Positions 1 through 64,000 of a stretch of DNA of 64,000 nt are shown here, piece by piece (position 1 is the first letter of the stretch; every line of letters starts with the position of its first letter). A program made the translations under genes and the position numbers. Under the pieces are notes generated by a model. The model was not told where the DNA came from. It was given only the letters and a program-made list of their open reading frames with translations, and ran no database searches. The stretch spans positions 1 to 64,000 of the forward strand of contig JAGAPO010000041.1 of NCBI GenBank assembly GCA_017623215.1. The letters run 5' to 3'. The DNA is from Lachnospiraceae bacterium (GTDB taxonomy: Bacteria > Bacillota > Clostridia > Lachnospirales > Lachnospiraceae).

Positions 1-1
1 G

Positions 2-52
2 GATGAGTATATTCAGTATGTGCTGAAGTGGATGTTCAGACCGGAAGCATAA
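2..52 (+). CDS. 3' end of a gene cut by the window edge
   Basis: An open frame runs from the left edge to a TAA at 50-52 and ends in the residues DEYIQYVLKWMFRPEA. It is followed 6 bases later by a strong intrinsic terminator, which supports it being the true end of a plus-strand transcript. Only 16 residues are visible, too few to name the family. Confidence 0.5.
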   Translation, partial: DEYIQYVLKWMFRPEA

Positions 53-58
53 CAGGAG

Positions 59-120
59 AGCTGCGCATGAGCAGGTACAGGAAGAATACCGCTCATGTGC
101 AGCTTTTGACGCTTTTTTTT
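59..120 (+). terminator. intrinsic terminator after the left-edge gene
   Basis: Arms at 59-72 and 91-104 pair over 14 bases with one G-T wobble, and GGTA/TACC extends the stem inside the loop. A tract of eight T follows at 113-120. It separates the left-edge gene from enolase. Confidence 0.8.
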
Positions 121-189
121 ATTTCACAGAAAGCCACCTGAATAATCCTGGCAATCTGGATAATACTGTTAATAGAACGACCGCAATGA

Positions 190-1496
<1,307 letters not shown>

Positions 1497-1588
1497 CACG
1501 AAAAGGAGCAATCTCATACAAGCGTTGAAGGAAGAGAAGCAGCGATTGAAGATAAGGAACAGTCACAGCTTCTGAGAAAAGCAGATGA

Positions 1589-1626
1589 AAGCGTCCGGTA
1601 TTGAAATATGTGCCGGGCGCTTTTTT
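1589..1626 (+). terminator. intrinsic terminator downstream of eno
   Basis: Arms at 1589-1598 and 1613-1622 (AAGCGTCCGG / CCGGGCGCTT, one wobble) are followed by a T run that ends at 1626. It lies about 90 bases past the enolase stop. Confidence 0.75.
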
Positions 1627-1906
1627 GGGGACAGAAGTATGATACAATGCATAAAGGAGCTCAGATAATTAGAAAAAAATAGTTTTGCAAACGAGAATCA
1701 TTATCAAAAACAGGAAACACTCTTGTATCAGCCGTCGTTCTATGATAAAATTATCATACAGTTAGCTGATGCTAACCACATAAAACAAATCAGACTTTGA
1801 GACACTGAATATAAGACCTTTCATCAGCCGGACGGCGAAAGGCAGACGAAAAGCGATGATTTGTAGATTTGTATAGGAATATAGAGCGAATAAGGAGAGT
1901 GGAGAT
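1627..1906 (+). other. regulatory gap upstream of the DUF3793 gene
   Basis: With the terminator region this belongs to a 410-base gap without a convincing gene. It holds two operator-like sites listed separately. Just before it, after the eno stop, there is an AAAAGGAG followed by a short TTG-initiated frame of 16 codons that I do not support as a gene. No convincing -35/-10 pair was seen for the DUF3793 gene itself. Confidence 0.4.
1692..1758 (+). promoter_or_regulatory. Fur-like box and second palindrome upstream of DUF3793
   Basis: The 15-mer at 1692-1706 (CGAGAATCATTATCA) matches the 7-1-7 Fur core TGATAATnATTATCA at 12 of 14 positions. A perfect inverted repeat TATGATAA-AA-TTATCATA sits at 1741-1758. 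Both are 150-215 bases upstream of the DUF3793 start. Fur-type control is inference. DUF3793 genes are known to occur beside ferrous-iron transport genes in Clostridia, which fits. Confidence 0.5.
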
Positions 1907-2458
1907 ATGTTTGACAATTATCTGATAGAGCATTGTTCCCCGACGCTTGCGAATCTGAAGACTGCGAATCTGTTCAGACTCTCCGGGGTCAGCAAAGAGG
2001 AGCTGGAAATCTGGGCAGAAGAGCGCAACCGGGAGATGGGTGAAAAAGGAATTACCATATTACCGCTGACATACAGCAACGGAAGCGCTCTGATCTACGT
2101 CTGTAGAAAGAAGAGACTGAAGATGGACTGGGAGAAGGACGGTGTGCTGGAATACCTCACGAACTGCGGCTACTGTGATTTCACCGCGGACGGCGCGATT
2201 CGGCACCTGGCCGGAAGAATCTGCGAAAGCCAGGAATTCCCGCATGAGATCGGCCTGTTCTTAGGATATCCGCTTGCGGATGTGGTTGGATTCGTAGAAA
2301 ACAAAGGAAAAAACTGTCTTTGCACCGGCTTCTGGAAAGTATACGGGGATGAACAGGAAGCCAAAAAACAATTTGCACGATATCAGAAGTGCAGAGAAAT
2401 ATACGCAAGATTATTTGAGAACGGGAGAAGCCTTGGAAAGCTGACGGTGGCCGCGTAA
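1907..2458 (+). CDS. DUF3793 family protein
   Basis: A 183-residue soluble protein with no signal peptide or membrane segment. The C-terminal half carries the family signature EIGLFLGYPLADVVGF followed by ENKGKNCLCTGFWKVYGD. The N-terminal part opens with a Cys-containing segment (EHCSPTLANLKTANLF), also typical. Its biochemical role is unknown; family members are often found with feoA/feoB and flavodoxin genes in Clostridia, and a Fur-like box lies upstream here. The start ATG is preceded by AAGGAGAG. The gene stands alone between the eno terminator and a converging minus-strand gene. A function in iron homeostasis is an inference from context only. Confidence 0.8.
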   Translation: MFDNYLIEHCSPTLANLKTANLFRLSGVSKEELEIWAEERNREMGEKGITILPLTYSNGSALIYVCRKKRLKMDWEKDGVLEYLTNCGYCDFTADGAIRHLAGRICESQEFPHEIGLFLGYPLADVVGFVENKGKNCLCTGFWKVYGDEQEAKKQFARYQKCREIYARLFENGRSLGKLTVAA

Positions 2459-2540
2459 AACCATACGTGCTCATTGCCGAGATAAGAACACATGATATCC
2501 GGGAAAAAGACTTGCCGGCAGCCCCTTCCTTGTTCTCCGG

Positions 2541-2630
2541 AAAAAAACAGCCATTGCCCGCCGAATCCATGTCACTCACGCCCTCTCGATAGAGTTAGAC
2601 GGAGTGGAACCTGGATCGGCGGGCAATGGC
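2541..2630 (-). terminator. long hairpin terminator of the alkylsulfatase gene
   Basis: Arms at 2550-2564 and 2616-2630 pair perfectly over 15 bases, and the stem continues inward through AATCCA/TGGAT with a bulge. Read on the minus strand it is followed by seven T at 2541-2547. It lies 14 bases past the stop codon at 2644. Confidence 0.85.
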
Positions 2631-2643
2631 GCCTTTGGGCTGT

Positions 2644-4785
2644 TTAGGGTTCAATAATATTGAACGCGGCAGCGTCAGTGGTATCAAACTGATTCATATT
2701 CGTTACAATCAGCTCCAGCAGATTTTGGTCGCCCTCCACCTTCATAGCCTGCCCAATCCCTTTTAGGTTGCCCTGAACGAAATAGAACAAAGCGTTTTTC
2801 GGACCGGTGATGGAAAGGTTCGGATTCTCGGACAGGGTATCCTCATAGGTCAGGATAACACCGTTTTTGAAGCGGAGCATATACTCCTCGCCGATATCCG
2901 ACAGAGTGAAGTTTACAACAAAATCATAATCCGCAAGTGCCTGTTTGTCTAAGAGAATACCCATATAATCAAACAGCATGGAAGCCGTCATTTCCTTTTG
3001 GATATCGCCGTTGGAGTTTGCCTGTTTCACAGAAGCGGCGGCATTGCCCTCACGAAGCTCAAGTGCAGCGGTTAAATAAGCATTGCGCCACGGACCGGAT
3101 TCCGCCTGATAGCCAAGCTGCTCCAGCGCATCGGCGCACAGAAGTCTGGCGGCGGTATTGGTCGGATCGGCATAGACGATCGTGTTGGTGATTTCGGCAA
3201 CCCACTGATATTCGCCGGCATCGTAATCCTCTTTTGCAAGGCGGAGAACCTCGTCAACATCGCCAAGATATTCCACCCATTTCTTGGCGCTCTCGGACGG
3301 AGTCAGGGGATTTAAGTTCACGGGATTGGCATCATACCAGCCCATGTATTTTTGGTAGACCGCCTTGGAATTGTGGGCAACGGTGCCGTAATACTGGCGG
3401 GTGTACCAGTTCTTCGAGAGCTCCTTTGGCAGCTCGATCATGTTGGATATCTCGTCGGAGGTGTAGCCCTGATTAATATAGGTCAGTGTCTGGTCATTAA
3501 TGAATTTGTAAACGGCGGCGGTATCTGCCAGGTATTCATTCACGACCTCATTTCCCCAATGAGGCCAGTTATGGGACTGGAAGGTAACCTCTGCCTCTGC
3601 TCCGTACCGGGTGATGGATTCGGTAATATATTTGGCCCACTCAGCGCCGTCGCGCACCTGTGCGCCGCGGAGCGTGTAAAGGTTATGCAGTGTTCCGGTA
3701 CAGTTCTCCGCCATCCACAAAGCCTTGAACTGGGGAAGCCAGGTGTTCATCTCGGCAGGCGCTTCGGTTCCGGGAGTCACCTGGAATTCCAGCTCAATTC
3801 CGTCTATGGTCAGAGTCTCTCCGGTTGAAGTGATCTCATAGGTAGGAGTAATGAATGAGACGGTACCGGTGGACTGTCCCATGCCGATACCCACGGCCAG
3901 CGTTCCGGTCACGCCGGGTTCCAGAAGGACACCGTACTGATAATTCGCCCGGCGTCCCATGGCCCTACCCGCATAGACATTCTCGGCAACAGCATGCTCG
4001 GTAAAACCTTCGGGGACAATGATCGGAATTCTGCCGCTTGCAAGCTGCTCCTCAATGCTAAGGCTGCTATCAGCAGCTTCTTCCGAGGTCATAACTCCCT
4101 TGATACCGCCGAAGTGGTCAATATGGGGGTGGGAGATGATGACTGCCTTTACGGGACGTTCTCCCAGATTCTTTTCAATCAGCTGCATGGCAGCCTGGGT
4201 ACACTCCACACTCATCAGAGGATCGAAGACGATCCAGCCGGTCTCACCTTCAATAACCGTCAGGTTGGCCATATCATAGCCGCGAACCTGGTAGATACCG
4301 TCGGTTACTTCGAACAGGCCGTAGGCGTGGTTGTTCTTGGTGTTCTCCCATAAGCTTGGATTGACCGTATCGGGAGCTTTCTCATAATCGTCCAGAAAGC
4401 TGTAGGCTTCCTGACTCCAGATAACCGCGCCTGTCTCATCGGTCAGTTCCAGAACTTCCGGTGCGTCGATCAGCCCTCTGACGGCAAATTCCGCTTCCTC
4501 GGTATTCTCGAAATCCAGCAGGGAATAGAGGGCAGAATTGATTTCAATGGTATATTCGCTGGCCTCCTTGCTGTCTGCCGTTAGTCCAAGTTCTGCAATA
4601 ATCTCCGACTCTTCGGCAGACTGAGCGGCGGATGAAGGATCGACAGCTGCAGGATCGGCAGAGGTGCTATCGGCGGTTGTGGTCTCAGACGAGGATTCCG
4701 CGTCCTGATTCCCGCCGGATGCACAGGCAGTCAGAGAAAACGTCATGGCTGCAGTAAGCAGCAGTGTGAGTATTTTTACTTTCAT
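2644..4785 (-). CDS. secreted alkyl/aryl-sulfatase, metallo-beta-lactamase fold, lipoprotein
   Basis: A 713-residue protein of the SdsA1/YjcS/BDS1 alkylsulfatase family, which hydrolyses alkyl sulfate esters using a binuclear zinc centre. It begins with a lipoprotein signal (hydrophobic run, lipobox LTAC near residue 21), then a Ser/Thr-rich linker, so the enzyme should sit outside the cell on the membrane. The zinc motif SHPHIDHFGG is near residues 217-226. Next come the family segments YQYGVLLEPG and NWPHWGNE, a helical dimerisation region, and a C-terminal SCP2-like domain ending in NPNLSITGPKNALFYFVQG. The length is a little above the usual 630-660 because of the leader and linker. AAGGAGG precedes the start. 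It is monocistronic with its own terminator. Whether the substrate is a surfactant-like alkyl sulfate or a host or dietary sulfate ester cannot be told. Confidence 0.88.
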   Translation of the reverse strand: MKVKILTLLLTAAMTFSLTACASGGNQDAESSSETTTADSTSADPAAVDPSSAAQSAEESEIIAELGLTADSKEASEYTIEINSALYSLLDFENTEEAEFAVRGLIDAPEVLELTDETGAVIWSQEAYSFLDDYEKAPDTVNPSLWENTKNNHAYGLFEVTDGIYQVRGYDMANLTVIEGETGWIVFDPLMSVECTQAAMQLIEKNLGERPVKAVIISHPHIDHFGGIKGVMTSEEAADSSLSIEEQLASGRIPIIVPEGFTEHAVAENVYAGRAMGRRANYQYGVLLEPGVTGTLAVGIGMGQSTGTVSFITPTYEITSTGETLTIDGIELEFQVTPGTEAPAEMNTWLPQFKALWMAENCTGTLHNLYTLRGAQVRDGAEWAKYITESITRYGAEAEVTFQSHNWPHWGNEVVNEYLADTAAVYKFINDQTLTYINQGYTSDEISNMIELPKELSKNWYTRQYYGTVAHNSKAVYQKYMGWYDANPVNLNPLTPSESAKKWVEYLGDVDEVLRLAKEDYDAGEYQWVAEITNTIVYADPTNTAARLLCADALEQLGYQAESGPWRNAYLTAALELREGNAAASVKQANSNGDIQKEMTASMLFDYMGILLDKQALADYDFVVNFTLSDIGEEYMLRFKNGVILTYEDTLSENPNLSITGPKNALFYFVQGNLKGIGQAMKVEGDQNLLELIVTNMNQFDTTDAAAFNIIEP

Positions 4786-4966
4786 AAAAGCTTACCTCCT
4801 TATTATCGAATAAAATATAAATGAATCGAATAATTACAGTATACCAACTTTCGGAACCGATTGTAGGCTCCGACAAAAACAGCAAAAAAATCGGCAAAAG
4901 AAGCAGGAAAGCCAATTCGAGGCTGCTAAGGAAAAAGGGCTGTGCCTTTGGTTCAAGAAAGCAGGA

Positions 4967-4991
4967 AAGCCCCGCCCTACAGCCGGGGCTT
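4967..4991 (-). terminator. hairpin over the stop of the PHP gene
   Basis: AAGCCCCG (4967-4974) pairs with CGGGGCTT (4984-4991), with the TAG stop of the minus-strand gene in the loop. A pyrimidine-rich but interrupted T tract follows on the minus strand. Confidence 0.55.
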
Positions 4992-5508
4992 CACCAAATT
5001 AACCGTATCTAACGGTATCAAGCCGAATCTTGCAGCATATTCGCAGCCCGCCTTTTCAAACGCCTTATTCCCGATTGCGTTCGGGGAATGAGCGTCGCAC
5101 CCAATTACCACGTCGCAGCCAACTCCGGCCGCAATCTGCCAGAAAGCGTCAAAGGGATAATGGCGGCCCTCACCAAGTCCAAGCAGGTTAATCTCAAGCG
5201 GAATATGCAGCGACTTTGCCGTCCGGCATAAGCGTTCCATTTCCTGACGGTAAATCTCCATATCCGTCCGATAGAAGAGCAGATCGGGGTGAGCAATATA
5301 AGTATACAGGCGTGTCTCCATACCCTCAATCACTTGATCAACATATTGGATCAGAGCCGCCGGGTCTTCGGTGCGTTGTCCGGAAAAAGCGCTGCCCTCC
5401 TCGTTATTGATGTGATGCTGTCCCATAATCAGATAATCACATTCATAGGCGCGGTTCTCCGCTTGCATGGCCGCAGCGAAAGGTGTGGGTGTGATAATTA
5501 GCGTACAT
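4977..5508 (-). pseudogene. PHP-domain histidinol-phosphatase-like gene with internal deletion
   Basis: Reading leftward from ATG at 5508, behind a textbook AGGAGG, the first codons give MYANYHTHTFRCGHASGE. This is the N-terminal metal-binding motif of PHP-family (HisK-type) phosphatases. This frame then hits a stop. From about 5460 a second frame, shifted by one, continues as NRAYECDYLIMGQHHI, which in intact homologues lies roughly 60-75 residues further on, and runs normally through EINLLGLGEG and IGCDAHSP to the stop at 4977. The region with the GFSDH-type and EIEY-type motifs is missing. The product cannot be a working phosphatase. The junction is at GCAAGCGGAGAAC. A true deletion or an assembly collapse are both possible. 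Confidence 0.8.
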
Positions 5509-5534
5509 GATCTGCCTCCTGATTGGATGTTTGA

Positions 5535-5737
5535 TTACAGTGATTGTAGCATAATGGAGAGTGGTTGTCCATATTCAATTTTGATGATTCCCTTTTCAAG
5601 CAGGCTGATTGCAACCGGATAACCGGTCTGGCCGCTGCTGTGGGAGCGTAGCTGTTCGTGAGCTTTTTCACTTCCGCAGCCGTATCGGACCCATTCTGAA
5701 TTCGTGATTGTCCGTAACGGAACATGCGCGGAATCAT
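5535..5737 (-). pseudogene. possible coding remnant, unrecognised
   Basis: On the minus strand a frame ending at 5535 reads DSAHVPLRTITNSEWVRYG and later GYPVAISLLEKGIIKIEYG. It has protein-like composition but no start codon, because an in-frame stop lies just upstream. I do not recognise the family. It could be the 3' relic of a gene, or chance. It overlaps the promoter I assign to the PHP gene. Confidence 0.25.
5543..5571 (-). promoter_or_regulatory. sigma-A type promoter for the PHP gene
   Basis: On the minus strand TGGACA (5566-5571) and TACAAT (5543-5548) are separated by 17 bases, about 35 bases ahead of the start at 5508. Confidence 0.55.
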
Positions 5738-6070
5738 ACAGTTAAACCGTAACGTTTCGGATTCGGGAGACAAAATATTACTGTATTGTGCAAACTGTAC
5801 ATATACAGCGCAAAAATAAAAGATTAATTAATATTTATCATAAATACTTTAGCGGGCACAGTGGAGAAAGTCAATCAAATTCCTGAAAGTGGATAAGATA
5901 ATACATGAAATAATTGTAAATGATTAATTTACTACCGGGTTGACGGAACGGAATATCTTCTTTATAATAGATAAAGCGTGGACAAACAATAACAGTTTGG
6001 AACCGGAGGCTCTTGAGAACGGCGGGATGAGAGACGATGACGAAGAATAATGGATAGGGGTGCGGGGTTA
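5738..6070 (+). other. gap upstream of loaP containing its promoter
   Basis: No gene is supported in this stretch. It is AT-rich up to about 5960. The only clear signal is the loaP promoter at 5940-5968. The leader from about 5975 to 6070 contains no hairpin with a T tract that I can see. Confidence 0.4.
5940..5968 (+). promoter_or_regulatory. strong sigma-A promoter of loaP
   Basis: TTGACG (5940-5945), a 17-base spacer and TATAAT (5963-5968) form a near-consensus promoter about 100 bases upstream of the loaP start. Confidence 0.85.
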
Positions 6071-6682
6071 ATGTGGTATGCTGTTCAGGTAAGGAATGGA
6101 AGAGAAGAGAAGGTTGTCATTCAGTGTGGAAAGCTGATAGAAGAGGATATTCTAAAAGAGTGTTTTTTACCCCGATTTGAGAAGATGAAGCGTTATCAGG
6201 GAAGATGGCACAAGGAAGAGGAGCTGTTATTCCCGGGATATGTATTTATGATAAGCAATAAGCCGCAGGAGCTGCAGATTGCACTGCGGCGGATACCGGA
6301 GCTGACCAGACTTCTGGGAGACGAGGCGAGCCCGGTCGCTCTGTATCATGAGGAAGTGGAGTTCCTGCTTCGGTTTGGAGGTCAGGGACGGCATGTCGTG
6401 GAAGTCTCGACCGGTTATATGGAAGGCGATCAGGTGATAATCGTAGATGGGCCGATGGCCGGTTATGAGGGAACGATCAGCCGGATCAACCGGCACAAGC
6501 GTCTCGCGGTGCTGACCGTCCCGTTCTTTGGACGTAATATGGAGGTCAGAGTCGGCCTTGAGATTATTGAGCGGAGAGCGCTTGAGGACGGCGAAGGCAA
6601 AGAAGATAGGACAGCGGGAGACGGGCAGAAGGAGACAGAATCAGAAGAAAGAGAATCAGGAAAAAAAGGGAGTGCATCATAA
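6071..6682 (+). CDS. loaP: LoaP, NusG-paralogue transcription antiterminator
   Basis: A 203-residue NusG-family protein. The NGN domain occupies about residues 1-105 (MWYAVQVRNGREEKV, LFPGYVFM, LLGDEASPVAL). The KOW domain covers about 118-165 (MEGDQVIIVDGPMAGYEGTI, then FFGRNMEVRVGLEII). A 37-residue charged, low-complexity tail follows. LoaP differs from housekeeping NusG in lacking ribosomal-operon neighbours, and known members act on long operons by antitermination. I prefer the ATG at 6071 over 6050 because NusG proteins begin at MWYAV and AGGGG lies at a usable distance. The gene is single, closed by a terminator over its own stop, and no long biosynthetic operon follows on the same strand. 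Its target is therefore probably elsewhere. Confidence 0.85.
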   Translation: MWYAVQVRNGREEKVVIQCGKLIEEDILKECFLPRFEKMKRYQGRWHKEEELLFPGYVFMISNKPQELQIALRRIPELTRLLGDEASPVALYHEEVEFLLRFGGQGRHVVEVSTGYMEGDQVIIVDGPMAGYEGTISRINRHKRLAVLTVPFFGRNMEVRVGLEIIERRALEDGEGKEDRTAGDGQKETESEERESGKKGSAS

Positions 6683-6717
6683 CGAGATCAGGCGTTTCGT
6701 ATGATGCACTCCCTTTT
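6665..6717. terminator. bidirectional terminator between loaP and the FAD dehydrogenase
   Basis: GGGAGTGCATCAT and ATGATGCACTCCC pair perfectly, with A and T runs on the outer sides, so both strands carry stem plus T tract. The loaP stop codon TAA (6680-6682) lies at the inner edge of the left arm. The minus-strand gene ending at 6779 converges on it. Confidence 0.85.
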
Positions 6718-6778
6718 GATTTGGATGACAGGAGCACGTAAGGCTTCGATAGTTCTTTTATTATGTATTCACATTAGA

Positions 6779-8149
6779 TTACAGGTGTTCCGTGATGCTC
6801 CGTGCAACATGAACACCGCTGGCAGAGGCGTGAGACAAGGAGTGTGTAATGCCGCTGCCATCACCAATGATGTAAAGACCATCATAACGGGATTCCAGCT
6901 TCTCATTGACTTCGACTTCCATGTTGTAGAATTTTACCTCAACACCATAAAGCAGGGTATCATCATTTGCAGTACCGGGAGCCACTTTGTCCAGCGCATA
7001 GATCATCTCAATGATACCATCCAGAATGCGTTTCGGAAGCACCAGGCTCAGATCGCCCGGGGTAGCTTTCAGGGTAGGGGTGATGAACGCTTCTTCAATG
7101 CGGCTTTGAGTGGAACGCCGGCCCCGGATCAAATCGCCGAATCGCTGAACGATAACACCGCCGCCCAGCATATTGCTCAGACGGGCAATGGATTCCCCAT
7201 AGCCGTTGGAATCCTTAAAGGGTTCCGAGAAATGCTTAGCCACCAGCAAAGCAAAATTGGTATTCTCTGTCTGTCTGGCAGGATCCTCGTAGCTGTGGCC
7301 GTTTACTGTGATGATACCGTTGGTGTTCTCGTTAACAACAGCCCCTTTGGGATTCATGCAGAAGGTGCGCACTCTGTCACCATACTTCTGGGTACGGTAG
7401 ACGATCTTGCTTTCATACAGTTCATCGGTCAGGTGGGAGAAAACTTCTGCGGGAAGCTCCACACGGACGCCAATATCCACACGGTTGGATCGAGTGGTGA
7501 TCTGCAGATCTTTGCAGACACTCTCCATCCACTTGCTGCCGCTTCGGCCTACGGAGATAATGCACTGATTACAGGTATAGGACTGATCTTTACACTTGAT
7601 TTCATAGCCGCCGTCAATAAAAGACACCGACTCCACAGGCGTGTCAAAGAAGAAATCCGCCTTGTCCTTCAGCTCAGCGTAAAGATTTTCCAGGACCACA
7701 TAATTGATGTCCGTGCCCAGATGACGGACAGAAGCATCCAGAAGATGCAGGTCATGCTGGATACACTCTTTTTTGAATTTGGTTCCTGCGGTCGAATAGA
7801 GCTTGGTCCCTTCGCCGCCGTAGCGCATATTGATATCGTCCACATAGCGCATCAGTTCCAGCGCCTGTCTTTTTCCGATATACTCGTACAGTGTGCCGCC
7901 GAAATCATTGGTGATATTGTACTTGCCGTCTGAAAATGCTCCGGCGCCGCCAAAGCCGCTCATGATGGAGCAGCTCTTACATCCGATGCAGGACTTTACT
8001 TTATCCCCATCAATGGGACAGCGGCGTTTGTTCAGTGCGTGACCGGCTTCAAAAACAGCAACCTTCAATTCCGGCTTTCTCTGGAACAGTTCATATGCGG
8101 CGAAAATACCGCCAGGACCGGAACCAATGATTATGATGTCGTAATTCAT
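6779..8149 (-). CDS. FAD-dependent dehydrogenase (COG2509 type)
   Basis: A 456-residue cytoplasmic flavoprotein. The N-terminus carries the Rossmann dinucleotide motif IIIIGSGPGG (residues 5-14) and the acidic end of the second strand in VFEAGHAL. A Cys-rich stretch follows (RRCPIDGDKVKSC, IGCKSCSIMSG) before GGAGAFSDGKYN. The C-terminal FAD-binding motif GLYIIGDGSGITHSL lies near residues 426-440. This is the uncharacterised FAD-dependent dehydrogenase family common in anaerobes; substrate and electron partner are unknown. AAGGAG precedes the ATG. The gene is monocistronic with its own promoter (8276-8304) and the shared bidirectional terminator. Confidence 0.85.
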   Translation of the reverse strand: MNYDIIIIGSGPGGIFAAYELFQRKPELKVAVFEAGHALNKRRCPIDGDKVKSCIGCKSCSIMSGFGGAGAFSDGKYNITNDFGGTLYEYIGKRQALELMRYVDDINMRYGGEGTKLYSTAGTKFKKECIQHDLHLLDASVRHLGTDINYVVLENLYAELKDKADFFFDTPVESVSFIDGGYEIKCKDQSYTCNQCIISVGRSGSKWMESVCKDLQITTRSNRVDIGVRVELPAEVFSHLTDELYESKIVYRTQKYGDRVRTFCMNPKGAVVNENTNGIITVNGHSYEDPARQTENTNFALLVAKHFSEPFKDSNGYGESIARLSNMLGGGVIVQRFGDLIRGRRSTQSRIEEAFITPTLKATPGDLSLVLPKRILDGIIEMIYALDKVAPGTANDDTLLYGVEVKFYNMEVEVNEKLESRYDGLYIIGDGSGITHSLSHASASGVHVARSITEHL

Positions 8150-8275
8150 GTTTTAATCTCCTTAAAATATAGTTGCTCACAAATTCCTTTGTAGTCAACC
8201 ATTTCCGGCGGTTGGTAGAAACGCCCATCCATATTATGAGCCTATACAAATTAAAATTTATGCTGAATTATTTCA

Positions 8276-8304
8276 AGTATAGCACACAAAACCCGGATAT
8301 TCAA
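8276..8304 (-). promoter_or_regulatory. promoter of the FAD dehydrogenase
   Basis: On the minus strand TTGAAT (8299-8304), 17 bases, TATACT (8276-8281), about 127 bases before the start codon. It shares the 338-base divergent gap 8150-8487 with the rhaB promoter. Confidence 0.7.
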
Positions 8305-8358
8305 TCAATATTATTGATAATCGTTCAAATTTTATAAGGAGAATGTCGCATCAGAAAA

Positions 8359-8437
8359 TGCGGTTTTTAAACTGCAAATAAGGACGCTTAATTTCTCAAG
8401 AAGGGTTCTTCCAATGGCGGCGGCTATCTGGTATAAT
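8359..8437 (+). promoter_or_regulatory. rhaB promoter with an upstream inverted repeat
   Basis: TTCCAA (8409-8414), 17 bases, TATAAT (8432-8437) is placed about 50 bases before the rhaB start. An imperfect inverted repeat TGCGGTTT-TT-AAACTGCA lies at 8359-8376, just upstream of the weak -35. A weak -35 with an upstream dyad suggests activator control, possibly by a rhamnose regulator not present in this window (inference). Confidence 0.55.
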
Positions 8438-8487
8438 GAATCCATCAGAAGTTTAATATATCAATTCAGGCAAGGAGAAGAGCACAC

Positions 8488-9897
8488 ATGGGTGAATACT
8501 ATTTAGCGATTGATATTGGAGCGTCCAGCGGCAGACATATACTTGCAACAACGCTGGAAGACGGCACGCTTACCATGGAAGAGGTATACCGCTTTGATAA
8601 CGGCCTTTCGGAAGTGGACGGACATATGTGCTGGGACACGAAGTATCTGTTTTCACAGATTATAGCAGGTATGAAGAAGTGTAAAGAGATCGGAAAGATT
8701 CCGAAGAGCATGGGCATTGATACCTGGGGCGTGGATTTCGTCCTTCTGGATGCGAATGGCAATATGGTCGGCAACAGCGTCGGTTACCGTGACGGAAGAA
8801 CGAACGGAATGGATGATGTTGTATATGAGAGTATTCCGTTGGATGAGCTGTATGCGAGAACCGGAATTCAGAAGCAGATTTTTAATACGGTCTATCAGAT
8901 GGCGGCGATACGCGAGCAGAATCCCGAATGGCTGGATGAGGCAAAGACGTTCCTGATGATCCCGGATTATTTTAATTATCTGCTGACCGGCGTAAAGTGT
9001 GCGGAATATACGAATGCGACAACAACACAGTTAGTGAACGCGCAGACGAACAGCTGGGACGATGAGATTATGGACAGGCTTGGAATTCCGAGAGAGATTT
9101 TCCCGGATATCATGCTTCCCGGAACCAAGGTAGGGAATCTGAGTGAGACGGTTCGTTCCGAGGTCGGCTACGATCTTGCGGTCGTACTTCCGGCAACTCA
9201 TGATACCGGTTCGGCGGTGCTTGCGGTTCCGGCAAAAGAAGAGAATGCGATCTATATCAGCTCCGGTACCTGGTCGTTAATGGGAATCGAGAGAAAGAAT
9301 GCGGATACGACGAAGGCAAGCATGGAGGCGAACTTCACGAATGAGGGCGGTTATGACCATCGCTTCCGCTACCTGAAGAATATCATGGGACTGTGGATGA
9401 TTCAGTCCGTAAGAAGAGAGTACGGCAAGGCATTTTCATTCGCAGAGCTTTGCGAGATGGCTGCAAAAGAGGACTCCTTCCCGTCCAGAGTGGATGTGAA
9501 TGACCAGAGCTTCCTCGCTCCGGAGAGCATGCTCTATGCGATTATGGACTATTGTAAGAGGACCGGACAGAAGATCCCTGTGAATCCCGGTCAGGTTGCG
9601 GCGGTCATTTATCAGAGTCTTGCGGAGAGCTATGCACAGACGGTAAAAGAGATCGAAGCGCTTACCGGTAAGACCTATGAGGCAATCTATATCGTAGGCG
9701 GCGGTTCGAACGCATCGTATCTGAACGCGCTGACCGCGAAGGCGACGGGCAAGAAGGTATATGCAGGCCCGGGGGAAGCAACTGCCATCGGTAATATTCT
9801 GGCACAGATGCTCGGCGATCACGTATATGCGACGATTCAGGAAGCAAGAGACGCGGTATACCGTTCGTTCGAGATCAGGGAAGAGAAAGAAGCATAA
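8488..9897 (+). CDS. rhaB: rhamnulokinase
   Basis: A 469-residue FGGY-family sugar kinase that phosphorylates L-rhamnulose to L-rhamnulose 1-phosphate. The phosphate-binding loop [12 protein letters not shown] is at residues 7-18, which is the RhaB form. Then come [13 protein letters not shown] (about 75-87), the sugar-binding stretch DYFNYLLTG, the second phosphate motif [11 protein letters not shown] (about 258-268) and the adenosine motif [12 protein letters not shown] (about 402-413). Length is close to characterised RhaB. AAGGAGAAG precedes the ATG. rhaA follows 41 bases later, forming a two-gene operon without rhaD. The rhamnose could come from the GH78-bearing glycan locus further right, whose own GH78 gene is broken. 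Confidence 0.95.
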
Positions 9898-9938
9898 TGA
9901 TTATAAAGCCGTGGAAAGCGGCGGAAGGAGAGGAATAT

Positions 9939-11192
9939 ATGACAACATTAGAAAGATACCTGGACGCGAAAGAAAGATATGCGGCGATCGGCGTTGATAC
10001 CGATGCGGCGTTAAAGGCGCTGGCAGCAGCTCCCATTTCCATGCACTGCTGGCAGGGCGATGACGTAGGAGGCTTTGACAGAGACGGCGCTCTGACCGGC
10101 GGAATTCAGGCAACCGGCAATTATCCCGGAAAAGCAAGAACTCCAGAGGAGCTGATGGCCGACATCGACAAGGCGCTCAGCCTGATTCCCGGTACTCACA
10201 GAATCAATCTGCATGCAAGCTACGCAATCTTTAAGGACGGCGAGTTCGCAGACAGAGACGAATTAAAGCCCGAGCATTTTGCTGCGTGGGTTGAATTCGC
10301 AAAGGAGAGAGGCCTTGGCCTTGACTTCAATCCGACCTATTTTTCCCATCCGAAGGCAAGTGAATTCACCTTATCGAGCCCCGACGAGGATATCCGCCAG
10401 TTCTGGATTCGCCACGGCCAGGCCTGCATCCGGATTGCGGAGTATTTTGCAACCGAGCTTGGAACACCCTCCCTTGTAAATATCTGGATTCCGGACGGCT
10501 TTAAGGATATTCCCGCTGACAGAACCGCTCCGAGAGCAAGATTAAAGGATTCCCTCGATCAGATCCTTTCCATCGACTACGATAAGTCGAAGGTATATGT
10601 TGCGGTAGAGTCCAAGGTATTCGGAATCGGAATGGAGTCCTACACCGTAGGTTCCCACGAGTTCTACATGAACTATGCGGCGAAGAACGATATCCTGTGC
10701 CTGCTCGATAACGGTCATTATCATCCGACCGAGGTAGTATCGGACAAGATTCCGGCTATGCTCTTATTCTCCGATAAGCTGGCGCTTCACGTAACGAGAG
10801 GCGTACGCTGGGACAGTGACCATGTTGTAATTTTCGACGATGAGACCAAGGAGATCGCAAAGGAGATCGTAAGAAATAATGCGATTGACCGCGTATTAAT
10901 CGGACTCGACTTCTTCGACGCAAGCATTAACCGTATTTCCGCATGGGTTGTTGGTATGAGAAGTATGCAGAAGGCTCTTCTCTACGCGCTGCTGACTCCG
11001 AACGAGAAGCTGGCAGCGATGCAGAACGACGGGGAGTTCACGGAGCTGATGGTGCTTCAGGAGGAGCTGAAGTTCTATCCGTTCGGCGATGTATGGAACT
11101 ATTTCTGCGAGATCAACCATGTTCCCCAGAAGGAAGACTGGTTCGCAGAGGTAAAGAAGTATGAGAATGAGGTCCTGGTGAACAGAAAGTAA
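9939..11192 (+). CDS. rhaA: L-rhamnose isomerase
   Basis: A 417-residue enzyme converting L-rhamnose to L-rhamnulose, matching the usual length of 415-420. Family landmarks are [13 protein letters not shown] near residues 30-42, [23 protein letters not shown] and [13 protein letters not shown], the metal-site region [11 protein letters not shown] and [15 protein letters not shown] start at the ATG at 9939, where GGAAGGAGAGG is well placed, rather than the upstream in-frame ATG that overlaps rhaB. It is cotranscribed with rhaB. Confidence 0.95.
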
Positions 11193-11250
11193 AAAACAAT
11201 AGGCTCCATGGCGTTCGGCATGATGCAGGGCGCGGAAATGGAACCGTCAG

Positions 11251-11325
11251 AAGCCTGCCGTGTTCACGGTGTCAGTACGGGAACGTCAAGACATCGGGAA
11301 CGCGGCAGGCTTTGCTGCGTTCCCG
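11251..11325 (+). terminator. overlapping alternative hairpins after rhaA
   Basis: AAGCCTGCCGTGTTC (11251-11265) can pair with GAACGCGGCAGGCTT (11298-11312). CGGGAACGC (11295-11303) can instead pair with GCGTTCCCG (11317-11325). The two foldings are mutually exclusive. There is only a short T run. It probably marks the 3' end of the rha transcript, ahead of the separate promoter at 11383. Confidence 0.45.
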
Positions 11326-11382
11326 ACAGGGCTGCAGGAATTCCCATTGCAGCCCGCGAGCGATACAGGATAGAAGAACTAT

Positions 11383-11411
11383 TTGTACAAATGGAAATAA
11401 TGTGATATGAT
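11383..11411 (+). promoter_or_regulatory. promoter of the YfcC-family gene
   Basis: TTGTAC (11383-11388), 17 bases, TATGAT (11406-11411), about 54 bases before the start codon. Confidence 0.7.
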
Positions 11412-11465
11412 ACGAACAGGGCAGAGCTCTGCCAATATTGGAATACAAAGGAGAACCCATTCATC

Positions 11466-12929
11466 ATGGAAGATACCGCACTGAAAATATCCAAAAAGAC
11501 ATTTCTTACCTCCCTCATCATCCTTCTCGCATTAATGCTGTTCGCAGGAGTTCTGACACAGATTCTGCCGCAGGGCAGCTATGTACGGGAGATCGCAGAT
11601 GGCAGAGAGGTTGTAGCAGCAGACTCTTATACCGTAACGGAGGATGGCGAACGACTTCCCTTCTGGAAAGTATTTACTGCGCCGTTCCTTGTCTTATTCA
11701 GCTCCGACGGCGTTACGGTGCTTGGAATTATCCTGTTTTTGATGGTGATCAGCGGGGATATCGCGCTGTTGAATCAAAGCGGTGTTATGGCCTATTCGAT
11801 GCAGCGGATTGTGGAGAAGAACCGCGGCAGGCGATATCGCATGCTGTTTGTGGCAACCTTTATCTTCATGGCGTTCGGCGCGTTCGTGGGTGTATTTGAA
11901 GAGAGCGCGACACTTGCGCCGTTCGCAGTGGCTCTGGCGACCGCGATGGGGTGGGACGCACTGGTGGGCCTCGGAATGAGCATGCTTGCGGCGGGCTTTG
12001 GATTCGCAGCGGCTATCAGCAATCCGTTTACGTTAAGCATCGCGCAGGAGCTTGCAGGACTTCCGATCTATTCCGGATTCGGGTTCCATGTGGTCAGCTT
12101 CCTTGTGATCTATCTGATACTCGCAGGGTTTTTGTATCATTATGCAAGATCCATCGACGGAAGAGCGGAGATGAAGCGCTCCGGACAGGACAAAGACACC
12201 CGGGAAAGTGCGCGGCAGGACAAAGCCGGGATCGGCCGGGGGGAGCGCGCCGTATCGAAGGAAGAGGAGTCCCGTATGCGTTTTGCCATGCACATTTTCC
12301 TTGCTGCAATCGGTCTGGTAGTCGCGGTGGTGCTGCTCGGAATTCTGATTCCGGCGGTTGCATCGAACGCATTGGTGCTGATGCTGCTTCCGATGACGGT
12401 CGGAAGTGTACTTGCGGCAAAGAAGGCCGGACTCGTAAAGGCAGGAAAGCAGTTTGTTCTTGGAATTACAGGAATGCTTCCGGGAGTTGTCATGATTTTA
12501 ATGGCCTCAAGCGTAAAATTAATTGTGCAGGAGGGCGGAATTCTGGATACGATTCTGTACTATGTATCCGGGGCGGCGCAGAAGGTCGGCGGAGCGGGAA
12601 GCTTATTCTTAATCTACGGATTAATCCTAATATTGAATTTCTTCATCGCGTCCGGTTCTGCAAAGGCGTTCTTAGTGATTCCGATTATTGCGCCGCTTGC
12701 GGATCTGGTCGGGATTACAAGGCAGACCGCGGTAATTGCGTACTGCTTCGGAGACGGATTCTCGAATGTCCTATATCCGACGAATCCGGTGCTGCTCATC
12801 TGCCTCGGTATGACCGCGGTATCCTATGGAAAATGGGTGAAATGGACCTGGAAGCTTCAGGCAGTTGTGCTTGTAGTATCAGGAGCCCTTTTATATGCGG
12901 CATATGCGCTGCAGCTCGGGCCATTTTAA
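11466..12929 (+). CDS. YfcC/DcuC-family membrane transporter
   Basis: A 487-residue integral membrane protein with about 12 hydrophobic helices. The first is at residues 13-36 and is followed by the family marker LTQILPQGSYVRE. A hydrophilic cytoplasmic loop of about 40 residues, rich in Arg/Asp/Glu, lies near residues 228-272. Conserved segments include FGAFVGVFEESATLAPF, the two-fold repeated GFGFAAAISNPFT and FGDGFSNVLYPTNPVLL. Members of this DcuC-like family move anions such as C4-dicarboxylates or amino acids; the substrate is not known here. AAAGGAG precedes the ATG. It has its own promoter and is followed after about 215 bases by diaminopimelate dehydrogenase. Confidence 0.85.
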   Translation: MEDTALKISKKTFLTSLIILLALMLFAGVLTQILPQGSYVREIADGREVVAADSYTVTEDGERLPFWKVFTAPFLVLFSSDGVTVLGIILFLMVISGDIALLNQSGVMAYSMQRIVEKNRGRRYRMLFVATFIFMAFGAFVGVFEESATLAPFAVALATAMGWDALVGLGMSMLAAGFGFAAAISNPFTLSIAQELAGLPIYSGFGFHVVSFLVIYLILAGFLYHYARSIDGRAEMKRSGQDKDTRESARQDKAGIGRGERAVSKEEESRMRFAMHIFLAAIGLVVAVVLLGILIPAVASNALVLMLLPMTVGSVLAAKKAGLVKAGKQFVLGITGMLPGVVMILMASSVKLIVQEGGILDTILYYVSGAAQKVGGAGSLFLIYGLILILNFFIASGSAKAFLVIPIIAPLADLVGITRQTAVIAYCFGDGFSNVLYPTNPVLLICLGMTAVSYGKWVKWTWKLQAVVLVVSGALLYAAYALQLGPF

Positions 12930-13004
12930 ACATGTGTGCCGGGAGCGCATAAGAAAAACGAGGGTGCGGTGGCCGTTCGCAGCTGCAGAGAAAGCAGGAG
13001 AAAG

Positions 13005-13034
13005 TTGTTCTTGTGTATTTTTCCAAAATATGAT
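13005..13034 (+). promoter_or_regulatory. probable promoter of ddh
   Basis: TTGTTC (13005-13010), 18 bases, TATGAT (13029-13034), 110 bases upstream of the ddh start. Confidence 0.5.
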
Positions 13035-13144
13035 AAGCTGATATCTGCGGGGCAGTAACGCATTAACGCGCGAACTGACGCGGAAAGAACAGAGACGTGG
13101 AATCAGAATACGAACAGACAATAGAGAAAGGCAGGAGACAGACA

Positions 13145-14122
13145 ATGATTAGAATTGGAATTGCAGGATATGGCAATCTTGGAAAGGGCGTGGAGCTTGC
13201 AGTCCGTCAGAACCCGGATATGGAGCTGGTTGGAGTATTTACAAGAAGAGCGCCGGAGAGCGTTGCGCTTATGACGCCCGGAGTGAAGGTGTATTCTCTT
13301 TCGGATGCGGAGAAGTTAAAGGATCAGATCGACGTTATGATCTTATGCGGCGGAAGCGCTACGGATCTTCCGAAGCAGACGGCAGAGCTTGCGGCAATGT
13401 TCAATGTCGTGGACAGCTTTGATACGCATGCGAAGATTCCGGAGCATTTTGCAGCGGTGGACGCTGCGGCAAAGGCAGCAGGAAAGATTGCCATCATATC
13501 CGCCGGCTGGGATCCGGGAATGTTCTCGCTGAATCGTATCTACAGCGAAGCGATTCTGCCGGTCGGCAGTACATATACCTTCTGGGGACGCGGCGTAAGC
13601 CAGGGGCATTCGGACGCGATCAGACGTGTGGAAGGCGTAAAGGATGCAAGACAGTATACGGTTCCGGTTCCGGAGGCACTGGAATCCGTGCGCGCGGGAG
13701 AGAATCCTGTGCTGACGACCAGACAGAAGCATACCAGAGAATGCTACGTTGTAGCGGAGGAGGGTGCAGATCTGGAAAAGATTGAGAAGACGATTAAAGA
13801 GATGCCGAATTATTTCGCAGATTATGATACCACCGTTACCTTCATCTCGCAGGAAGAGCTGAACGAGAAGCACGGCGGAATTCCGCATGGCGGTTTTGTC
13901 ATCCGCAGCGGTGAGACCGCTTCGGGGAAGAAGCATGTGATTGAATATTCTCTGAAGCTGAATTCGAATCCGGAATTCACTTCGAGCGTGCTGACGGCCT
14001 GCGCGAGAGCGGCATACCGCATGAAGGCAGAGGGAATGAAGGGCTGCAAGACGGTATTTGATATTGCGCCGTCTTATTGGTCGGCAAAGAGCCCGGAGGA
14101 ACTGAGAAAAGAACTTCTGTAA
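13145..14122 (+). CDS. ddh: meso-diaminopimelate D-dehydrogenase
   Basis: A 325-residue NADP-dependent enzyme that reductively aminates tetrahydrodipicolinate to meso-diaminopimelate (or the reverse, at the D-centre), a one-step route to lysine and cell-wall precursor. The N-terminal Rossmann motif is IGIAGYGNLGKGVE. Family motifs include LCGGSATDLPKQ, VDSFDTHAKIP, SAGWDPGMFSLNR and FWGRGVSQGHSDAIRR, then MPHGG-like IPHGGFVI and LNSNPEFTSS. Length matches characterised Ddh. I start at 13145, where AGGAG is well placed, not at the in-frame upstream ATG. The OLD nuclease gene follows after 58 bases with no terminator between. Confidence 0.93.
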   Translation: MIRIGIAGYGNLGKGVELAVRQNPDMELVGVFTRRAPESVALMTPGVKVYSLSDAEKLKDQIDVMILCGGSATDLPKQTAELAAMFNVVDSFDTHAKIPEHFAAVDAAAKAAGKIAIISAGWDPGMFSLNRIYSEAILPVGSTYTFWGRGVSQGHSDAIRRVEGVKDARQYTVPVPEALESVRAGENPVLTTRQKHTRECYVVAEEGADLEKIEKTIKEMPNYFADYDTTVTFISQEELNEKHGGIPHGGFVIRSGETASGKKHVIEYSLKLNSNPEFTSSVLTACARAAYRMKAEGMKGCKTVFDIAPSYWSAKSPEELRKELL

Positions 14123-14180
14123 CGGCGGCCCTGCGGTCTGCTGAGGCAGAAGGCGTTGGAAAAGGAGAATGGAGTTTGAT

Positions 14181-16043
14181 ATGCAGATTTGTTCGCTGAG
14201 CATTCGTAATTTCAGAACGATCCGTCAGCTAACGATCGGGGCGATTGAGGACGCCATGATTGTTGTGGGCAAGAATAACACCGGCAAGAGTACCATACTT
14301 GCGGCAATTCTTGCGGCGGTGGGAGAGTATTCGGTGGAGCCGGAGGATTTCACGGAAGAAGGCAGCAACATTGAGATCGGAATCTCGCTAAAATTCACGA
14401 AGGTCGATTTGGAAAGCTTCCGTCAGCTGGGACTTGTGAGCAAATATAAGCGCGAAGAGGTGTGGACAAAGGACTTTTATTCCAAGCTTCCGTCTTTAAA
14501 GGAGAATATCCTCACCTTTACTTTTGTCGCGAATCAGGATGGAAAGATTCGCTATGACGACGGCTATAAGAAGCATAACCCGTACATCCCTCAGGTGCTG
14601 CCCAGAATTCGTTTTATCGGCCATGACAGGAAGATTGCGGACCTGGAAGAAGAGATTCTGTTATCGCAGGATCGAAAGGCACTTGCCGGGCTTCGGGAGA
14701 ATACCTGTATGTTCGACCGCACCAAGCGTTGCAAGGAATGCTTCCAGTGCTACGGGGTCATTGCGAAGAAGCCGGCGGAGGAGTTGAGCGTATTAGAGGC
14801 CGCAAAGCTTTTGGAGTACAAGATCTATCATCTGAATCTGGATTCGATGTCCGAGAAGATGAACCGTTATTTTCACAAGAACAACGGGAACGCGCAGGAT
14901 ATTAACTATTCGATTGAGTTCGATTTTGACGCAATGGTGAATGTGAAGACCTCTGTGATTCACAAGATTCGCGGAACCGAGGAACCGGTTGGGAACGCGG
15001 GCGCCGGAACCAAGAGTATCTACATCCTTTCTCTGCTGGAGGCATATGCGGAGGATGCGAATTCGGTATCCAGCATTATTATGATGGAGGATCCGGAGAT
15101 CTACCTGCATCCGCAGATGCAGAAGGTAGCCAGCGAGATTCTGTACCGCCTTTCAAAGAAGAATCAGGTGATATTCTCAACCTATTCGCCGAATATGATC
15201 TTCAACTTCACCTCCGGTCAGTTAAAGCAGGTGGTACTGGATCAGAATTACAACACGACGGTCAGAGAGGATGCCGATATCGACGAGATTCTGGATGATT
15301 TGGGATACTCTGCGAACGATTTGATGAACGTAAGCTTTCTCTTTCTCGTGGAAGGCAAGCAGGACAGAAGCCGCCTTCCCCTGCTTTTGGAGCAGTATTA
15401 TTCCGAGATATACGATGAAGAAGGCAGGCTCGCCCGAATCGCAATTATCTCGACCAACAGCTGTACGAACATCAAGACATATGCCAATCTGAAATATATG
15501 AACCAGCTCTACATAAAGGATCAGTTCCTGATGATCCGCGACAGCGACGGCAAGGACCCGCAGATGCTGACCAATCAGCTGTGCAGCTACTATCGGGACA
15601 GGGCAAAGGCCGATCAGGGAACGATTCCGAGAGTAACGCCGCGCAACGTTTTGATCCTGAAATACTATTCGTTCGAGAATTATTTTCTGGATCCGGCCGT
15701 TATGGCCGAGATTGGGGTCGTGCGTTCCGAGCAGGCGTTCTATGATATCCTTTATGACAGATACCGGCAGTATCTGTATAAGCTATCGAGCTTCCAGAAG
15801 CTGTGCGCGGAGAAGAAGCTCCGAATCCGTTCTGCGAAGGATATCAGGGAGAATATGGAGCTGATCCGCATCTACGTCCGCGGACACAACCTGTACGATA
15901 TCTTTTATGGACGCTACAAGGGAGAACGGGAGACGGAGATCTTAAAGCAGTACATCGCGGCGGCTCCAAGAAGCACCTTTGCGGATATTTTAGAGGCGAT
16001 TGACAAGTTCGTGTATTTTGACAGCCGGAAGTATAATCGTTAA
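14181..16043 (+). CDS. OLD-family ATPase/TOPRIM nuclease
   Basis: A 620-residue protein with an N-terminal ABC-type ATPase and C-terminal TOPRIM domain, the class 1 OLD layout without a partner UvrD-like helicase. It opens with the SMC/RecF-like MQICSLSIRNFRTI and Walker A GKNNTGKST at residues 30-38. A signature-like GNAGAGTKSIYILSLLEAYA precedes Walker B MMEDPEIYLHPQM. The TOPRIM part shows FLFLVEGKQDRSRL (about 385-398) and MIRDSDGKD. An unusual Cys cluster, with Cys at the pattern C-x8-C-x2-C-x2-C near residues 178-192, interrupts the ATPase domain. OLD proteins cut DNA and several act in phage defence. Start 14181 is chosen because GGAG lies 6 bases upstream; the ATG at 14169 has its SD too close. 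Confidence 0.85.
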   Translation: MQICSLSIRNFRTIRQLTIGAIEDAMIVVGKNNTGKSTILAAILAAVGEYSVEPEDFTEEGSNIEIGISLKFTKVDLESFRQLGLVSKYKREEVWTKDFYSKLPSLKENILTFTFVANQDGKIRYDDGYKKHNPYIPQVLPRIRFIGHDRKIADLEEEILLSQDRKALAGLRENTCMFDRTKRCKECFQCYGVIAKKPAEELSVLEAAKLLEYKIYHLNLDSMSEKMNRYFHKNNGNAQDINYSIEFDFDAMVNVKTSVIHKIRGTEEPVGNAGAGTKSIYILSLLEAYAEDANSVSSIIMMEDPEIYLHPQMQKVASEILYRLSKKNQVIFSTYSPNMIFNFTSGQLKQVVLDQNYNTTVREDADIDEILDDLGYSANDLMNVSFLFLVEGKQDRSRLPLLLEQYYSEIYDEEGRLARIAIISTNSCTNIKTYANLKYMNQLYIKDQFLMIRDSDGKDPQMLTNQLCSYYRDRAKADQGTIPRVTPRNVLILKYYSFENYFLDPAVMAEIGVVRSEQAFYDILYDRYRQYLYKLSSFQKLCAEKKLRIRSAKDIRENMELIRIYVRGHNLYDIFYGRYKGERETEILKQYIAAAPRSTFADILEAIDKFVYFDSRKYNR

Positions 16044-16072
16044 TTTTATAACAGATAAATTAATAAAATGTA

Positions 16073-16101
16073 TTGACTTTTTGCTCATCTCGATCTATAG
16101 T
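16073..16101 (+). promoter_or_regulatory. promoter of the hydroxyacid / 5-oxoproline operon
   Basis: TTGACT (16073-16078), 17 bases, TATAGT (16096-16101). Initiation would be near 16108, leaving a leader of about 140 bases. Confidence 0.8.
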
Positions 16102-16107
16102 GTTCCT

Positions 16108-16223
16108 ATTGAAAGATGAGCTGAAAGCAGCGAATAATCGAATAGAGACGTGTGCAGAACGAGCAGTCTGTGCCGAATATATAAAAGGAAAGGGCCTTTG
16201 TGACGGAGGTCTTTTCCTTTTTT
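16108..16223 (+). promoter_or_regulatory. leader RNA with intrinsic terminator (candidate attenuator or riboswitch)
   Basis: About 75 bases of leader with small hairpins (GCTG-AAAG-CAGC, and GCAGA pairing with TCTGTGC) precede a terminator. Its arms are AAAAGGAAAGGGCCT (16183-16197) and the matching AGGTCTTTTCCTTTT (from 16207), ending in T at 16223. The terminator lies between promoter and first start codon, so it can only serve to regulate. No known riboswitch or T-box consensus was recognised; an AGGGTGGNACCGCG-type T-box core is absent. Confidence 0.6.
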
Positions 16224-16246
16224 AGTGCAAGAAAGGAGAGAAGAGA

Positions 16247-17236
16247 ATGAAAGTATGTGTATATGGATCAAGAGAAGACGAGATGGGATACTACGAAAAC
16301 AGGGAGAGAGAATTCAATTTTCAGCTTACCTTTACCGAAAAAATGCTGACACCGGATACGGTGGAGCTTGCGAAGGGGTGTACAGCCATCGTAATCGTAA
16401 CCGCATGCAGGATTGATGCAAATATGGCGGCGCTGTTAAAAGAAGCAGGAGTAAAATATATCGCATCCCGCGCGGCAGGAACAGATCACATGGATCTGGA
16501 TGCAATCGCGGCAAATGGATTAAAGGCCGCAAGCGTTCCGTTCTATTCTCCATCGGCGATTGCCGAGCATACGATGCTGTTAACTCTGGCACTTCTTCGT
16601 AATCTGAAACGGGAGATGATGCATGTACAACGCAGCTGCTTTACTCTCGATAATATCAGAGGACGTGAGCTTGGAAATATGACCGTCGGCGTGATCGGAA
16701 CCGGACGAATCGGAGAGAGAACGATTCAGCTGCTCAGTGGATTTGGCTGCCGAATTCTCGCATATGATATCTATGAAAAGGAATCGGTCAAGAAGCTTGC
16801 GTGCTATGCACCGTTGGATGAATTATACGCACAGAGTGATATTTTGATTCTGCATTGTCCGCTCACGAAGGAGAATTATCACATGATTAATTATGAGTCG
16901 CTGGTTCAGTTAAAGGACGGTGTGCTCATCGTAAATACCGCAAGAGGCGGCCTGATTGATCACAGAGCGCTTTTGGATGCGCTGAACGGAGGCAAGGTTG
17001 CCGGCTTTGCATTCGATGTATACGAGAATGAGAGCGCCTTTATGCGAAAGGATCTGGAGGGAGCAGAGGTTGACGACCCGATCTTTAACGCACTGATTGC
17101 GAAAGCAAAGGTTCTGTTCACTTCGCATATGAGCTTCTATACGGATACGGCGATTGAAAATATGATTCAGACAACGCTTGAGAACTTAAGAGAATACAGC
17201 CTTACGGGAAGCTGTAAAAATGAGCTGACCAGGTAA
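16247..17236 (+). CDS. D-2-hydroxyacid dehydrogenase (D-lactate / (R)-2-hydroxyglutarate type)
   Basis: A 329-residue NAD-dependent dehydrogenase of the D-isomer-specific 2-hydroxyacid family, interconverting a 2-oxoacid and its D-hydroxyacid. Catalytic-domain start MKVCVYGSREDE is typical of the D-lactate/VanH/HgdH branch. The NAD motif VGVIGTGRIGERT is at about residues 148-160. The catalytic Arg is in NTARGG (about 231-236), the Glu in DVYENE (about 260) and the His in SHMSFYTD (about 293). ATG follows AAAGGAGAG. It is the first gene of the operon, behind the attenuator-like leader. The family members D-LDH, VanH and HgdH cannot be separated by eye; the neighbouring glutamate-related genes make 2-hydroxyglutarate a reasonable guess. 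Confidence 0.85.
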   Translation: MKVCVYGSREDEMGYYENREREFNFQLTFTEKMLTPDTVELAKGCTAIVIVTACRIDANMAALLKEAGVKYIASRAAGTDHMDLDAIAANGLKAASVPFYSPSAIAEHTMLLTLALLRNLKREMMHVQRSCFTLDNIRGRELGNMTVGVIGTGRIGERTIQLLSGFGCRILAYDIYEKESVKKLACYAPLDELYAQSDILILHCPLTKENYHMINYESLVQLKDGVLIVNTARGGLIDHRALLDALNGGKVAGFAFDVYENESAFMRKDLEGAEVDDPIFNALIAKAKVLFTSHMSFYTDTAIENMIQTTLENLREYSLTGSCKNELTR

Positions 17237-17362
17237 GACGGTAAATGAAACCGAAAGCAGGCCGGGGGCCCCGGCTGGATGGCGGGGCTTCGGAAGCAGA
17301 TTCAGCCAAATACGACAAAAGAACTTCAGCGAGTGTGTTCAATAAAAGGAGGAAATGGATAT

Positions 17363-18562
17363 ATGGAATGGAGTTATGACATTTACCAGGGAGCAAAACG
17401 GGTGCAGAGACTGGAATCCTCGCCGATCCGCACGATTCTTGATAAAGCGGCGGCGCTGAGAGCAGAGGGCTTCCGCGTGATTCCGTTCTCGGCGGGAGAG
17501 CCGGACTTTAACACGCCGGAGGATATCAAGCAGGCGACGATTCAGGCATTGAATGAGAATTATACCCACTACGGTTCTAATAGAGGACTTCCGAAGCTTC
17601 GGGAGAATATCGCTGCGATGGCGAAGGAGGAGATCGGAATTGAGTACCGGCCGGAGGACGAGGTATATGTGACATCAAGCGGCGCGGAGGCCTTGAATAA
17701 CGCGATCCTTTCTTTTGTGGACGAGGGCGATGAGGTCATTATCTTTTCCCCTGCGTTCGTAAGCTACAAGAATTTGGTTAAGTTCGCGGGCGGCACGGTC
17801 ATTGATATTCCGCTCAAAAAAGAGAACCATTTCCAGATTGACCTGGATGAGGTGAGCGGAAAGATTACCTCCAGGACCAAGATGATCATTATCAACAACC
17901 CCAATAACCCGACCGGGGCGGTGTACGAGAAGAAGACACTGGCGCGCCTGTGCAAGCTTGCGGTCCGCCGCAATATCCTGGTTCTGTCGGATGAGATGTA
18001 CAGCCGCCTGACCTACGGAGGCGCGAGGTTCCATTCGATTGCGTCCTTCCCGGAGATGAAGGAGCGTTCGATTATCGTCAACGGATTCTCCAAGACCTAT
18101 GCGATGACCGGATGGAGACTCGGTTATATTCTGACGGACGCCCGCCTCGGTAAATGTATTATCAAGACGCATCAGTATTCCACAACCTGTTCACCGACCT
18201 TCTTACAGGTTGGACTTGCGAACGCGATGTTCTCGGAGAAGACAAAGCAGGAGACGGAGTGCATGATTGCGGAATTCGCGAAGAGAAGGCTTGTCATGCT
18301 CGAAGGGATTGCGGCGATACCGAAGCTCTCCTGTGTGGAGCCAAACGGAGCCTTTTATATCATGGTTGATGTAAGTCAAACCGGATTATCTGGCGAGGAA
18401 TTCGCGGCAAAGCTTCTGGAGGAAGAAAAGGTTGCGGCGGTTCCAGCGGTTGGACTTGGAAGCGGCTGTCCGGAATTCGTACGGTTCTCGTTCGCAGCAT
18501 CCATGGAGGATATCGAAGAGGGATTAAAACGGCTTGCGGCGTTTTGTGAAAGATTATCGTGA
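17363..18562 (+). CDS. PLP-dependent aminotransferase class I/II
   Basis: A 399-residue fold-type I aminotransferase that moves an amino group between an amino acid and a 2-oxoacid. Landmarks: SAGEPDFNTPEDI (about 38-50), YTHYGSNRGLPKLRE, the PLP-ring pair NNPNNPTGAV, SDEMYSRLTYG, the Schiff-base lysine in NGFSKTYAMTGWRLGY (near 244) and the carboxylate-binding Arg in PEFVRFSFA. This is the aspartate/aromatic subgroup Ib pattern; substrate is unresolved. I start at 17363, where AAAGGAGG is well placed. It sits between two hydroxyacid dehydrogenase genes, so its oxoacid product could be reduced by either. Confidence 0.9.
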   Translation: MEWSYDIYQGAKRVQRLESSPIRTILDKAAALRAEGFRVIPFSAGEPDFNTPEDIKQATIQALNENYTHYGSNRGLPKLRENIAAMAKEEIGIEYRPEDEVYVTSSGAEALNNAILSFVDEGDEVIIFSPAFVSYKNLVKFAGGTVIDIPLKKENHFQIDLDEVSGKITSRTKMIIINNPNNPTGAVYEKKTLARLCKLAVRRNILVLSDEMYSRLTYGGARFHSIASFPEMKERSIIVNGFSKTYAMTGWRLGYILTDARLGKCIIKTHQYSTTCSPTFLQVGLANAMFSEKTKQETECMIAEFAKRRLVMLEGIAAIPKLSCVEPNGAFYIMVDVSQTGLSGEEFAAKLLEEEKVAAVPAVGLGSGCPEFVRFSFAASMEDIEEGLKRLAAFCERLS

Positions 18563-18661
18563 AAAAATGGATCAACGCGTACTTTTTCACGTGCAGATTT
18601 GTGCAGGAAAGAATGCCTTGCGGCTGGAACTTACAAGCTGTCGGCGGAAAGGGAGACCATT

Positions 18662-19618
18662 ATGGAAAAATTATTAGTTACTTCAGCAGAATATGCGAAA
18701 GCCAACAGAGCTTATACAGACGAGGTTGTCACACATTATCAGGCAGAGGTTATTTACAACACGAAAAAAGGAGCGATGGACGAGGAAGCCCTGATTCAGA
18801 CCATTAACGCGGAACAGATCACGGGACTTTTAGTATATTCCAGCTCCGATGAGGTAACGGGACACGTGTTAAAGAGCTGTCCGACGCTTCGTGCAATCTC
18901 AAGGCATGGCGTCGGAATGGAGAATATCGACGTTAATACCGCAAAGAGCCTGGGAATGGCGGTGGTCAACACCTCGAATGCGCATGACTATGAGGCCGTT
19001 GCAGATCTGGTTTTAGCGGATATGCTTGCGATTGCAAGAAAAGTACCGGCCTTTGATAAGGCACTTAAGGGAGGCGAGTGGAACCGGATTCCGGCTTCGA
19101 ACGTCTGGGGAAAGACGCTTGGAATCATCGGTTACGGAAGAATCGGAAAGGCGGTTGCGGACAGGGCAAAAGCATTCCGTATGAAGATTGTGGCAGCAAG
19201 CTCGAGGGGCGGAAGCATCGCCGGACTGCCGGAGGATATCGAGGAGCTATCAAAGGAAGAGCTGCTTGCGAAGAGCGATTTCGTATCCCTGCACTGCAGA
19301 CTGACGGATGAGACGAGAGGCTTAATCGGAGAGAAGGAGCTTCGCTCCATGAAATCCTCGGCCTATCTGATTAACACCGGCCGCGCGGGACTTGTGGATG
19401 CCAATGCGCTGCTTACCGCCGTAAAGGAAGGCTGGATCGCGGGCGCGGCAACGGATGTATTTGAGAAGGAGCCGACGACGGACGATCCGCTGATTACAGC
19501 AAAGCTTGATAACCTGTTAGTGACTCCGCACGTCGGAATCTACACCGAAGAGACCCTGAGGGAGATTGATATCCTTGCGATGGAGAATTTATTATTTGCA
19601 CTTTCGGAACAAAAATAA
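18662..19618 (+). CDS. D-isomer 2-hydroxyacid dehydrogenase (phosphoglycerate dehydrogenase-like)
   Basis: A 318-residue member of the same superfamily as the gene at 16247 but of the SerA-like branch, without an ACT domain. It shows SRHGVGMENIDV (about 79-90), the Rossmann motif LGIIGYGRIGKAV (about 153-165), catalytic Arg in NTGRAGLVD (about 238), Glu in DVFEKEPT (about 267) and His in TPHVGIYT (about 289). Short SerA-like paralogues act on many 2-oxoacids, so serine synthesis is not implied. I start at 18662 with GGGAG upstream; an in-frame ATG at 18599 lacks one. It lies about 100 bases after the aminotransferase gene. Confidence 0.85.
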   Translation: MEKLLVTSAEYAKANRAYTDEVVTHYQAEVIYNTKKGAMDEEALIQTINAEQITGLLVYSSSDEVTGHVLKSCPTLRAISRHGVGMENIDVNTAKSLGMAVVNTSNAHDYEAVADLVLADMLAIARKVPAFDKALKGGEWNRIPASNVWGKTLGIIGYGRIGKAVADRAKAFRMKIVAASSRGGSIAGLPEDIEELSKEELLAKSDFVSLHCRLTDETRGLIGEKELRSMKSSAYLINTGRAGLVDANALLTAVKEGWIAGAATDVFEKEPTTDDPLITAKLDNLLVTPHVGIYTEETLREIDILAMENLLFALSEQK

Positions 19619-19691
19619 TACAATAAAGAAAAAAGACTGACTTGAAAGAGAAGAAGATGATGAATATAATAAATGCAGGAAGGAAGGCGCA

Positions 19692-20771
19692 ATGATGACG
19701 CAGAAGGAACTGACAGAATTAAATATCGGACAGAATCTCGACTGGTTAATGAATCTGGACCCGAGAGGCTACGGAGTATGTAGAATTCTCTATGACGCCG
19801 CAAGAAAGGAGACCGGGGAGCCGCTTGCCATGCACGCGGCAAAGCTGCTGTGTGACACGGTGAAGGAAGGGGATCTGGTGTACATCCTGACAGGCTTTGT
19901 GCTGCTTGATCATAAGCAGGCGGAGATGGACGGAATCATCGGTTCCATGCTGTTAGCACGTGCACTTGCCCTTGGACTTGGGGCCAAGCCGATTATTGTA
20001 TGCCCGGAGGAGAACAAAAAGGCAGTACAAAATCTTTCTTACATAGCGGGCCTTCACCTGTATGAGGATTTGAATGATGTAAAGACGATTCCGGTATCCA
20101 TGGGAGTCGTTACCTTTACAAAAGACAAGGAAAAAGCGGATGCACAGGCGGATGAACTGCTGCGCGGGGCGATGCCGGCAGCTGTGCTTGCAATCGAGTG
20201 TCCCGGAGCCAACAGCGTCGGAGTCTACCACAACGCGACCGGAAAAGATGTGACGGAGCTGGAAGCAAAAAGCGATATCTTATTTGTAAAGCTGAAGGAG
20301 GCCGGGGTCTTAAATATTGCAATCGGTGACCTTGGAAATGAGCTCGGAATGGCAAGAATTGCAGGACAGCTTGAGAACTACGTCCCCTATGCGGGAAAGG
20401 ATGCGTGTGCGTGCGGCTGCGGAGGGGGAATCGCTTCTGCGGCCGCGGCGGATCACGTGATCACGGCGACAGTATCCGACTGGGGATGCTACGCGCTCAT
20501 TGCGGCAATCGCCTACTTAAAAGGTGACCTGGATATCATGCATGACGGCGTTCTCGAGGAGGAGGCAGTCAGAACCGCGTCGAAGAGCGGAATGATCGAT
20601 ATGTACGGCTGGCTGATTCCCGCGATCGATGGATTTGACGTTGCAATTAACAAGCTGATTGTCGACCTGATGCGTCAGTGTATCTCCTATGCGCCGAAGC
20701 TGACCGAAAAATGCAGGCACTGGTTTGACGGTGTTATTGCAAAAGGATTTTTTGATACCTATCAGGGATAG
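19692..20771 (+). CDS. DUF4392 protein, D-glutamate cyclase C-terminal-half homologue
   Basis: A 359-residue soluble protein matching the DUF4392 family, the C-terminal half of D-glutamate cyclase (DGLUCY in animals), which makes 5-oxo-D-proline from D-glutamate. Visible landmarks are LTGFVLLDHKQAEMDG near residues 66-82, ECPGANSVGVYHNATGKDV, and NIAIGDLGNELGMARI near 208-223, the family signature. A Cys-x-Cys-x-Cys cluster occurs in DACACGCGGGIAS. AAGGAAGG precedes the ATG pair. The DUF1445 partner half is encoded separately four genes on (22627), with the 5-oxoprolinase genes between. This is the strongest clue to pathway membership. Confidence 0.82.
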   Translation: MMTQKELTELNIGQNLDWLMNLDPRGYGVCRILYDAARKETGEPLAMHAAKLLCDTVKEGDLVYILTGFVLLDHKQAEMDGIIGSMLLARALALGLGAKPIIVCPEENKKAVQNLSYIAGLHLYEDLNDVKTIPVSMGVVTFTKDKEKADAQADELLRGAMPAAVLAIECPGANSVGVYHNATGKDVTELEAKSDILFVKLKEAGVLNIAIGDLGNELGMARIAGQLENYVPYAGKDACACGCGGGIASAAAADHVITATVSDWGCYALIAAIAYLKGDLDIMHDGVLEEEAVRTASKSGMIDMYGWLIPAIDGFDVAINKLIVDLMRQCISYAPKLTEKCRHWFDGVIAKGFFDTYQG

Positions 20772-20834
20772 AAAAAATAATTGTGTGCCGGGAGGCCAAA
20801 ATCAGAGGCTGGCCGGCAGGAAAAAGGTGTTGGT

Positions 20835-21569
20835 ATGGTAAAATTTTTGCCCGCCGGAGAGTGCGCTCTGGCAGTGGAATGTGGAAATGAGATTAACGAA
20901 TCAATCAATCGGCAGGTGCGGGCTCTGTATGATCAGATACAGAAGGGGCAGCTTCGCGGAGTGACGGAAGCGGTTCCTACGTTCCGTTCCCTCCTGGTCT
21001 ACTACGACCCTTGCGTGATATCCTATGGAAGGCTGGTAAGAAAGCTGAAGCGTCTGGTAAAGAAGGCCGGAGATATCCGGGAGACACAGCCTGTGATATA
21101 CGAGATTCCGGTCTGCTACGGCGGCGGGTACGGAGAAGATTTGGCGTATGTCGCGGAGCATGCGGGAATTACCGAGGAAGAGGTAATCCGGCGCCACTGC
21201 GGACGGGATTATCGAATCTACATGCTGGGATTCCTGCCGGGCTTCCCGTATCTGGGAGGAATGGACGAGTCCATTGTTACGCCAAGGCTTCAGAATCCCA
21301 GAACCCGGATTCCGGCCGGTTCCGTCGGAATTGGAGGAAAGCAGACCGGGATCTATCCGATCGATTCTCCCGGAGGCTGGCAGCTGATTGGCCGGACGCC
21401 CCTTGTTCTTTACGATCCGAACCGAGAGTCCCCGATCCTGTATCAGGCGGGAGATTATATCCGGTTCTGTCCGGTATCGTCGGAGGAATATGAGCGGCTG
21501 AAAAAGGAAGCGGAGGCCGGAAGGCTTACCGTTACAACCGCGAAGGGAGGTGTCCGGAATGGGGATTAA
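20835..21569 (+). CDS. pxpB: 5-oxoprolinase subunit PxpB (KipI family)
   Basis: A 244-residue subunit of the ATP-dependent 5-oxoprolinase PxpABC, which opens 5-oxo-L-proline to L-glutamate. It has MVKFLPAGECALAVECG at the N-terminus, the central GFLPGFPYLGGMDE and TPRLQNPRTRIPAGSVGIGG, and the PxpB end SPGGWQLIGRTPLVLYDP followed by GDYIRFCPVS. I start at 20835 (AGGAAAAAGG upstream); an in-frame TTG lies at 20781. It overlaps pxpC by 11 bases, implying translational coupling. Confidence 0.93.
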   Translation: MVKFLPAGECALAVECGNEINESINRQVRALYDQIQKGQLRGVTEAVPTFRSLLVYYDPCVISYGRLVRKLKRLVKKAGDIRETQPVIYEIPVCYGGGYGEDLAYVAEHAGITEEEVIRRHCGRDYRIYMLGFLPGFPYLGGMDESIVTPRLQNPRTRIPAGSVGIGGKQTGIYPIDSPGGWQLIGRTPLVLYDPNRESPILYQAGDYIRFCPVSSEEYERLKKEAEAGRLTVTTAKGGVRNGD

Positions 21570-22572
21570 GGTAATATCATCCGGTTCTCTTACGACCGTT
21601 CAGGATTTGGGAAGACCGGGATATCAGGCAATGGGCTTTTCCGTATCCGGAGCCCTGGATAAAAGAAGCGCCCGAATCGCGAACCTGCTTGCAGGCAATG
21701 ACGAGGGGGCGGCCCTTCTGGAGATGACGCTGATGGGCGGCATCTTTGAATTCGAGGAAGATACGGTATTTGCGCTGACCGGCGCGGATATGGGAGCGGA
21801 ATTGAACAAAGAACCGGTGATGCGTTATTCGGCTGTATTCGCAAAGGCAGGAGATACGCTGGCGTGCGGATTTACGAAGCTTGGGCTTCGCGGCTATCTC
21901 GCATTCGGCGGCGGAATTGACGTGCCGGCGGTAATGGGAAGCTGTTCGACGAATCTTCGCGTGAAGCTTGGCGGATATGAAGGAAGAGCGTTGAAGGCCG
22001 GAGATGTCCTGCCTGTGAATGCGGAGGGAAGGAAGAAGGCCGTGGCCGGAGCTTTTGGGGGAAGAGGAATGATGGCACCCGGTTCCGGAAGCAGGGCCGC
22101 AGAGCTTTTGGAGGAAGCCGCACGGTTTGAGAACCGGATTAAAGGCGGAGCCTGTGTACTCCGGGTTGTGCCGGGACCGCAGGAAGAGTACTTTACGGAA
22201 AAAGGAATTCGGACCTTTTATTCGACTCCTTACCAGATTACGCCGGATTCCGACCGGATGGGCTGCAAGCTGAAAGGCGAGGCAGTGGAATATAAGGACA
22301 GTGTGGATATTATTTCCGATGGAATCGCGCTTGGAGCGATTCAGATTCCGTCCGGCGGACAGCCGATTATTATGCTCAGCGATCGTCAGACGACCGGCGG
22401 TTATGCGAAGATCGGAACCGTGATCGCCGCGGATATTGAAGCGCTGGTGCAGAATACGATTGGCGGCAGGGTGACATTTGAACGGGTATCGGTAAAAGAA
22501 GCCGCGAAGATCTATCGTGCAGAGGAAAAAGAGAGGAAGAAGATAGCAGCGAGACTTGGCGGAAAGAGATAG
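21559..22572 (+). CDS. pxpC: 5-oxoprolinase subunit PxpC (KipA family)
   Basis: A 337-residue biotin-dependent-carboxylase-like domain protein, the PxpC subunit. Landmarks: TVQDLGRPGYQAMGFSVSG near residues 12-30, AFGGGIDVPAVMGSCSTN, VVPGPQEEYF and SDRMGCKLKGEAV, then SDGIALGAIQIPSGGQPII and DRQTTGGYAKIGTVI. I start at the ATG at 21559, which has GGGAGG 8 bases upstream; a GTG at 21550 is in frame but inside the SD. It overlaps the pxpB end. Confidence 0.93.
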   Translation: MGIKVISSGSLTTVQDLGRPGYQAMGFSVSGALDKRSARIANLLAGNDEGAALLEMTLMGGIFEFEEDTVFALTGADMGAELNKEPVMRYSAVFAKAGDTLACGFTKLGLRGYLAFGGGIDVPAVMGSCSTNLRVKLGGYEGRALKAGDVLPVNAEGRKKAVAGAFGGRGMMAPGSGSRAAELLEEAARFENRIKGGACVLRVVPGPQEEYFTEKGIRTFYSTPYQITPDSDRMGCKLKGEAVEYKDSVDIISDGIALGAIQIPSGGQPIIMLSDRQTTGGYAKIGTVIAADIEALVQNTIGGRVTFERVSVKEAAKIYRAEEKERKKIAARLGGKR

Positions 22573-22626
22573 AGAATGCGGCTGAGACAGGTCTGCCCGC
22601 AGGAATTGGAAGAAAGGAAGGAGAAT

Positions 22627-23418
22627 ATGGCTATGGAGCTTGAGAAGCTTTCACCCGCCGAAGTGCGGAGGAAAATCAGAAATGGAGAAATTACAGGTCA
22701 GACCTCCGGAATGTGTCCGGGCTACGCACAGGCGAATCTGGTTATTCTTCCGAAGGATTTGGCGTATGACTTTTTATTATTTACGCAGAGGAATCCTGCC
22801 TCCTGTCCGGTACTGGAAGTATCGGATGTCGGTTCGAGGAGTCTGCGCTACATGGCAAAGGACGCGGATATCGCAAGAGATATTCCCAAATACCGCGTAT
22901 ACGAAAAAGGCGTGCTGACAGGAGAATATACGGATATCTCTTCGATGTGGAGGGATGATTTTGTAAGCTTCCTGATCGGCTGCAGCTTTTCGTTCGAATC
23001 GGCCCTTTTAGAGGCGGGAGTTCCGGTGCGCCAGATTGAGGAGCACTGCAATGTGCCGATGTATCTGACGAACATCGAATGTGAGCCCGCCGGAATCTTT
23101 CACGGGAAGATGGTGGTAAGTATGCGGCCGATGCCCTATAATAAAGTGATAAAGGCAGTCACGGTAACCGCAGGGATGCCAAGAGTGCACGGAGCACCGA
23201 TACATATCGGAGATCCTGCGGTTATCGGAATTACGGACATCGACCGTCCGGATTTTGGAGATATGGTAATCATCAAAGAGGGAGAGGTTCCGGTATTCTG
23301 GCCGTGCGGAGTGACGCCGCAGTCTGCCGTGATGAGTGCGAAGCCGGACATTGCGATTACACATTCCCCGGGACATATGTTCATAACGGATGTGAAGAAT
23401 GTGGAGCTGAAAAGCTGA
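22627..23418 (+). CDS. DUF1445 protein (putative hydro-lyase; D-glutamate cyclase N-terminal-half homologue)
   Basis: A 263-residue DUF1445 (YcsI-type) protein, corresponding to the N-terminal half of animal D-glutamate cyclase. Conserved runs are TSGMCPGYAQANLVILP near residues 35-51, LEVSDVGSRSLRYMA, MWRDDFVSFLIGCSFSFE, IEEHCNVPMYLTN, RVHGAPIHIGDP and FWPCGVTPQSAV, then ITHSPGHMFITD. Length is normal for the stand-alone family. GGAAGGAG precedes the ATG at 22627. DUF1445 genes are commonly beside pxpABC; having DUF4392 in the same operon as well allows a complete split cyclase. Confidence 0.88.
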   Translation: MAMELEKLSPAEVRRKIRNGEITGQTSGMCPGYAQANLVILPKDLAYDFLLFTQRNPASCPVLEVSDVGSRSLRYMAKDADIARDIPKYRVYEKGVLTGEYTDISSMWRDDFVSFLIGCSFSFESALLEAGVPVRQIEEHCNVPMYLTNIECEPAGIFHGKMVVSMRPMPYNKVIKAVTVTAGMPRVHGAPIHIGDPAVIGITDIDRPDFGDMVIIKEGEVPVFWPCGVTPQSAVMSAKPDIAITHSPGHMFITDVKNVELKS

Positions 23419-23509
23419 TAACGGAGCATTACAAAGCAAAAAAGAATGAGCCGGGTGGTGGGCCTCTGCAAGAAGGGGACAAAAGACCGGCAGAAATGAG
23501 AGGTTATCT

Positions 23510-24277
23510 ATGTACTCGGTAGATTTGAATTGCGATTTGGGCGAGAGCTTTGGACGGTATACGCTGGGACTGGACGATCAGGTACTTCCCCTCATATCCT
23601 CCGCAAATATCGCCTGCGGATATCATGCCTCCGATCCGGAGGTTATGGCAAAGACCGTTGCCAATGCGGCCGCCTGCGGAATCGGCATCGGCGCGCATCC
23701 GGGATTCCCGGATCTGATGGGCTTCGGACGCAGGAACATGAACGTGTCTGAGTCGGAAGCAAAGGCATATATGTTATATCAGCTTGGCGCGCTTTCCGCG
23801 TTCTGTAAGGCAAAGGGCGTTAAGATGTCGCATGTTAAGCCGCACGGCGCGCTCTATAACATGGCTGCAAAGGATGCAAAGCTTGCGAAAGCACTTTGTG
23901 AGGCGGTAAAAGAATTCGATCCGGACTTAATCTTTCTTGGACTATCGGGAAGTGAGATGTTAAAGGCGGCGAAGGAGCTTGGCTTAAAAGCCGCAAGCGA
24001 GGTATTTGCGGATCGGGCGTATGAAGAGGATGGAACCCTAAGGGCAAGAAGCAAGGAAGGTTCCATGATTACGGATGAAGACCTGGCAATCAGCAGAGTA
24101 GTCCGAATGGTAAAAGAAGGAAAGGTCGCCGCGATTACCGGAAAGGACATTGCGATCCAGGCCGATTCGATCTGCGTACACGGCGACGGGGAAAAGGCGC
24201 TCGCATTCGTTCAGAAGATTCGAAGGGCGCTGGAGGCGGAAGGAATTCGGATTGCGCCGTTATCTGAGATTGTGTAA
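23510..24277 (+). CDS. pxpA: 5-oxoprolinase subunit PxpA (LamB/YcsF family)
   Basis: A 255-residue TIM-barrel subunit of 5-oxoprolinase. It opens with [14 protein letters not shown] (metal and substrate site), then [16 protein letters not shown] near residues 31-46, [29 protein letters not shown] and [16 protein letters not shown], and ends with [13 protein letters not shown]. Length is typical (245-255). It closes the operon, about 90 bases after the DUF1445 gene, and is followed by a long hairpin. Confidence 0.94.
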
Positions 24278-24310
24278 GCTTGAATTTTGAGATGTGAAAG
24301 GGATAAGCTG

Positions 24311-24361
24311 TACCCCGGCAGTTAGGCACAGAAAAAGAGGCCGTGCCTAACTGCCGGGGTA
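24311..24361 (+). terminator. 19-bp perfect hairpin ending the 5-oxoproline operon
   Basis: TACCCCGGCAGTTAGGCAC (24311-24329) pairs perfectly with 24343-24361 across a 13-base loop. There is no T tract on either strand, so termination may need Rho or the hairpin may act in RNA processing. It also marks the right edge of the GC-rich segment. Confidence 0.6.
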
Positions 24362-24465
24362 TGGTTCGTTATCTCATTTGTTATTCATATGCGTACCGAT
24401 GTATCTGTTACGAACTGCCGTTGGGGTAGTTAGTTATTTAGATATACAAATCCCCAATTTGCTGG

Positions 24466-25668
24466 CTAATCAAAGTATCCTTTATATTCAACTTTATATG
24501 GACTGTCCGGGAATAAGTACCGGTGCAATTCAATAAAATAGTCATCAGTCATGCTGGCGATAAAGTCTACTACCAGCTGGTTTGGTTCGGTAGATTCATA
24601 AGGCATCTGCCGCGGATAATAGGACCGGTTTACATAATCAATATGATGGATATAAATAGGTGACATTTTATTTTGCCTTTTTAAATCCTCTAACAGCTGG
24701 TCGTAGATTTCTTCCATCATTGGCTTGATATTTGTGTCAACTTTGGTCATATTAGCAGCGCTTGCATAGATATTAAAATAATTATCTACTTTAGCAACTT
24801 TTAGCGCTTGGAAGTGCTGAGAATCCATTTTAATATATGGTTTGCCGTAACTGTTTTCGATGATATTTACTACCAGATTGTTAATCATTTCTGCATTGAT
24901 GGAGCCGATGCCTTTGTCGATAAAGGCTTCTTCATCAACCAAATTGAGTCTGATAGCATCCTGACGGTCTTTTCCTACGTAAGCAATGATGTCGGCAATA
25001 CGCACGACACAACCTTCTAAGGTGGAAGGAAGAATACTGTTTGCATAGGACCAGTCAGTGTAGCATTGTTCTATCATTTCGTCGAATTCATCAAAACTTC
25101 TTTGAGGTACGGGCTGGTAGCCTTCTTGCTCGAACTCGCCATTATGGCAGGCAATGCCGTCCAGTGTTTGAAGACTTATGTTAAATGGAAAAATTTTGTC
25201 TAATACCCGGACGGAGTGTATGTTATGGCAAAAATGTCTTCCGGTGTGGGCATGATAAATTTCATTTAAATAAGATTCTCCGGAATGGGAGAATGGTGTG
25301 TGACCGATATCGTGTCCGAGAGCAATTGCTTCAATTAAATCCAAATTCAGGTTTAGTGCGGCGCCGATAGTTCTGGCAATGCGGGATACTAACTGAACAT
25401 GCAGGCTGCGTCTAGTGACATCATCGTTTTTAACAAGGGAAAATACCTGGGTCTTGTCCGTGTAGCGGTTATAATAAGGACAGTGTAGGATTTTGTCTAT
25501 ATCATGAACAAATGGCGGACGCCAAATAGAGGCCTTGTCCCTATGGGAAGCAACTCGCCGAATGATGTTATTACTGTTAAATCCTAATTTTGGTGAGGTT
25601 CCCTCTGCACGGTCGGCTTCAATTTTGAGGGAGACCTCGTCAGACAGAATTTCATATTTTGGTTGCAT
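24466..25668 (-). CDS. dGTPase-like HD-domain nucleotidohydrolase
   Basis: A 400-residue HD-domain protein of the deoxyguanosine-triphosphatase family, which removes triphosphate from dNTPs. The N-terminus has FNSNNIIRRVASHRDKASIWR and PYYNRYTDKTQVF. The HD signature is ALGHDIGHTPFSHSGE (near residues 113-128), then HNGEFEQEG and the later metal ligand in CVVRIADIIAYVGKD. Length fits the bacterial family (about 400-500). AGGGGTGA precedes the ATG. It is transcribed leftward from its own promoter and is the first gene of the AT-richer block. Roles include nucleotide-pool control and phage resistance; which applies is unknown. Confidence 0.88.
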   Translation of the reverse strand: MQPKYEILSDEVSLKIEADRAEGTSPKLGFNSNNIIRRVASHRDKASIWRPPFVHDIDKILHCPYYNRYTDKTQVFSLVKNDDVTRRSLHVQLVSRIARTIGAALNLNLDLIEAIALGHDIGHTPFSHSGESYLNEIYHAHTGRHFCHNIHSVRVLDKIFPFNISLQTLDGIACHNGEFEQEGYQPVPQRSFDEFDEMIEQCYTDWSYANSILPSTLEGCVVRIADIIAYVGKDRQDAIRLNLVDEEAFIDKGIGSINAEMINNLVVNIIENSYGKPYIKMDSQHFQALKVAKVDNYFNIYASAANMTKVDTNIKPMMEEIYDQLLEDLKRQNKMSPIYIHHIDYVNRSYYPRQMPYESTEPNQLVVDFIASMTDDYFIELHRYLFPDSPYKVEYKGYFD

Positions 25669-25747
25669 AGAATCACCCCTTCTTTGAGATGTAATAAATG
25701 TTGCTTAGGAATTTTTGCAGCTCTGCCAGGGCAGAGTACTATGCTAC

Positions 25748-25776
25748 ATTATACATTAAAGTGGAGCATATAGCAA
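25748..25776 (-). promoter_or_regulatory. promoter of the dGTPase-like gene
   Basis: On the minus strand TTGCTA (25771-25776), 17 bases, TATAAT (25748-25753). A small perfect hairpin CTCTGCC-AG-GGCAGAG (25721-25736) lies in the short leader. The rest of the gap 25777-26090 is very AT-rich and holds a dyad TGAAAGCTTTCA just upstream of the sigma-factor gene, with no other gene seen. Confidence 0.65.
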
Positions 25777-26090
25777 CGGATTTTTTAGAGATAGCAATTG
25801 GTGGTTTGAAATGCGGAATGATTGTGTAGAAATTATCAGCGACAACTTTTTTATTGGAGAGAATAATGTTATGTTGATTAAAATGGGTTGATTTTTTGAA
25901 GATAATTTTGTAAAAAGATATTAGAGCGGAAAAGTCGGCAGATAAGGGGAAATTTTCCATAGGGTAAGTACGATAATTAAGGTTTCAAGATATTGTGATA
26001 ATTATTTTAGAAAGTTTTATAAATCGATTAACCAATACGTTTTTGCCAACACTATATAAGTGAAAGCTTTCAAAACAAAGGAGAACACAT

Positions 26091-26549
26091 ATGACCGACA
26101 AACAAGCATCGGAGCTGCTGTCCGAAAATCTGACGTCTATCTATGGCTACGCTTTTTCAAAGCTCTATGATAAGGATAAGGTAGATGAGCTGGCATCTGA
26201 AATCGTATATGAGATTATTTCTTCAGCGCATAAGCTTCGAAATGAAGAAGCCTTTTGGGGATTTGCATGGAAAATCGCAGAATATACGTTCCGCCGTTTT
26301 ATCCGCAAGAACGAGCTTGCCGCACAGAATGCAGAGCTGACGGAAGAGAATATCGGGGTGTACGACCTTTCGCCCGAACAGAAATACATACAAAAGCCTG
26401 CGACACTGAAAAGTCAGTGCGGAGATATTGCAAAACTTCATCATAGGCTTGATGTTGCAGCATTTTTGCTGGAAAATCTTATCAATGAAAACAAATTGAT
26501 TGTTCCTAACGAAAGAGTACCTCTTTGTGTGTGGGGAGTTAAAATGTAA
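26091..26549 (+). pseudogene. truncated sigma-70 (ECF-like) factor
   Basis: The first 105 or so residues look like region 2 of an ECF-type sigma factor: SIYGYAFSKLYDKDKVDELASEIV, then EEAFWGFAWKIAEYTFRRFIRKN, and YDLSPEQKYIQ. From about residue 108 the sequence no longer looks like a sigma factor, and no region 4 helix-turn-helix is present before the stop, whereas family members are about 170-200 residues or more with region 4. The tail (LENLINENKLIVPNERVPL) is unrecognised. It may be a remnant, or a region-2-only factor. AAAGGAG precedes the ATG. A weakly paired hairpin follows. Confidence 0.55.
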
Positions 26550-26583
26550 AAAAATCTGCTTATAGTAACTATTAGCGTTTGTA

Positions 26584-26629
26584 AAGAACTGCCGAGAACG
26601 ATCAAGTATGATCACTCTCAGCGGTTCTT
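26584..26629. terminator. imperfect hairpin between converging remnants
   Basis: Arms 26584-26603 and 26610-26629 pair over 20 positions with several wobbles or mismatches around a 6-base loop. No clear T tract on either strand. It lies between the plus-strand sigma remnant and the minus-strand deaminase remnant. Confidence 0.4.
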
Positions 26630-26646
26630 CTTATGTACAATTATTA

Positions 26647-26784
26647 TTAATAGCCCATTGTCCCGGAAATGGATTCATCATTTTTTACAATAACTGCGCC
26701 GCAGCGTATTCTAAGACATGTAGCTCTTTTGGATACTACATCTGCCAAATCCAAGTAATAATTTACTTTGTCTCGTCTTTCCAT
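26647..26784 (-). pseudogene. N-terminal remnant of a dCMP deaminase
   Basis: The minus-strand frame starts at 26784 behind GGAGG and reads MERRDKVNYYLDLADVVSK, then RATCLRIRCGAVIVKNDESI, the characteristic N-terminus of deoxycytidylate/ComEB-type deaminases. It ends after 45 residues at SGTMGY where homologues read STGYNGAPRG. The zinc-binding His/Cys motifs (HAE and PCxxC) are gone; the full protein would be about 150-160 residues. It lies 36 bases after the MazG-like gene, in an operon of nucleotide-metabolism genes. Confidence 0.78.
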
Positions 26785-26820
26785 GGTTTGTCCTCCGTAC
26801 ATTGTGCTTTGTCGGTTTGC

Positions 26821-27144
26821 TTACCAACGGTGTAAATTCTTTTCGAATTTATCGAGATAGGCCTGATTTAATTCGTCCGGTGTAATCTGATAGCAGAGCA
26901 TGACATCATTAAAGAACATTAGTGTATCGCACATTTCTTCTACAAAGTGTTTTCTTGTTTCTTCATCCTGCATAATGCGGTCATCGCCCTGTTTTTTTAT
27001 AACATCGGCCATTTCGCCGGCTTCGATTATCATGTATAGAATACGGTCTCGTCCGACTTCCGGACATAATTCCTGCCATTTTCCTTTATGTTTTTCCTGA
27101 AATTTCTTTTGTAAATCCTGCATGGTTTCAAAATCAAGTCCCAT
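26821..27144 (-). CDS. MazG-like nucleotide pyrophosphohydrolase
   Basis: A 107-residue all-alpha protein of the MazG/iMazG superfamily, which hydrolyses NTPs to NMP and pyrophosphate. Typical features are the N-terminal helix FETMQDLQKKFQEKH, the metal-binding helix pair with EAGEMADVIKK (EExxE-like) near residues 41-51, and the second acidic helix FVEEMCDTLMFFNDVM near 68-83. AAAGGAGG precedes the ATG. It starts 14 bases after the AraC gene stop, so the two are likely cotranscribed leftward with the dCMP deaminase remnant behind. Confidence 0.8.
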   Translation of the reverse strand: MGLDFETMQDLQKKFQEKHKGKWQELCPEVGRDRILYMIIEAGEMADVIKKQGDDRIMQDEETRKHFVEEMCDTLMFFNDVMLCYQITPDELNQAYLDKFEKNLHRW

Positions 27145-27158
27145 GGTACGGTCCTCCT

Positions 27159-27944
27159 TTATCTGGCTCTGAATTTGCTTGGGGTAATATTATAATATTG
27201 CTTAAATACACGATTAAAGGTGTGTTGATTCTCAAAACCGGATTCCATGCAGATATAGGTTATGGTATGGTCTGTAGTTCTGATTAGCTTTGCCGCGTAA
27301 TCTAAACGAATCCGGTTGATGTATTCATTAAAGCTAATGTGTAGTGTTTTGGAAAACACCCGGGATATCTGGAATTTACTAACACCAAGTTCCTTGGACA
27401 ACGAATCTAAACTAAGCGGTTCCTGAAAATGGAGCACAATATAGTTTAACAGCCGGTTTGCCAGAGCAGGTGATGAGTTAACATCCGTAGTAAGAAGAGG
27501 GAGTTGTGGTATTGTGCGTCCCAGAACGAGATGTAAAAAGGCCTTTTGGATATTGATGTCCTTTTCCGTGTGCCTGTCTTCTTCTAAACGTTTTAGAGCA
27601 TATAAAACGTCAGAGTGCAATTCTTTATGTGTTAGAATTGGATTGCTTGGAATGGACTTGAAAAAGTATTGGGAAAACTCCGGAAGCAGTTCTGTTTCAC
27701 AACTGATAAGCAGATTTTCCGAGATGTTTCCCTCTTCTGTGTAATAGCCATGTACCTGGTTCGGGAAAATAATAGCTAACGAACCGGCAGGCATGTCATA
27801 ATCCTTGTCATCAATTATGATATTTAATAGACCTGCGTTGACATAGACCAGTTCAACAGCGTTATGCAAGTGTACCGGGAATTCTAAGTCACTTCTGCAT
27901 ATGACACGCATTCTGGCAAAAGGAGTTTCATAAAAAGGAATCAT
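27159..27944 (-). CDS. AraC-family regulator of the glycan locus
   Basis: A 261-residue transcription factor with an N-terminal cupin sensor (LEFPVHLHNAVELVYV, about residues 18-33) and two C-terminal helix-turn-helices: LSLDSLSKELGVSKFQISRVFSK, then ITYICMESGFENQHTFNRVFKQYYN with the end ITPSKFRAR. It probably senses a sugar and activates the neighbouring promoters. I start at ATG 27944 because a purine-rich AAGGGGGG lies upstream; an in-frame ATG at 27989 has no SD. It is divergent from the glycosidase genes, and the shared gap carries a motif repeated before the gene at 30108. Confidence 0.88.
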   Translation of the reverse strand: MIPFYETPFARMRVICRSDLEFPVHLHNAVELVYVNAGLLNIIIDDKDYDMPAGSLAIIFPNQVHGYYTEEGNISENLLISCETELLPEFSQYFFKSIPSNPILTHKELHSDVLYALKRLEEDRHTEKDINIQKAFLHLVLGRTIPQLPLLTTDVNSSPALANRLLNYIVLHFQEPLSLDSLSKELGVSKFQISRVFSKTLHISFNEYINRIRLDYAAKLIRTTDHTITYICMESGFENQHTFNRVFKQYYNITPSKFRAR

Positions 27945-27974
27945 TGAATAAAGTCCCCCCCTTTCTTTAGTGGT

Positions 27975-28037
27975 GCAATATTTGTCCATGATTACCCGAT
28001 GTTTTGATAAATATTATAGTGCAGTTAATGATATAAT
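27975..28037 (+). promoter_or_regulatory. AraC-type activator site plus -10, copy 1
   Basis: GCAATATTTGTCCAT (27975-27989) lies exactly 57 bases before TATAAT (28032-28037). In the same register, TTTTGA.AA.TATTAT occurs between them. Copy 2 at 30011-30073 has identical 15-mer, identical spacing and the same inner matches. No good -35 hexamer is present in either copy, as expected for an activator-dependent promoter. The 15-mer lies between the two possible AraC starts. Confidence 0.7.
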
Positions 28038-28082
28038 GCAAGAGGATTTTATAATGTATAAATCATACAGGGAGGAGATAAG

Positions 28083-28250
28083 ATGATTTTTGGCGTGGAT
28101 TATTATCCGGAACCTTTAATAACCTATAAAGAAGGTCATTATGCAGGAAAATCGGCTTTCACAAAAAACACCTATGGAAAAGGAACAGTATATTATGTAG
28201 GGTTTGATGGTTATCTTCAAACGTTCGGAGTAGAAGTGATACGCGAATAA
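28083..28250 (+). pseudogene. GH42 beta-galactosidase remnant (in-frame internal deletion)
   Basis: A 55-codon frame behind GGAGGAG reads MIFGVDYYPE and continues at once with YKEGHYAGKSAFTKNTYGKG and TVYYVGF. The first part is the extreme N-terminus of GH42 enzymes and the second is the trimer/C-terminal region that follows the barrel. The whole catalytic barrel, about 500 residues including both Glu, is missing. The frame stays open, so a short peptide could be made but has no enzyme function. It is the first gene downstream of activator site copy 1 and precedes GH35 by 21 bases. Confidence 0.75.
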
Positions 28251-28271
28251 GACTTAACAAGGAGAAGGACT

Positions 28272-30011
28272 ATGGGGCAGTTTGAAATTAAAGAAGACTT
28301 TATATTAAATGGTGAGCCGTTCAAAATAATTTCCGGAACAATTCACTACTTTCGTGTGGTGCCGGAGTATTGGCGCGACCGTCTGGAAAAATTGAAAGCA
28401 ATGGGGTGCAATACGGTAGAAACTTATGTGGCATGGAATGTGCATGAACCTAAAAAAGGTGAGTTTTGCTTTGAAGGTATTGCAGATGTGGCAGATTTCA
28501 TTGAAATAGCCCGGGAAGTTGGATTGTGGGTTATTGTTAGGCCTTCACCATACATTTGCGCAGAGTGGGAGTTTGGTGGTTTGCCGGCATGGCTGCTTGC
28601 CGAAGATGGAATGCGTCTTAGAACCTGCTATGGCCCGTTTTTAAAGCATGTAGCAGACTATTATAAAAAATTATTTGAAATCCTGACGCCGCTTCAAATC
28701 ACCAAGGGCGGTCCAATCATTATGTATCAGGTAGAAAATGAGTATGGTTCTTATGGAAGTGATACGCTCTATCTGGAAACCTTAAAGCGGATGATGATAG
28801 AAAATGGAACGGAAATTCCGCTTGTTACCTCCGATGGACCATGGGGAGATATGTTGACTTGCGGTAAAGTAGACGGTGTGCTGCAAACGGCAAATTTTGG
28901 TTCCCATGCAAAAGAACAGCTGTGGATATTAAAAGAGAGGATTGGTGACAAGCCGCTGATGTGCATGGAATTCTGGGCAGGATGGTTTGACCACTGGGGC
29001 GGAGAGCACCATGTGGAGAGTCCGGTGGAGCAGGCGAAAACACTGGATGATATTTTAGAGCAAGGCAGTGTAAATATCTATGTAGCTCACGGTGGAACAA
29101 ACTTCGGATTTATGAATGGTTCCAACTACGGAGACAACTTAACTCCTGATGTGGCATCCTATGACTACGGTGCCTTGATTTGCGAAGATGGTCAGATTAC
29201 CGAAAAATATTTGGAATTCCAAAAGGTTATCCGTAAATATCGTGATATTCCGGAAGTGAAGTTTACTACGGATATTTCCAGGATTGCCTATGGTAATATT
29301 CCGGTGGCAGAAAAGGTCGGATTATTTGAAGTGCTTGAAGATATTAGTACTCCGGTAGAACATTTTTATCCGGTTTCCATGGAAAAGCTGGGACAAAACT
29401 ATGGCTATATCTTGTACCATACCGAACTGAATTACGAAAGGAACGTTGACCGAATCAGATTGATGGATGCCAATGACCGTGCCAAGATTTATGTAAACCG
29501 TGCCGAGGTGGCTACACTGTATGATACAGAGCTTCAAAAAGAGCATAAACTCCAGTATGAAGCCTGGGGAAGTGAGTTAGACATTCTGGTAGAGAATATG
29601 GGGCGTGTCAACTACGGAGCGCTGTTAGAAAAACAGCGGAAAGGAATCGATGGTGGAGTGTTCCTGAACGGCCACTACCATTATAATTGGAAACACTATC
29701 CGCTGGAATTGAATAATCTGGATAGAATATCTTATGATAAAGGCTATACGGAAGGCAGACCGGCATTTTATAAGTTTGTACTTGATGCGGAAGAAATAGG
29801 AGATACTTTTCTTGACTTTTCCGGCTTTGGAAAAGGTGTCATCTTTGTCAATGGATTTGCATTGGGACGTTTCTGGGAAATTGGACCACAGAAGAGACTG
29901 TATCTTCCGGGACCACTTTTAAAGAAGGGCAGAAATGAAATTGTACTTTTTGAAACCGAGGGTAAAGCAGCAGGGAATATCACATTTTTTGCAGAACCTG
30001 ATCTGGGTTAG
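28272..30011 (+). CDS. GH35 beta-galactosidase
   Basis: A 579-residue GH35 retaining beta-galactosidase, releasing terminal galactose from galactosides, probably in the cytoplasm since no signal peptide is seen. The barrel begins ISGTIHYFRVVPEYWRDRL. The acid/base Glu is in QVENEYGSYG (E157) and the nucleophile in MCMEFWAGWFDHWGG (E233). NIYVAHGGTNFGFMNG follows, and then two C-terminal beta-sandwich domains ending FVNGFALGRFWEIGPQ. Length matches bacterial GH35. AAGGAGAAGG precedes the ATG. Side-chain galactan of pectin or arabinogalactan is a natural substrate in this setting (inference). Confidence 0.93.
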   Translation: MGQFEIKEDFILNGEPFKIISGTIHYFRVVPEYWRDRLEKLKAMGCNTVETYVAWNVHEPKKGEFCFEGIADVADFIEIAREVGLWVIVRPSPYICAEWEFGGLPAWLLAEDGMRLRTCYGPFLKHVADYYKKLFEILTPLQITKGGPIIMYQVENEYGSYGSDTLYLETLKRMMIENGTEIPLVTSDGPWGDMLTCGKVDGVLQTANFGSHAKEQLWILKERIGDKPLMCMEFWAGWFDHWGGEHHVESPVEQAKTLDDILEQGSVNIYVAHGGTNFGFMNGSNYGDNLTPDVASYDYGALICEDGQITEKYLEFQKVIRKYRDIPEVKFTTDISRIAYGNIPVAEKVGLFEVLEDISTPVEHFYPVSMEKLGQNYGYILYHTELNYERNVDRIRLMDANDRAKIYVNRAEVATLYDTELQKEHKLQYEAWGSELDILVENMGRVNYGALLEKQRKGIDGGVFLNGHYHYNWKHYPLELNNLDRISYDKGYTEGRPAFYKFVLDAEEIGDTFLDFSGFGKGVIFVNGFALGRFWEIGPQKRLYLPGPLLKKGRNEIVLFETEGKAAGNITFFAEPDLG

Positions 30012-30073
30012 CAATATTTGTCCATAAGTCATTATGATTTTGACAATTATTATGAAGGTTGTTTTGATATAAT
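30011..30073 (+). promoter_or_regulatory. AraC-type activator site plus -10, copy 2
   Basis: GCAATATTTGTCCAT (30011-30025) lies exactly 57 bases before TATAAT (30068-30073), the same geometry as copy 1 at 27975. A TTGACA at 30040-30045 is 22 bases from the -10, too far for a normal -35. This promoter would drive the long operon from 30108. Confidence 0.7.
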
Positions 30074-30107
30074 CAACTCATAAAGAAGGTACATAAGGAG
30101 AGGGCTT

Positions 30108-30872
30108 ATGGAGTATCATTTGCAGATTGAACCGGGTGATGTGGGACGCTATGTGATGTTGCCCGGTGACCCAAAACGATGTGCAAAAATTGCAGAGCAC
30201 TTTGAAAATGCTAAGCTTGTAGCAGACAGCAGAGAGTATGTTACCTATACCGGCTACTTGGACGGAGAAAGGGTCAGTGTAACTTCCACCGGTATCGGAG
30301 GACCTTCTGCATCCATTGCAATGGAAGAGTTGGTATCCTGTGGGGCTGACACATTTATCCGGGTTGGAACCTGCGGAGGTATGGACTTGGATGTTGTCGG
30401 TGGTGATGTGGTTATTGCCACAGGTGCTGTCCGAATGGAGGGTACCAGTAGAGAATATGCACCGATTGAGTTTCCGGCGGTGGCAGATTTAGAGGTAACT
30501 AATGCTTTAGTAGAAGCAAGTGAACGTTTAGGGTTACGACATCATGTGGGAGTTGTACAGTGTAAAGATGCTTTCTACGGACAGCATAAGCCAGCCAGAA
30601 TGCCGGTCAGCTATGAGCTGTTGGATAAGTGGGAAGCATGGAAGCGCATGGGATGCAAGGCCTCTGAAATGGAGTCGGCAGCACTTTATATTGCGGCAAG
30701 TCATCTAAGAGTACGTTGTGGATCGGATTTTCTGGCAGTGGGAAATCAGGAGCGTGCAGCTCTTGGCATGGATAATCCTATTGTTCATGATACCGAAGCA
30801 GCAATCCGGGTGGCAGTGGAAGCACTGCGGATACTGATAAAAAGAGATAAGGAAAAGGAGAACAGGATATGA
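30108..30872 (+). CDS. uridine phosphorylase-like nucleoside phosphorylase
   Basis: A 254-residue NP-1-family protein with the length of E. coli Udp (253). The phosphate loop is [18 protein letters not shown] (residues 15-32). [25 protein letters not shown] (about 82-92) and the ribose/metal Glu in [11 protein letters not shown] (about 184-194) follow. The family splits uridine or related nucleosides into base and ribose 1-phosphate. It is the first gene after activator site copy 2 and overlaps the GH43 start by 4 bases (ATGA), so it is firmly part of a glycan operon, an unexpected place for it. Confidence 0.88.
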
Positions 30873-31726
30873 GAGTAGAAGACATCCATCTTTGTGACCC
30901 TTTTGTTCTTGTTCACGATGGAAAGTATTATATGTACGGAACTAGAGGTCTTGAGCGTTGGGAGAATGAAGCGTTCGGCTTAGACGTTTATGTTTCAGAG
31001 GATCTGATTGAGTGGAGTGAACCCAAGGAAGTTTTCAAGAGAACTCCGGAATTTCCTTACACAATGAATTACTGGGCTCCAGAAGTTTACAAATATGATA
31101 ATCGCTTTTTCATGTTCGTGTCCTTCAAAGCGCCGGATGTATGCCGAGGTACGGCAGTTCTTGTCTCGGATACTCCGGATGGAATGTTTACCATGCACTC
31201 TGATGGCGTTGTTACACCAAAGGACTGGGAGTGTTTGGATGGAACATTGTATGTAGCAGAAGATGGAACACCGTATATGATTTTCTGCCATGAATGGGTA
31301 CAGACAACGGATGGACAAATGTGTGTAATACCGTTAACAAAAGACTTAAAGGCCGCAGCGGGGGAACCGAGACTTTTATTTACGGCATCCCAGTCAGAAT
31401 GGATTAATAAGCCTGCAGAGGTTTACATTACAGACGGACCATTCATGTACCGCATGAAAAATGGCGATTTATATATGATTTGGTCTGCATCAGGTAAGGG
31501 CGGTTATTCTGTTGGCCTGGTTAAGTCCGACAACGGAGACATTTCTGGAAACTGGACCCATGTCAAAGAACCACTATTTGCAGAAAACGGCGGACACGGA
31601 ATGATATTTGAGACATTGGACGGAAGAAAAATGCTTTCGTTACATGCTCCGGAATATTTTCCGGCAGAACGTCCGAGATTTTATGAAGTAAAAGAAACAG
31701 AAGATGGACTTACCGTAGTTTGGTAG
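30869..31726 (+). CDS. GH43-family glycosidase, atypical catalytic motif
   Basis: A 285-residue single-domain five-bladed propeller protein. The Asp base is in [18 protein letters not shown] (D10) and the pKa-tuning Asp/Glu region is near [11 protein letters not shown]. Where canonical GH43 enzymes have the acid Glu in an EGP motif, this one has [12 protein letters not shown] (about residues 185-196), so the Glu is replaced by Asp or the acid lies elsewhere. Family activities are arabinofuranosidase, xylosidase and galactosidase. No signal peptide. Some gut GH43-like proteins share the TDGPF form, so this may be a subfamily trait rather than a defect. Confidence 0.82.
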
Positions 31727-31810
31727 TCAAGAGGGACCTGATAATTCATTTTTGCAGATGCATGCAGAAATAAATTATATATGTGTGAAACACAAGAATG
31801 GAGGTGCTTT

Positions 31811-33544
31811 ATGAAACACAAGAAATTACTTAGTATGTTACTTGTTCTGTGCATGGTCGTTTCCATGATGACAGCATGTGGCAACAAGGGAGAAAACGAG
31901 ACTCTGGATCCGACTCCTACCACAGCAGTGCAGCAGGGCGGAGAGGAAACTCCTGACCCAACAACAGAGCCTGATCCAACAAAGGAACCTGAAGCGACTC
32001 CTACGCCGACACCGGTGCCTGAATTTTGGACAACCTTAGATCCAGACACAGCAGGTGAAATTACCATCGCATTGAAAGATGGTGACGGCGTATATTATGA
32101 GGATCTCGGTTCTCAGGAGATTAACGAGTGGGATATAACTACTAGCAATGTAGCAGCGCTTTATGCTATGGCAAAGGAATTTAAAAAGCATTATCCAAAC
32201 GTAAAGATTAATCTTTACACCATTGCAGGTGACTGGGATTCCACGGGTGTTTCCTGGGAGCAGGTAATTGAAAACTTTAAGCTTCAGTATGGTGAGTATC
32301 CTGATATCTGGTTAAGCAGAAACTCCCTTAACGACCTTTCCAAGGGCTTAATCGCGGACCTTTCCAGATATGAAGACGATCCTTTATATCAGAGTTTGAA
32401 TCAGAGTGCTATGTCTCAGATGAACCATTATGGTGTACAGACAGGTCTTCCAACCGGCTTACAGGCATATGGTGTTTGGGTGAATAAGACTCTGGCTGAG
32501 CAGAACAACATTGATGTTCCGGATGTTGACTGGACCTTAGATGATTATACCGATTTTATTGGTGGAGCAGCTGGAAAGGAATTCTATGGAGCAATGGACA
32601 GCCCAATGGGCTTCCTTGATATTATGACCAAGGATATCGACTATATGTTTACACATAGAGATGGTTCCGGTGCATACATCGATATTACAACAGATGCAGT
32701 AAAAGATATTTTATCTTATGTAACCGAATGGTCCCAGACGACCGTATGGCCACAGTACGAAATCGGCAATGTTACAAACGAAGTTATGGATGCCGGTTGG
32801 TGGGATGAATACCATTTCTTCAAAATTGAATCTACGCTTACGTTAAACGGTCAGCCATGGATGATGCCTTATACAAATGGTGATCCAGATGGAAATAACA
32901 CGTTACTGTTTGAGTATGATATTTATCCATACCCTTCCAGTGATTATGTAGATAATTCTGTAAGTGTTATTCCACAGCAGATTTCTCTTTATAACCATGC
33001 ACTTTCCGATGGCAATCAGGAATTAAGCGAAAGCGAAGCAGCAAATCTTGACTTAGCATATGCTTTTGCAAGCTGGTGGGTAGGTACTACAGAAGCTATG
33101 CAGGCAAGAGCAAATCAGCAGTTTAATTCCTGGGGGTGGTTAGCTTCTGCTTTATCCGATCTTCTTCCTGCTGCAACAGGTGAGACTTTTGATGAGCAGA
33201 TGGAACTTTGGTATGCTACCGATTCCTTTGCTCCGTATAAGGATTTGGAAGGTTGGAACACCGTTGTTGAACTCGTAAAGAATGGTCAGTTCTGGAATGT
33301 TAATAACCAGACCATGGCAGTTAAGTACATGGAAGACGGTGTTTCTAACGGATGTTACTGGGAGTGGCAGAGCTTATATTCCACCATCGATGCAAGACGT
33401 GCTTCTGATGAATTTATTGACGAAATCAAGTCCAAATTGGTAGAATGGAATGAAACATTTAATAACAGATTTGCGTTAGCAGATAAGCAGTTACAGGAAT
33501 CCTTAATCAATTATTACGGTTTCACCGCAGCTGGTTTTAACTAA
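31811..33544 (+). CDS. sugar ABC transporter solute-binding lipoprotein 1
   Basis: A 577-residue family 1 type extracellular binding protein. The signal peptide ends in the lipobox MMTACGN. A Thr/Pro-rich linker (PTTAVQQGG, PTPTPVPEF) follows, then the binding domain beginning GEITIALKDGDGVYYEDLG with AKEFKKHYPNVKINLY. I start at ATG 31811 behind GGAGGTG; an in-frame upstream ATG lacks a signal. It is followed by a terminator-like hairpin that would keep this gene more abundant than the downstream permeases. Confidence 0.9.
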   Translation: MKHKKLLSMLLVLCMVVSMMTACGNKGENETLDPTPTTAVQQGGEETPDPTTEPDPTKEPEATPTPTPVPEFWTTLDPDTAGEITIALKDGDGVYYEDLGSQEINEWDITTSNVAALYAMAKEFKKHYPNVKINLYTIAGDWDSTGVSWEQVIENFKLQYGEYPDIWLSRNSLNDLSKGLIADLSRYEDDPLYQSLNQSAMSQMNHYGVQTGLPTGLQAYGVWVNKTLAEQNNIDVPDVDWTLDDYTDFIGGAAGKEFYGAMDSPMGFLDIMTKDIDYMFTHRDGSGAYIDITTDAVKDILSYVTEWSQTTVWPQYEIGNVTNEVMDAGWWDEYHFFKIESTLTLNGQPWMMPYTNGDPDGNNTLLFEYDIYPYPSSDYVDNSVSVIPQQISLYNHALSDGNQELSESEAANLDLAYAFASWWVGTTEAMQARANQQFNSWGWLASALSDLLPAATGETFDEQMELWYATDSFAPYKDLEGWNTVVELVKNGQFWNVNNQTMAVKYMEDGVSNGCYWEWQSLYSTIDARRASDEFIDEIKSKLVEWNETFNNRFALADKQLQESLINYYGFTAAGFN

Positions 33545-33553
33545 ATCGTACTT

Positions 33554-33588
33554 AAGCCTTCTGCTTCGGATGGAGCAGAAGGCTTTTT
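33554..33588 (+). terminator. attenuating terminator after binding protein 1
   Basis: AAGCCTTCTGCT (33554-33565) pairs perfectly with AGCAGAAGGCTT (33574-33585), followed by three more T and then A. The short T run suggests partial read-through into the giant binding protein 16 bases later. Confidence 0.8.
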
Positions 33589-33603
33589 AAAAGGAGCAAT
33601 AGT

Positions 33604-36558
33604 GTGAAGAACAAATGGAAGGTTGTTTTACTTGGGGTAACCGTGGCAGCGATTATAATTGTCCTGGGGGCTTTGATTCGTTTACGGGACAAAGAAAAAG
33701 AAGCTATATGGGTATCGGAAGAAGAGAGGGATGCAGCGTTTGAATTACTGAATCAGTCTCTTAATTTTCCTACCACCAGATATCATGAATATTTGGCAGG
33801 ATTAGAATTTGTCTATGGTTTAGGGGAAACGAAGGCGGAGCCTTTGAACGGAGAATTAAATGATGCATACGGTATGGCGCTGCAGCTTGATTATGATGCA
33901 ACGGCTACTTATGCGGTTACTATTGAAAAAGATGGGGTATATAGTTTTGGACTGGATTACAGTACCGGTGGAACAAATTTATCCGACTATAGAGTTGCAA
34001 TTACTGTGGATGGACAGTCTTACTATGATGAAATGTCCATGGTGACATTGCCGCTGTTGTGGGAAGATGAAACAAAAGAGTTTCCTTTGGACCGATATGG
34101 AGACGAAACAGTACCGGAACAGATTCGTATCGACGATTGGAGATACCGGGATTTATATAATACCTCTTATTATACAGCAGAACCGCTTTATGTTTACTTA
34201 GAGAGCGGTACACATGAAATTTGCGTGCAGAATGTCTCTGCCGACGGTTTAGTACTTGGAACCTTGTATGTGAATGGAGCAAAGGAACAGGCACCATCTT
34301 ATGATGACTACAGAGCAAGCCATTCCGGTGAGCTTAGTGATGCCTTTTTAGAGATAAATAGTGTGGATTATGTAAATAAAAATTCATCTTCCGTATTTTT
34401 ATCTCACATTAATAATCCGGCATTAAAGCCTCACAATAGTGAGTACAAGGAACTAAATACGTTGTCCTGGTATCAGGCGGGCATTGAGGTTAACTATGAG
34501 GTAACCGTCCCTCAAACAGGATACTATCGTTTGGCATTACATTATAAAAACGAAAAAGAAGATTTTCAGGTATTTGAAACCATTAAGATTGATGGAGAAG
34601 TACCTTTCAGGGAATTAGAAAGCTATGGTTTTGATTCAACGGACTCCGCTTGGAAGAATGAGGTTCTTTCTGATGAAAATGGCACTCCATATGAGATTTA
34701 TTTGACCGAAGGAACCCACACAATTACCATTCGTTCTGAAGTAGAACCGGTAACAAGACAGTGGAGATATACCAGACTGATATCAGAGCATGTAACGCAG
34801 TTTGCGCTGGAAATTAAGAAAATTACTGGTGAAAGCATTGATGAAAACCGTACCTGGCATATTACCAAGTACCTTCCGCAAACAGTGGATTACTTAGAGG
34901 CATATGCCACCCTAATCCGTTGGATTCAGCAGGAATCTGCGGCATTTTCTGAGCATGGTGTGGATTCGGTTAAGCTGGAAGAATTAAACCGGGCACTGGA
35001 AATTATCGAGGAAATTGCTGAATATCCGGATGAAATTCCGCTTTATATGGAAAACCTTACGGGCTCAAGCTCAGGAAACTCTATTTTAAAGGTGGTTGGT
35101 AATTTCTCGGTGGATATGATGGCTCAGCCGTTTGCTTTGGACCGTATTTATCTGTACGGAACTGATGAGCTTCCACAAGAAGAAGCAGGATTCCTTGCTT
35201 CGTTCAAGAATGGATTTATGGGACTGGTATATTCCTTTACTTCCGAAAAATATAAACCGGATACCGAGGATGAGGAAGCGGTTAACATCTGGGTAAACCG
35301 TTCCGTAACCCAGGTAGACCTGCTTCAGAAACTGGCGGATACCGAGTTTACAACTAAAACAGGAATCAAGGTAAAGCTTTCCGTCATGCCGGACGCAAAC
35401 AAGCTTCCAATGGCCACGGCAGCCAATGAAACACCAGATATGGCGCTTGGTATAGGTTCCTCTTTTGAACTTACCTACCGTGATGCCCTTTATGACATGA
35501 CACAGTTTGAGGATTTCTGGGAAGTGGCAGACAGTGTGGTTCCGGGTACTTTGGTTCCATTTATATACAACGAGGGAATTTATGGTTTTCCGGAAACTAC
35601 GAATTTCAACCTTGTAATTTACCGTAAGGATATTTTTGAACAGTTAGAAATGGAAGTACCAAGCACCTGGGACGATTTGATTGGTATTTTACCAAAACTT
35701 CAGCGCTACGGTATGAATTTCTACCATGATATTGCAACAACGAGCGGCTACAAGTATTTTTATCAGACTGTGCCGATGATTTACCAAAATGGTGGCAAGC
35801 TGTATTCCGAAGACGGATTACGAACGGTAATCAATGAGCCGGAAGCAGTAAAGGGAATTAAGACTTTGGGTGAATTGTTCAGTATTTATTCCCTGCCAAC
35901 CCAGGTTGGTTCCTTTATGGAGTCTTTCCGTTATAATATTTGTCCAATCGGTATTGTTAATTTGGATAACTATATTGTAATTAAAAATGGTGCAACAGAA
36001 TTGGAAGGTCAGTGGGCATTGGCACCATATCTTGGAACAGTACAGGAAGACGGAACCATAGACCGAAGTTATGTTACAGGTGGTGTCGCAGCTATTATTT
36101 TTGAGGACACGGAAAAAGCAGAAGAGTGCTGGGAATTCATTAAGTGGTGGATGAGCACGGAGGTGCAAAGCCGTTATGCATATACCTTGCAGTTAACCTT
36201 TGGTGATGATTATATCTGGTTGTCTGCCAATAAGGAAGCATTAGAAAATTCCACACTTCCGGCAGAAGATAAGCGTCTGATTCTGGAACAGTTACAGCAT
36301 TTAAAAAATGTGCCAAGAACACCGGGCGATTATATGTTAGAGCGTAGCTTGTCCAATATTTGGAATACTGTTGCAATCAATGGTTCTTCCGCACAGGTTG
36401 CCATTGACGAAAAGATGCAGGAAATCAATCGTGAGCTTACCAAAAAGATGTCCGATCTTGGCTTTTCTGATACCGAAGGAAATATGATAAAGGAATATAA
36501 ATTCCGTGACGTGAATTGGATTATTCAGAACATTGAAGAACACAGAAAGGGGGAATAA
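33604..36558 (+). CDS. giant membrane-anchored binding protein with N-terminal carbohydrate-binding-like domains
   Basis: A 984-residue protein. One membrane helix at about residues 7-27 has no lipobox Cys, so it should be an uncleaved anchor. Residues 60-420 look like two beta-sandwich ligand-binding modules (EKDGVYSFGLDYSTGG, YVYLESGTHEICVQNV; and VPQTGYYRLALHYKNEKED, YLTEGTHTITIRSEV). A helical segment follows, and from about 570 a family 1 solute-binding domain (KTGIKVKLSVMPD, NFNLVIYRKDIFEQL, CWEFIKWWMSTEVQSRY). GTG start at 33604 with AAAAGGAG upstream. It directly precedes the first permease pair. Ordinary binding proteins are 400-550 residues. Confidence 0.85.
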   Translation: MKNKWKVVLLGVTVAAIIIVLGALIRLRDKEKEAIWVSEEERDAAFELLNQSLNFPTTRYHEYLAGLEFVYGLGETKAEPLNGELNDAYGMALQLDYDATATYAVTIEKDGVYSFGLDYSTGGTNLSDYRVAITVDGQSYYDEMSMVTLPLLWEDETKEFPLDRYGDETVPEQIRIDDWRYRDLYNTSYYTAEPLYVYLESGTHEICVQNVSADGLVLGTLYVNGAKEQAPSYDDYRASHSGELSDAFLEINSVDYVNKNSSSVFLSHINNPALKPHNSEYKELNTLSWYQAGIEVNYEVTVPQTGYYRLALHYKNEKEDFQVFETIKIDGEVPFRELESYGFDSTDSAWKNEVLSDENGTPYEIYLTEGTHTITIRSEVEPVTRQWRYTRLISEHVTQFALEIKKITGESIDENRTWHITKYLPQTVDYLEAYATLIRWIQQESAAFSEHGVDSVKLEELNRALEIIEEIAEYPDEIPLYMENLTGSSSGNSILKVVGNFSVDMMAQPFALDRIYLYGTDELPQEEAGFLASFKNGFMGLVYSFTSEKYKPDTEDEEAVNIWVNRSVTQVDLLQKLADTEFTTKTGIKVKLSVMPDANKLPMATAANETPDMALGIGSSFELTYRDALYDMTQFEDFWEVADSVVPGTLVPFIYNEGIYGFPETTNFNLVIYRKDIFEQLEMEVPSTWDDLIGILPKLQRYGMNFYHDIATTSGYKYFYQTVPMIYQNGGKLYSEDGLRTVINEPEAVKGIKTLGELFSIYSLPTQVGSFMESFRYNICPIGIVNLDNYIVIKNGATELEGQWALAPYLGTVQEDGTIDRSYVTGGVAAIIFEDTEKAEECWEFIKWWMSTEVQSRYAYTLQLTFGDDYIWLSANKEALENSTLPAEDKRLILEQLQHLKNVPRTPGDYMLERSLSNIWNTVAINGSSAQVAIDEKMQEINRELTKKMSDLGFSDTEGNMIKEYKFRDVNWIIQNIEEHRKGE

Positions 36559-36561
36559 ACG

Positions 36562-37464
36562 GTGAAAATGCGAAAGAAATATAATAGTGATCTTTGGACA
36601 GCTGTTGCATTATTGGCGCCGTATTTGCTGTTATTTTCTCTTTTTATTGCCATTCCCGTCATCATTGCTATTGGTTTATCTTTTACCTATTTTGATGGCG
36701 TGAATTTTCCAAGTTTCGTTGGCTTGTCAAACTATATTTCGTTATTAACCCAGGATGAGATATTTTTGAAATATGTCATTCCAAATACCTTCAAATATGC
36801 CCTGATTGTGGGACCGGGCGGTTGTGTGCTTTCTTTTATACTTGCATGGATGGTTACACAGATTCAGGCCGTTCCGAGAACAATTTTAACTCTTTGTCTG
36901 TATATGCCGTCTATGGTTGGTTCCCTGATGGTGCAGATTGTCTGGGTAACTATCTTCAGTGGTGACCAGAGAGGTTTGTTAAATTCATTTTTACTGAAGA
37001 ATGACTTTATCGATGTGCCGATTGACTTTTTACAGGACCCAAAGTATTTAATGACAATTATCATCATTGTTGCACTCTGGCAGTCCATGGGCATTGGCTT
37101 CCTTGCAATGATTGCCGGTATTCTGAATGTAAATGATGAGTTATACGAAGCAGCATATGTAGACGGTATGAGAAACCGTTTCCAGGAAGTAATTTATATT
37201 ACCATTCCGTCCATGAAGCCTCAGATGCTGTTTGGTGCGGTTATGGCGATTGTAAATGCGTTTAGTACCGGATGGCTCGGACCAGCACTTTCCGGTTCGA
37301 ATCCTACTCCGGAATATTCGGGTAACGTTATATTGAACCATATTGAAGACTATGCGTATACTCGTTATGAAATGGGTTATGCGGCTGCTATTTCTGTGGT
37401 ACTGCTTTTGATGGTAGCATTTTTCTCCAAGGTAGCAGGTGCCTTGTTTTCGGAAAAGAAGTAA
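36562..37464 (+). CDS. sugar ABC permease 1a
   Basis: A 300-residue CUT1-family permease with six hydrophobic segments. The first, [20 protein letters not shown], is near residues 15-34. The EAA loop contacting the ATPase is [20 protein letters not shown] (about 192-211). GTG start behind AAAGGGGGAA, 3 bases after the giant binding protein gene, so translationally coupled. No ATPase gene occurs in the locus, and an MsmX-like shared ATPase is expected elsewhere. Confidence 0.92.
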
Positions 37465-37476
37465 GGAGGGGAGACC

Positions 37477-38355
37477 ATGGCAAAAAAGAGATTAAAGGGA
37501 AGAAGAGGAAATCCAAAATACTTTTCTGCGGATCAGCTTAAGTTTTATCTTATCCTGATTCCGCTTGCAATTATCATGGTACTTCCGGTGGTTTATATGT
37601 TCAGTGAGGCATTTAAACCATTGGGAGAGTTGTATGCGTTTCCTCCGATTCTGATTACAAAAAATCCTACCATGACAAATTTTAAGAAGTTGTTTGAATT
37701 ATCCGGTTCTACCGGTGTTCCAATGACAAGATATCTCTTAAACTCCGTCATTATTGCGGGAGTAACAGTTCTTGTAAATATTTATATCACGGTTGCCTGT
37801 GCCTTTGTATTGTCTAAAAAAGGAAAATATAAGGTGACAAAGTGGTTTTTCAGCCTGAACCAGACAGCGCTTATGTTTGTTCCGGTAGCGGTTACCGTAC
37901 CAAGGTATATCTTAATTGTTAAGATGGGTATGATTGACACCTGGGCAGTGCACATTTTTCCGCTCATTGCCATGCCGATTGGTATTTTCTTAATGAAGCA
38001 GTTTATTGATGATGTGCCGGATGCATTGATTGAGGCGGCCTATGTGGATGGTGCAGGAAATTTCACTGTACTTAGAAAAATCATTATGCCGATGACAAAG
38101 CCGGCAATTGCTACGGTTGCCATTTTAACTTTCCAGTCCGCCTGGTCGGCAACAGAAGCATCCAATAACTTCATTACCAGTGATGTTATGAAAACCATTT
38201 ACTATTATTTGAATGCATTATCGGTAAGTAATACAGTGGCAACCCGGGGCGTTGTGGCGGCAGGTTCGATTCTTTTATTTATTCCGAATTTGATTATCTT
38301 TATTTGCATGCAGTCCCGAGTGATGAGTACTATGAGTCATTCCGGTATTAAGTAA
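37477..38355 (+). CDS. sugar ABC permease 1b
   Basis: A 292-residue CUT1-family second permease. Helix 1 is FYLILIPLAIIMVLPVVYMF. FSEAFKPLGELYAFPP follows, as usual in this subunit, and the EAA loop is PDALIEAAYVDGAGNFTVLRK (about 183-203). AAGGAGGGG precedes the ATG. It pairs with permease 1a and is followed after 14 bases by the NHL-YIP1 gene. Confidence 0.92.
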   Translation: MAKKRLKGRRGNPKYFSADQLKFYLILIPLAIIMVLPVVYMFSEAFKPLGELYAFPPILITKNPTMTNFKKLFELSGSTGVPMTRYLLNSVIIAGVTVLVNIYITVACAFVLSKKGKYKVTKWFFSLNQTALMFVPVAVTVPRYILIVKMGMIDTWAVHIFPLIAMPIGIFLMKQFIDDVPDALIEAAYVDGAGNFTVLRKIIMPMTKPAIATVAILTFQSAWSATEASNNFITSDVMKTIYYYLNALSVSNTVATRGVVAAGSILLFIPNLIIFICMQSRVMSTMSHSGIK

Positions 38356-38369
38356 GGAAGGAGCACAGA

Positions 38370-40421
38370 ATGAGAAAAGTATTATATGGCTTGCTGGTTT
38401 TGTGCCTGGCAATGCAAATAATGAGCCCTGCAGTAAAAGTAGAGGCTTCTCAGACAACAACCTACACTTACACTGTGGTAGATGAGTCAAACGGTGACGG
38501 GAAGTCTCATTTGGCCCGTACTCAGGATGCTTATATTCCCGAGCGCACCATTACGGAGCTTGGCTTGGATTCGCCGTCTGACATTTTTGTTGACAAGAAT
38601 GGTGTGCTGTATATTGCAGATACGGGAAATAAGCGCATTGTGAAGTACGAAATAGCTACCGACGAGTGCTTAGAAGAATTGAAATATGAGGAATTTGTGA
38701 CTCCAAAGGGCATTTATGTAACAGGTAACGGAGATATCTATGTGGCAGACAGCCGTGCGGGTGCTCTGTTCATTTTTGACAAGGAGCATAATTTGAAAAA
38801 TAAAATTGTCCGCCCGGATGTTCCTGCCTTTGGTGATACTCCGTTTGACCCACACAAGGTGGCTGCAGATGAAAACGGAAACATCTATGTGGTGGGGGAA
38901 GGTGTTTATGGTGGTATTATTCAGTTGACCACAGATGGCAACTTTCTTGGGTTCTTTGCGGTAAATGAAGCAAGGCTTACCATGCTGCAGCGTATACAGC
39001 AGCTCATATTCACAAGAGAGCAGATGGAAAAGATGTCGGATATCAATCCGGTTACCTTTGCAAACGTGGGAATTGACCACAGAGGCATCGTATATACCGT
39101 AACTATGGGCGAAACCATTAATGGCATTAAGAAACATAAAACGAACGGAACCAACATGTTTACGGAAACATTGTACTGTAATGAGGATGTAACCGATGTT
39201 TGGATTGATGAGAACTTATTTGTGTTTTCCAGCTCTAAGAGTGGATACATTGATGTATATACACCGCAGGGCGAACTTATTTTTGAATTTGGTTCTAATG
39301 AAACACAGCTGGATGTAGCCGGTTTGTTTTCTTCTCTGGTGTCTATTGCAGTGGACGCAAGTGGAAATATTTGGGCAATTGATGGTACAAAGGGATATGT
39401 GCAGTCGTTCCATCAGACAGAATATGCTAACCAGGTGTATGAAGCACTTTTATTGTACGAAGGCGGCTACTATAATGAGGCACTTGCCGTGTGGGATGAA
39501 GTGCTTACCTTAAACCAGATGTCGGTAATTGCTCACAACGGAATCGGTAATGCCTACATGTCCCAGTATGACTTTGAAAATGCTATGGAGCATTACAAAA
39601 TTGCAGGAAATCACGAAAAATATTCCGATGCTTTTTGGGAATTGCGGAATATCTGGCTGCAAAGGTATCTGGCGTATTTTCTGATTGGAATTGTGGTGCT
39701 TGTGGCGGCAGTATATGCGGTAAGCAGACTGGATAAAAAGAAGAAAATCCAAGGTGCTGCAGAAGCAGTGGCAAAATCCTGTAATAGCATCAAAGGAGTA
39801 AAAGATCTGTTTTATGCTTTGCGTGTTGCAGGACATCCGCTGGATACTTACTACGATATCAGGGTAGGTAAGACGGGTACTGTATTCGGAGCAACTATAT
39901 TGTATGTATTGTTGTTTGTGTCCTTTATGTTCTATATGATTGGTAAGGGATTTATCTATCAGTACCAGGATGTTCAGGAAATGGACATCAGTTCCATCGT
40001 CATCGGATTTTTTGCGTTACTTGGTTTATTTGTGGTTTGTAACTATCTGGTAACCTCCATTAACGACGGTGAAGGAAGCTTAAAGCAGGTATATATGCTG
40101 CTTGCCTATGGCACAATGCCATTGATTATTGCATTGGTATCTGTTACGGTGCTTTCTTATGTGGTAACAACAAATGAAGCATTTTTCCTGACGGTGGGTC
40201 TGGCGATTGGAGCGGTTTGGACAGTCATGCTTATTTTCCTTGGATTGCAGACTGTACACAACTATTCGGTGAAAGAAACCATAGCCTCGATTGTTCTAAC
40301 TTTTGTTCTTATGGGCGTTGTAGTTGTTGTGGTAATGGTTGTAACTATTATGTGGGATCAGGTATGGTCATTCTTAAGTACGGTTGGAGAGGAGTTGAAG
40401 CAGTATGTGTTTAACAGGTAA
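38370..40421 (+). CDS. secreted NHL-repeat / TPR / YIP1-family membrane protein
   Basis: A 683-residue protein with four parts. A signal peptide (first about 27 residues, ending VEAS) comes first. An NHL-type propeller follows with repeated units such as PSDIFVDKNGVLYIADTGNKRIVKY, shown here only in part: LYIADTGNKRIVKY, IYVADSRAGALFIFD, VSIAVDASGNIWAIDG. A short TPR-like stretch covers about 355-410 (ALAVWDEVLTLNQMS, NAMEHYKIAGNHEKY). Then one membrane helix (near 432-452) and a YIP1 domain of about five helices (FYALRVAGHPLDTYYDIR onwards). The propeller should be outside. Its role in uptake is unknown, but it sits between two permease pairs and overlaps the next gene by 17 bases. Confidence 0.82.
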   Translation: MRKVLYGLLVLCLAMQIMSPAVKVEASQTTTYTYTVVDESNGDGKSHLARTQDAYIPERTITELGLDSPSDIFVDKNGVLYIADTGNKRIVKYEIATDECLEELKYEEFVTPKGIYVTGNGDIYVADSRAGALFIFDKEHNLKNKIVRPDVPAFGDTPFDPHKVAADENGNIYVVGEGVYGGIIQLTTDGNFLGFFAVNEARLTMLQRIQQLIFTREQMEKMSDINPVTFANVGIDHRGIVYTVTMGETINGIKKHKTNGTNMFTETLYCNEDVTDVWIDENLFVFSSSKSGYIDVYTPQGELIFEFGSNETQLDVAGLFSSLVSIAVDASGNIWAIDGTKGYVQSFHQTEYANQVYEALLLYEGGYYNEALAVWDEVLTLNQMSVIAHNGIGNAYMSQYDFENAMEHYKIAGNHEKYSDAFWELRNIWLQRYLAYFLIGIVVLVAAVYAVSRLDKKKKIQGAAEAVAKSCNSIKGVKDLFYALRVAGHPLDTYYDIRVGKTGTVFGATILYVLLFVSFMFYMIGKGFIYQYQDVQEMDISSIVIGFFALLGLFVVCNYLVTSINDGEGSLKQVYMLLAYGTMPLIIALVSVTVLSYVVTTNEAFFLTVGLAIGAVWTVMLIFLGLQTVHNYSVKETIASIVLTFVLMGVVVVVVMVVTIMWDQVWSFLSTVGEELKQYVFNR

Positions 40422-42852
40422 AAAGCGGTTTGCAGTATTATTTGCCGGGATACTTGCCGGTACAATTACACTTACTTCTGTATATGCTGCAACAGAAAAA
40501 GACTCTTCGAATAACGGTAGTACGTCGGTTGGCAGCACAAGCTATATCAGTACCAACCGCGACACAAGACTTCCGGAAGAATCTATCGAAATTAAGGAAC
40601 AGAGTGTAGCGGATTATGAAAAATTGTATGAGACGGAATCTGCCATATATTATTTTAGGGATGACCGGGATATTATTGCAGTTTATGATAAGGAAAGCGG
40701 ATATCTTTGGAAAACCGGACTTGACAGCGGTATTGGCAAGGATTTAAAGAAGCTGGCAAGAAACGCTGAAACAGAGGAAGAATTAGCCTATTTGGAGCGT
40801 AATCCAATAGAAGAAAACTTAAATGAGGTTTATGCCTACTTTGCGAATTCTCTGGTTTCTATTGAGTATAAAAAGGAAGGAAGTGTTGAAAGTTCCAAGA
40901 AGGCATCTTCTTCCGATGGGGATTCGGTGTCTGAACTTTCTAAGCTTGATGATAACAAATATTGTTTATCGGTAGACTTTGCTGCGGCGGCAGTGCAGTT
41001 AAAGATGTACATTACCTTTGGCGAAAAAGAAATCACCTATGATATTCCTTATGAGGAAATTACGGGAGAAGGAAAGGCTTATCTGTATGAATTGTATATC
41101 ACACCATTCCTTGGTTCCAGTGGTGGTGAAGTAACCATATTTAATCGCGAAAAAGGAAAGTATGATGAAACTGTAAAAAAGGATACTCCATCCGGTTATG
41201 TATTTCTTCCTGACGGCAGTGGCGCCTTGGTAAGATTCCGTGATAATGCGGTATCATTTCAAACATATGTGGGTGATGTGTATGGTGCGGATGTTTCTCA
41301 GGGTGAGTACTATCACAGGGAGTTAACGGATGCTGTTGCATTAAAGGAGCCGGTTATGCCGGTATTTGGCGTGGCCTACGGAAACAATCAGGTGGCCTTT
41401 GTTGCGTATGCCGAGCAGGGCGACGAATACATGAGCATTTGCCTTACTCCGGAAGAAAACATAACCTACTACACTTGGGTTACACCAAAGTTTAGCTACA
41501 ATACAAAATATCACCAGGTGTATAACAAAGCAGGCAGCGGCTTCTTTACTTTGCTGAAAGAAGCAAGAAATTTTGATATTACCATGACCTATGAATTTTT
41601 AACCGGAGACGGCAGTGGGTCAACAGAGGCAGCAAATTATAGCGGTATGGCACTGGCCTACAGAAATCATTTGCTGGAAAAAGGTATTCTGACGGAACAA
41701 GCAGTGGAAGAACAGTCCGCCCTTCCGCTTCGTTTGGACTTTATTATGTCAGATTCCGAAAGCAGTATTGTAGGTACGAAAAATGTTGTAGTTACGACAG
41801 CAGAGGATGTACGTACCATTCTTGAGGATGTGATGGAAAACGGAATTACCAATATCAATTCCGGCTTGTATGGCTGGCAGAAGAAGGGGGTTTCTATTGC
41901 AAAGCCATATACGCAGAAGTTTAGCTCGGCCATTGGAACGAAAGCTCAGTTTAAAAAGCTGTTTGAAGATTTTGCTGCAATGCAGGTGGATATTTCCTAT
42001 GGACAGGACTACGTTACCATTAATGAATTGATGATGAATTATTATCAGAATGCAGTACGTCACATGAGTTCCTGGTATGTGGAAGAAAATAGGGAAAGTC
42101 TGCTTCCAGATTCGGTTCCGACTGCTATTTTTGGCTATGCAGCACCGAATAAGAGTGCAGAATGGCTTCTTACTCAGTTTGAAGCTGTGAAGGACTATTC
42201 TGCTTCTATGACAGTGCAGGGAATCGGAAGTGTTCTTACCGGTAATTACATCAGCAAAGATGAGATTATTACTGTGTCGGATACGATGGAACTGTATCAG
42301 GAAACTTTAAGTGTGATTGGAGAAGAAGTACAGTTGAATGTGGAGAATCCGCACAAATACCTTTGGCAGTATGTCGACCGTTATTTGCAGGCTCCGGTAG
42401 GGCATTCCCAGTATATTTTTGAAACGGATGCGGTTCCGTTCCTGCAGATGGTGCTTTATGGAACAATGGAAGTGTATGGTCCGTATTCCAACTTCTCCTT
42501 CTATACGCAGAAAGACATTTTGAAGATGATTGACTATAATATTGCACCGTCCTTTATTTTGTCTATGGAGCCATCCTATAAGCTGGCTGATACAGTAAGC
42601 TGTGACTTGTATTCTACGGAATATTCCTTATATGAGGATCTGATTCAAGCTGTTTATGGTCAGGTAAATCAGGTATGGAAACAGATTAGTGGATACAACT
42701 GGGTAAGCCGCACGGTAGTGGCAGATGGAGTTATTGTAAACACCTATGAGCAAAACGGCTTGGTAAAAGAAGTTGTGATTAATTATACTTTAAATGATGT
42801 TACTTATCAGAACGTAACGGTAGGAGCAGAAAGTGCTCTTGTATTGGAATAA
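40405..42852 (+). CDS. DUF5696 family secreted protein
   Basis: An 815-residue protein with an N-terminal signal sequence (FAVLFAGILAGTITLTSVYA, residues 9-28) and no later membrane helix that I see. The first 300 residues are beta-rich (AIYYFRDDRDIIAVYDKESG, GYVFLPDGSGALVRF, YGADVSQGEYYH). The second half looks like an alpha/beta barrel (LRLDFIMSDSESSIVGTKN, VRTILEDVMENGITNINSG, SAKWLL-like stretches such as SAEWLLTQFEAVKDYSASM). DUF5696 has no established activity to my knowledge. The gene is cotranscribed with ABC permeases, and a role in glycan binding or cleavage at the surface is inference. It overlaps the YIP1 gene end by 17 bases. Confidence 0.8.
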   Translation: MCLTGKKRFAVLFAGILAGTITLTSVYAATEKDSSNNGSTSVGSTSYISTNRDTRLPEESIEIKEQSVADYEKLYETESAIYYFRDDRDIIAVYDKESGYLWKTGLDSGIGKDLKKLARNAETEEELAYLERNPIEENLNEVYAYFANSLVSIEYKKEGSVESSKKASSSDGDSVSELSKLDDNKYCLSVDFAAAAVQLKMYITFGEKEITYDIPYEEITGEGKAYLYELYITPFLGSSGGEVTIFNREKGKYDETVKKDTPSGYVFLPDGSGALVRFRDNAVSFQTYVGDVYGADVSQGEYYHRELTDAVALKEPVMPVFGVAYGNNQVAFVAYAEQGDEYMSICLTPEENITYYTWVTPKFSYNTKYHQVYNKAGSGFFTLLKEARNFDITMTYEFLTGDGSGSTEAANYSGMALAYRNHLLEKGILTEQAVEEQSALPLRLDFIMSDSESSIVGTKNVVVTTAEDVRTILEDVMENGITNINSGLYGWQKKGVSIAKPYTQKFSSAIGTKAQFKKLFEDFAAMQVDISYGQDYVTINELMMNYYQNAVRHMSSWYVEENRESLLPDSVPTAIFGYAAPNKSAEWLLTQFEAVKDYSASMTVQGIGSVLTGNYISKDEIITVSDTMELYQETLSVIGEEVQLNVENPHKYLWQYVDRYLQAPVGHSQYIFETDAVPFLQMVLYGTMEVYGPYSNFSFYTQKDILKMIDYNIAPSFILSMEPSYKLADTVSCDLYSTEYSLYEDLIQAVYGQVNQVWKQISGYNWVSRTVVADGVIVNTYEQNGLVKEVVINYTLNDVTYQNVTVGAESALVLE

Positions 42853-42866
42853 AAAGGAGAGAATTT

Positions 42867-43778
42867 ATGGCGAATCAAAAGAAAAAGAAAAAACGTAAAA
42901 GCTCCTTTCAAAGAAGACAAAACCGCCTTGGTTATTTATTTATGGCACCATGGATTATAGGATTTATAGTGTTTGCCTTCATTCCGTTTTTTATGACCTT
43001 TTATTTGAGTTTTACGGATGTGAAGCAGGACATTAATGGATTTAACATCACCTTTGCAGGAATTAAGAACTATAGGGAAGCATTTTTTGTTAATCCTGAC
43101 TTTACCATAAATTTAGGTTCTTCCCTGGCAATGATTATTCCATACACGGTGATTATTGTTATCATGTCCTTTATTCTTGCCATGATGTTAAATTCCATTC
43201 AAAAGGGCAAATCCTTGTTTAGAACCATATACTTTCTTCCGGTAGTTGTTTTATCCGGTCCGGTTATGTATCAGCTGATGGACTTGACTACCGAAGCAGA
43301 AGGCCAGACAAGCAAGCTGGAATATACCTTTGTTGTTCGTATGATTGCAAGTTATTCTCAGGACATTGCAGACGTTTTGGTATCCTTGTTTGAGAATTTG
43401 TCCACGATTTTATGGTTTACCGGCATCCCGATTGTGTTGTTTATCAATGGTCTCCAAAAAATTAATCCAAGCATGTTTGAGGCTGCAAGAATTGACTCCG
43501 CAACAAGCTGGCAGATTCTTTGGAAGATTATTATACCGATTATCCGGCCAACCGCATTAATTGTAACAATTTTTACTATTGTCCAGCTGGGGGCCATGGA
43601 TAAGATTAACGCGGTGTTGGATCAGATTCAGCAAATGACGAGTAATACCGCCGGCGGTCTCGGTTATGCGGCAGCCTTGTCTTGGATTTACAGTATTATT
43701 ATTCTTGCGATTATTGGTTTGGCAGTATTGCTATTTAGAGAACGTAAGACAAAAATCAAACATTATATTTGGGGATAG
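42867..43778 (+). CDS. sugar ABC permease 2a
   Basis: A 303-residue CUT1-family permease with a Lys/Arg-rich N-terminus, six helices (first: MAPWIIGFIVFAFIPFFMTFY) and an EAA-type loop NPSMFEAARIDSATSWQILWK (about 205-225). AAAAGGAG precedes the ATG, 14 bases after DUF5696. It is the third permease of the locus and forms a second pair with the next gene. Confidence 0.92.
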   Translation: MANQKKKKKRKSSFQRRQNRLGYLFMAPWIIGFIVFAFIPFFMTFYLSFTDVKQDINGFNITFAGIKNYREAFFVNPDFTINLGSSLAMIIPYTVIIVIMSFILAMMLNSIQKGKSLFRTIYFLPVVVLSGPVMYQLMDLTTEAEGQTSKLEYTFVVRMIASYSQDIADVLVSLFENLSTILWFTGIPIVLFINGLQKINPSMFEAARIDSATSWQILWKIIIPIIRPTALIVTIFTIVQLGAMDKINAVLDQIQQMTSNTAGGLGYAAALSWIYSIIILAIIGLAVLLFRERKTKIKHYIWG

Positions 43779-43788
43779 GAGGTATAAT

Positions 43789-44676
43789 ATGGCGAAAAAG
43801 ATTGGAAAGCTGACGATATACTTTTTGCTTGTCTGTATCGGCTATATCTATTTGGAACCGCTTATTAAAATGGTTTCTATGGCTATCATGTCCTCGGATG
43901 ATATTATTGACCCGGCGGTAGAGTGGATTGCCAGAAAACCAACCTTTGACAATTTCAAAATAGCTGCAAGTGTGTTAAAGGTAAAAAAGAGCATGATAAC
44001 ATCTTTGGTGTTTTCTGCTTCCATTGCGGTACTGCAGACCATAGTTTCCGCAATGACAGGATATGCACTTTCCAGATTTAAGTTTAGTGGAAAGAAATTC
44101 TGGTTTACCATGATTTTATTTACTTTTATTATGCCGGTGACGGTGTTAATGATTCCAAGATTGATGATTTTTGTAGGAATCCGTACCGTGTTCGGTATCC
44201 AGCTGCTTGGTACTCCAATTCCGCAGGCGTTAATGGCAGTACTGGGGCAGGGAATTAACGGAACGATTCTGATTTTGATTTTCTGGAACTTTTTTAATAT
44301 GATTCCGTATACCTTGGATGAGGCAGCGATGATTGATGGCGCGGGTCCATTCCGTGTATTTTACCACATTGCGGTGCGCTTATCCTTATCTACGGTGTTA
44401 ATTGTGTTCCTGCTTGCTTTTGTATGGAACTGGAATGAAACCTATCAGGCAGCAACTTATCTTGGCGGTAAGTTAGAACTGATGCCATTAAAGCTTGCAA
44501 GCTTTGATGCAGTCTTTAACAGTGAAAGCGCTTCTGCAGGGGGCGACCTGAAATTAAATGAAGCATATAAAATGGCGGCAACCTTAATTTCTATTGCACC
44601 GCTTCTAATTTTGTATGCCTTTGTACAAAAACAATTTATTCAGGGTATTGAAAATACCGGTATTACGGGAGAATAA
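43789..44676 (+). CDS. sugar ABC permease 2b
   Basis: A 295-residue CUT1-family permease. Helix 1 is KLTIYFLLVCIGYIYLEP. The EAA loop is PYTLDEAAMIDGAGPFRVFYH (about 173-193). Start 43789 is set by ATAGGAGG. With permease 2a it makes a second complete membrane channel in the same operon. Either there are two importers, or the four permeases serve the two binding proteins. Confidence 0.92.
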   Translation: MAKKIGKLTIYFLLVCIGYIYLEPLIKMVSMAIMSSDDIIDPAVEWIARKPTFDNFKIAASVLKVKKSMITSLVFSASIAVLQTIVSAMTGYALSRFKFSGKKFWFTMILFTFIMPVTVLMIPRLMIFVGIRTVFGIQLLGTPIPQALMAVLGQGINGTILILIFWNFFNMIPYTLDEAAMIDGAGPFRVFYHIAVRLSLSTVLIVFLLAFVWNWNETYQAATYLGGKLELMPLKLASFDAVFNSESASAGGDLKLNEAYKMAATLISIAPLLILYAFVQKQFIQGIENTGITGE

Positions 44677-44683
44677 AAAGAGG

Positions 44684-44713
44684 ACGGAGAGAGCAAAAAT
44701 AAGCTTTCTCCGT
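44684..44713 (+). terminator. hairpin after the second permease pair
   Basis: ACGGAGAGAGC (44684-44694) pairs with GCTTTCTCCGT (44703-44713) with one wobble. The following TCTGTTTCC is a poor T tract, so read-through to GH3 is likely. Confidence 0.55.
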
Positions 44714-44745
44714 TCTGTTTCCATGGAGATTCGGAGGAGTAAGCA

Positions 44746-44880
44746 GTGAAAACACAACAGGCGGTGGAGGCTTTAAAAAACTATGTTTCGGATGGACGGG
44801 CTCATCAGGCGCTGACTTTAACATTCATCGGCCGGAGCATAATCTGGACCGTTGCAGAACTGGAACATAAGGAAACCTAA
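44746..44880 (+). pseudogene. 44-codon frame with strong ribosome site, probable gene remnant
   Basis: GGAGGAG precedes a GTG that opens a short frame reading MKTQQAVEALKNYVSDGRAH and ending at TAA 44878-44880. The tail in a shifted frame reads GADFNIHRPEHNLDR. I do not recognise the family. The 14-mer TTCATCGGCCGGAG in it recurs in the CBM9-like remnant at 49347-49360, out of phase with the start by the same amount. By analogy with its neighbours it may be the two ends of a larger deleted gene. Confidence 0.4.
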
Positions 44881-44901
44881 GATGCATTGGAGGAGATAGG
44901 T

Positions 44902-47316
44902 ATGAGTGATGGATTATTAGCGATGGAAACCCATTTTAATATTCTCGGGGAAAAAATAGTTACACCGGGAATTTCTGCAATTGCGAGACAATGTGGCAGT
45001 GAAGGCATGGTTTTATTAAAGAATAATGGTGTGCTTCCTTTAAAACAGCAGGAAAAAATTGCTGTGTTCGGAAGATGCCAGGTGGATACCTTTATGGTTG
45101 GTTACGGAAGTGGCGGTGACATTCATCCGCCGTATTCCGTTAACATTCTAAATGGTTTAAGAAACAGTAACTCAGTACAGATATATGAAACACTGGCAAG
45201 GGCTTATGAAAATTGGTGTCATCAGCCGGAAAATATTGCAGATTCCGGAAGATACTGGTGGGGATGGTGGCCATTTTCCTACCCTGAAATGCCGTTATCT
45301 GAGGAAATGGCAGAAAATGCTGCAAAAGAAAGTGAGACAGCAATCTTTGTTATAGGCAGAGCTGCAGGCGAAGACCGTGATAATCGATTGGAGGAAGGAA
45401 GCTATTATCTGACTGTGCAGGAAAGGGAACAGCTGGAGATAGTGAAAAAGCACTTTTCTAAGATCATTCTGGTAATGAATTGTAGCAGTATTGTAGATAT
45501 GGCTTGGACTGAAGATGAAAAGTTTGATGCCATTATTTACATGTGGCTTGGCGGTATGGAAGGCGGCAATTCCCTTGCAGATCTTTTGACCGGAAAGGAA
45601 TCCCCAAGCGGTAAGCTGACATCCGCAATTGCCAGAGATATTAAGGATTATCCAAGCACTGCCAACTTTGGTGATCCGCAAAAGAATATTTATGAAGAAG
45701 ATATTTATGTGGGATACCGCTATTTTGAAACCTTTGCACCGGAGAAAGTGTTATATTCCTTCGGATATGGTTTGTCCTATACAACCTTTGAAACCACGGT
45801 GAAGGAGTTTTCGGTAAACGAGGATGCATTTTCTTGTACATTGGTAACGAAAAATACCGGTAATGCAGCTGGTAAAGAAGTGGTTCAATTGTATATGGAA
45901 GCACCACAGGGGGTGCTCGGTAAAGAACATAGACGTTTGGCAGCATATAAAAAGACAAAGAAACTTGCACCTGGTGAGAAGGAAGAAATAGTGCTTACTG
46001 TTGATAAACTTGAGATGGCAAGCTATGACGATTTAGGCAAGACAGGAATTTCTTCTGCCTGGGTAATGGAAGCAGGTACTTATAAGTTTTATGCCGGAAG
46101 AAGCGGACTTAATGGAAAGCTTTGTTATGACATAGTTGGTTCCTTTGAACAAGAGGAACTTTGTGTGGTTGAACAGTTAAAGCCGATTTGCTCCTTGCAG
46201 GAACCAATTAGCAGAATCAAGCCGATTGGAACATCAATTCCTGCTGCTCTTGGAAAAGAAGAAGTTCCGGTGGGACCTGTGGATTTAAGACAGAGGATTT
46301 TGGATCATTTACCAAAGGAAGCACCATATACCGGTGATAAGGGAATAAAATTTCAGGATGTATGTGCAGGAAGAGCGGAACTGGATGATTTCATTGCGCA
46401 GCTGACAGAAGAGGAACTTCAGTCCTTAACCCGCGGTGAGGGCGGTATTGAACGTCCAAGAGGAATTGAGGGCAACCAGGGAATTTTTGGTGGCTTCTAT
46501 CCGCCGGTGGAAGAAAAGGGAGTGCCGCTTATTATTACCGATGATGGTCCTGCAGGACTCAGAATCAGCTATTATACATCGCTGCTTCCGTGCGGCACCG
46601 TGCTTGCTGCTACCTTTAACGAAGAACTGGTAGAATCACTGTATGAGCGTATCGCAGAAGAAATGGAACGTTTTAGAATCGATGTTATGCTGGCGCCGGG
46701 CATTAATATTCAAAGAAATCCACTGTGCGGTAGAAATTTTGAATATTATTCCGAAGACCCATATTTGGCAGGAAAGATAGGCTGTGGTGCAGTTCGTGGT
46801 CTTCAGAGCAGAGGACGTTCTGCGTGTACAAAGCATTTTGTATGTAATAATCAGGAGACTGAAAGATATACCAACAATTCGGTGCTCTCGGAACGTGCCC
46901 TGAGAGAAATATATATTAAGGCATTTCGTATGTGTGTGACACAAGCAAAACCCAAGATTGTAATGATGTGTTATAACAAGGTGAATGGGGTATGGGGACA
47001 TTATAATTATGATCTTGCAACGACAGTGCTCCGCGAAGAGTGGAAACATGCAGGTATGGTAGTTACAGACTGGTGGATGAGAAAAGCACCAAGTCCGGAA
47101 TTCCCTGAGATGAGAGATAATGCATACCGTATCAGAGCACAGGTGGATGTGTTAATGCCAGGTAATGACGGTCCGGGAGATGGTCATATCAGATATTATA
47201 ATCCGGATGAAACGCTGTTAGAAACCTTAGGTAAGGAAAATGGCATCACAAGAGATGAAATTCACCGTTCGGTAAGACATGTTTTAAATTTCTGTAAGCA
47301 GACAGTCCAGCGGTGA
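44902..47316 (+). CDS. GH3 beta-glycosidase, circularly permuted domain order
   Basis: An 804-residue GH3 enzyme with its domains in swapped order. The alpha/beta sandwich comes first (ISAIARQCGSEGMVLLKNNG near residues 26-45; GGMEGGNSLADLLTGKESPSG). A fibronectin-like domain follows (YSFGYGLSYTTFE, KEVVQLYMEAPQG). The (beta/alpha)8-type domain is last (PLIITDDGPAGLR, APGINIQRNPLCGRNFEYYSE, with STKH-like ACTKHFVCNNQE). The nucleophile Asp is in GMVVTDWWMRK (D723). Permuted GH3 enzymes are known in Ruminococcus and relatives. Likely cytoplasmic beta-glucosidase/xylosidase-type activity; exact specificity unknown. ATG 44902 is set by GGAGGAG; a TTG at 44887 is in frame but inside the SD. Confidence 0.9.
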   Translation: MSDGLLAMETHFNILGEKIVTPGISAIARQCGSEGMVLLKNNGVLPLKQQEKIAVFGRCQVDTFMVGYGSGGDIHPPYSVNILNGLRNSNSVQIYETLARAYENWCHQPENIADSGRYWWGWWPFSYPEMPLSEEMAENAAKESETAIFVIGRAAGEDRDNRLEEGSYYLTVQEREQLEIVKKHFSKIILVMNCSSIVDMAWTEDEKFDAIIYMWLGGMEGGNSLADLLTGKESPSGKLTSAIARDIKDYPSTANFGDPQKNIYEEDIYVGYRYFETFAPEKVLYSFGYGLSYTTFETTVKEFSVNEDAFSCTLVTKNTGNAAGKEVVQLYMEAPQGVLGKEHRRLAAYKKTKKLAPGEKEEIVLTVDKLEMASYDDLGKTGISSAWVMEAGTYKFYAGRSGLNGKLCYDIVGSFEQEELCVVEQLKPICSLQEPISRIKPIGTSIPAALGKEEVPVGPVDLRQRILDHLPKEAPYTGDKGIKFQDVCAGRAELDDFIAQLTEEELQSLTRGEGGIERPRGIEGNQGIFGGFYPPVEEKGVPLIITDDGPAGLRISYYTSLLPCGTVLAATFNEELVESLYERIAEEMERFRIDVMLAPGINIQRNPLCGRNFEYYSEDPYLAGKIGCGAVRGLQSRGRSACTKHFVCNNQETERYTNNSVLSERALREIYIKAFRMCVTQAKPKIVMMCYNKVNGVWGHYNYDLATTVLREEWKHAGMVVTDWWMRKAPSPEFPEMRDNAYRIRAQVDVLMPGNDGPGDGHIRYYNPDETLLETLGKENGITRDEIHRSVRHVLNFCKQTVQR

Positions 47317-47326
47317 GGCTACAAGC

Positions 47327-47534
47327 ATGAATTGGGAGGCAAACTGGATTAAACCAAAACGGGACATGGGTGAAGTATATTACGGAAGCCGCCAATGAGC
47401 AGTATCTTTGGACCGGTGGATGGCATTACGGTGACTGGCCGGCCTTGGATGCACCCTATGGCAGTTATACCGGAAGCACCCACTTGGAGTTTATTGCCTC
47501 GGCTTTTTATGCTAAGTCTACTACAGTCCAATAA
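47327..47534 (+). pseudogene. GH78 alpha-L-rhamnosidase remnant
   Basis: ATG at 47327 opens MNWEANWIKPKRDMGEV, the N-terminus of GH78 enzymes, and stops at 47398. In another frame from about 47369 comes TEAANEQYLWTGGWHYGDW, then ALDAPYGSYTGSTHLEFIAS, a conserved block from the catalytic (alpha/alpha)6 barrel. It stops at 47532-47534 right after FYAKSTTVQ. About 450 or more residues between, and everything after, are missing. An intact copy would have released L-rhamnose for RhaA/RhaB. Confidence 0.8.
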
Positions 47535-47561
47535 AATAATTTGTCTTAGGAGGAATAGCAC

Positions 47562-49208
47562 ATGAATCTGAAAATCGTGCAGATTTCCAATGCAGAAAAA
47601 ATCCGCAGCTTAGCTGATATGGACAAGAGAAGGGTATACCGTCAGGAGCTTCTATTAAAGGAGCAGTTTGCTTATCAGCTTGCGTTATATTGTGAGAATG
47701 CATGTACATTAAAGGTTTCTTTAGATACGCCGTTAAAGGGGCAGGTAAAGCTCTATGTACATAAAAATGCGATTATGGATTATCCGGGAAAGGTTGCCTG
47801 GGATGATGACTATATTACCAATGAACCGGGCCTCATGCCCGATTTATTGGTTCCGTTGGAAGACCAAAACGGTATGGTGGAAATGAATGGTACGGCGGCA
47901 ACGGTCTGGGTAGAAGTAATGCTCTCCGAGGATTGCGCGCCGGGCACTTATCCGATTACAGTGACCTTTAGTAATGAAGGACTGTTTGAGAATGGAGAAC
48001 GTTGCGTGGTGTCTGAAACAATGCAGATTGCAGCGCTTCCGGTAGCATTAAAGGAACAGGAAACCATTTTCACACAGTGGTTTCATGTGGATTGTATTGC
48101 CAGAGTGCATAATGTGCCGATTTACAGTGAGGAGCATTGGAGCCTGATTGACCGCTATATGAAGCTTGCTGTAGAACTGGGCATTAATATGATTTTAACA
48201 CCGATTATTACGCCGCCATTGGATGTAAATCCGGGAGTGTGCCGACCATGCACACAGCTAATTCAAATCACAAAGGAAGGCAGTCAGTACTCCTTTAACT
48301 TTGATTTGTTAAAACGTTGGATAGACCTTTGTAAGAAAAATGGTGTGAAATATTATGAAATGGCACATTTATTCTCACAATGGGGCTTGTTCTATTCGTC
48401 GAATATTAAGGTAACATAAAACGGTGTGACGGAATACAAATTTGGATGGAATGTACCGGCAAGAGAGGAATCCTATAGAGATTTCCTGACACAGTTCCTT
48501 CCTGAACTTATTGCCTTTCTGAAGCAGGAAGGTATTAAAGAGAAGACCTATTTCCATTTGTCAGATGAACCATGGCAGGAGCATATGGAGAACTACCGTT
48601 ATGCTCATGATTTGGTAAAGCCATTGATAGACGGCTGTACTATCATGGATGCTATATCCGATATTGATTTTTATCAGTCGGGGCTGGTTGAATGCCCGGT
48701 AACAGCAAGCGATGCGATGGAACCGTTTTTAAAAGAAAAAATTGATAATCAATGGGCGTATTATTGCTGCGTGCAGGGGGCTTATGTAGGAAATCGGTTT
48801 TTGTCTATGCCAACCTACCGCAACCGGATTTTGGGCCTGCAAATTTATAAATATGGATTAAAGGGATTTCTGCATTGGGGATATAATTTCTACTATACCC
48901 AGCGTTCGTTATATGAGATTAATCCATATGTGACTACCTCTGCGGATATGAGTTTTCCATCTGGAGACGCCTTTACTGTTTATCCTTCGAAGGATGGGGC
49001 CTATTCATCTTCACGCGGGAAAATATTTAAGGAAGCACTGCAGGATATTGAGATCTGCAGAATGCTGGAGCAGAAAATAGGCAAGGAAAAAGTTGTGGAA
49101 TTGATGGAGAAAGAAGCGGGAATGGAAATTACATTCTCATACTATCCACGTAACACAGAGTTTATTCCAGGGCTAATGAACAAGATGAGAGCTATGCTAA
49201 AGGAATGA
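47562..49208 (+). pseudogene. DUF4091 (GH123-like) protein interrupted by one stop codon
   Basis: A single reading frame of 548 codons is broken only by TAA at 48417-48419 (codon 286), between SSNIKVT and NGVTEYKFGWNVPAR. Homologues read KVTENG here, so GAA to TAA is the simplest change. The N-terminal half is a beta-sandwich domain (ATVWVEVMLSEDCAPGTYPI). The barrel begins TIFTQWFHVDCIARVHNVP. After the stop it continues with TYFHLSDEPWQEHMENY (the DEP motif) and the DUF4091 region FLHWGYNFYY, SFPSGDAFTVYP and EALQDIEICRML. GGAGG precedes the ATG. DUF4091 domains are linked with GH123-like enzymes; activity unknown. Confidence 0.85.
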
Positions 49209-49232
49209 GGCGTTTCTATAGGAGTGGGAATA

Positions 49233-49390
49233 ATGAATCAGGAAAAAATATCAATTGGCTTAGGGTATCCTTGGGACGAAAATGGGTACTGCCCTGAAGT
49301 GGAATTTAATCCATGCATGACTGAGACAGGATTTCGGATGCGGATTTTCATCGGCCGGAGTATTTTGGCAAATTGTTATTCAGCAAATAA
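49233..49390 (+). pseudogene. CBM9-like protein remnant (internal deletion)
   Basis: ATG 49233 behind GGAG opens YPWDENGYCPEVEFNPCMTE and GFRMRI, resembling the start of CBM9-like beta-sandwich proteins. Two bases out of phase, the end reads DFHRPEYFGKLLFSK and stops at 49388-49390, which is the typical C-terminus of the family. About 130 central residues are absent. The start-frame product continues with unrelated residues to 49412, overlapping the next start. Confidence 0.65.
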
Positions 49391-49408
49391 GGCAAAGGAG
49401 GAAGAACC

Positions 49409-51121
49409 TTGATTTATCTGATATTAGCCATTGTAAGTAGTGCACTGATTTCTGTTTGCATGCGTATAGGAGAAAAACACGTAACGAATCAGATGGGCAT
49501 GTTTATGTCAAACTATGCTGTATGTATTCTGTTTGCGCTGCTTTATCTGGGGGCAAACTCCGATGCTGGTACGGCTATCTTCCAATTAACCGGTTCTGCA
49601 ATACTGATGGGAGCTATATGTGGTACGCTGTATCTGGCGAACTTTGCGTTGTTGAAATTTAACATGAAGAGCAACGGAGTAGTGCTATCGTCTACCTTTA
49701 TGAAATTAGGTGTTTTGATTCCTACGCTGATGGCAATTGTTGTATTTCGGGAAGTTCCAACATTGCTGCAGATTGGTGGCATTCTTCTGGCAGTAATTTC
49801 CATTGTGATGATTCATTTTGAAAAAGATGCTGCAGGCGAAGGAAAAAGTAAATTGTGGCTTCTTATTATGCTTCTGGTAAGTGGTATTACCGATTCGATG
49901 GCAAATGTTTTTGAGAAGTTAGGCGTTTCGGAAGCTAAGGATGGTTATCTTTTGATAACGTTTTTTACTGCGTTTTTAATTTCACTTGTACTGATGCTGC
50001 GTAGTAAATCCGGTGTATCAAAGAAAGATATCCTTTTTGGAATTATGCTGAGTATCCCTAATTATTATTCTGCAAGATTTCTTTTGCTTGCGCTGACGGA
50101 ACTTCCGGCAGTGTTAGTGTACCCGGTATGCAGTGTGGGGACAATCGTGGTAATTACAGTGGTAGGAATATTGTTCTTTAAAGAGAAGCTTAGTGCGAAA
50201 AAGATCAGTGCTTTGATAATGATTATGGCAGCGCTGGCTTTGTTAAATTGTAAGACGCCTGCCGGCACACCGGAGAACATAGAGGCAGAAGTAACGGTAA
50301 CTGTGACACCAACGGTTACACCAATACCTACGGTAAATAAGGACCTTGGTGCTGAGTTTTATGTTACCTATATAGATGTCGGACAGGGTGATTCGGCACT
50401 TGTATATTGTGATGGACAATATATGTTGATTGATGGCGGAGAACTGAGTTATTCCAGCCTGATATCTGCTTTTCTAGAGCGTAATGAAATTCCGTATTTG
50501 GACATTGTAGTAGGAACGCATGCCCATAGTGATCATATCGGGGGCCTGGTTGGTGCATTAATGTATGCAAAGGCCGGACTGGTTCTTTGTCCGGTAACGT
50601 GGTATGATTCGCCGGCATTCCGGAGTTTTTCTTACTACGCGGGAAAGAACGGTCCGGGAATTACAGTGCCCAATAAAATGGATACCTATGAACTTGGCAG
50701 TGCCACAGTTACGGTTCTTGGACTAAATGTGGAAAGTGAAGATATCAATGACACTTCCATTGTTTTAAGAGTTACCTATGGAGACCGAGCATTTTTATTT
50801 ACCGGAGATGCAGAACGTCCGGCAGAGCAGGTTCTGTTGGAAGAATGCCCGGAACTTTTGGATTCGGATGTCTTAAAGGTTGGACATCATGGAAGCAACA
50901 GTTCCACAACATATCCATTTCTTCGGGAAATTATGCCTGAATATGCAATTATATGCTGTGGAGCTGGCAATAAACATGGACATCCGACAAGCTTTGTGTT
51001 AGGGCGTTTGCGTGATGCGGGTGCTGCGGTATACCGTACTGATATTCATGGAGATATCACAATCTATTATGATGGAGAAGAGTGGGCTATAATCACACAG
51101 AAAGGTGACAGCACAGAATAA
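49409..51121 (+). CDS. EamA-type transporter fused to a ComEC-like metallo-beta-lactamase domain
   Basis: A 570-residue fusion. Residues 1-283 are a full DMT/EamA transporter of about ten helices (MIYLILAIVSSALISVCMRI, NGVVLSSTFMKLGVLIPTLM, ending ALIMIMAALALLNC). Then a Thr/Val/Pro linker (TVTVTPTVTPIPTVNKD, about 293-311). Then an MBL domain like the ComEC C-terminus and its secreted relatives: YIDVGQGDSALVY, zinc ligands H371, H373, D375 and H376 in THAHSDHIGG, FTGDAE, KVGHHGSNSSTT. All metal ligands seem present. TTG start behind AAAGGAGG. The junction LALLNCKTPAG looks like a lipobox, as in free-standing secreted MBL lipoproteins, suggesting fusion of two genes by deletion. With an even helix number the MBL part would be cytoplasmic. 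Confidence 0.8.
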   Translation: MIYLILAIVSSALISVCMRIGEKHVTNQMGMFMSNYAVCILFALLYLGANSDAGTAIFQLTGSAILMGAICGTLYLANFALLKFNMKSNGVVLSSTFMKLGVLIPTLMAIVVFREVPTLLQIGGILLAVISIVMIHFEKDAAGEGKSKLWLLIMLLVSGITDSMANVFEKLGVSEAKDGYLLITFFTAFLISLVLMLRSKSGVSKKDILFGIMLSIPNYYSARFLLLALTELPAVLVYPVCSVGTIVVITVVGILFFKEKLSAKKISALIMIMAALALLNCKTPAGTPENIEAEVTVTVTPTVTPIPTVNKDLGAEFYVTYIDVGQGDSALVYCDGQYMLIDGGELSYSSLISAFLERNEIPYLDIVVGTHAHSDHIGGLVGALMYAKAGLVLCPVTWYDSPAFRSFSYYAGKNGPGITVPNKMDTYELGSATVTVLGLNVESEDINDTSIVLRVTYGDRAFLFTGDAERPAEQVLLEECPELLDSDVLKVGHHGSNSSTTYPFLREIMPEYAIICCGAGNKHGHPTSFVLGRLRDAGAAVYRTDIHGDITIYYDGEEWAIITQKGDSTE

Positions 51122-51188
51122 AATTTATAATAACCATCTGGGCGGTTGCTCAGGTGGTTGCCTTATATTATGAAAAATGCAACAAACA

Positions 51189-51246
51189 CAGGCAAAGGGA
51201 TGGGGATGTAGCAAAACTGTGAACCATCCCTTTGCCTGACCTTTTT
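51189..51246 (+). terminator. terminator closing the glycan operon
   Basis: CAGGCAAAGGGATGG (51189-51203) pairs perfectly with 51224-51238, followed by ACC and five T up to 51246. It abuts the stop of the converging lipoprotein gene and marks the right edge of the AT-richer block. Confidence 0.85.
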
Positions 51247-52446
51247 CTAACGTTCGATCTCCACATCTGCTGCTGTCAGAACATCAAATGTGAAGATGTG
51301 CTTACCATCCAGCGAGACGCTGAAGGTATTCATGAGCTCGAGCCGTTCTTCGAGATTCGCATAGACACACACGGAATAGCAGGGGATTCCTTTGATCGTA
51401 ACCGTGCCGTCCTGAACGATGAGCGTGTATTCGCTGATGTCGGCGGGAAGGCCGGTCTGCTCTTTGGAGAGGGAGGCAAGGATATCAAAAGCCTGCTCCC
51501 TGGTAATCGAAGCCTCCGATTCTTTGGAACTTACAGAGCCTTTGGAATCATCCGCAGACTCAGACAAAAGATAGGTTCCGCTCACATAGATGTCGTACGG
51601 ATTCTCCCCGCTCTCCGCAATGACAAGTGAGCTCTCATTCATCAAAAAATCCAGCTGGAATCCGTCTTCGGTATATATCGCGGTGTTGCCGCGGATTCTT
51701 GCGACGCCAAGAAGCTCAAGCGTGCTCTCGTCGGACTCGGCTGTCAGAGTGAATTCGAACGAATTGGAATCTGCCTGCCCGAGGCGGATGGAGGCGAAGC
51801 TGTCCGGTTCCTCCGAAAGGCGCACAAAGTCTCCGTTCCAGTCGCAGATCGCGTCAGTGGAAGCATTATAAAGCGGGAAGGAAGAATAATTCTGAACATC
51901 GCCTGTGTCTGTATAACAGTAGATTCTGCCGCTTTCCTTATCCACAATCAAAGAAGGAGTAAGCGGGCTGTCATTGCTCGATACGGTGAACTGATAATAG
52001 TCGCGGTTCCCGGTCTCAATCTGTTCGCTGGTCAGAGTTACCGTGTAGATATCCGTATTGATTCGTTCGCAGATAAGCGATCTGGCTTCGTCCGCGGTTA
52101 ATAACGTGAGATTATCCCCGCTTCCTGTCGGATCAGAATCATCGGCAGAACCGTTCGGATTCTCCGAACCTGCAGAGGAAGGTTCGGTGGGGGGAGCCTC
52201 TTCGATCCCTGCTTCCGAGCCGACTTGGTTCTCAACGGTACTGTTCTCCTCGGAAGGAGCCTTCTCAGAAGGGCTCTCACCCGGTACGGTCTGTCCTGCT
52301 GTGCCGGAAGAGGCGGATTCGGATGTTCCGGCCTGTCCCGGATCATCCGCGTGCGTATCCCCGCCGCATCCGGGGAGGGAAAGCGCAAGAACGAGCAGAG
52401 CCGCAGTTATGATATGTACAAATGAAATTCTAAGCTTCTTTTTCAT
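51247..52446 (-). CDS. lipoprotein of unknown function
   Basis: A 399-residue secreted lipoprotein. The signal peptide ends in the lipobox LPGCGG (Cys near 27). A low-complexity Ser/Glu/Pro linker runs to about residue 112. A globular region follows, containing LTADEARSLICERINTDIY and two PepSY-like or repeat-like strands: SLIVDKESGRIYCYTDTGDV and SVSLDGKHIFTFDV at the C-terminus. No catalytic motif recognised. GGAGGTC precedes the ATG. Single gene on the minus strand, converging on the glycan-operon terminator. Confidence 0.8.
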   Translation of the reverse strand: MKKKLRISFVHIITAALLVLALSLPGCGGDTHADDPGQAGTSESASSGTAGQTVPGESPSEKAPSEENSTVENQVGSEAGIEEAPPTEPSSAGSENPNGSADDSDPTGSGDNLTLLTADEARSLICERINTDIYTVTLTSEQIETGNRDYYQFTVSSNDSPLTPSLIVDKESGRIYCYTDTGDVQNYSSFPLYNASTDAICDWNGDFVRLSEEPDSFASIRLGQADSNSFEFTLTAESDESTLELLGVARIRGNTAIYTEDGFQLDFLMNESSLVIAESGENPYDIYVSGTYLLSESADDSKGSVSSKESEASITREQAFDILASLSKEQTGLPADISEYTLIVQDGTVTIKGIPCYSVCVYANLEERLELMNTFSVSLDGKHIFTFDVLTAADVEIER

Positions 52447-52575
52447 GATACCGACCTCCAGTCATGTGTTGAAATAGAATATCTGATACTATTAATATAT
52501 GAGGCAAGTGGGTCAAATTAGAGTCAGAAATATAAAAAATCTTTTAAAAGTTCTTTCAATTCCATAACAACCGGA

Positions 52576-52604
52576 TGGACAGTAAGAATATTCCATGTTA
52601 TAAT
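52576..52604 (+). promoter_or_regulatory. promoter of the HAD phosphatase gene
   Basis: TGGACA (52576-52581), 17 bases, TATAAT (52599-52604). The leader to the start codon is about 140 bases. Confidence 0.7.
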
Positions 52605-52751
52605 CAGCTTTGCCGGCAATTCGTTTTCCACCATGCGATTGCTGCGAGGAAGGAAGAACTGAAAATCGACGAGATGAGGAAGGATTCAAGACAGAAAGAA
52701 TCCGGATTGTATCAGATAAGTGATTTGATGAAATATCAGGAGGAAGAAGTT

Positions 52752-53459
52752 ATGGACATAAAAGCTGTTTTATTTGACCTGGACGGAACGCTGCTTCCGA
52801 TGGATCAGGATGCATTTACGAAAGGATATTTTAAGGAACTGGCGGGAGTGCTTTCGCCGCTTGGAATCGAGCCGGAGGCCTTAATCTCCGCTGTGTGGGC
52901 GGGAACAAAGGCGATGGTAAAGAATGACGGAGCCGTAAGCAACAAAGAAGTGTTCTGGAAGGAGTTTGAGAAGCTGACAGGACAAAAGCCGGAACGGTTC
53001 TGCGAGGTGTCCGATCAATTCTATTCGAATGAATTCAACCGGGCCCAAAGATATACAGGGGAGAATCCGCTTGCAAAAGAAGCCGTTCGCCTTGCAGGCC
53101 TCAACGGAAGAAAAGTGGTGCTTGCTACGAATCCGCTGTTCCCGTATGTCGGACAGGCGACCAGACTTGGCTGGATTGGGCTGAAGCCCGAGGATTTCTG
53201 CCTGGTGACCTCCTATGAGAGCGATTCTTACTGCAAACCGAATCCGCGGTATTATGAGTCGATCTGTGAGCGAATCGGCGTGAAGCCGGAGAGCTGCCTG
53301 ATGATTGGCAATGATGAGCGGGAAGATATGCACGCGGCCGGGAGTATCGGAATGAACTGTATTCTGGCAGCAGACTGTATGATCCCTTGCGCGGAGCAGC
53401 CGTGGAACGGAGAAAAGCTGACATTTGCGGAGCTGGTGAAAAAGCTGGGAACGATATAG
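52752..53459 (+). CDS. HAD-family hydrolase
   Basis: A 235-residue cytoplasmic phosphatase-type HAD protein. Motif I is VLFDLDGTLLPMD (residues 5-17, Asp nucleophile at 8 or thereabouts). A helical cap follows (TKGYFKELAGVLSPLG onwards). Motif II is VVLATNPLF, the motif III Lys is in SYCKPNPRYYE, and motif IV is CLMIGNDEREDMHAAG. Substrate unknown. AGGAGGAAG sets the start at 52752; the frame is open further upstream but without family similarity. Confidence 0.9.
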   Translation: MDIKAVLFDLDGTLLPMDQDAFTKGYFKELAGVLSPLGIEPEALISAVWAGTKAMVKNDGAVSNKEVFWKEFEKLTGQKPERFCEVSDQFYSNEFNRAQRYTGENPLAKEAVRLAGLNGRKVVLATNPLFPYVGQATRLGWIGLKPEDFCLVTSYESDSYCKPNPRYYESICERIGVKPESCLMIGNDEREDMHAAGSIGMNCILAADCMIPCAEQPWNGEKLTFAELVKKLGTI

Positions 53460-53557
53460 GTTCACCGCATCAGGGTATCGTCTGTCGCTTCCGGAGAATG
53501 CTGTGCGGCATGCACAGGAAGACGACCGGAGTGAGAGACCGGATAAAAAGAACAGGT

Positions 53558-53577
53558 TGCCCGGCGGCTGCCGGGCA
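53558..53577 (+). promoter_or_regulatory. GC-rich hairpin beside the DUF1266 ribosome site
   Basis: TGCCCGGC-GGCT-GCCGGGCA is a perfect 8-bp stem with tetraloop, ending one base before GGGAGG of the next gene. It could modulate translation; no T tract is present. Confidence 0.4.
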
Positions 53578-53588
53578 GGGAGGTTGGA

Positions 53589-55055
53589 ATGTACGAGGAA
53601 AGAGTCAGAAAGCTTACAGCGAATCTGGAGGATTATGCTTATTATAAGGCTGTATTTTCCGAGGACGAGCAGGAGGCACAGTATCATTACACCGAGTACC
53701 AGCGGGCAAAGGAGCGTGGAATTGCGCAGAACACGGTGCTTCGGGATGGGGAAGAGAAGGGAATCTATTATCGGGTGTTCGCATTCCCGACAGAGGGAGG
53801 GCGTGCTGACGAGACTTCGCTTTCCCAAGAGACTGTGAAGGCGCTTGCGGACGCGATCGACAAGGTATCCTTTGATGAGCTTGTAAGGGAGACTGTGGAG
53901 CCGAAGGGGTTCTCGACGCTCTTTGATGAGGGCGGAGATGGGAGCCTGGAGAGCGTGTGTCACAGGTTCCCCGGTATTGGGATCGGCGTGATTGCTTCCG
54001 AGAAGAAGGAAGAGATCGAGTGCCCGGTAACGGTGTATGTGAAGGACGAGTTGGGAGTGATGTTCTGGGCAGTTGCGGACAAGTATATTGACGTGGAATA
54101 TGAACGGGGGAGCGCAGGCTATGAGGAATCGGAGAATGCTCTGTTCGAATTATTCGGAACGATGATGGAGAGCGCGATTCAGAACCAGTGTGCGGACGAT
54201 CCGGAGAAGCAGCGGGAGTTAAGGGCTGCGATGGATTCTCTGATGAAGCAGTTCGGAGCGGATTCGGAGGAGTTCGGTTCGGAAGCAGCGATGGAGGATG
54301 AGGACGGAATTCCCGGTTCGGAGGATGACTGGGCGGCATTGTCCTTTGAGGAATATAAGGAGATATTGAACGAGGTCATGGAGCTGCCGGAAGAGGAGCC
54401 GGAAGCGGTTTCGGAGGAGGCTCCATATTGGAAGCGTTTTGCAGTGCTGCTTTCCGCGCTCAGTGCAAAGACCTGGAAGTTCCCGGTGGATACGCTGGAG
54501 CTTGGAAAGGCGACGCCTGTGAAAGAGAAGCGCGTCAGAGAGATACTGGATGACGCCTGGGGCGTAAAGACCAGGGAGGATCTGATTAGCACGCTCGACT
54601 GGCTGTTCAAGGAGGGACAGACGGAGGATTACCGCATGTATTATGAGGCGGAATCGGTGGAGGATGTTCTGCTTGAGGATATGGAGCCGGAGGAGGAGCG
54701 CGCTGCCCGCGCGGAATACCGGGTGGTAAGTAAGATGCGGGATGTCACGAACATGAATACCATGCTTGCCTGGGATCTCGGAAGAGGCGTCATGCTTGCA
54801 AGACTTGGATATTTTGCAGGAATGCTGACCAGGCGGGAGACGGAGCAGATGCTTTCCGATATCGCGGTGGGCCTTACGGGAATCTTTTCCTCCTGGAGAG
54901 AATACGCTGCGGCGTATCTGTTCGGGGCAATGTACTGGAGCTATCCGGACTCCTCGAAGGCGGATACCTCGGAGCTGTTCATCGATCTGTATCATATGGT
55001 GAAGGAGCTGCTGGCAGAGAACGGGGAGTGGAGAAGGAATCCCTGGATAGAGTGA
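53589..55055 (+). CDS. DUF1266 domain protein
   Basis: A 488-residue, highly acidic soluble protein. The first 190 residues form a domain I do not recognise (LEDYAYYKAVFSEDEQEA, FWAVADKYIDVEYERG). A Glu/Asp-rich middle follows (EEFGSEAAMEDEDGIPGSED). The C-terminal 220 residues fit DUF1266: WGVKTREDLISTLDWLFKEG and AWDLGRGVMLARLGYFAGML, then FSSWREYAAAYLFGAMYW. Function unknown. GGGAGG precedes the ATG. It lies about 130 bases after the HAD gene with no clear promoter between. Confidence 0.78.
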   Translation: MYEERVRKLTANLEDYAYYKAVFSEDEQEAQYHYTEYQRAKERGIAQNTVLRDGEEKGIYYRVFAFPTEGGRADETSLSQETVKALADAIDKVSFDELVRETVEPKGFSTLFDEGGDGSLESVCHRFPGIGIGVIASEKKEEIECPVTVYVKDELGVMFWAVADKYIDVEYERGSAGYEESENALFELFGTMMESAIQNQCADDPEKQRELRAAMDSLMKQFGADSEEFGSEAAMEDEDGIPGSEDDWAALSFEEYKEILNEVMELPEEEPEAVSEEAPYWKRFAVLLSALSAKTWKFPVDTLELGKATPVKEKRVREILDDAWGVKTREDLISTLDWLFKEGQTEDYRMYYEAESVEDVLLEDMEPEEERAARAEYRVVSKMRDVTNMNTMLAWDLGRGVMLARLGYFAGMLTRRETEQMLSDIAVGLTGIFSSWREYAAAYLFGAMYWSYPDSSKADTSELFIDLYHMVKELLAENGEWRRNPWIE

Positions 55056-55121
55056 GAGAGCGCATTCGCGGGGAGAGAGTCAAAGCGGCGATTTTTGCAC
55101 ACATAAGTCACAAGATTGCGG

Positions 55122-55150
55122 TTGACAGCCCCCGAAATATGAGGTATAAA
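55122..55150 (+). promoter_or_regulatory. strong promoter of the GH94 gene
   Basis: Consensus TTGACA (55122-55127), 17 bases, TATAAA (55145-55150), 40 bases before the start codon. Confidence 0.85.
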
Positions 55151-55189
55151 GAAATATAATATACTTTCAAAAACGAAAGGAGAAGCAGA

Positions 55190-57469
55190 ATGTATCAATT
55201 TCATAACGAAGTACGAGAAATCAGCTTTGACAATTACAAGACACCGACCCCGTGGATGAATTATCTGTCCAACGGAACATTCCACACGATGATGAGCCAG
55301 GCGGGCGGCGGTGTTGCGTTTTACAAATCCCCCCAGATCTGGAGAATCAACCATTACAGATTCTTCCATCTGCCTACTGACAGAAGCGGTTTTTATACAT
55401 ATATCAAAGACGGAGAGGATATCTGGTGCCCGACGAACGAGCCCTGCAGGAATAAGCCGGAGCAGTGGAAGTCCACGCACGGTATGGGCTATACCCGTTT
55501 TGAGGCGGAGAAGAAGGGCGTGGCAGTAACCGCGAATTATTTTGTCGGAAAGCTTGAGAACGCGTTAATCTGGAATCTGAAGCTGACTTCGAAGGAAGAT
55601 AAGACCGTAACCATCTTCCCTTATGTGGAGCTTGGCATGATGGAGTTCATGAGAGAGCTGCAGTGGCAGTGCTACAACAAGCATCAGCTTTCGGCATATG
55701 CGCTTGGTGACGATATTCTTGTCTATAAGTACGGCGTAGAGACGCAGCCGAAGCCGGATGAGACTCCGCTGGTATATTTTGCATGTAACGCGCCGGTCGC
55801 ATCGTATGACTGCGATCGCGATGAGTTCGTCGGCTCCTACCGCAGCGAGGAGAATCCGGTCAGAGTAGAAGAGGGCGCATGCTCCGGATCGACTCTGTAC
55901 GGCGGAGATCCCTGCTTTGCTCTGCAGTTGAATGTGGAGTTAAAGGCAGGAGAGGAGAAGGAGATCAACATCTTCCTCGGAACCGCGATGACGGAAGAGG
56001 AGATTCTGAAGTGTGTGGCTCACTGCAGAGAGAATGACTTTGTTGAGAAGTCCTTCGCAATCGTAAAGGAAGAGTGGGATACCTTCTTAAGCAAGTTCCA
56101 GTGTGAGATCCCGGATAAGGATGCCGAGACGATGATCAACATCTGGAATCCCTACCAGGCGGAGAAGAACTTCAAGTTCTCGAGAAATATCAGCTATTAC
56201 GCAACCGGTACCTTCCGCGGCGTCGGCGTAAGAGATACCGCGCAGGATATTCTGTCGATGGTGCCGTTTGATCTGAGAAGAGCGAAGGATAAGTTAAACC
56301 TGTTATTTACCCAGCAGTATCAGGATGGTCACTGCAACCATTACTGCTTCCCGACAGAAGGCTGGGAGCCGGTTACCAGAATCCATTCGGACAACCACCT
56401 GTGGCTGGTTATGACCTGCTATCACATCGTGATGGAGGAAGGTAAGTTAGATTATCTGGACGAGGTTGTAGAGTTCTACGACGGCGGTCAGGCAACCGTA
56501 TGGGAGCACATCAAGAAGTCGATCGATTTCTGCCTTGCGAACCTTGGCGAACACGGCTTCCCGCTGATGCTTTCCAGTGACTGGAACGACATGCTTTACA
56601 AGGTATGCCGCAAGGGCAAGGGTGAGAGCATCTGGACCTCCATGCAGTTCGGTACCGTACTTCCCATGATCGCAGAGCTTGCAAAGCTTAAGGGAGAGGA
56701 CGGCCAGAAGTACCTTGATATCTATGAGACCCAGAAGAAGCTCGTGAATGAAGTTGCATGGGACGGCGACTGGTTCCGTCGCTGCATCACGGATGAGGGA
56801 CGCTTTATCGGCTCGAAGGAAGAGCCTCAGGCAAAGATTTGGCTGAATGCACAGAGCTGGTCCGTTATCAGTAAGATGGGCGATCCGGAGAAGCAGGAGA
56901 GAGCCATGGACTGCGTAAAGGAATACCTTGATACCGACCTCGGAATCAAGAAGATTCATCCGTCGATGAAGGATTACCCGTCCAAGGAGGATCCGCTGAC
57001 TTACTATAACAAGGGCTGCGGCGAGAACGGAAGCGTATTCTGTCACGCGAACACCTGGGCGATTATCGCAGAGTGTATGTTAAAGCATCCGGAGCGCGCT
57101 TACAAGTATTATCATCAGCTGCTTCCGATGGTAGCGCAGGCAAAGGCAGGCGAGTGGAGATATAAGGCGGAGCCTTATGTATATGCATCCAACATTTTCG
57201 GACCGGAGAGCGATAAGTTCGGTCTTGCGAACGTATCGTGGCTGACCGGAACCGCTGCCTGGATGTACATCGCGGTTACCCAGTATATGTTCGGTATCCG
57301 TGCTCATTATGACGGACTTGAGATCGATCCGTGCCTTGCGCCTGAGATGCTTCCTGCCAAGGTTACAAGAGAATTCAGAGGCTGCAGGTACGAGATTACG
57401 ATTACAAAGAATGAGAAGGTCTTTATTCCTTATGAAGAAGGAAGAACAGAGCTGAAGGTTGAGATCTGA
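55190..57469 (+). CDS. GH94 disaccharide phosphorylase
   Basis: A 759-residue cytoplasmic inverting phosphorylase that cleaves a beta-linked disaccharide with phosphate to give sugar 1-phosphate. N-terminal beta-sandwich: ISFDNYKTPTPWMNYLSNG, FYKSPQIWRINHYR. The (alpha/alpha)6 barrel carries TGTFRGVGVRDTAQDIL (about 343-359), the active-site Asp motif SSDWNDML (D464/D467), QSWSVIS, and GENGSVFCHANTW with GLANVSWLTGTAAWMYIA. Cellobiose, chitobiose and laminaribiose phosphorylases share this family, so the substrate cannot be assigned. AAAGGAGAAG precedes the ATG. A long hairpin follows. Confidence 0.92.
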   Translation: MYQFHNEVREISFDNYKTPTPWMNYLSNGTFHTMMSQAGGGVAFYKSPQIWRINHYRFFHLPTDRSGFYTYIKDGEDIWCPTNEPCRNKPEQWKSTHGMGYTRFEAEKKGVAVTANYFVGKLENALIWNLKLTSKEDKTVTIFPYVELGMMEFMRELQWQCYNKHQLSAYALGDDILVYKYGVETQPKPDETPLVYFACNAPVASYDCDRDEFVGSYRSEENPVRVEEGACSGSTLYGGDPCFALQLNVELKAGEEKEINIFLGTAMTEEEILKCVAHCRENDFVEKSFAIVKEEWDTFLSKFQCEIPDKDAETMINIWNPYQAEKNFKFSRNISYYATGTFRGVGVRDTAQDILSMVPFDLRRAKDKLNLLFTQQYQDGHCNHYCFPTEGWEPVTRIHSDNHLWLVMTCYHIVMEEGKLDYLDEVVEFYDGGQATVWEHIKKSIDFCLANLGEHGFPLMLSSDWNDMLYKVCRKGKGESIWTSMQFGTVLPMIAELAKLKGEDGQKYLDIYETQKKLVNEVAWDGDWFRRCITDEGRFIGSKEEPQAKIWLNAQSWSVISKMGDPEKQERAMDCVKEYLDTDLGIKKIHPSMKDYPSKEDPLTYYNKGCGENGSVFCHANTWAIIAECMLKHPERAYKYYHQLLPMVAQAKAGEWRYKAEPYVYASNIFGPESDKFGLANVSWLTGTAAWMYIAVTQYMFGIRAHYDGLEIDPCLAPEMLPAKVTREFRGCRYEITITKNEKVFIPYEEGRTELKVEI

Positions 57470-57572
57470 GACATCTGACAAGCGCAGAAGTGAGAACCCA
57501 AAGAAGTCAGAAGACGGACGTTGAGAGCCTGTCAGGGAGACAGGAGGGCTAACGTTTAGAATAAGCAAAAGA

Positions 57573-57622
57573 ACAGGGTATTGTGGAATCCGGAATGGAG
57601 TACGGATTCTGCGATACCCTGT
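57573..57622 (+). terminator. long hairpin after the GH94 gene
   Basis: ACAGGGTATTGTGGAATCCG (57573-57592) pairs with 57603-57622 except for a small internal loop. No T tract follows. Confidence 0.5.
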
Positions 57623-57652
57623 AATAATTCAGAAAGTAACAATTTTGAGCGA

Positions 57653-57698
57653 ATGTCATATATTTTCCCTTTTTTTGTCTGTTGGAATCCGGTATAAT
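57653..57698 (+). promoter_or_regulatory. yesN-type promoter with conserved upstream motif, copy 1
   Basis: ATGTCA (57653-57658), two bases, TATTT, one base, CCC and seven T then G, with TATAAT (57693-57698) exactly 40 bases after the motif start. Copy 2 at 60841 matches 22 of the first 25 bases and has identical spacing. There is no good -35 hexamer, so an activator is likely. Confidence 0.7.
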
Positions 57699-57744
57699 TT
57701 GTATTAATATGGGGATAGTGCAAGACGTTGGAGGTTGCGGAGAG

Positions 57745-58833
57745 ATGGAATATTATAAACTTATTATTGCAGACGATGAAAGGATGATTCGAAAGGGTCT
57801 GGTGAATAACATCAAATGGAATGATATGGGATTCGAGGTTGTGGGCGACTTCATAGACGGGGAGGATGTAATCGCGTGGCTGAAGGAGCAGAACGCGGAT
57901 GTTGTATTCACAGACGTTTCGATGTGTCAGGTGTCGGGCCTTGCGGTGGCGAGATGGGTTCGGGAGAATAAGCCGTGGATTCGGGTTGTTATTATCAGCG
58001 GTTATAAGGAATTCGAATATGTAAAAGAAGCCATACAGGTTGGCGCGGTGGATTATATCCTAAAGCCGGTGAAGCCGCAGGAGATCGAGAAGGTATTTCG
58101 GAAGCTGAAAGAAGAGCTCGACCAGGAGAAGCGAAAGAAGGACAAGAATGTGAACGCGCTGTTCTCTTACCGGGACGATGTGGAATGCGCGAAGGTACTG
58201 GAGATTGAGGACGGGCTGATTGAGACTGTGGTGAGCGGGAATTCGGAAAAATCGGAAAACGTATATCAATCGTGGAATACAGCCATTCATAAAGTGCTCT
58301 GGGAATATGTACCGCTTCTGATTCTGCATGCGATCGACGAATTATATGATCGGATCGACAGATCGGGAATTCATCTGAGTGAAGATCTGGAGAAGGATGC
58401 AAGTTATCGGAAAATCAGCAGTGTCTGGGGAGAAGAGCTGATTGAGAAGGCGGGAGAGATTATCTGCGATATCGCAGCGGACATAGAAAGCAGGAAGAGT
58501 ACCTTGGCTGAGAATGTAATTGTGAAGGCGAGGGAATACATTGATAAGCATCTGGCGGAGAATTTCGGGGTGGAGGATCTTGCGGCATATGTATTTTTGA
58601 ACCGCAGTTACTTTTCAAGGGAATTTAAGAATGAAACCGGAGTAAGCGTAACGGATTATATCATACAGAGAAGAATGGAGAAAGCGGCGGAGCTGATTCG
58701 ACTCGGGGAGCTGCCAACAGAGAAGGTCGCTGAGATGGTGGGATATACGGATGTAAAATATTTTCAGCGATCCTTTAAGAAATATACCGGATGCACGATA
58801 AGAGAATATCGGAATCTGCTGCGGAAAGAATGA
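57745..58833 (+). CDS. YesN-type response regulator with AraC output
   Basis: A 362-residue regulator. The receiver domain at residues 1-120 has the acidic pair ADDE, the phospho-acceptor Asp at D57 (VVFTDVSM) and Lys in VDYILKPVKP. A middle helical region follows. The AraC-type DNA-binding domain is at about 260-360 (FGVEDLAAYVFLNRSYFSRE, LPTEKVAEMVGYTDVKYFQR, ending FKKYTGCTIREYR). I start at 57745 with GGAGG 10 bases upstream; upstream in-frame codons do not resemble a receiver. It forms a two-component pair with the overlapping kinase and probably controls its own promoter and that of the importer at 60933. Confidence 0.9.
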   Translation: MEYYKLIIADDERMIRKGLVNNIKWNDMGFEVVGDFIDGEDVIAWLKEQNADVVFTDVSMCQVSGLAVARWVRENKPWIRVVIISGYKEFEYVKEAIQVGAVDYILKPVKPQEIEKVFRKLKEELDQEKRKKDKNVNALFSYRDDVECAKVLEIEDGLIETVVSGNSEKSENVYQSWNTAIHKVLWEYVPLLILHAIDELYDRIDRSGIHLSEDLEKDASYRKISSVWGEELIEKAGEIICDIAADIESRKSTLAENVIVKAREYIDKHLAENFGVEDLAAYVFLNRSYFSREFKNETGVSVTDYIIQRRMEKAAELIRLGELPTEKVAEMVGYTDVKYFQRSFKKYTGCTIREYRNLLRKE

Positions 58834-60674
58834 GTGATATGAAAGAGAAAAAGTCACATAGAAGTATATTTCAGAATTTGATTCAATATCGGCATAACAG
58901 TATTCTGATACGAAATTTTGGACTTGTATTTTTTATGATGCTGCTGCCCCTTCTGCTGCTTATATTAATTGTCAGAACGAATATGGACGAGATTGTGCAG
59001 CAGGAGATCAGCGAGGCGAATAATAACTCGCTGACGATTACGGCGAAGACGATGGATTCTATTTTGGATCAGATCTTTTCCTTTGCTTATTTTATGGAAA
59101 AAAGCGATTCTTATAAATGGCTGTATATGTCAGAGGAGTCAGAGCTGATAGAGCGATATGATGATATTTATGAAGACCGAATCCGTTCATATTCCCTGAT
59201 TGAGATGTATATTGATTCCATATATATTTATTTGGAAAAGAAAGAGCTTGTACTGAATAAGGATCAGGGAGGGGGAAAGGTATTCTCTTCCGAAGAGATA
59301 GAGGATTCCTCCTGGCTGAAATATTATAAAGAATATATGCAGGAAGGGGAGACAGGGAACTACATTTTTTGTTACAGAAACAAAAACGGCTATTATCCAA
59401 GGCTGCTGACCATGATGTGTCTGGATCGTATTGAGAAGAATACCGTGCAGGGAGCCGTTGTTGTTAATATTGATCTGAGAAAGCTCAATCAACATCTGGG
59501 ATTAAGCAAGAACAGCGAGCTGAAATTCTATACGATAGACGAAGAAGGGTATCTGTATTATACGAATGAGGAAGAATTGCTGAGTGAGGACGCGAAGGTT
59601 CCGGACAATATGGATTTTCTGTGGAAGGAGGATCTGACGGAGTCGCAGATCAGAGAGATGAATGGAGCCAGCTACGTCATTTCCATGCAGAAGAGTACAA
59701 ACTGGGGATTCCGGTATGTGCTGTGCAGCCCAATGTCCTTCTATGAAGAACGAATGGAACGGGTTGATATGATTATTCAGACGATAGTCATCCTGACGAT
59801 TGTAATGGGAATCCTGGTTGCCTATATTGTAACGCTGCATTCGTTTGCACCGATCCAGCGGATTATGAACGAAATCAGTATCCAGAATACCGTCGAGGAG
59901 GTATTTCTGGAAGAACAGTTTATCAACAAGGACGAAGACGAGGATGTTAAGAATGAGCTGCAGTATATTACCCGGACGGTGCGGGAGACCGGAAGGAAGA
60001 ATAAGCGTCTTAAGATGGAATCAGAAGTATGGATGAAAAAGCTGAATAATGCGCAGATGCTTGCTCTGCAGAGCCAGATCAATCCACATTATCTGTATAA
60101 TACGCTGGATGCCATTAACTGGGACGCGATTGAACAGCTGGGAAGCGACAACAGTGTGTCGGAGATGATAACGGATCTGGCGCAGTTCCTGAGAATCGGT
60201 CTGCAGCGTTCCAGCTATCTGATTCAGATTTCGGAGGAGCTGGAGCATGCGAAGCTCTACGTCAGGATTCTGAAAGCGCGTTATGAGGATTCGATTCGGG
60301 TGGAGTGGGACGTAGATGACGCGATTCTTTCTTACAAGGTGATCCGTCTGAGCGTTCAGCCTCTGATTGAGAATGCGCTCGAGCATGGCCTGCGTCCGAA
60401 GCGATACGAGGGTACGATTTGGATACGGGGCGGCGTCATGGATGATATTGTATATCTTTCCGTGGAGGATGACGGAGTTGGAATGGAGGAAGAGGATTGC
60501 ATTGCCTTTAACTGCGAACTGATGACGAACTATGAGGCGGACAGCGATCATGTTGGAGTGCGAAATGTAAATCAGAGAATGAAGATTCTGTTCGGAGATG
60601 ATTACGGAGTGAATCTGACCAGGAGAAGAGGGGGAGGAATGATTGTAAGGTTGATCTTTCCAAAATGTGAATAG
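58830..60674 (+). CDS. YesM-type sensor histidine kinase
   Basis: A 614-residue membrane kinase. Helix 1 (FGLVFFMMLLPLLLLILIV) is near residues 31-49, a sensor domain of about 260 residues lies outside, and helix 2 (MIIQTIVILTIVMGILVAYI) is near 315-334. A HAMP-like region and coiled segment follow. Then the His_kinase motif QSQINPHYLYNTLDAINW with phospho-acceptor H420, and the ATPase motifs PLIENALEHGL (N-box), VEDDGVGM and GVRNVNQRM. The start is the ATG overlapping the yesN stop (ATGA), indicating translational coupling. It likely senses an extracellular sugar. Confidence 0.9.
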   Translation: MSDMKEKKSHRSIFQNLIQYRHNSILIRNFGLVFFMMLLPLLLLILIVRTNMDEIVQQEISEANNNSLTITAKTMDSILDQIFSFAYFMEKSDSYKWLYMSEESELIERYDDIYEDRIRSYSLIEMYIDSIYIYLEKKELVLNKDQGGGKVFSSEEIEDSSWLKYYKEYMQEGETGNYIFCYRNKNGYYPRLLTMMCLDRIEKNTVQGAVVVNIDLRKLNQHLGLSKNSELKFYTIDEEGYLYYTNEEELLSEDAKVPDNMDFLWKEDLTESQIREMNGASYVISMQKSTNWGFRYVLCSPMSFYEERMERVDMIIQTIVILTIVMGILVAYIVTLHSFAPIQRIMNEISIQNTVEEVFLEEQFINKDEDEDVKNELQYITRTVRETGRKNKRLKMESEVWMKKLNNAQMLALQSQINPHYLYNTLDAINWDAIEQLGSDNSVSEMITDLAQFLRIGLQRSSYLIQISEELEHAKLYVRILKARYEDSIRVEWDVDDAILSYKVIRLSVQPLIENALEHGLRPKRYEGTIWIRGGVMDDIVYLSVEDDGVGMEEEDCIAFNCELMTNYEADSDHVGVRNVNQRMKILFGDDYGVNLTRRRGGGMIVRLIFPKCE

Positions 60675-60681
60675 ACGGATG

Positions 60682-60757
60682 CCCGAAGGGGCGAAGAAGG
60701 TCCGATTACGGCTGATTTCTGCGAACGGCCGTATCGGACCTTCTTCGTCTCTTCGGG
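60682..60757 (+). terminator. long hairpin after the kinase gene
   Basis: Arms 60682-60711 and 60728-60757 pair over almost 30 bases (CCCGAAG outer, CGAAGAAGGTCCGAT inner) with few mismatches. No T tract. It probably separates the kinase from the importer promoter. Confidence 0.6.
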
Positions 60758-60840
60758 CCGGATGGATGAAAGAGTACCGAATCGAAAAAATATATAAAAA
60801 AGCCGGATAAGATGCGGCAAAAAATGTGAATATTGCACCG

Positions 60841-60886
60841 ATGTCACGTATTTACCCTTTTTTTGAGTCCTGCAAAGTGATATAAT
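60841..60886 (+). promoter_or_regulatory. importer promoter with conserved upstream motif, copy 2
   Basis: ATGTCA (60841-60846), two bases, TATTT, one base, CCC and seven T then G, with TATAAT (60881-60886) exactly 40 bases after the motif start, the same as copy 1 at 57653. Start codon of the first permease follows at 60933. Confidence 0.7.
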
Positions 60887-60932
60887 CTTAATATGTCAAG
60901 AGAAGAAAGAACTGGATAGTTATTGAGGAGGC

Positions 60933-61907
60933 GTGACTGTGACGAAAAAATCAACTGCCCTGAGAGTGGGCAAAAAAAAGACTTTTAAGGACAGGCTTCA
61001 TGAGAGCCGGATTGGTTTTATGAAGAACTGGCAGCTGCTGGCGCTGTGTCTGCCGACGTTAATCGCGACGATTGTATTTGCGTACGTTCCGATGACGGGT
61101 GTTATTATGGCATTTAAGAATTACCGATTCGTGGATGGTATCTTCGGAAGTGCCTGGAACGGACTTAAGAACTTTGAGTTCCTGTTCAAGTCGTCCGAGC
61201 TGTGGCGTATCACGAGGAATACCGTATGCTATGAGCTTACGTTCATGATTCTGGGAACCGTGGTGAACGTGGCGATTGCGCTGCTGGCATTTGAGATTGA
61301 TAATAAGAAGTGCCTGAAGTTCTATCAGTGTGTAATTCAGTTCCCGAGATTCCTTTCCTGGGTTATCATCGGTTATGTTACATGGGTTATCCTGGATCCC
61401 AGATATGGTTTCTTAAAGCAGATTATTGAATACTTTGGCGGTACAAACGTTAATGTATATACCAAGCCGGGTTACTGGCCGTTCATCCTGATTTTCTGTA
61501 AGCTGTGGGCGGGCGTCGGAGGCGGAAGTCTGATGCACTACGCAAGACTGATTGGTATTGACCAGGAGCTGTATGAGGCGGCGAAGATTGACGGTGCGAA
61601 CAGATGGCAGCAGACGATTCATATTTCGCTTCCTGAACTGATTCCGCTTATCACGATTTTCTGGATTCTGGATATCGGAAGTATATTCAGCGGCGATTTC
61701 GGCCTTTTCTATCAGATTCCGAGAAATGTTACTCAGCTGTATGAAACCACGGATATTATTAACACTTACATTTATCGAGCATTAGAGACCGGTTCTTATG
61801 CGATGGGCGCTGCGGCAGGTTTTGCACAGTCGGTTGTCGGATTGGTTCTGACCCTGGTTACGAACAAGATTGTAGCCAAGATCTCTCCTGGTTCCGAGAT
61901 GTTCTAA
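60933..61907 (+). CDS. LplB-type sugar ABC permease
   Basis: A 324-residue CUT1-family permease of the LplB branch. Helix 1 is [20 protein letters not shown], then the LplB-like [20 protein letters not shown] and the EAA loop [20 protein letters not shown] (about 210-229). It ends in [25 protein letters not shown] precedes GTG 60933; a second GTG at 60939 is equally possible. It heads the importer operon controlled by motif copy 2. Confidence 0.92.
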
Positions 61908-61939
61908 TGACTTAATTATTGAATAGAAGAGGGTTGAAT

Positions 61940-62863
61940 ATGCGAAACACATCATTATTAAAAAAAGGCAATCGTTATAAGATTGGAATACATATCTTCT
62001 TTATCCTGTTTAGTTTATTATTCATCCTGCCGATGATTATGGTTGTGTCGGTATCGTTCTCAAGCGAGGATGCGGTTACCTCCACGTTCGGTGGTTACTC
62101 GCTTCTGCCGAGAGAATTCACGCTGGATGCTTATAAGCTGGCGTTCAAGAACCCGGAGACGGTTATCAATGGTTATATTGTAACAATCATTACATCCATT
62201 GCCGGTACCCTGCTGAATCTGATGTCAGCCGGTATGTGCGCATACGCGCTGGCAAGACCGAATTTCCGTTACAAGAAGATCGTTACCTTTATCGTATTCT
62301 TCACAATGCTGTTCGGCGGAGGTACGATTCCTACCTACATTATTTATACTAAGTATTATCATCTGGGCAATACCATCTGGGTTTATATCCTTCCGGCACT
62401 GTCAGGAGGAGCCTGGAATATCCTGATGATTCGTACCTTTATGCAGAGCCTTCCGGAGTCGCTGTTCGAGTCGGCAAAGATTGACGGCGCGGCAGAGCTT
62501 ACGATATTCTGGAAGATTGGTCTTCCGTTATCCAAGCCTGTATTCGCGACGGTTGCTTTCACGGGTCTGATTGGCAGATGGAACGACTGGTCAACTTCTC
62601 TGGTCTATATTCGTGATTCCAGATTATACACCCTGCAGTATTCCCTGCAGAAGATTCTGAACGAGGCTGAGTTCCTGAAAGCACTGGTAAAGAATCCACT
62701 CTTCCAGAATGCCGGTATCGACATTTCAGAGGTTGCGGCGGAGCCGACAGAGACATTAAAGTATGCGATGTGTGTTATCGCGGCGGGACCGATGCTTGTC
62801 ATCTTCCCGTTCTTCCAGAAGTACTTTGAGAAAGGTATGGTAGTTGGTGCTGTAAAGGGCTGA
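61940..62863 (+). CDS. YtcP-type sugar ABC permease
   Basis: A 307-residue CUT1-family partner permease. Helix 1 is IHIFFILFSLLFILPMIMVV, followed by VSFSSEDAVTSTFGGYSLLP, and the EAA loop is PESLFESAKIDGAAELTIFWK (about 177-197). Start ATG 61940 behind AGAGGG; a TTG at 61919 is in frame. It lies 32 bases after the first permease. Confidence 0.92.
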   Translation: MRNTSLLKKGNRYKIGIHIFFILFSLLFILPMIMVVSVSFSSEDAVTSTFGGYSLLPREFTLDAYKLAFKNPETVINGYIVTIITSIAGTLLNLMSAGMCAYALARPNFRYKKIVTFIVFFTMLFGGGTIPTYIIYTKYYHLGNTIWVYILPALSGGAWNILMIRTFMQSLPESLFESAKIDGAAELTIFWKIGLPLSKPVFATVAFTGLIGRWNDWSTSLVYIRDSRLYTLQYSLQKILNEAEFLKALVKNPLFQNAGIDISEVAAEPTETLKYAMCVIAAGPMLVIFPFFQKYFEKGMVVGAVKG

Positions 62864-62976
62864 GAAAGCCTGCGTTGTGGACGGACACACGGCCGGGGGG
62901 AAACGGTCTGTGTGAGAATGTACAGTTAGGAAAGATGACTGGCAGGGCAGCCGGACACGGCGGTACAAAAGCGGTT

Positions 62977-63012
62977 ATAAGGGAATTCTTGCTGGCATAG
63001 GGATTCCCTTAT
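62977..63012 (+). terminator. hairpin between permease and binding-protein genes
   Basis: ATAAGGGAAT (62977-62986) pairs perfectly with ATTCCCTTAT (63003-63012), with no T tract. Likely an mRNA stability or processing element ahead of the binding-protein gene. Confidence 0.45.
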
Positions 63013-63042
63013 GATAAATATATCTATATGGAGGAGATAGTT

Positions 63043-64000
63043 ATGCAGAAAAGACGTATTGTTGCACTGGCACTCGCAGCGGTAATGGCAGTAGGAATGC
63101 TTGCCGGCTGCGGACAGAAGGACAATCAGGATGGCACGACCCAGTCTACGACGGCTGGAACGACCGCATCCACAACCAAGGCTTCTGAGGCAGGGACCAC
63201 AGAGGCGACAACCGAGAAGGTAGAGGAGCTTGAGCCTTATACCGTGACCTGGTGGATATACGGCGAGGGCGGACAGGATGTCGACGCGGTAGATAAGGCA
63301 TTCAACGAGAAGCTCGCAGAGCTTCTTCCGAACACAACGGTTGAGTTCGTACGTGTTGCGGCAAGTGAGTACAAGGACAGATGGAACAAGGCACTGGCAG
63401 CCGGTGAGAAGATCGATATCGGCTGGTCCGCAAGCTGGGTAAACCCGGTTGCAAATGACGTTAACATGGGTGTTGTAACGGATATTGAGGATCTGCTGTA
63501 TACATACGGCCAGGGTATCGTCGAGGCAATTGGCGGTGAGGATGTTGTAGATATGCATCGTTCCGCAGACGGCAACGTGTACTTTATCCCCTGCTGGCAG
63601 GGCTTAGGCTCGAATCGTTCCGCGATCTACATCAGACAGGATGTCGCGGATCTGATGCCGGAAGGCTGGATGGAAGAGGCACAGGAGATCGCATTCTCGA
63701 ACACCGAGTTCACCGCGGAGTCCAAGAAGAAGCTCTTTGATAAGCTGGAAGAGATCTTCGAGGTGGCAGAGGCGAATGGTGTACTGGATAACGGTGCGAT
63801 CGGGGTTCCTCATCGTTGGGGTATCACCAACAACGGCGTATGCTATAACGACTATACGATCACAGTAGTAGAGACAGAGCCTGGCGTATTCAGCGTATAC
63901 AAGTGGTACGGAAGCGAAGTGCATCATCTGGAGTTTGAGACCAGCTTTAAGTGGCAGCAGGAAGGCTGGGTAGTAGAAACTGCCGGCGTTGAGAAGGATT
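63043..64000 (+). CDS. solute-binding lipoprotein of the LplB/YtcP importer (5' part, cut by window edge)
   Basis: A frame open from ATG 63043 to the right edge, 319 residues visible. Signal peptide with lipobox LAGCGQ (Cys near 24), a Thr-rich linker (TTQSTTAGTTASTTKASEAG), then the family 1 binding domain beginning YTVTWWIYGEGGQDVDAVDK and later DRWNKALAAGEKIDIGWSAS. GAGGAG precedes the ATG. The ligand is unknown; the GH94 phosphorylase upstream suggests a beta-linked oligosaccharide. Confidence 0.9.
   Translation, partial: MQKRRIVALALAAVMAVGMLAGCGQKDNQDGTTQSTTAGTTASTTKASEAGTTEATTEKVEELEPYTVTWWIYGEGGQDVDAVDKAFNEKLAELLPNTTVEFVRVAASEYKDRWNKALAAGEKIDIGWSASWVNPVANDVNMGVVTDIEDLLYTYGQGIVEAIGGEDVVDMHRSADGNVYFIPCWQGLGSNRSAIYIRQDVADLMPEGWMEEAQEIAFSNTEFTAESKKKLFDKLEEIFEVAEANGVLDNGAIGVPHRWGITNNGVCYNDYTITVVETEPGVFSVYKWYGSEVHHLEFETSFKWQQEGWVVETAGVEKD

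Follow-up and report, generated by a model that had tools for sequence, protein, structure and literature searches.

A conserved eight-gene module of Bacillota, putatively a two-channel ABC importer for glycan fragments with a non-catalytic capture platform

Eight consecutive plus-strand genes (31811-44676) in the DNA analysed here, a Lachnospiraceae stretch of 64 000 nt to which we refer as the window, are probably one instance of a conserved CUT1-type ABC importer that takes up glycan fragments through two channels and is furnished with a non-catalytic capture platform. The initial annotation had described an unbroken run of eight genes forming a dedicated multi-gene uptake system. We found all eight ORFs in the order described, and the module proved to be conserved as a unit, with the same gene order, across Bacillota. 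As the same genes recur in the same order, the run is far beyond chance; chance clustering was ruled out by our genome surveys. In the open-licence literature that we searched there was no description of the module, of DUF5696 or of YIP1 in connection with ABC transporters, and within that literature the module is an undescribed system.

The module contains, in order, a lipoprotein-like solute-binding protein (SBP1), a giant SBP, permease pair A, an NHL-TPR-YIP1 fusion, a DUF5696 protein and permease pair B, with spacings of 59, 3, 12, 14, −17, 14 and 10 bases at the seven junctions. The start of SBP1 (31811..33544) was placed at an in-frame ATG downstream of GGAGG (the longest ORF opens at 31781) and that of permease B2 at about 43789 (longest ORF from 43666); the other genes start at 33604 and 36562 (both GTG), 37477, 38370, 40405 and 42867. 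A promoter scan at the locus produced scores no better than those of shuffles. No ATPase gene is present among the eight.

The components that define a CUT1 importer, an extracellular sugar-binding protein, a pair of BPD_transp_1-type permeases with the coupling EAA loop and a UgpC/MsmK-type ATPase, were all found, the last of them outside the window module. The giant SBP (33604..36558, 984 residues) was identified by Pfam (SBP_bac_8/1, E 1.8e-19). SBP1, which has no Pfam match, is called a putative SBP (family SBPb) from its lipobox (MTAC), length and position; its homologue in other copies lies either upstream of the giant SBP or downstream of the last permease. An N-terminal membrane helix in the giant SBP is followed by two CBM35-like beta-sandwich domains (residues about 60-225 and 230-405), a helical linker and the SBP domain (about 560-950), a layout supported by a conservation map. 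Its N-terminal profile (A5) matches CITase (1.5e-9) and the carbohydrate-binding module of CsxA (7.2e-5).

Permeases A1 (36562..37464) and B1 (42867..43778) are MalF/UgpA-like, while A2 (37477..38355) and B2 (43789..44676) are MalG/UgpE-like. Pfam BPD_transp_1 was matched by A1 (2.8e-15), A2 (9.4e-13) and B2 (8.7e-11); the match of B1 is weak (E 0.0048, below the cut-off), and this protein was recognized by NCBIfam UgpA (3.8e-8). The EAA loop is present in all four, with Glu conserved in 84-100% and Gly in 76-100% of sequences across the four families: both residues are at 100% in A1 (n=88), Glu is at 99% and Gly at 100% in A2, Glu is at 100% in B1 (n=107), and Glu is at 84% and Gly at 100% in B2, whose window copy is without the usual Pro at the loop end. 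The expectation that the ATPase is encoded outside the module was borne out by a UgpC/MsmK-type gene in the same genome (C97:9074-10177; 501.6 bits against a cut-off of 432). A full ATPase of this type is present in 26 of 26 other module genomes tested, 20 of which have a single strong one, and on a Paenibacillus cellulosilyticus plasmid ugpC is located 37 bases upstream of the module. Multitask ATPases common to several importers are well established (PMC7658222, PMC4519317, PMC5730181). The heterodimers A1/A2 and B1/B2 would each be able to couple to an ATPase, with the two binding proteins supplying two channels and the common UgpC/MsmK ATPase energising both.

We searched for DUF5696 in Bacillota, control genomes, and plasmid and phage records. 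Gene order was kept in the 80 loci that a DUF5696-seeded search yielded and in another 29, of which 27 came from an even draw of Bacillota genomes. In all of these additional 29, full-length DUF5696 is accompanied by NHL/YIP1 and pair B, and in 24 pair A is on the same stretch as well. DUF5696 with NHL/YIP1 away from ABC permeases, the arrangement set out beforehand as speaking against a dedicated system, was seen in none of about 109 loci. The even draw put the prevalence of the module at 38 of 398 genomes (about 10%); strong DUF5696 was detected in 38 genomes, a strong N-domain of the giant SBP in 39, and both in 37 (Fisher p=1.4e-48). Every exception was at a contig end: a truncated match at a contig start (G140) and two contigs of 3.8 and 4.3 kb ending inside permease A1 (G141, G189). 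Named relatives with the module belong to gut, rumen, soil and biogas lineages, and some genomes have at least 10 DUF5696 matches. Weak DUF5696 matches elsewhere were ruled out as extra copies; they are GH13, DUF6259 and GH129/GH101 proteins. Pairwise distances between components are correlated (r=0.84-0.95 in 82 complete modules), which is expected for any co-inherited operon and is no proof of contact.

The module consists of two cassettes, A and B, that are sometimes unlinked yet present in the same genomes. It is this organization that sustains the most serious alternative, namely that A and B are two ordinary CUT1 importers which do not touch, co-inherited for two products of one polysaccharide, with NHL-YIP1 and DUF5696 serving only importer B. 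Each permease pair comes with a separate SBP, and its EAA loops are complete; the cassettes are swapped or unlinked in some loci (L122, L126, L131, L132, L145; L114, L115, L119, L123, L130); and genome co-occurrence would also fit two importers for two products of one substrate. Cassette counts in 24 genomes, noisy owing to incomplete assemblies and fragments, gave A=B in 18, B>A in six and A>B in none; the surplus of B in those six means that a fixed 1:1 complex does not hold throughout. Still, in our survey B without A was seen in one contig-end case and A without B at contig ends alone, a stricter pattern than optional partners would give, and in most copies A and B make up one tightly spaced run. 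We therefore consider two separate importers unlikely. Genomes of one family (f33) with distant giant-SBP N-domains have an A-like permease pair beside two ATPase genes; DUF5696 was absent from the f33 stretches examined, and these loci may be relatives of cassette A.

The NHL-TPR-YIP1 protein (38370..40421; Pfam NHL, TPR and Yip1) has a signal peptide, a beta-propeller (about 55-350), TPR helices (351-412), a transmembrane helix (about 430-455) and a Yip1 domain (about 489-675). Its AlphaFold2 model (pLDDT 85.9) retrieved NHL propellers in Foldseek (6e-15); the matches listed hit the propeller, giving no structural lead for the YIP1 part. The YIP1-NHL fusion described in the initial annotation is a single protein in the window copy, though not in general: the two parts are fused in 51 and encoded by separate genes in 31 of the 82 complete modules, and separate genes were seen in paralogues (L008, L010-L012). 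At least five changes between the fused and split states are forced by the starred branches of the tree, and such repeated fusion and splitting points to interacting partners.

The DUF5696 protein (40405..42852; Pfam E 4.3e-137) has a signal peptide followed by the supersandwich, TIM barrel and C-terminal beta domain of the GH129/GH101 fold. The fold was supported by a PDB profile match (5wzn, E 2.1e-10), by hhalign comparison with GH129 (99.2%) and by an AlphaFold2 model (pLDDT 89.1, pTM 0.89) for which Foldseek returned 8rzk (E 3.5e-27, TM 0.71 by target). The catalytic residues of GH129, at the ends of beta-4 and beta-5 (nucleophile D435 and acid/base E478 in NagBb), correspond to Q605 and E647 of the window protein, and neither is conserved in the family. 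Among 48 sequences the nucleophile column has E in 10, R in 7, D in 6, S in 6 and others, the acid/base column has E in 13, S in 8, F in 4 and others, and both columns are acidic in only seven. As these columns are not conserved, the protein was not classed as a GH129 enzyme, a plain hydrolase was dropped as first choice, and DUF5696 is most likely a pseudo-glycosidase. Of the two roles left side by side by the initial annotation, capture or processing, the GH129 fold without conserved catalytic residues argues for capture. A GH129 survey of Bacillota gave no match, but that search matched nothing anywhere and so does not show absence; GH129 relatives for comparison were the weak DUF5696 matches L138, L141 and L142.

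One may ask whether the catalytic residues have been relocated, so that DUF5696 would be an active glycosidase or transglycosidase and the module a processing importer. Besides the fold, conservation of D270 in 47 of 48 sequences and of an acidic residue at position 710 in all of them (E in 33, D in 15) make an unconventional active site conceivable. D270, however, is located in the supersandwich and not in the barrel, and the canonical positions are not conserved; we regard an active enzyme as quite improbable.

In the preferred reading, a two-channel importer with a capture platform, the platform would have three parts: the CBM35-like domains that the giant SBP carries, the DUF5696 pseudo-glycosidase, most likely binding glycan and not cutting it, and the NHL propeller with TPR, for which YIP1 would be the membrane anchor. 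Polysaccharide would be cut by surface hydrolases, and the platform would retain the fragments at the membrane and hand them to the two channels, which may divide the work between them. The neighbourhood (Pfam assignments) includes GH35 (28272-30011), a PNP_UDP_1 phosphorylase (30108-30872) and GH43 (30869-31726) upstream on the plus strand, possibly co-transcribed with the module, a divergent AraC-type regulator (HTH_18, AraC_binding; 27159..27989, minus strand), and, downstream on the plus strand, GH3 (44887-47316) and a GH123 split into two ORFs (47562-48419 and 48426-49208). Pectin, implied earlier as substrate, is not specifically supported for the window copy: its nearest relatives adjoin GH16/GH5/GH94/GH3 beta-glucan enzymes, while pectate-lyase-like genes are found by its paralogues. 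Substrate would vary from copy to copy. An alternative role, in which a polymer made by the cell itself (cell wall or another) or a solute other than glycan is transported or sensed instead of nutrient glycans, is quite improbable. Neighbourhoods do vary, with flavin-dependent oxidoreductases and no hydrolases by the P. cellulosilyticus copy and a histidine kinase with a response regulator adjoining several copies, but in the window clade the genes seen most often next to the module encode glycoside hydrolases and phosphorylases, and sugar-active proteins are what both the fold and the CBM searches matched.

Like CUT1/MalFGK2-type importers with a common MsmX/MsmK/UgpC (PMC7658222), the module has an SBP, two EAA-loop permeases and an ATPase encoded elsewhere; unlike them, it has as one set two permease pairs, two SBPs (one giant and CBM-bearing), NHL-YIP1 and DUF5696. 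DUF5696 shares its three-domain architecture with NagBb (GH129 alpha-N-acetylgalactosaminidase), ZgGH129 (3,6-anhydro-D-galactosidase) and GH101, and differs from them in its unconserved nucleophile and acid/base and in having ABC permeases beside it in every locus examined. Gram-positive PULs such as the mixed-linkage glucan locus of Blautia producta likewise bring together regulator, hydrolases, phosphorylase and ABC importer; the accessible part of that report describes one SBP with permease and ATPase genes, and not a second pair, NHL-YIP1 or DUF5696 (PMC10318527). By analogy only, the module resembles the SusCD utilisomes of Bacteroidetes, which, in the accessible part of their description, have non-catalytic glycan-binding subunits near the transporter and many diversified copies per genome (PMC7618045). 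The two have no protein family in common (Pfam found no TonB-dependent SusC/SusD pair among the eight proteins), and the module is predicted to be a single-membrane, ATP-driven system.

A bolder proposal, which we hold only tentatively, is that all eight proteins assemble into a single membrane machine, with two different ABC channels on a common non-catalytic platform, redeployed many times in Bacillota with exchangeable B cassettes for different glycans, as a Gram-positive counterpart of the Sus utilisome of independent origin. Should the capture platform exist, it would account for the retention of large glycans at the surface of bacteria with a single membrane, and a function would be assigned to DUF5696 and to the YIP1-NHL proteins of bacteria. 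The module would then also mark glycan-foraging loci, whose genes are at present annotated one by one with no name for the system. The module may be Bacillota's own type of machine for capturing large glycans.

The eight plus-strand ORFs at 31811-44676 that the initial annotation had described were borne out by an ORF check, with intergenic gaps of 59, 3, 12, 14, -17, 14 and 10 bases along the module. Pfam domains SBP_bac_8/SBP_bac_1 were found in the giant binding protein (giant SBP; 33604-36558, + strand), NHL, TPR and Yip1 in the NHL-YIP1 protein (38370-40421, + strand), DUF5696 in the protein at 40405-42852 (+ strand) and BPD_transp_1 in the four plus-strand permeases, weakly for 42867-43778. 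A Pfam search of the SBP1 protein gave no match; we call it a binding protein because of its lipobox and its place adjoining the giant SBP or, elsewhere, after the last permease. A second, ordinary permease pair is located at 60933-62863 (best match 4e-16 to permease A1 and 1.6e-15 to A2).

A GTDB genome scan seeded with DUF5696, followed by profile searches with the window proteins, produced 80 loci with the order (SBPb) - giant SBP - A1 - A2 - NHL/YIP1 - DUF5696 - B1 - B2 - (SBPb), incomplete only at contig or stretch ends or at broken ORFs. As this set was selected for DUF5696, we added 398 Bacillota genomes drawn evenly, and examined 29 full-length DUF5696 loci (27 from the draw and two from close relatives). 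The co-occurrence and order that the initial annotation had proposed to survey proved to be conserved, with NHL/YIP1 and B1/B2 present in all 29. Pair A was inside the same stretch in 24 of these loci, with the cassettes (A, giant SBP with A1/A2; B, NHL/YIP1, DUF5696 and B1/B2) swapped in five, and was absent from the stretch in the other five (L114, L115, L119, L123 and L130); in locus L120 pair A lies beside a short SBP.

Among the 398 genomes, strong DUF5696 matches were observed in 38, strong matches to the giant-SBP N-domain in 39 and both in 37 (Fisher p=1.4e-48; 16 family codes). The exceptions, genomes G140, G141 and G189, are explained by assembly ends: in G140 the 125-bit match begins at contig base 1, and in G141 and G189 the contigs, of 3788 and 4307 bases, end within permease A1. 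Thus, genomes with unlinked cassettes still carry both A and B. Copy numbers of A and B were equal in 18 of 24 genomes; B was higher in six (A:B of 4:10, 4:10, 9:19, 6:11, 4:8 and 5:6, some counts including fragments) and A in none, which suggests that B cassettes multiply and depend on fewer A cassettes. At L152 (G047:C9, 6934-14215) the neighbours of a pair-A relative are two ATPase genes and a protein that is CBM-like but has no SBP domain; the locus has no DUF5696 and may be related to cassette A.

Across 82 complete modules, the pairwise distances of the components, eight in all, show correlations of 0.84-0.95. Of these modules, 51 have NHL and YIP1 as a fusion and 31 as separate genes, and at least five changes between the two states are forced by starred branches of the DUF5696 tree, a count that serves as a guide only, the tree being a FastTree one with long branches. 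Recurrent fusion of neighbouring genes is usually a sign of joint function. The model of the NHL-YIP1 protein combines a propeller and TPR helices with a long membrane-spanning helix and a helical membrane domain; in structure comparison the propeller matched NHL domains, and the YIP1 domain gave no useful match.

In the genome of the window (G000; 3.3 Mb in 115 contigs) DUF5696 is encoded by six full genes, with one more at the edge of a contig. Gene order is identical in five other regions as far as the contigs extend, NHL and YIP1 being separate adjacent genes in four of the five. At L009:7274-10778 (G000:C36) a response regulator and a histidine kinase, the latter ending short of its ATPase domain, run straight into YIP1; as this paralogue has neither NHL nor cassette A, we read it as a deletion or an assembly join.

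The EAA loop is kept in all four permeases, its final Pro being absent in the window B2. That the ATPase is encoded elsewhere, as first supposed, was confirmed by a full UgpC/MsmK gene on contig 97 of G000 (501.6 bits, cut-off 432), in whose neighbourhood permease genes of the module types were not found. A full UgpC/MsmK ATPase was found in each of the 26 module genomes tested, with a single one at E 1e-100 in 20 of them. In P. cellulosilyticus ugpC lies 37 bases upstream of the giant SBP; also, a UgpC-type ATPase is found ∼5 kb from the module at G365:C6:68553-69683. It is known that one multitask ATPase can energise several importers (PMC7658222, PMC4519317, PMC5730181).

A profile of 48 DUF5696 members finds the GH129 enzymes of B. 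bifidum (NagBb; 5wzn, E 2.1e-10) and Zobellia (ZgGH129). Profile-profile comparison with GH129-like proteins of loci L136-L138, L141 and L142, the last a clear GH129 (E 1e-250 to 5wzn), gave 99.2% probability over residues 225-815. Foldseek with the AlphaFold2 model, a good one (pLDDT 89.1, pTM 0.89), returned ZgGH129 first (E 3.5e-27), then other GH129 and GH101 structures. When the profiles are aligned, NagBb D435 and E478, which we take to be the catalytic pair, fall on window Q605 and E647, at the ends of barrel strand 601-605 and of the next strand, 643-647; the title of 8rzk (ZgGH129 D486N, Michaelis complex) agrees with an Asp nucleophile. Neither column is conserved among the 48 sequences (E10, R7, D6, S6, T5, A4 and E13, S8, F4, D3, respectively), and both are acidic in only seven. 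Since the catalytic columns are unconserved, we call the DUF5696 protein, on sequence grounds, a putative pseudo-glycosidase. The conserved D270 and the always-acidic position 710 may point to either a binding site or an active site of unconventional kind. DUF5696 relatives (23% and 21% identity) also occur in two unannotated ‘Bacteriophage sp.’ faecal records, MT835600.1 (L157) and MT835587.1, probably bacterial DNA filed as phage.

The N-terminal 500 residues of the giant SBP match, in two places, CITase (5x7g, 1.5e-9) and the CsxA carbohydrate-binding module (2vzp, 7.2e-5), the matched regions of those enzymes being CBM35 domains. Coiled-coil matches of this part were uninformative, all lying in a helical linker.

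In the open-licence literature searched we found no mention of DUF5696 and no account of the eight-gene system; an account elsewhere is possible. An importer with no ATPase of its own in the operon is described for the cyclic glucan binding protein of T. decaturensis (PMC13084667), with no such module in the text consulted. We filed the module as a form of CUT1-type import previously undescribed, as far as open-licence literature shows.

GH16 and GH5 enzymes flank the closest relatives of the window copy, with GH3, GH30 and GH94 also in the set; these neighbours suggest a beta-glucan as a candidate substrate. In the window itself GH35, GH43, GH3 and GH123 adjoin the module, and GH94 is at 55190-57469 (Pfam). 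The GH123 is split into two same-frame ORFs (47562-48419 and 48426-49208; domain positions 1-111 and 121-324), owing either to a stop codon in frame or to faulty assembly. Beside paralogues in G000 lie pectate-lyase-like proteins as well as a histidine kinase and a response regulator. After the P. cellulosilyticus copy (L158, plasmid NZ_CP054609.1) come several LLM class flavin-dependent oxidoreductases and additional SBPs, a hint that its substrate is unusual, perhaps a modified sugar or not a glycan at all. The substrate probably differs from copy to copy. In Butyrivibrio fibrisolvens a split form of the module (L156), with GH43 and a two-component pair nearby, is carried on plasmid pNP243 of a named rumen strain, which makes this strain a convenient test organism.
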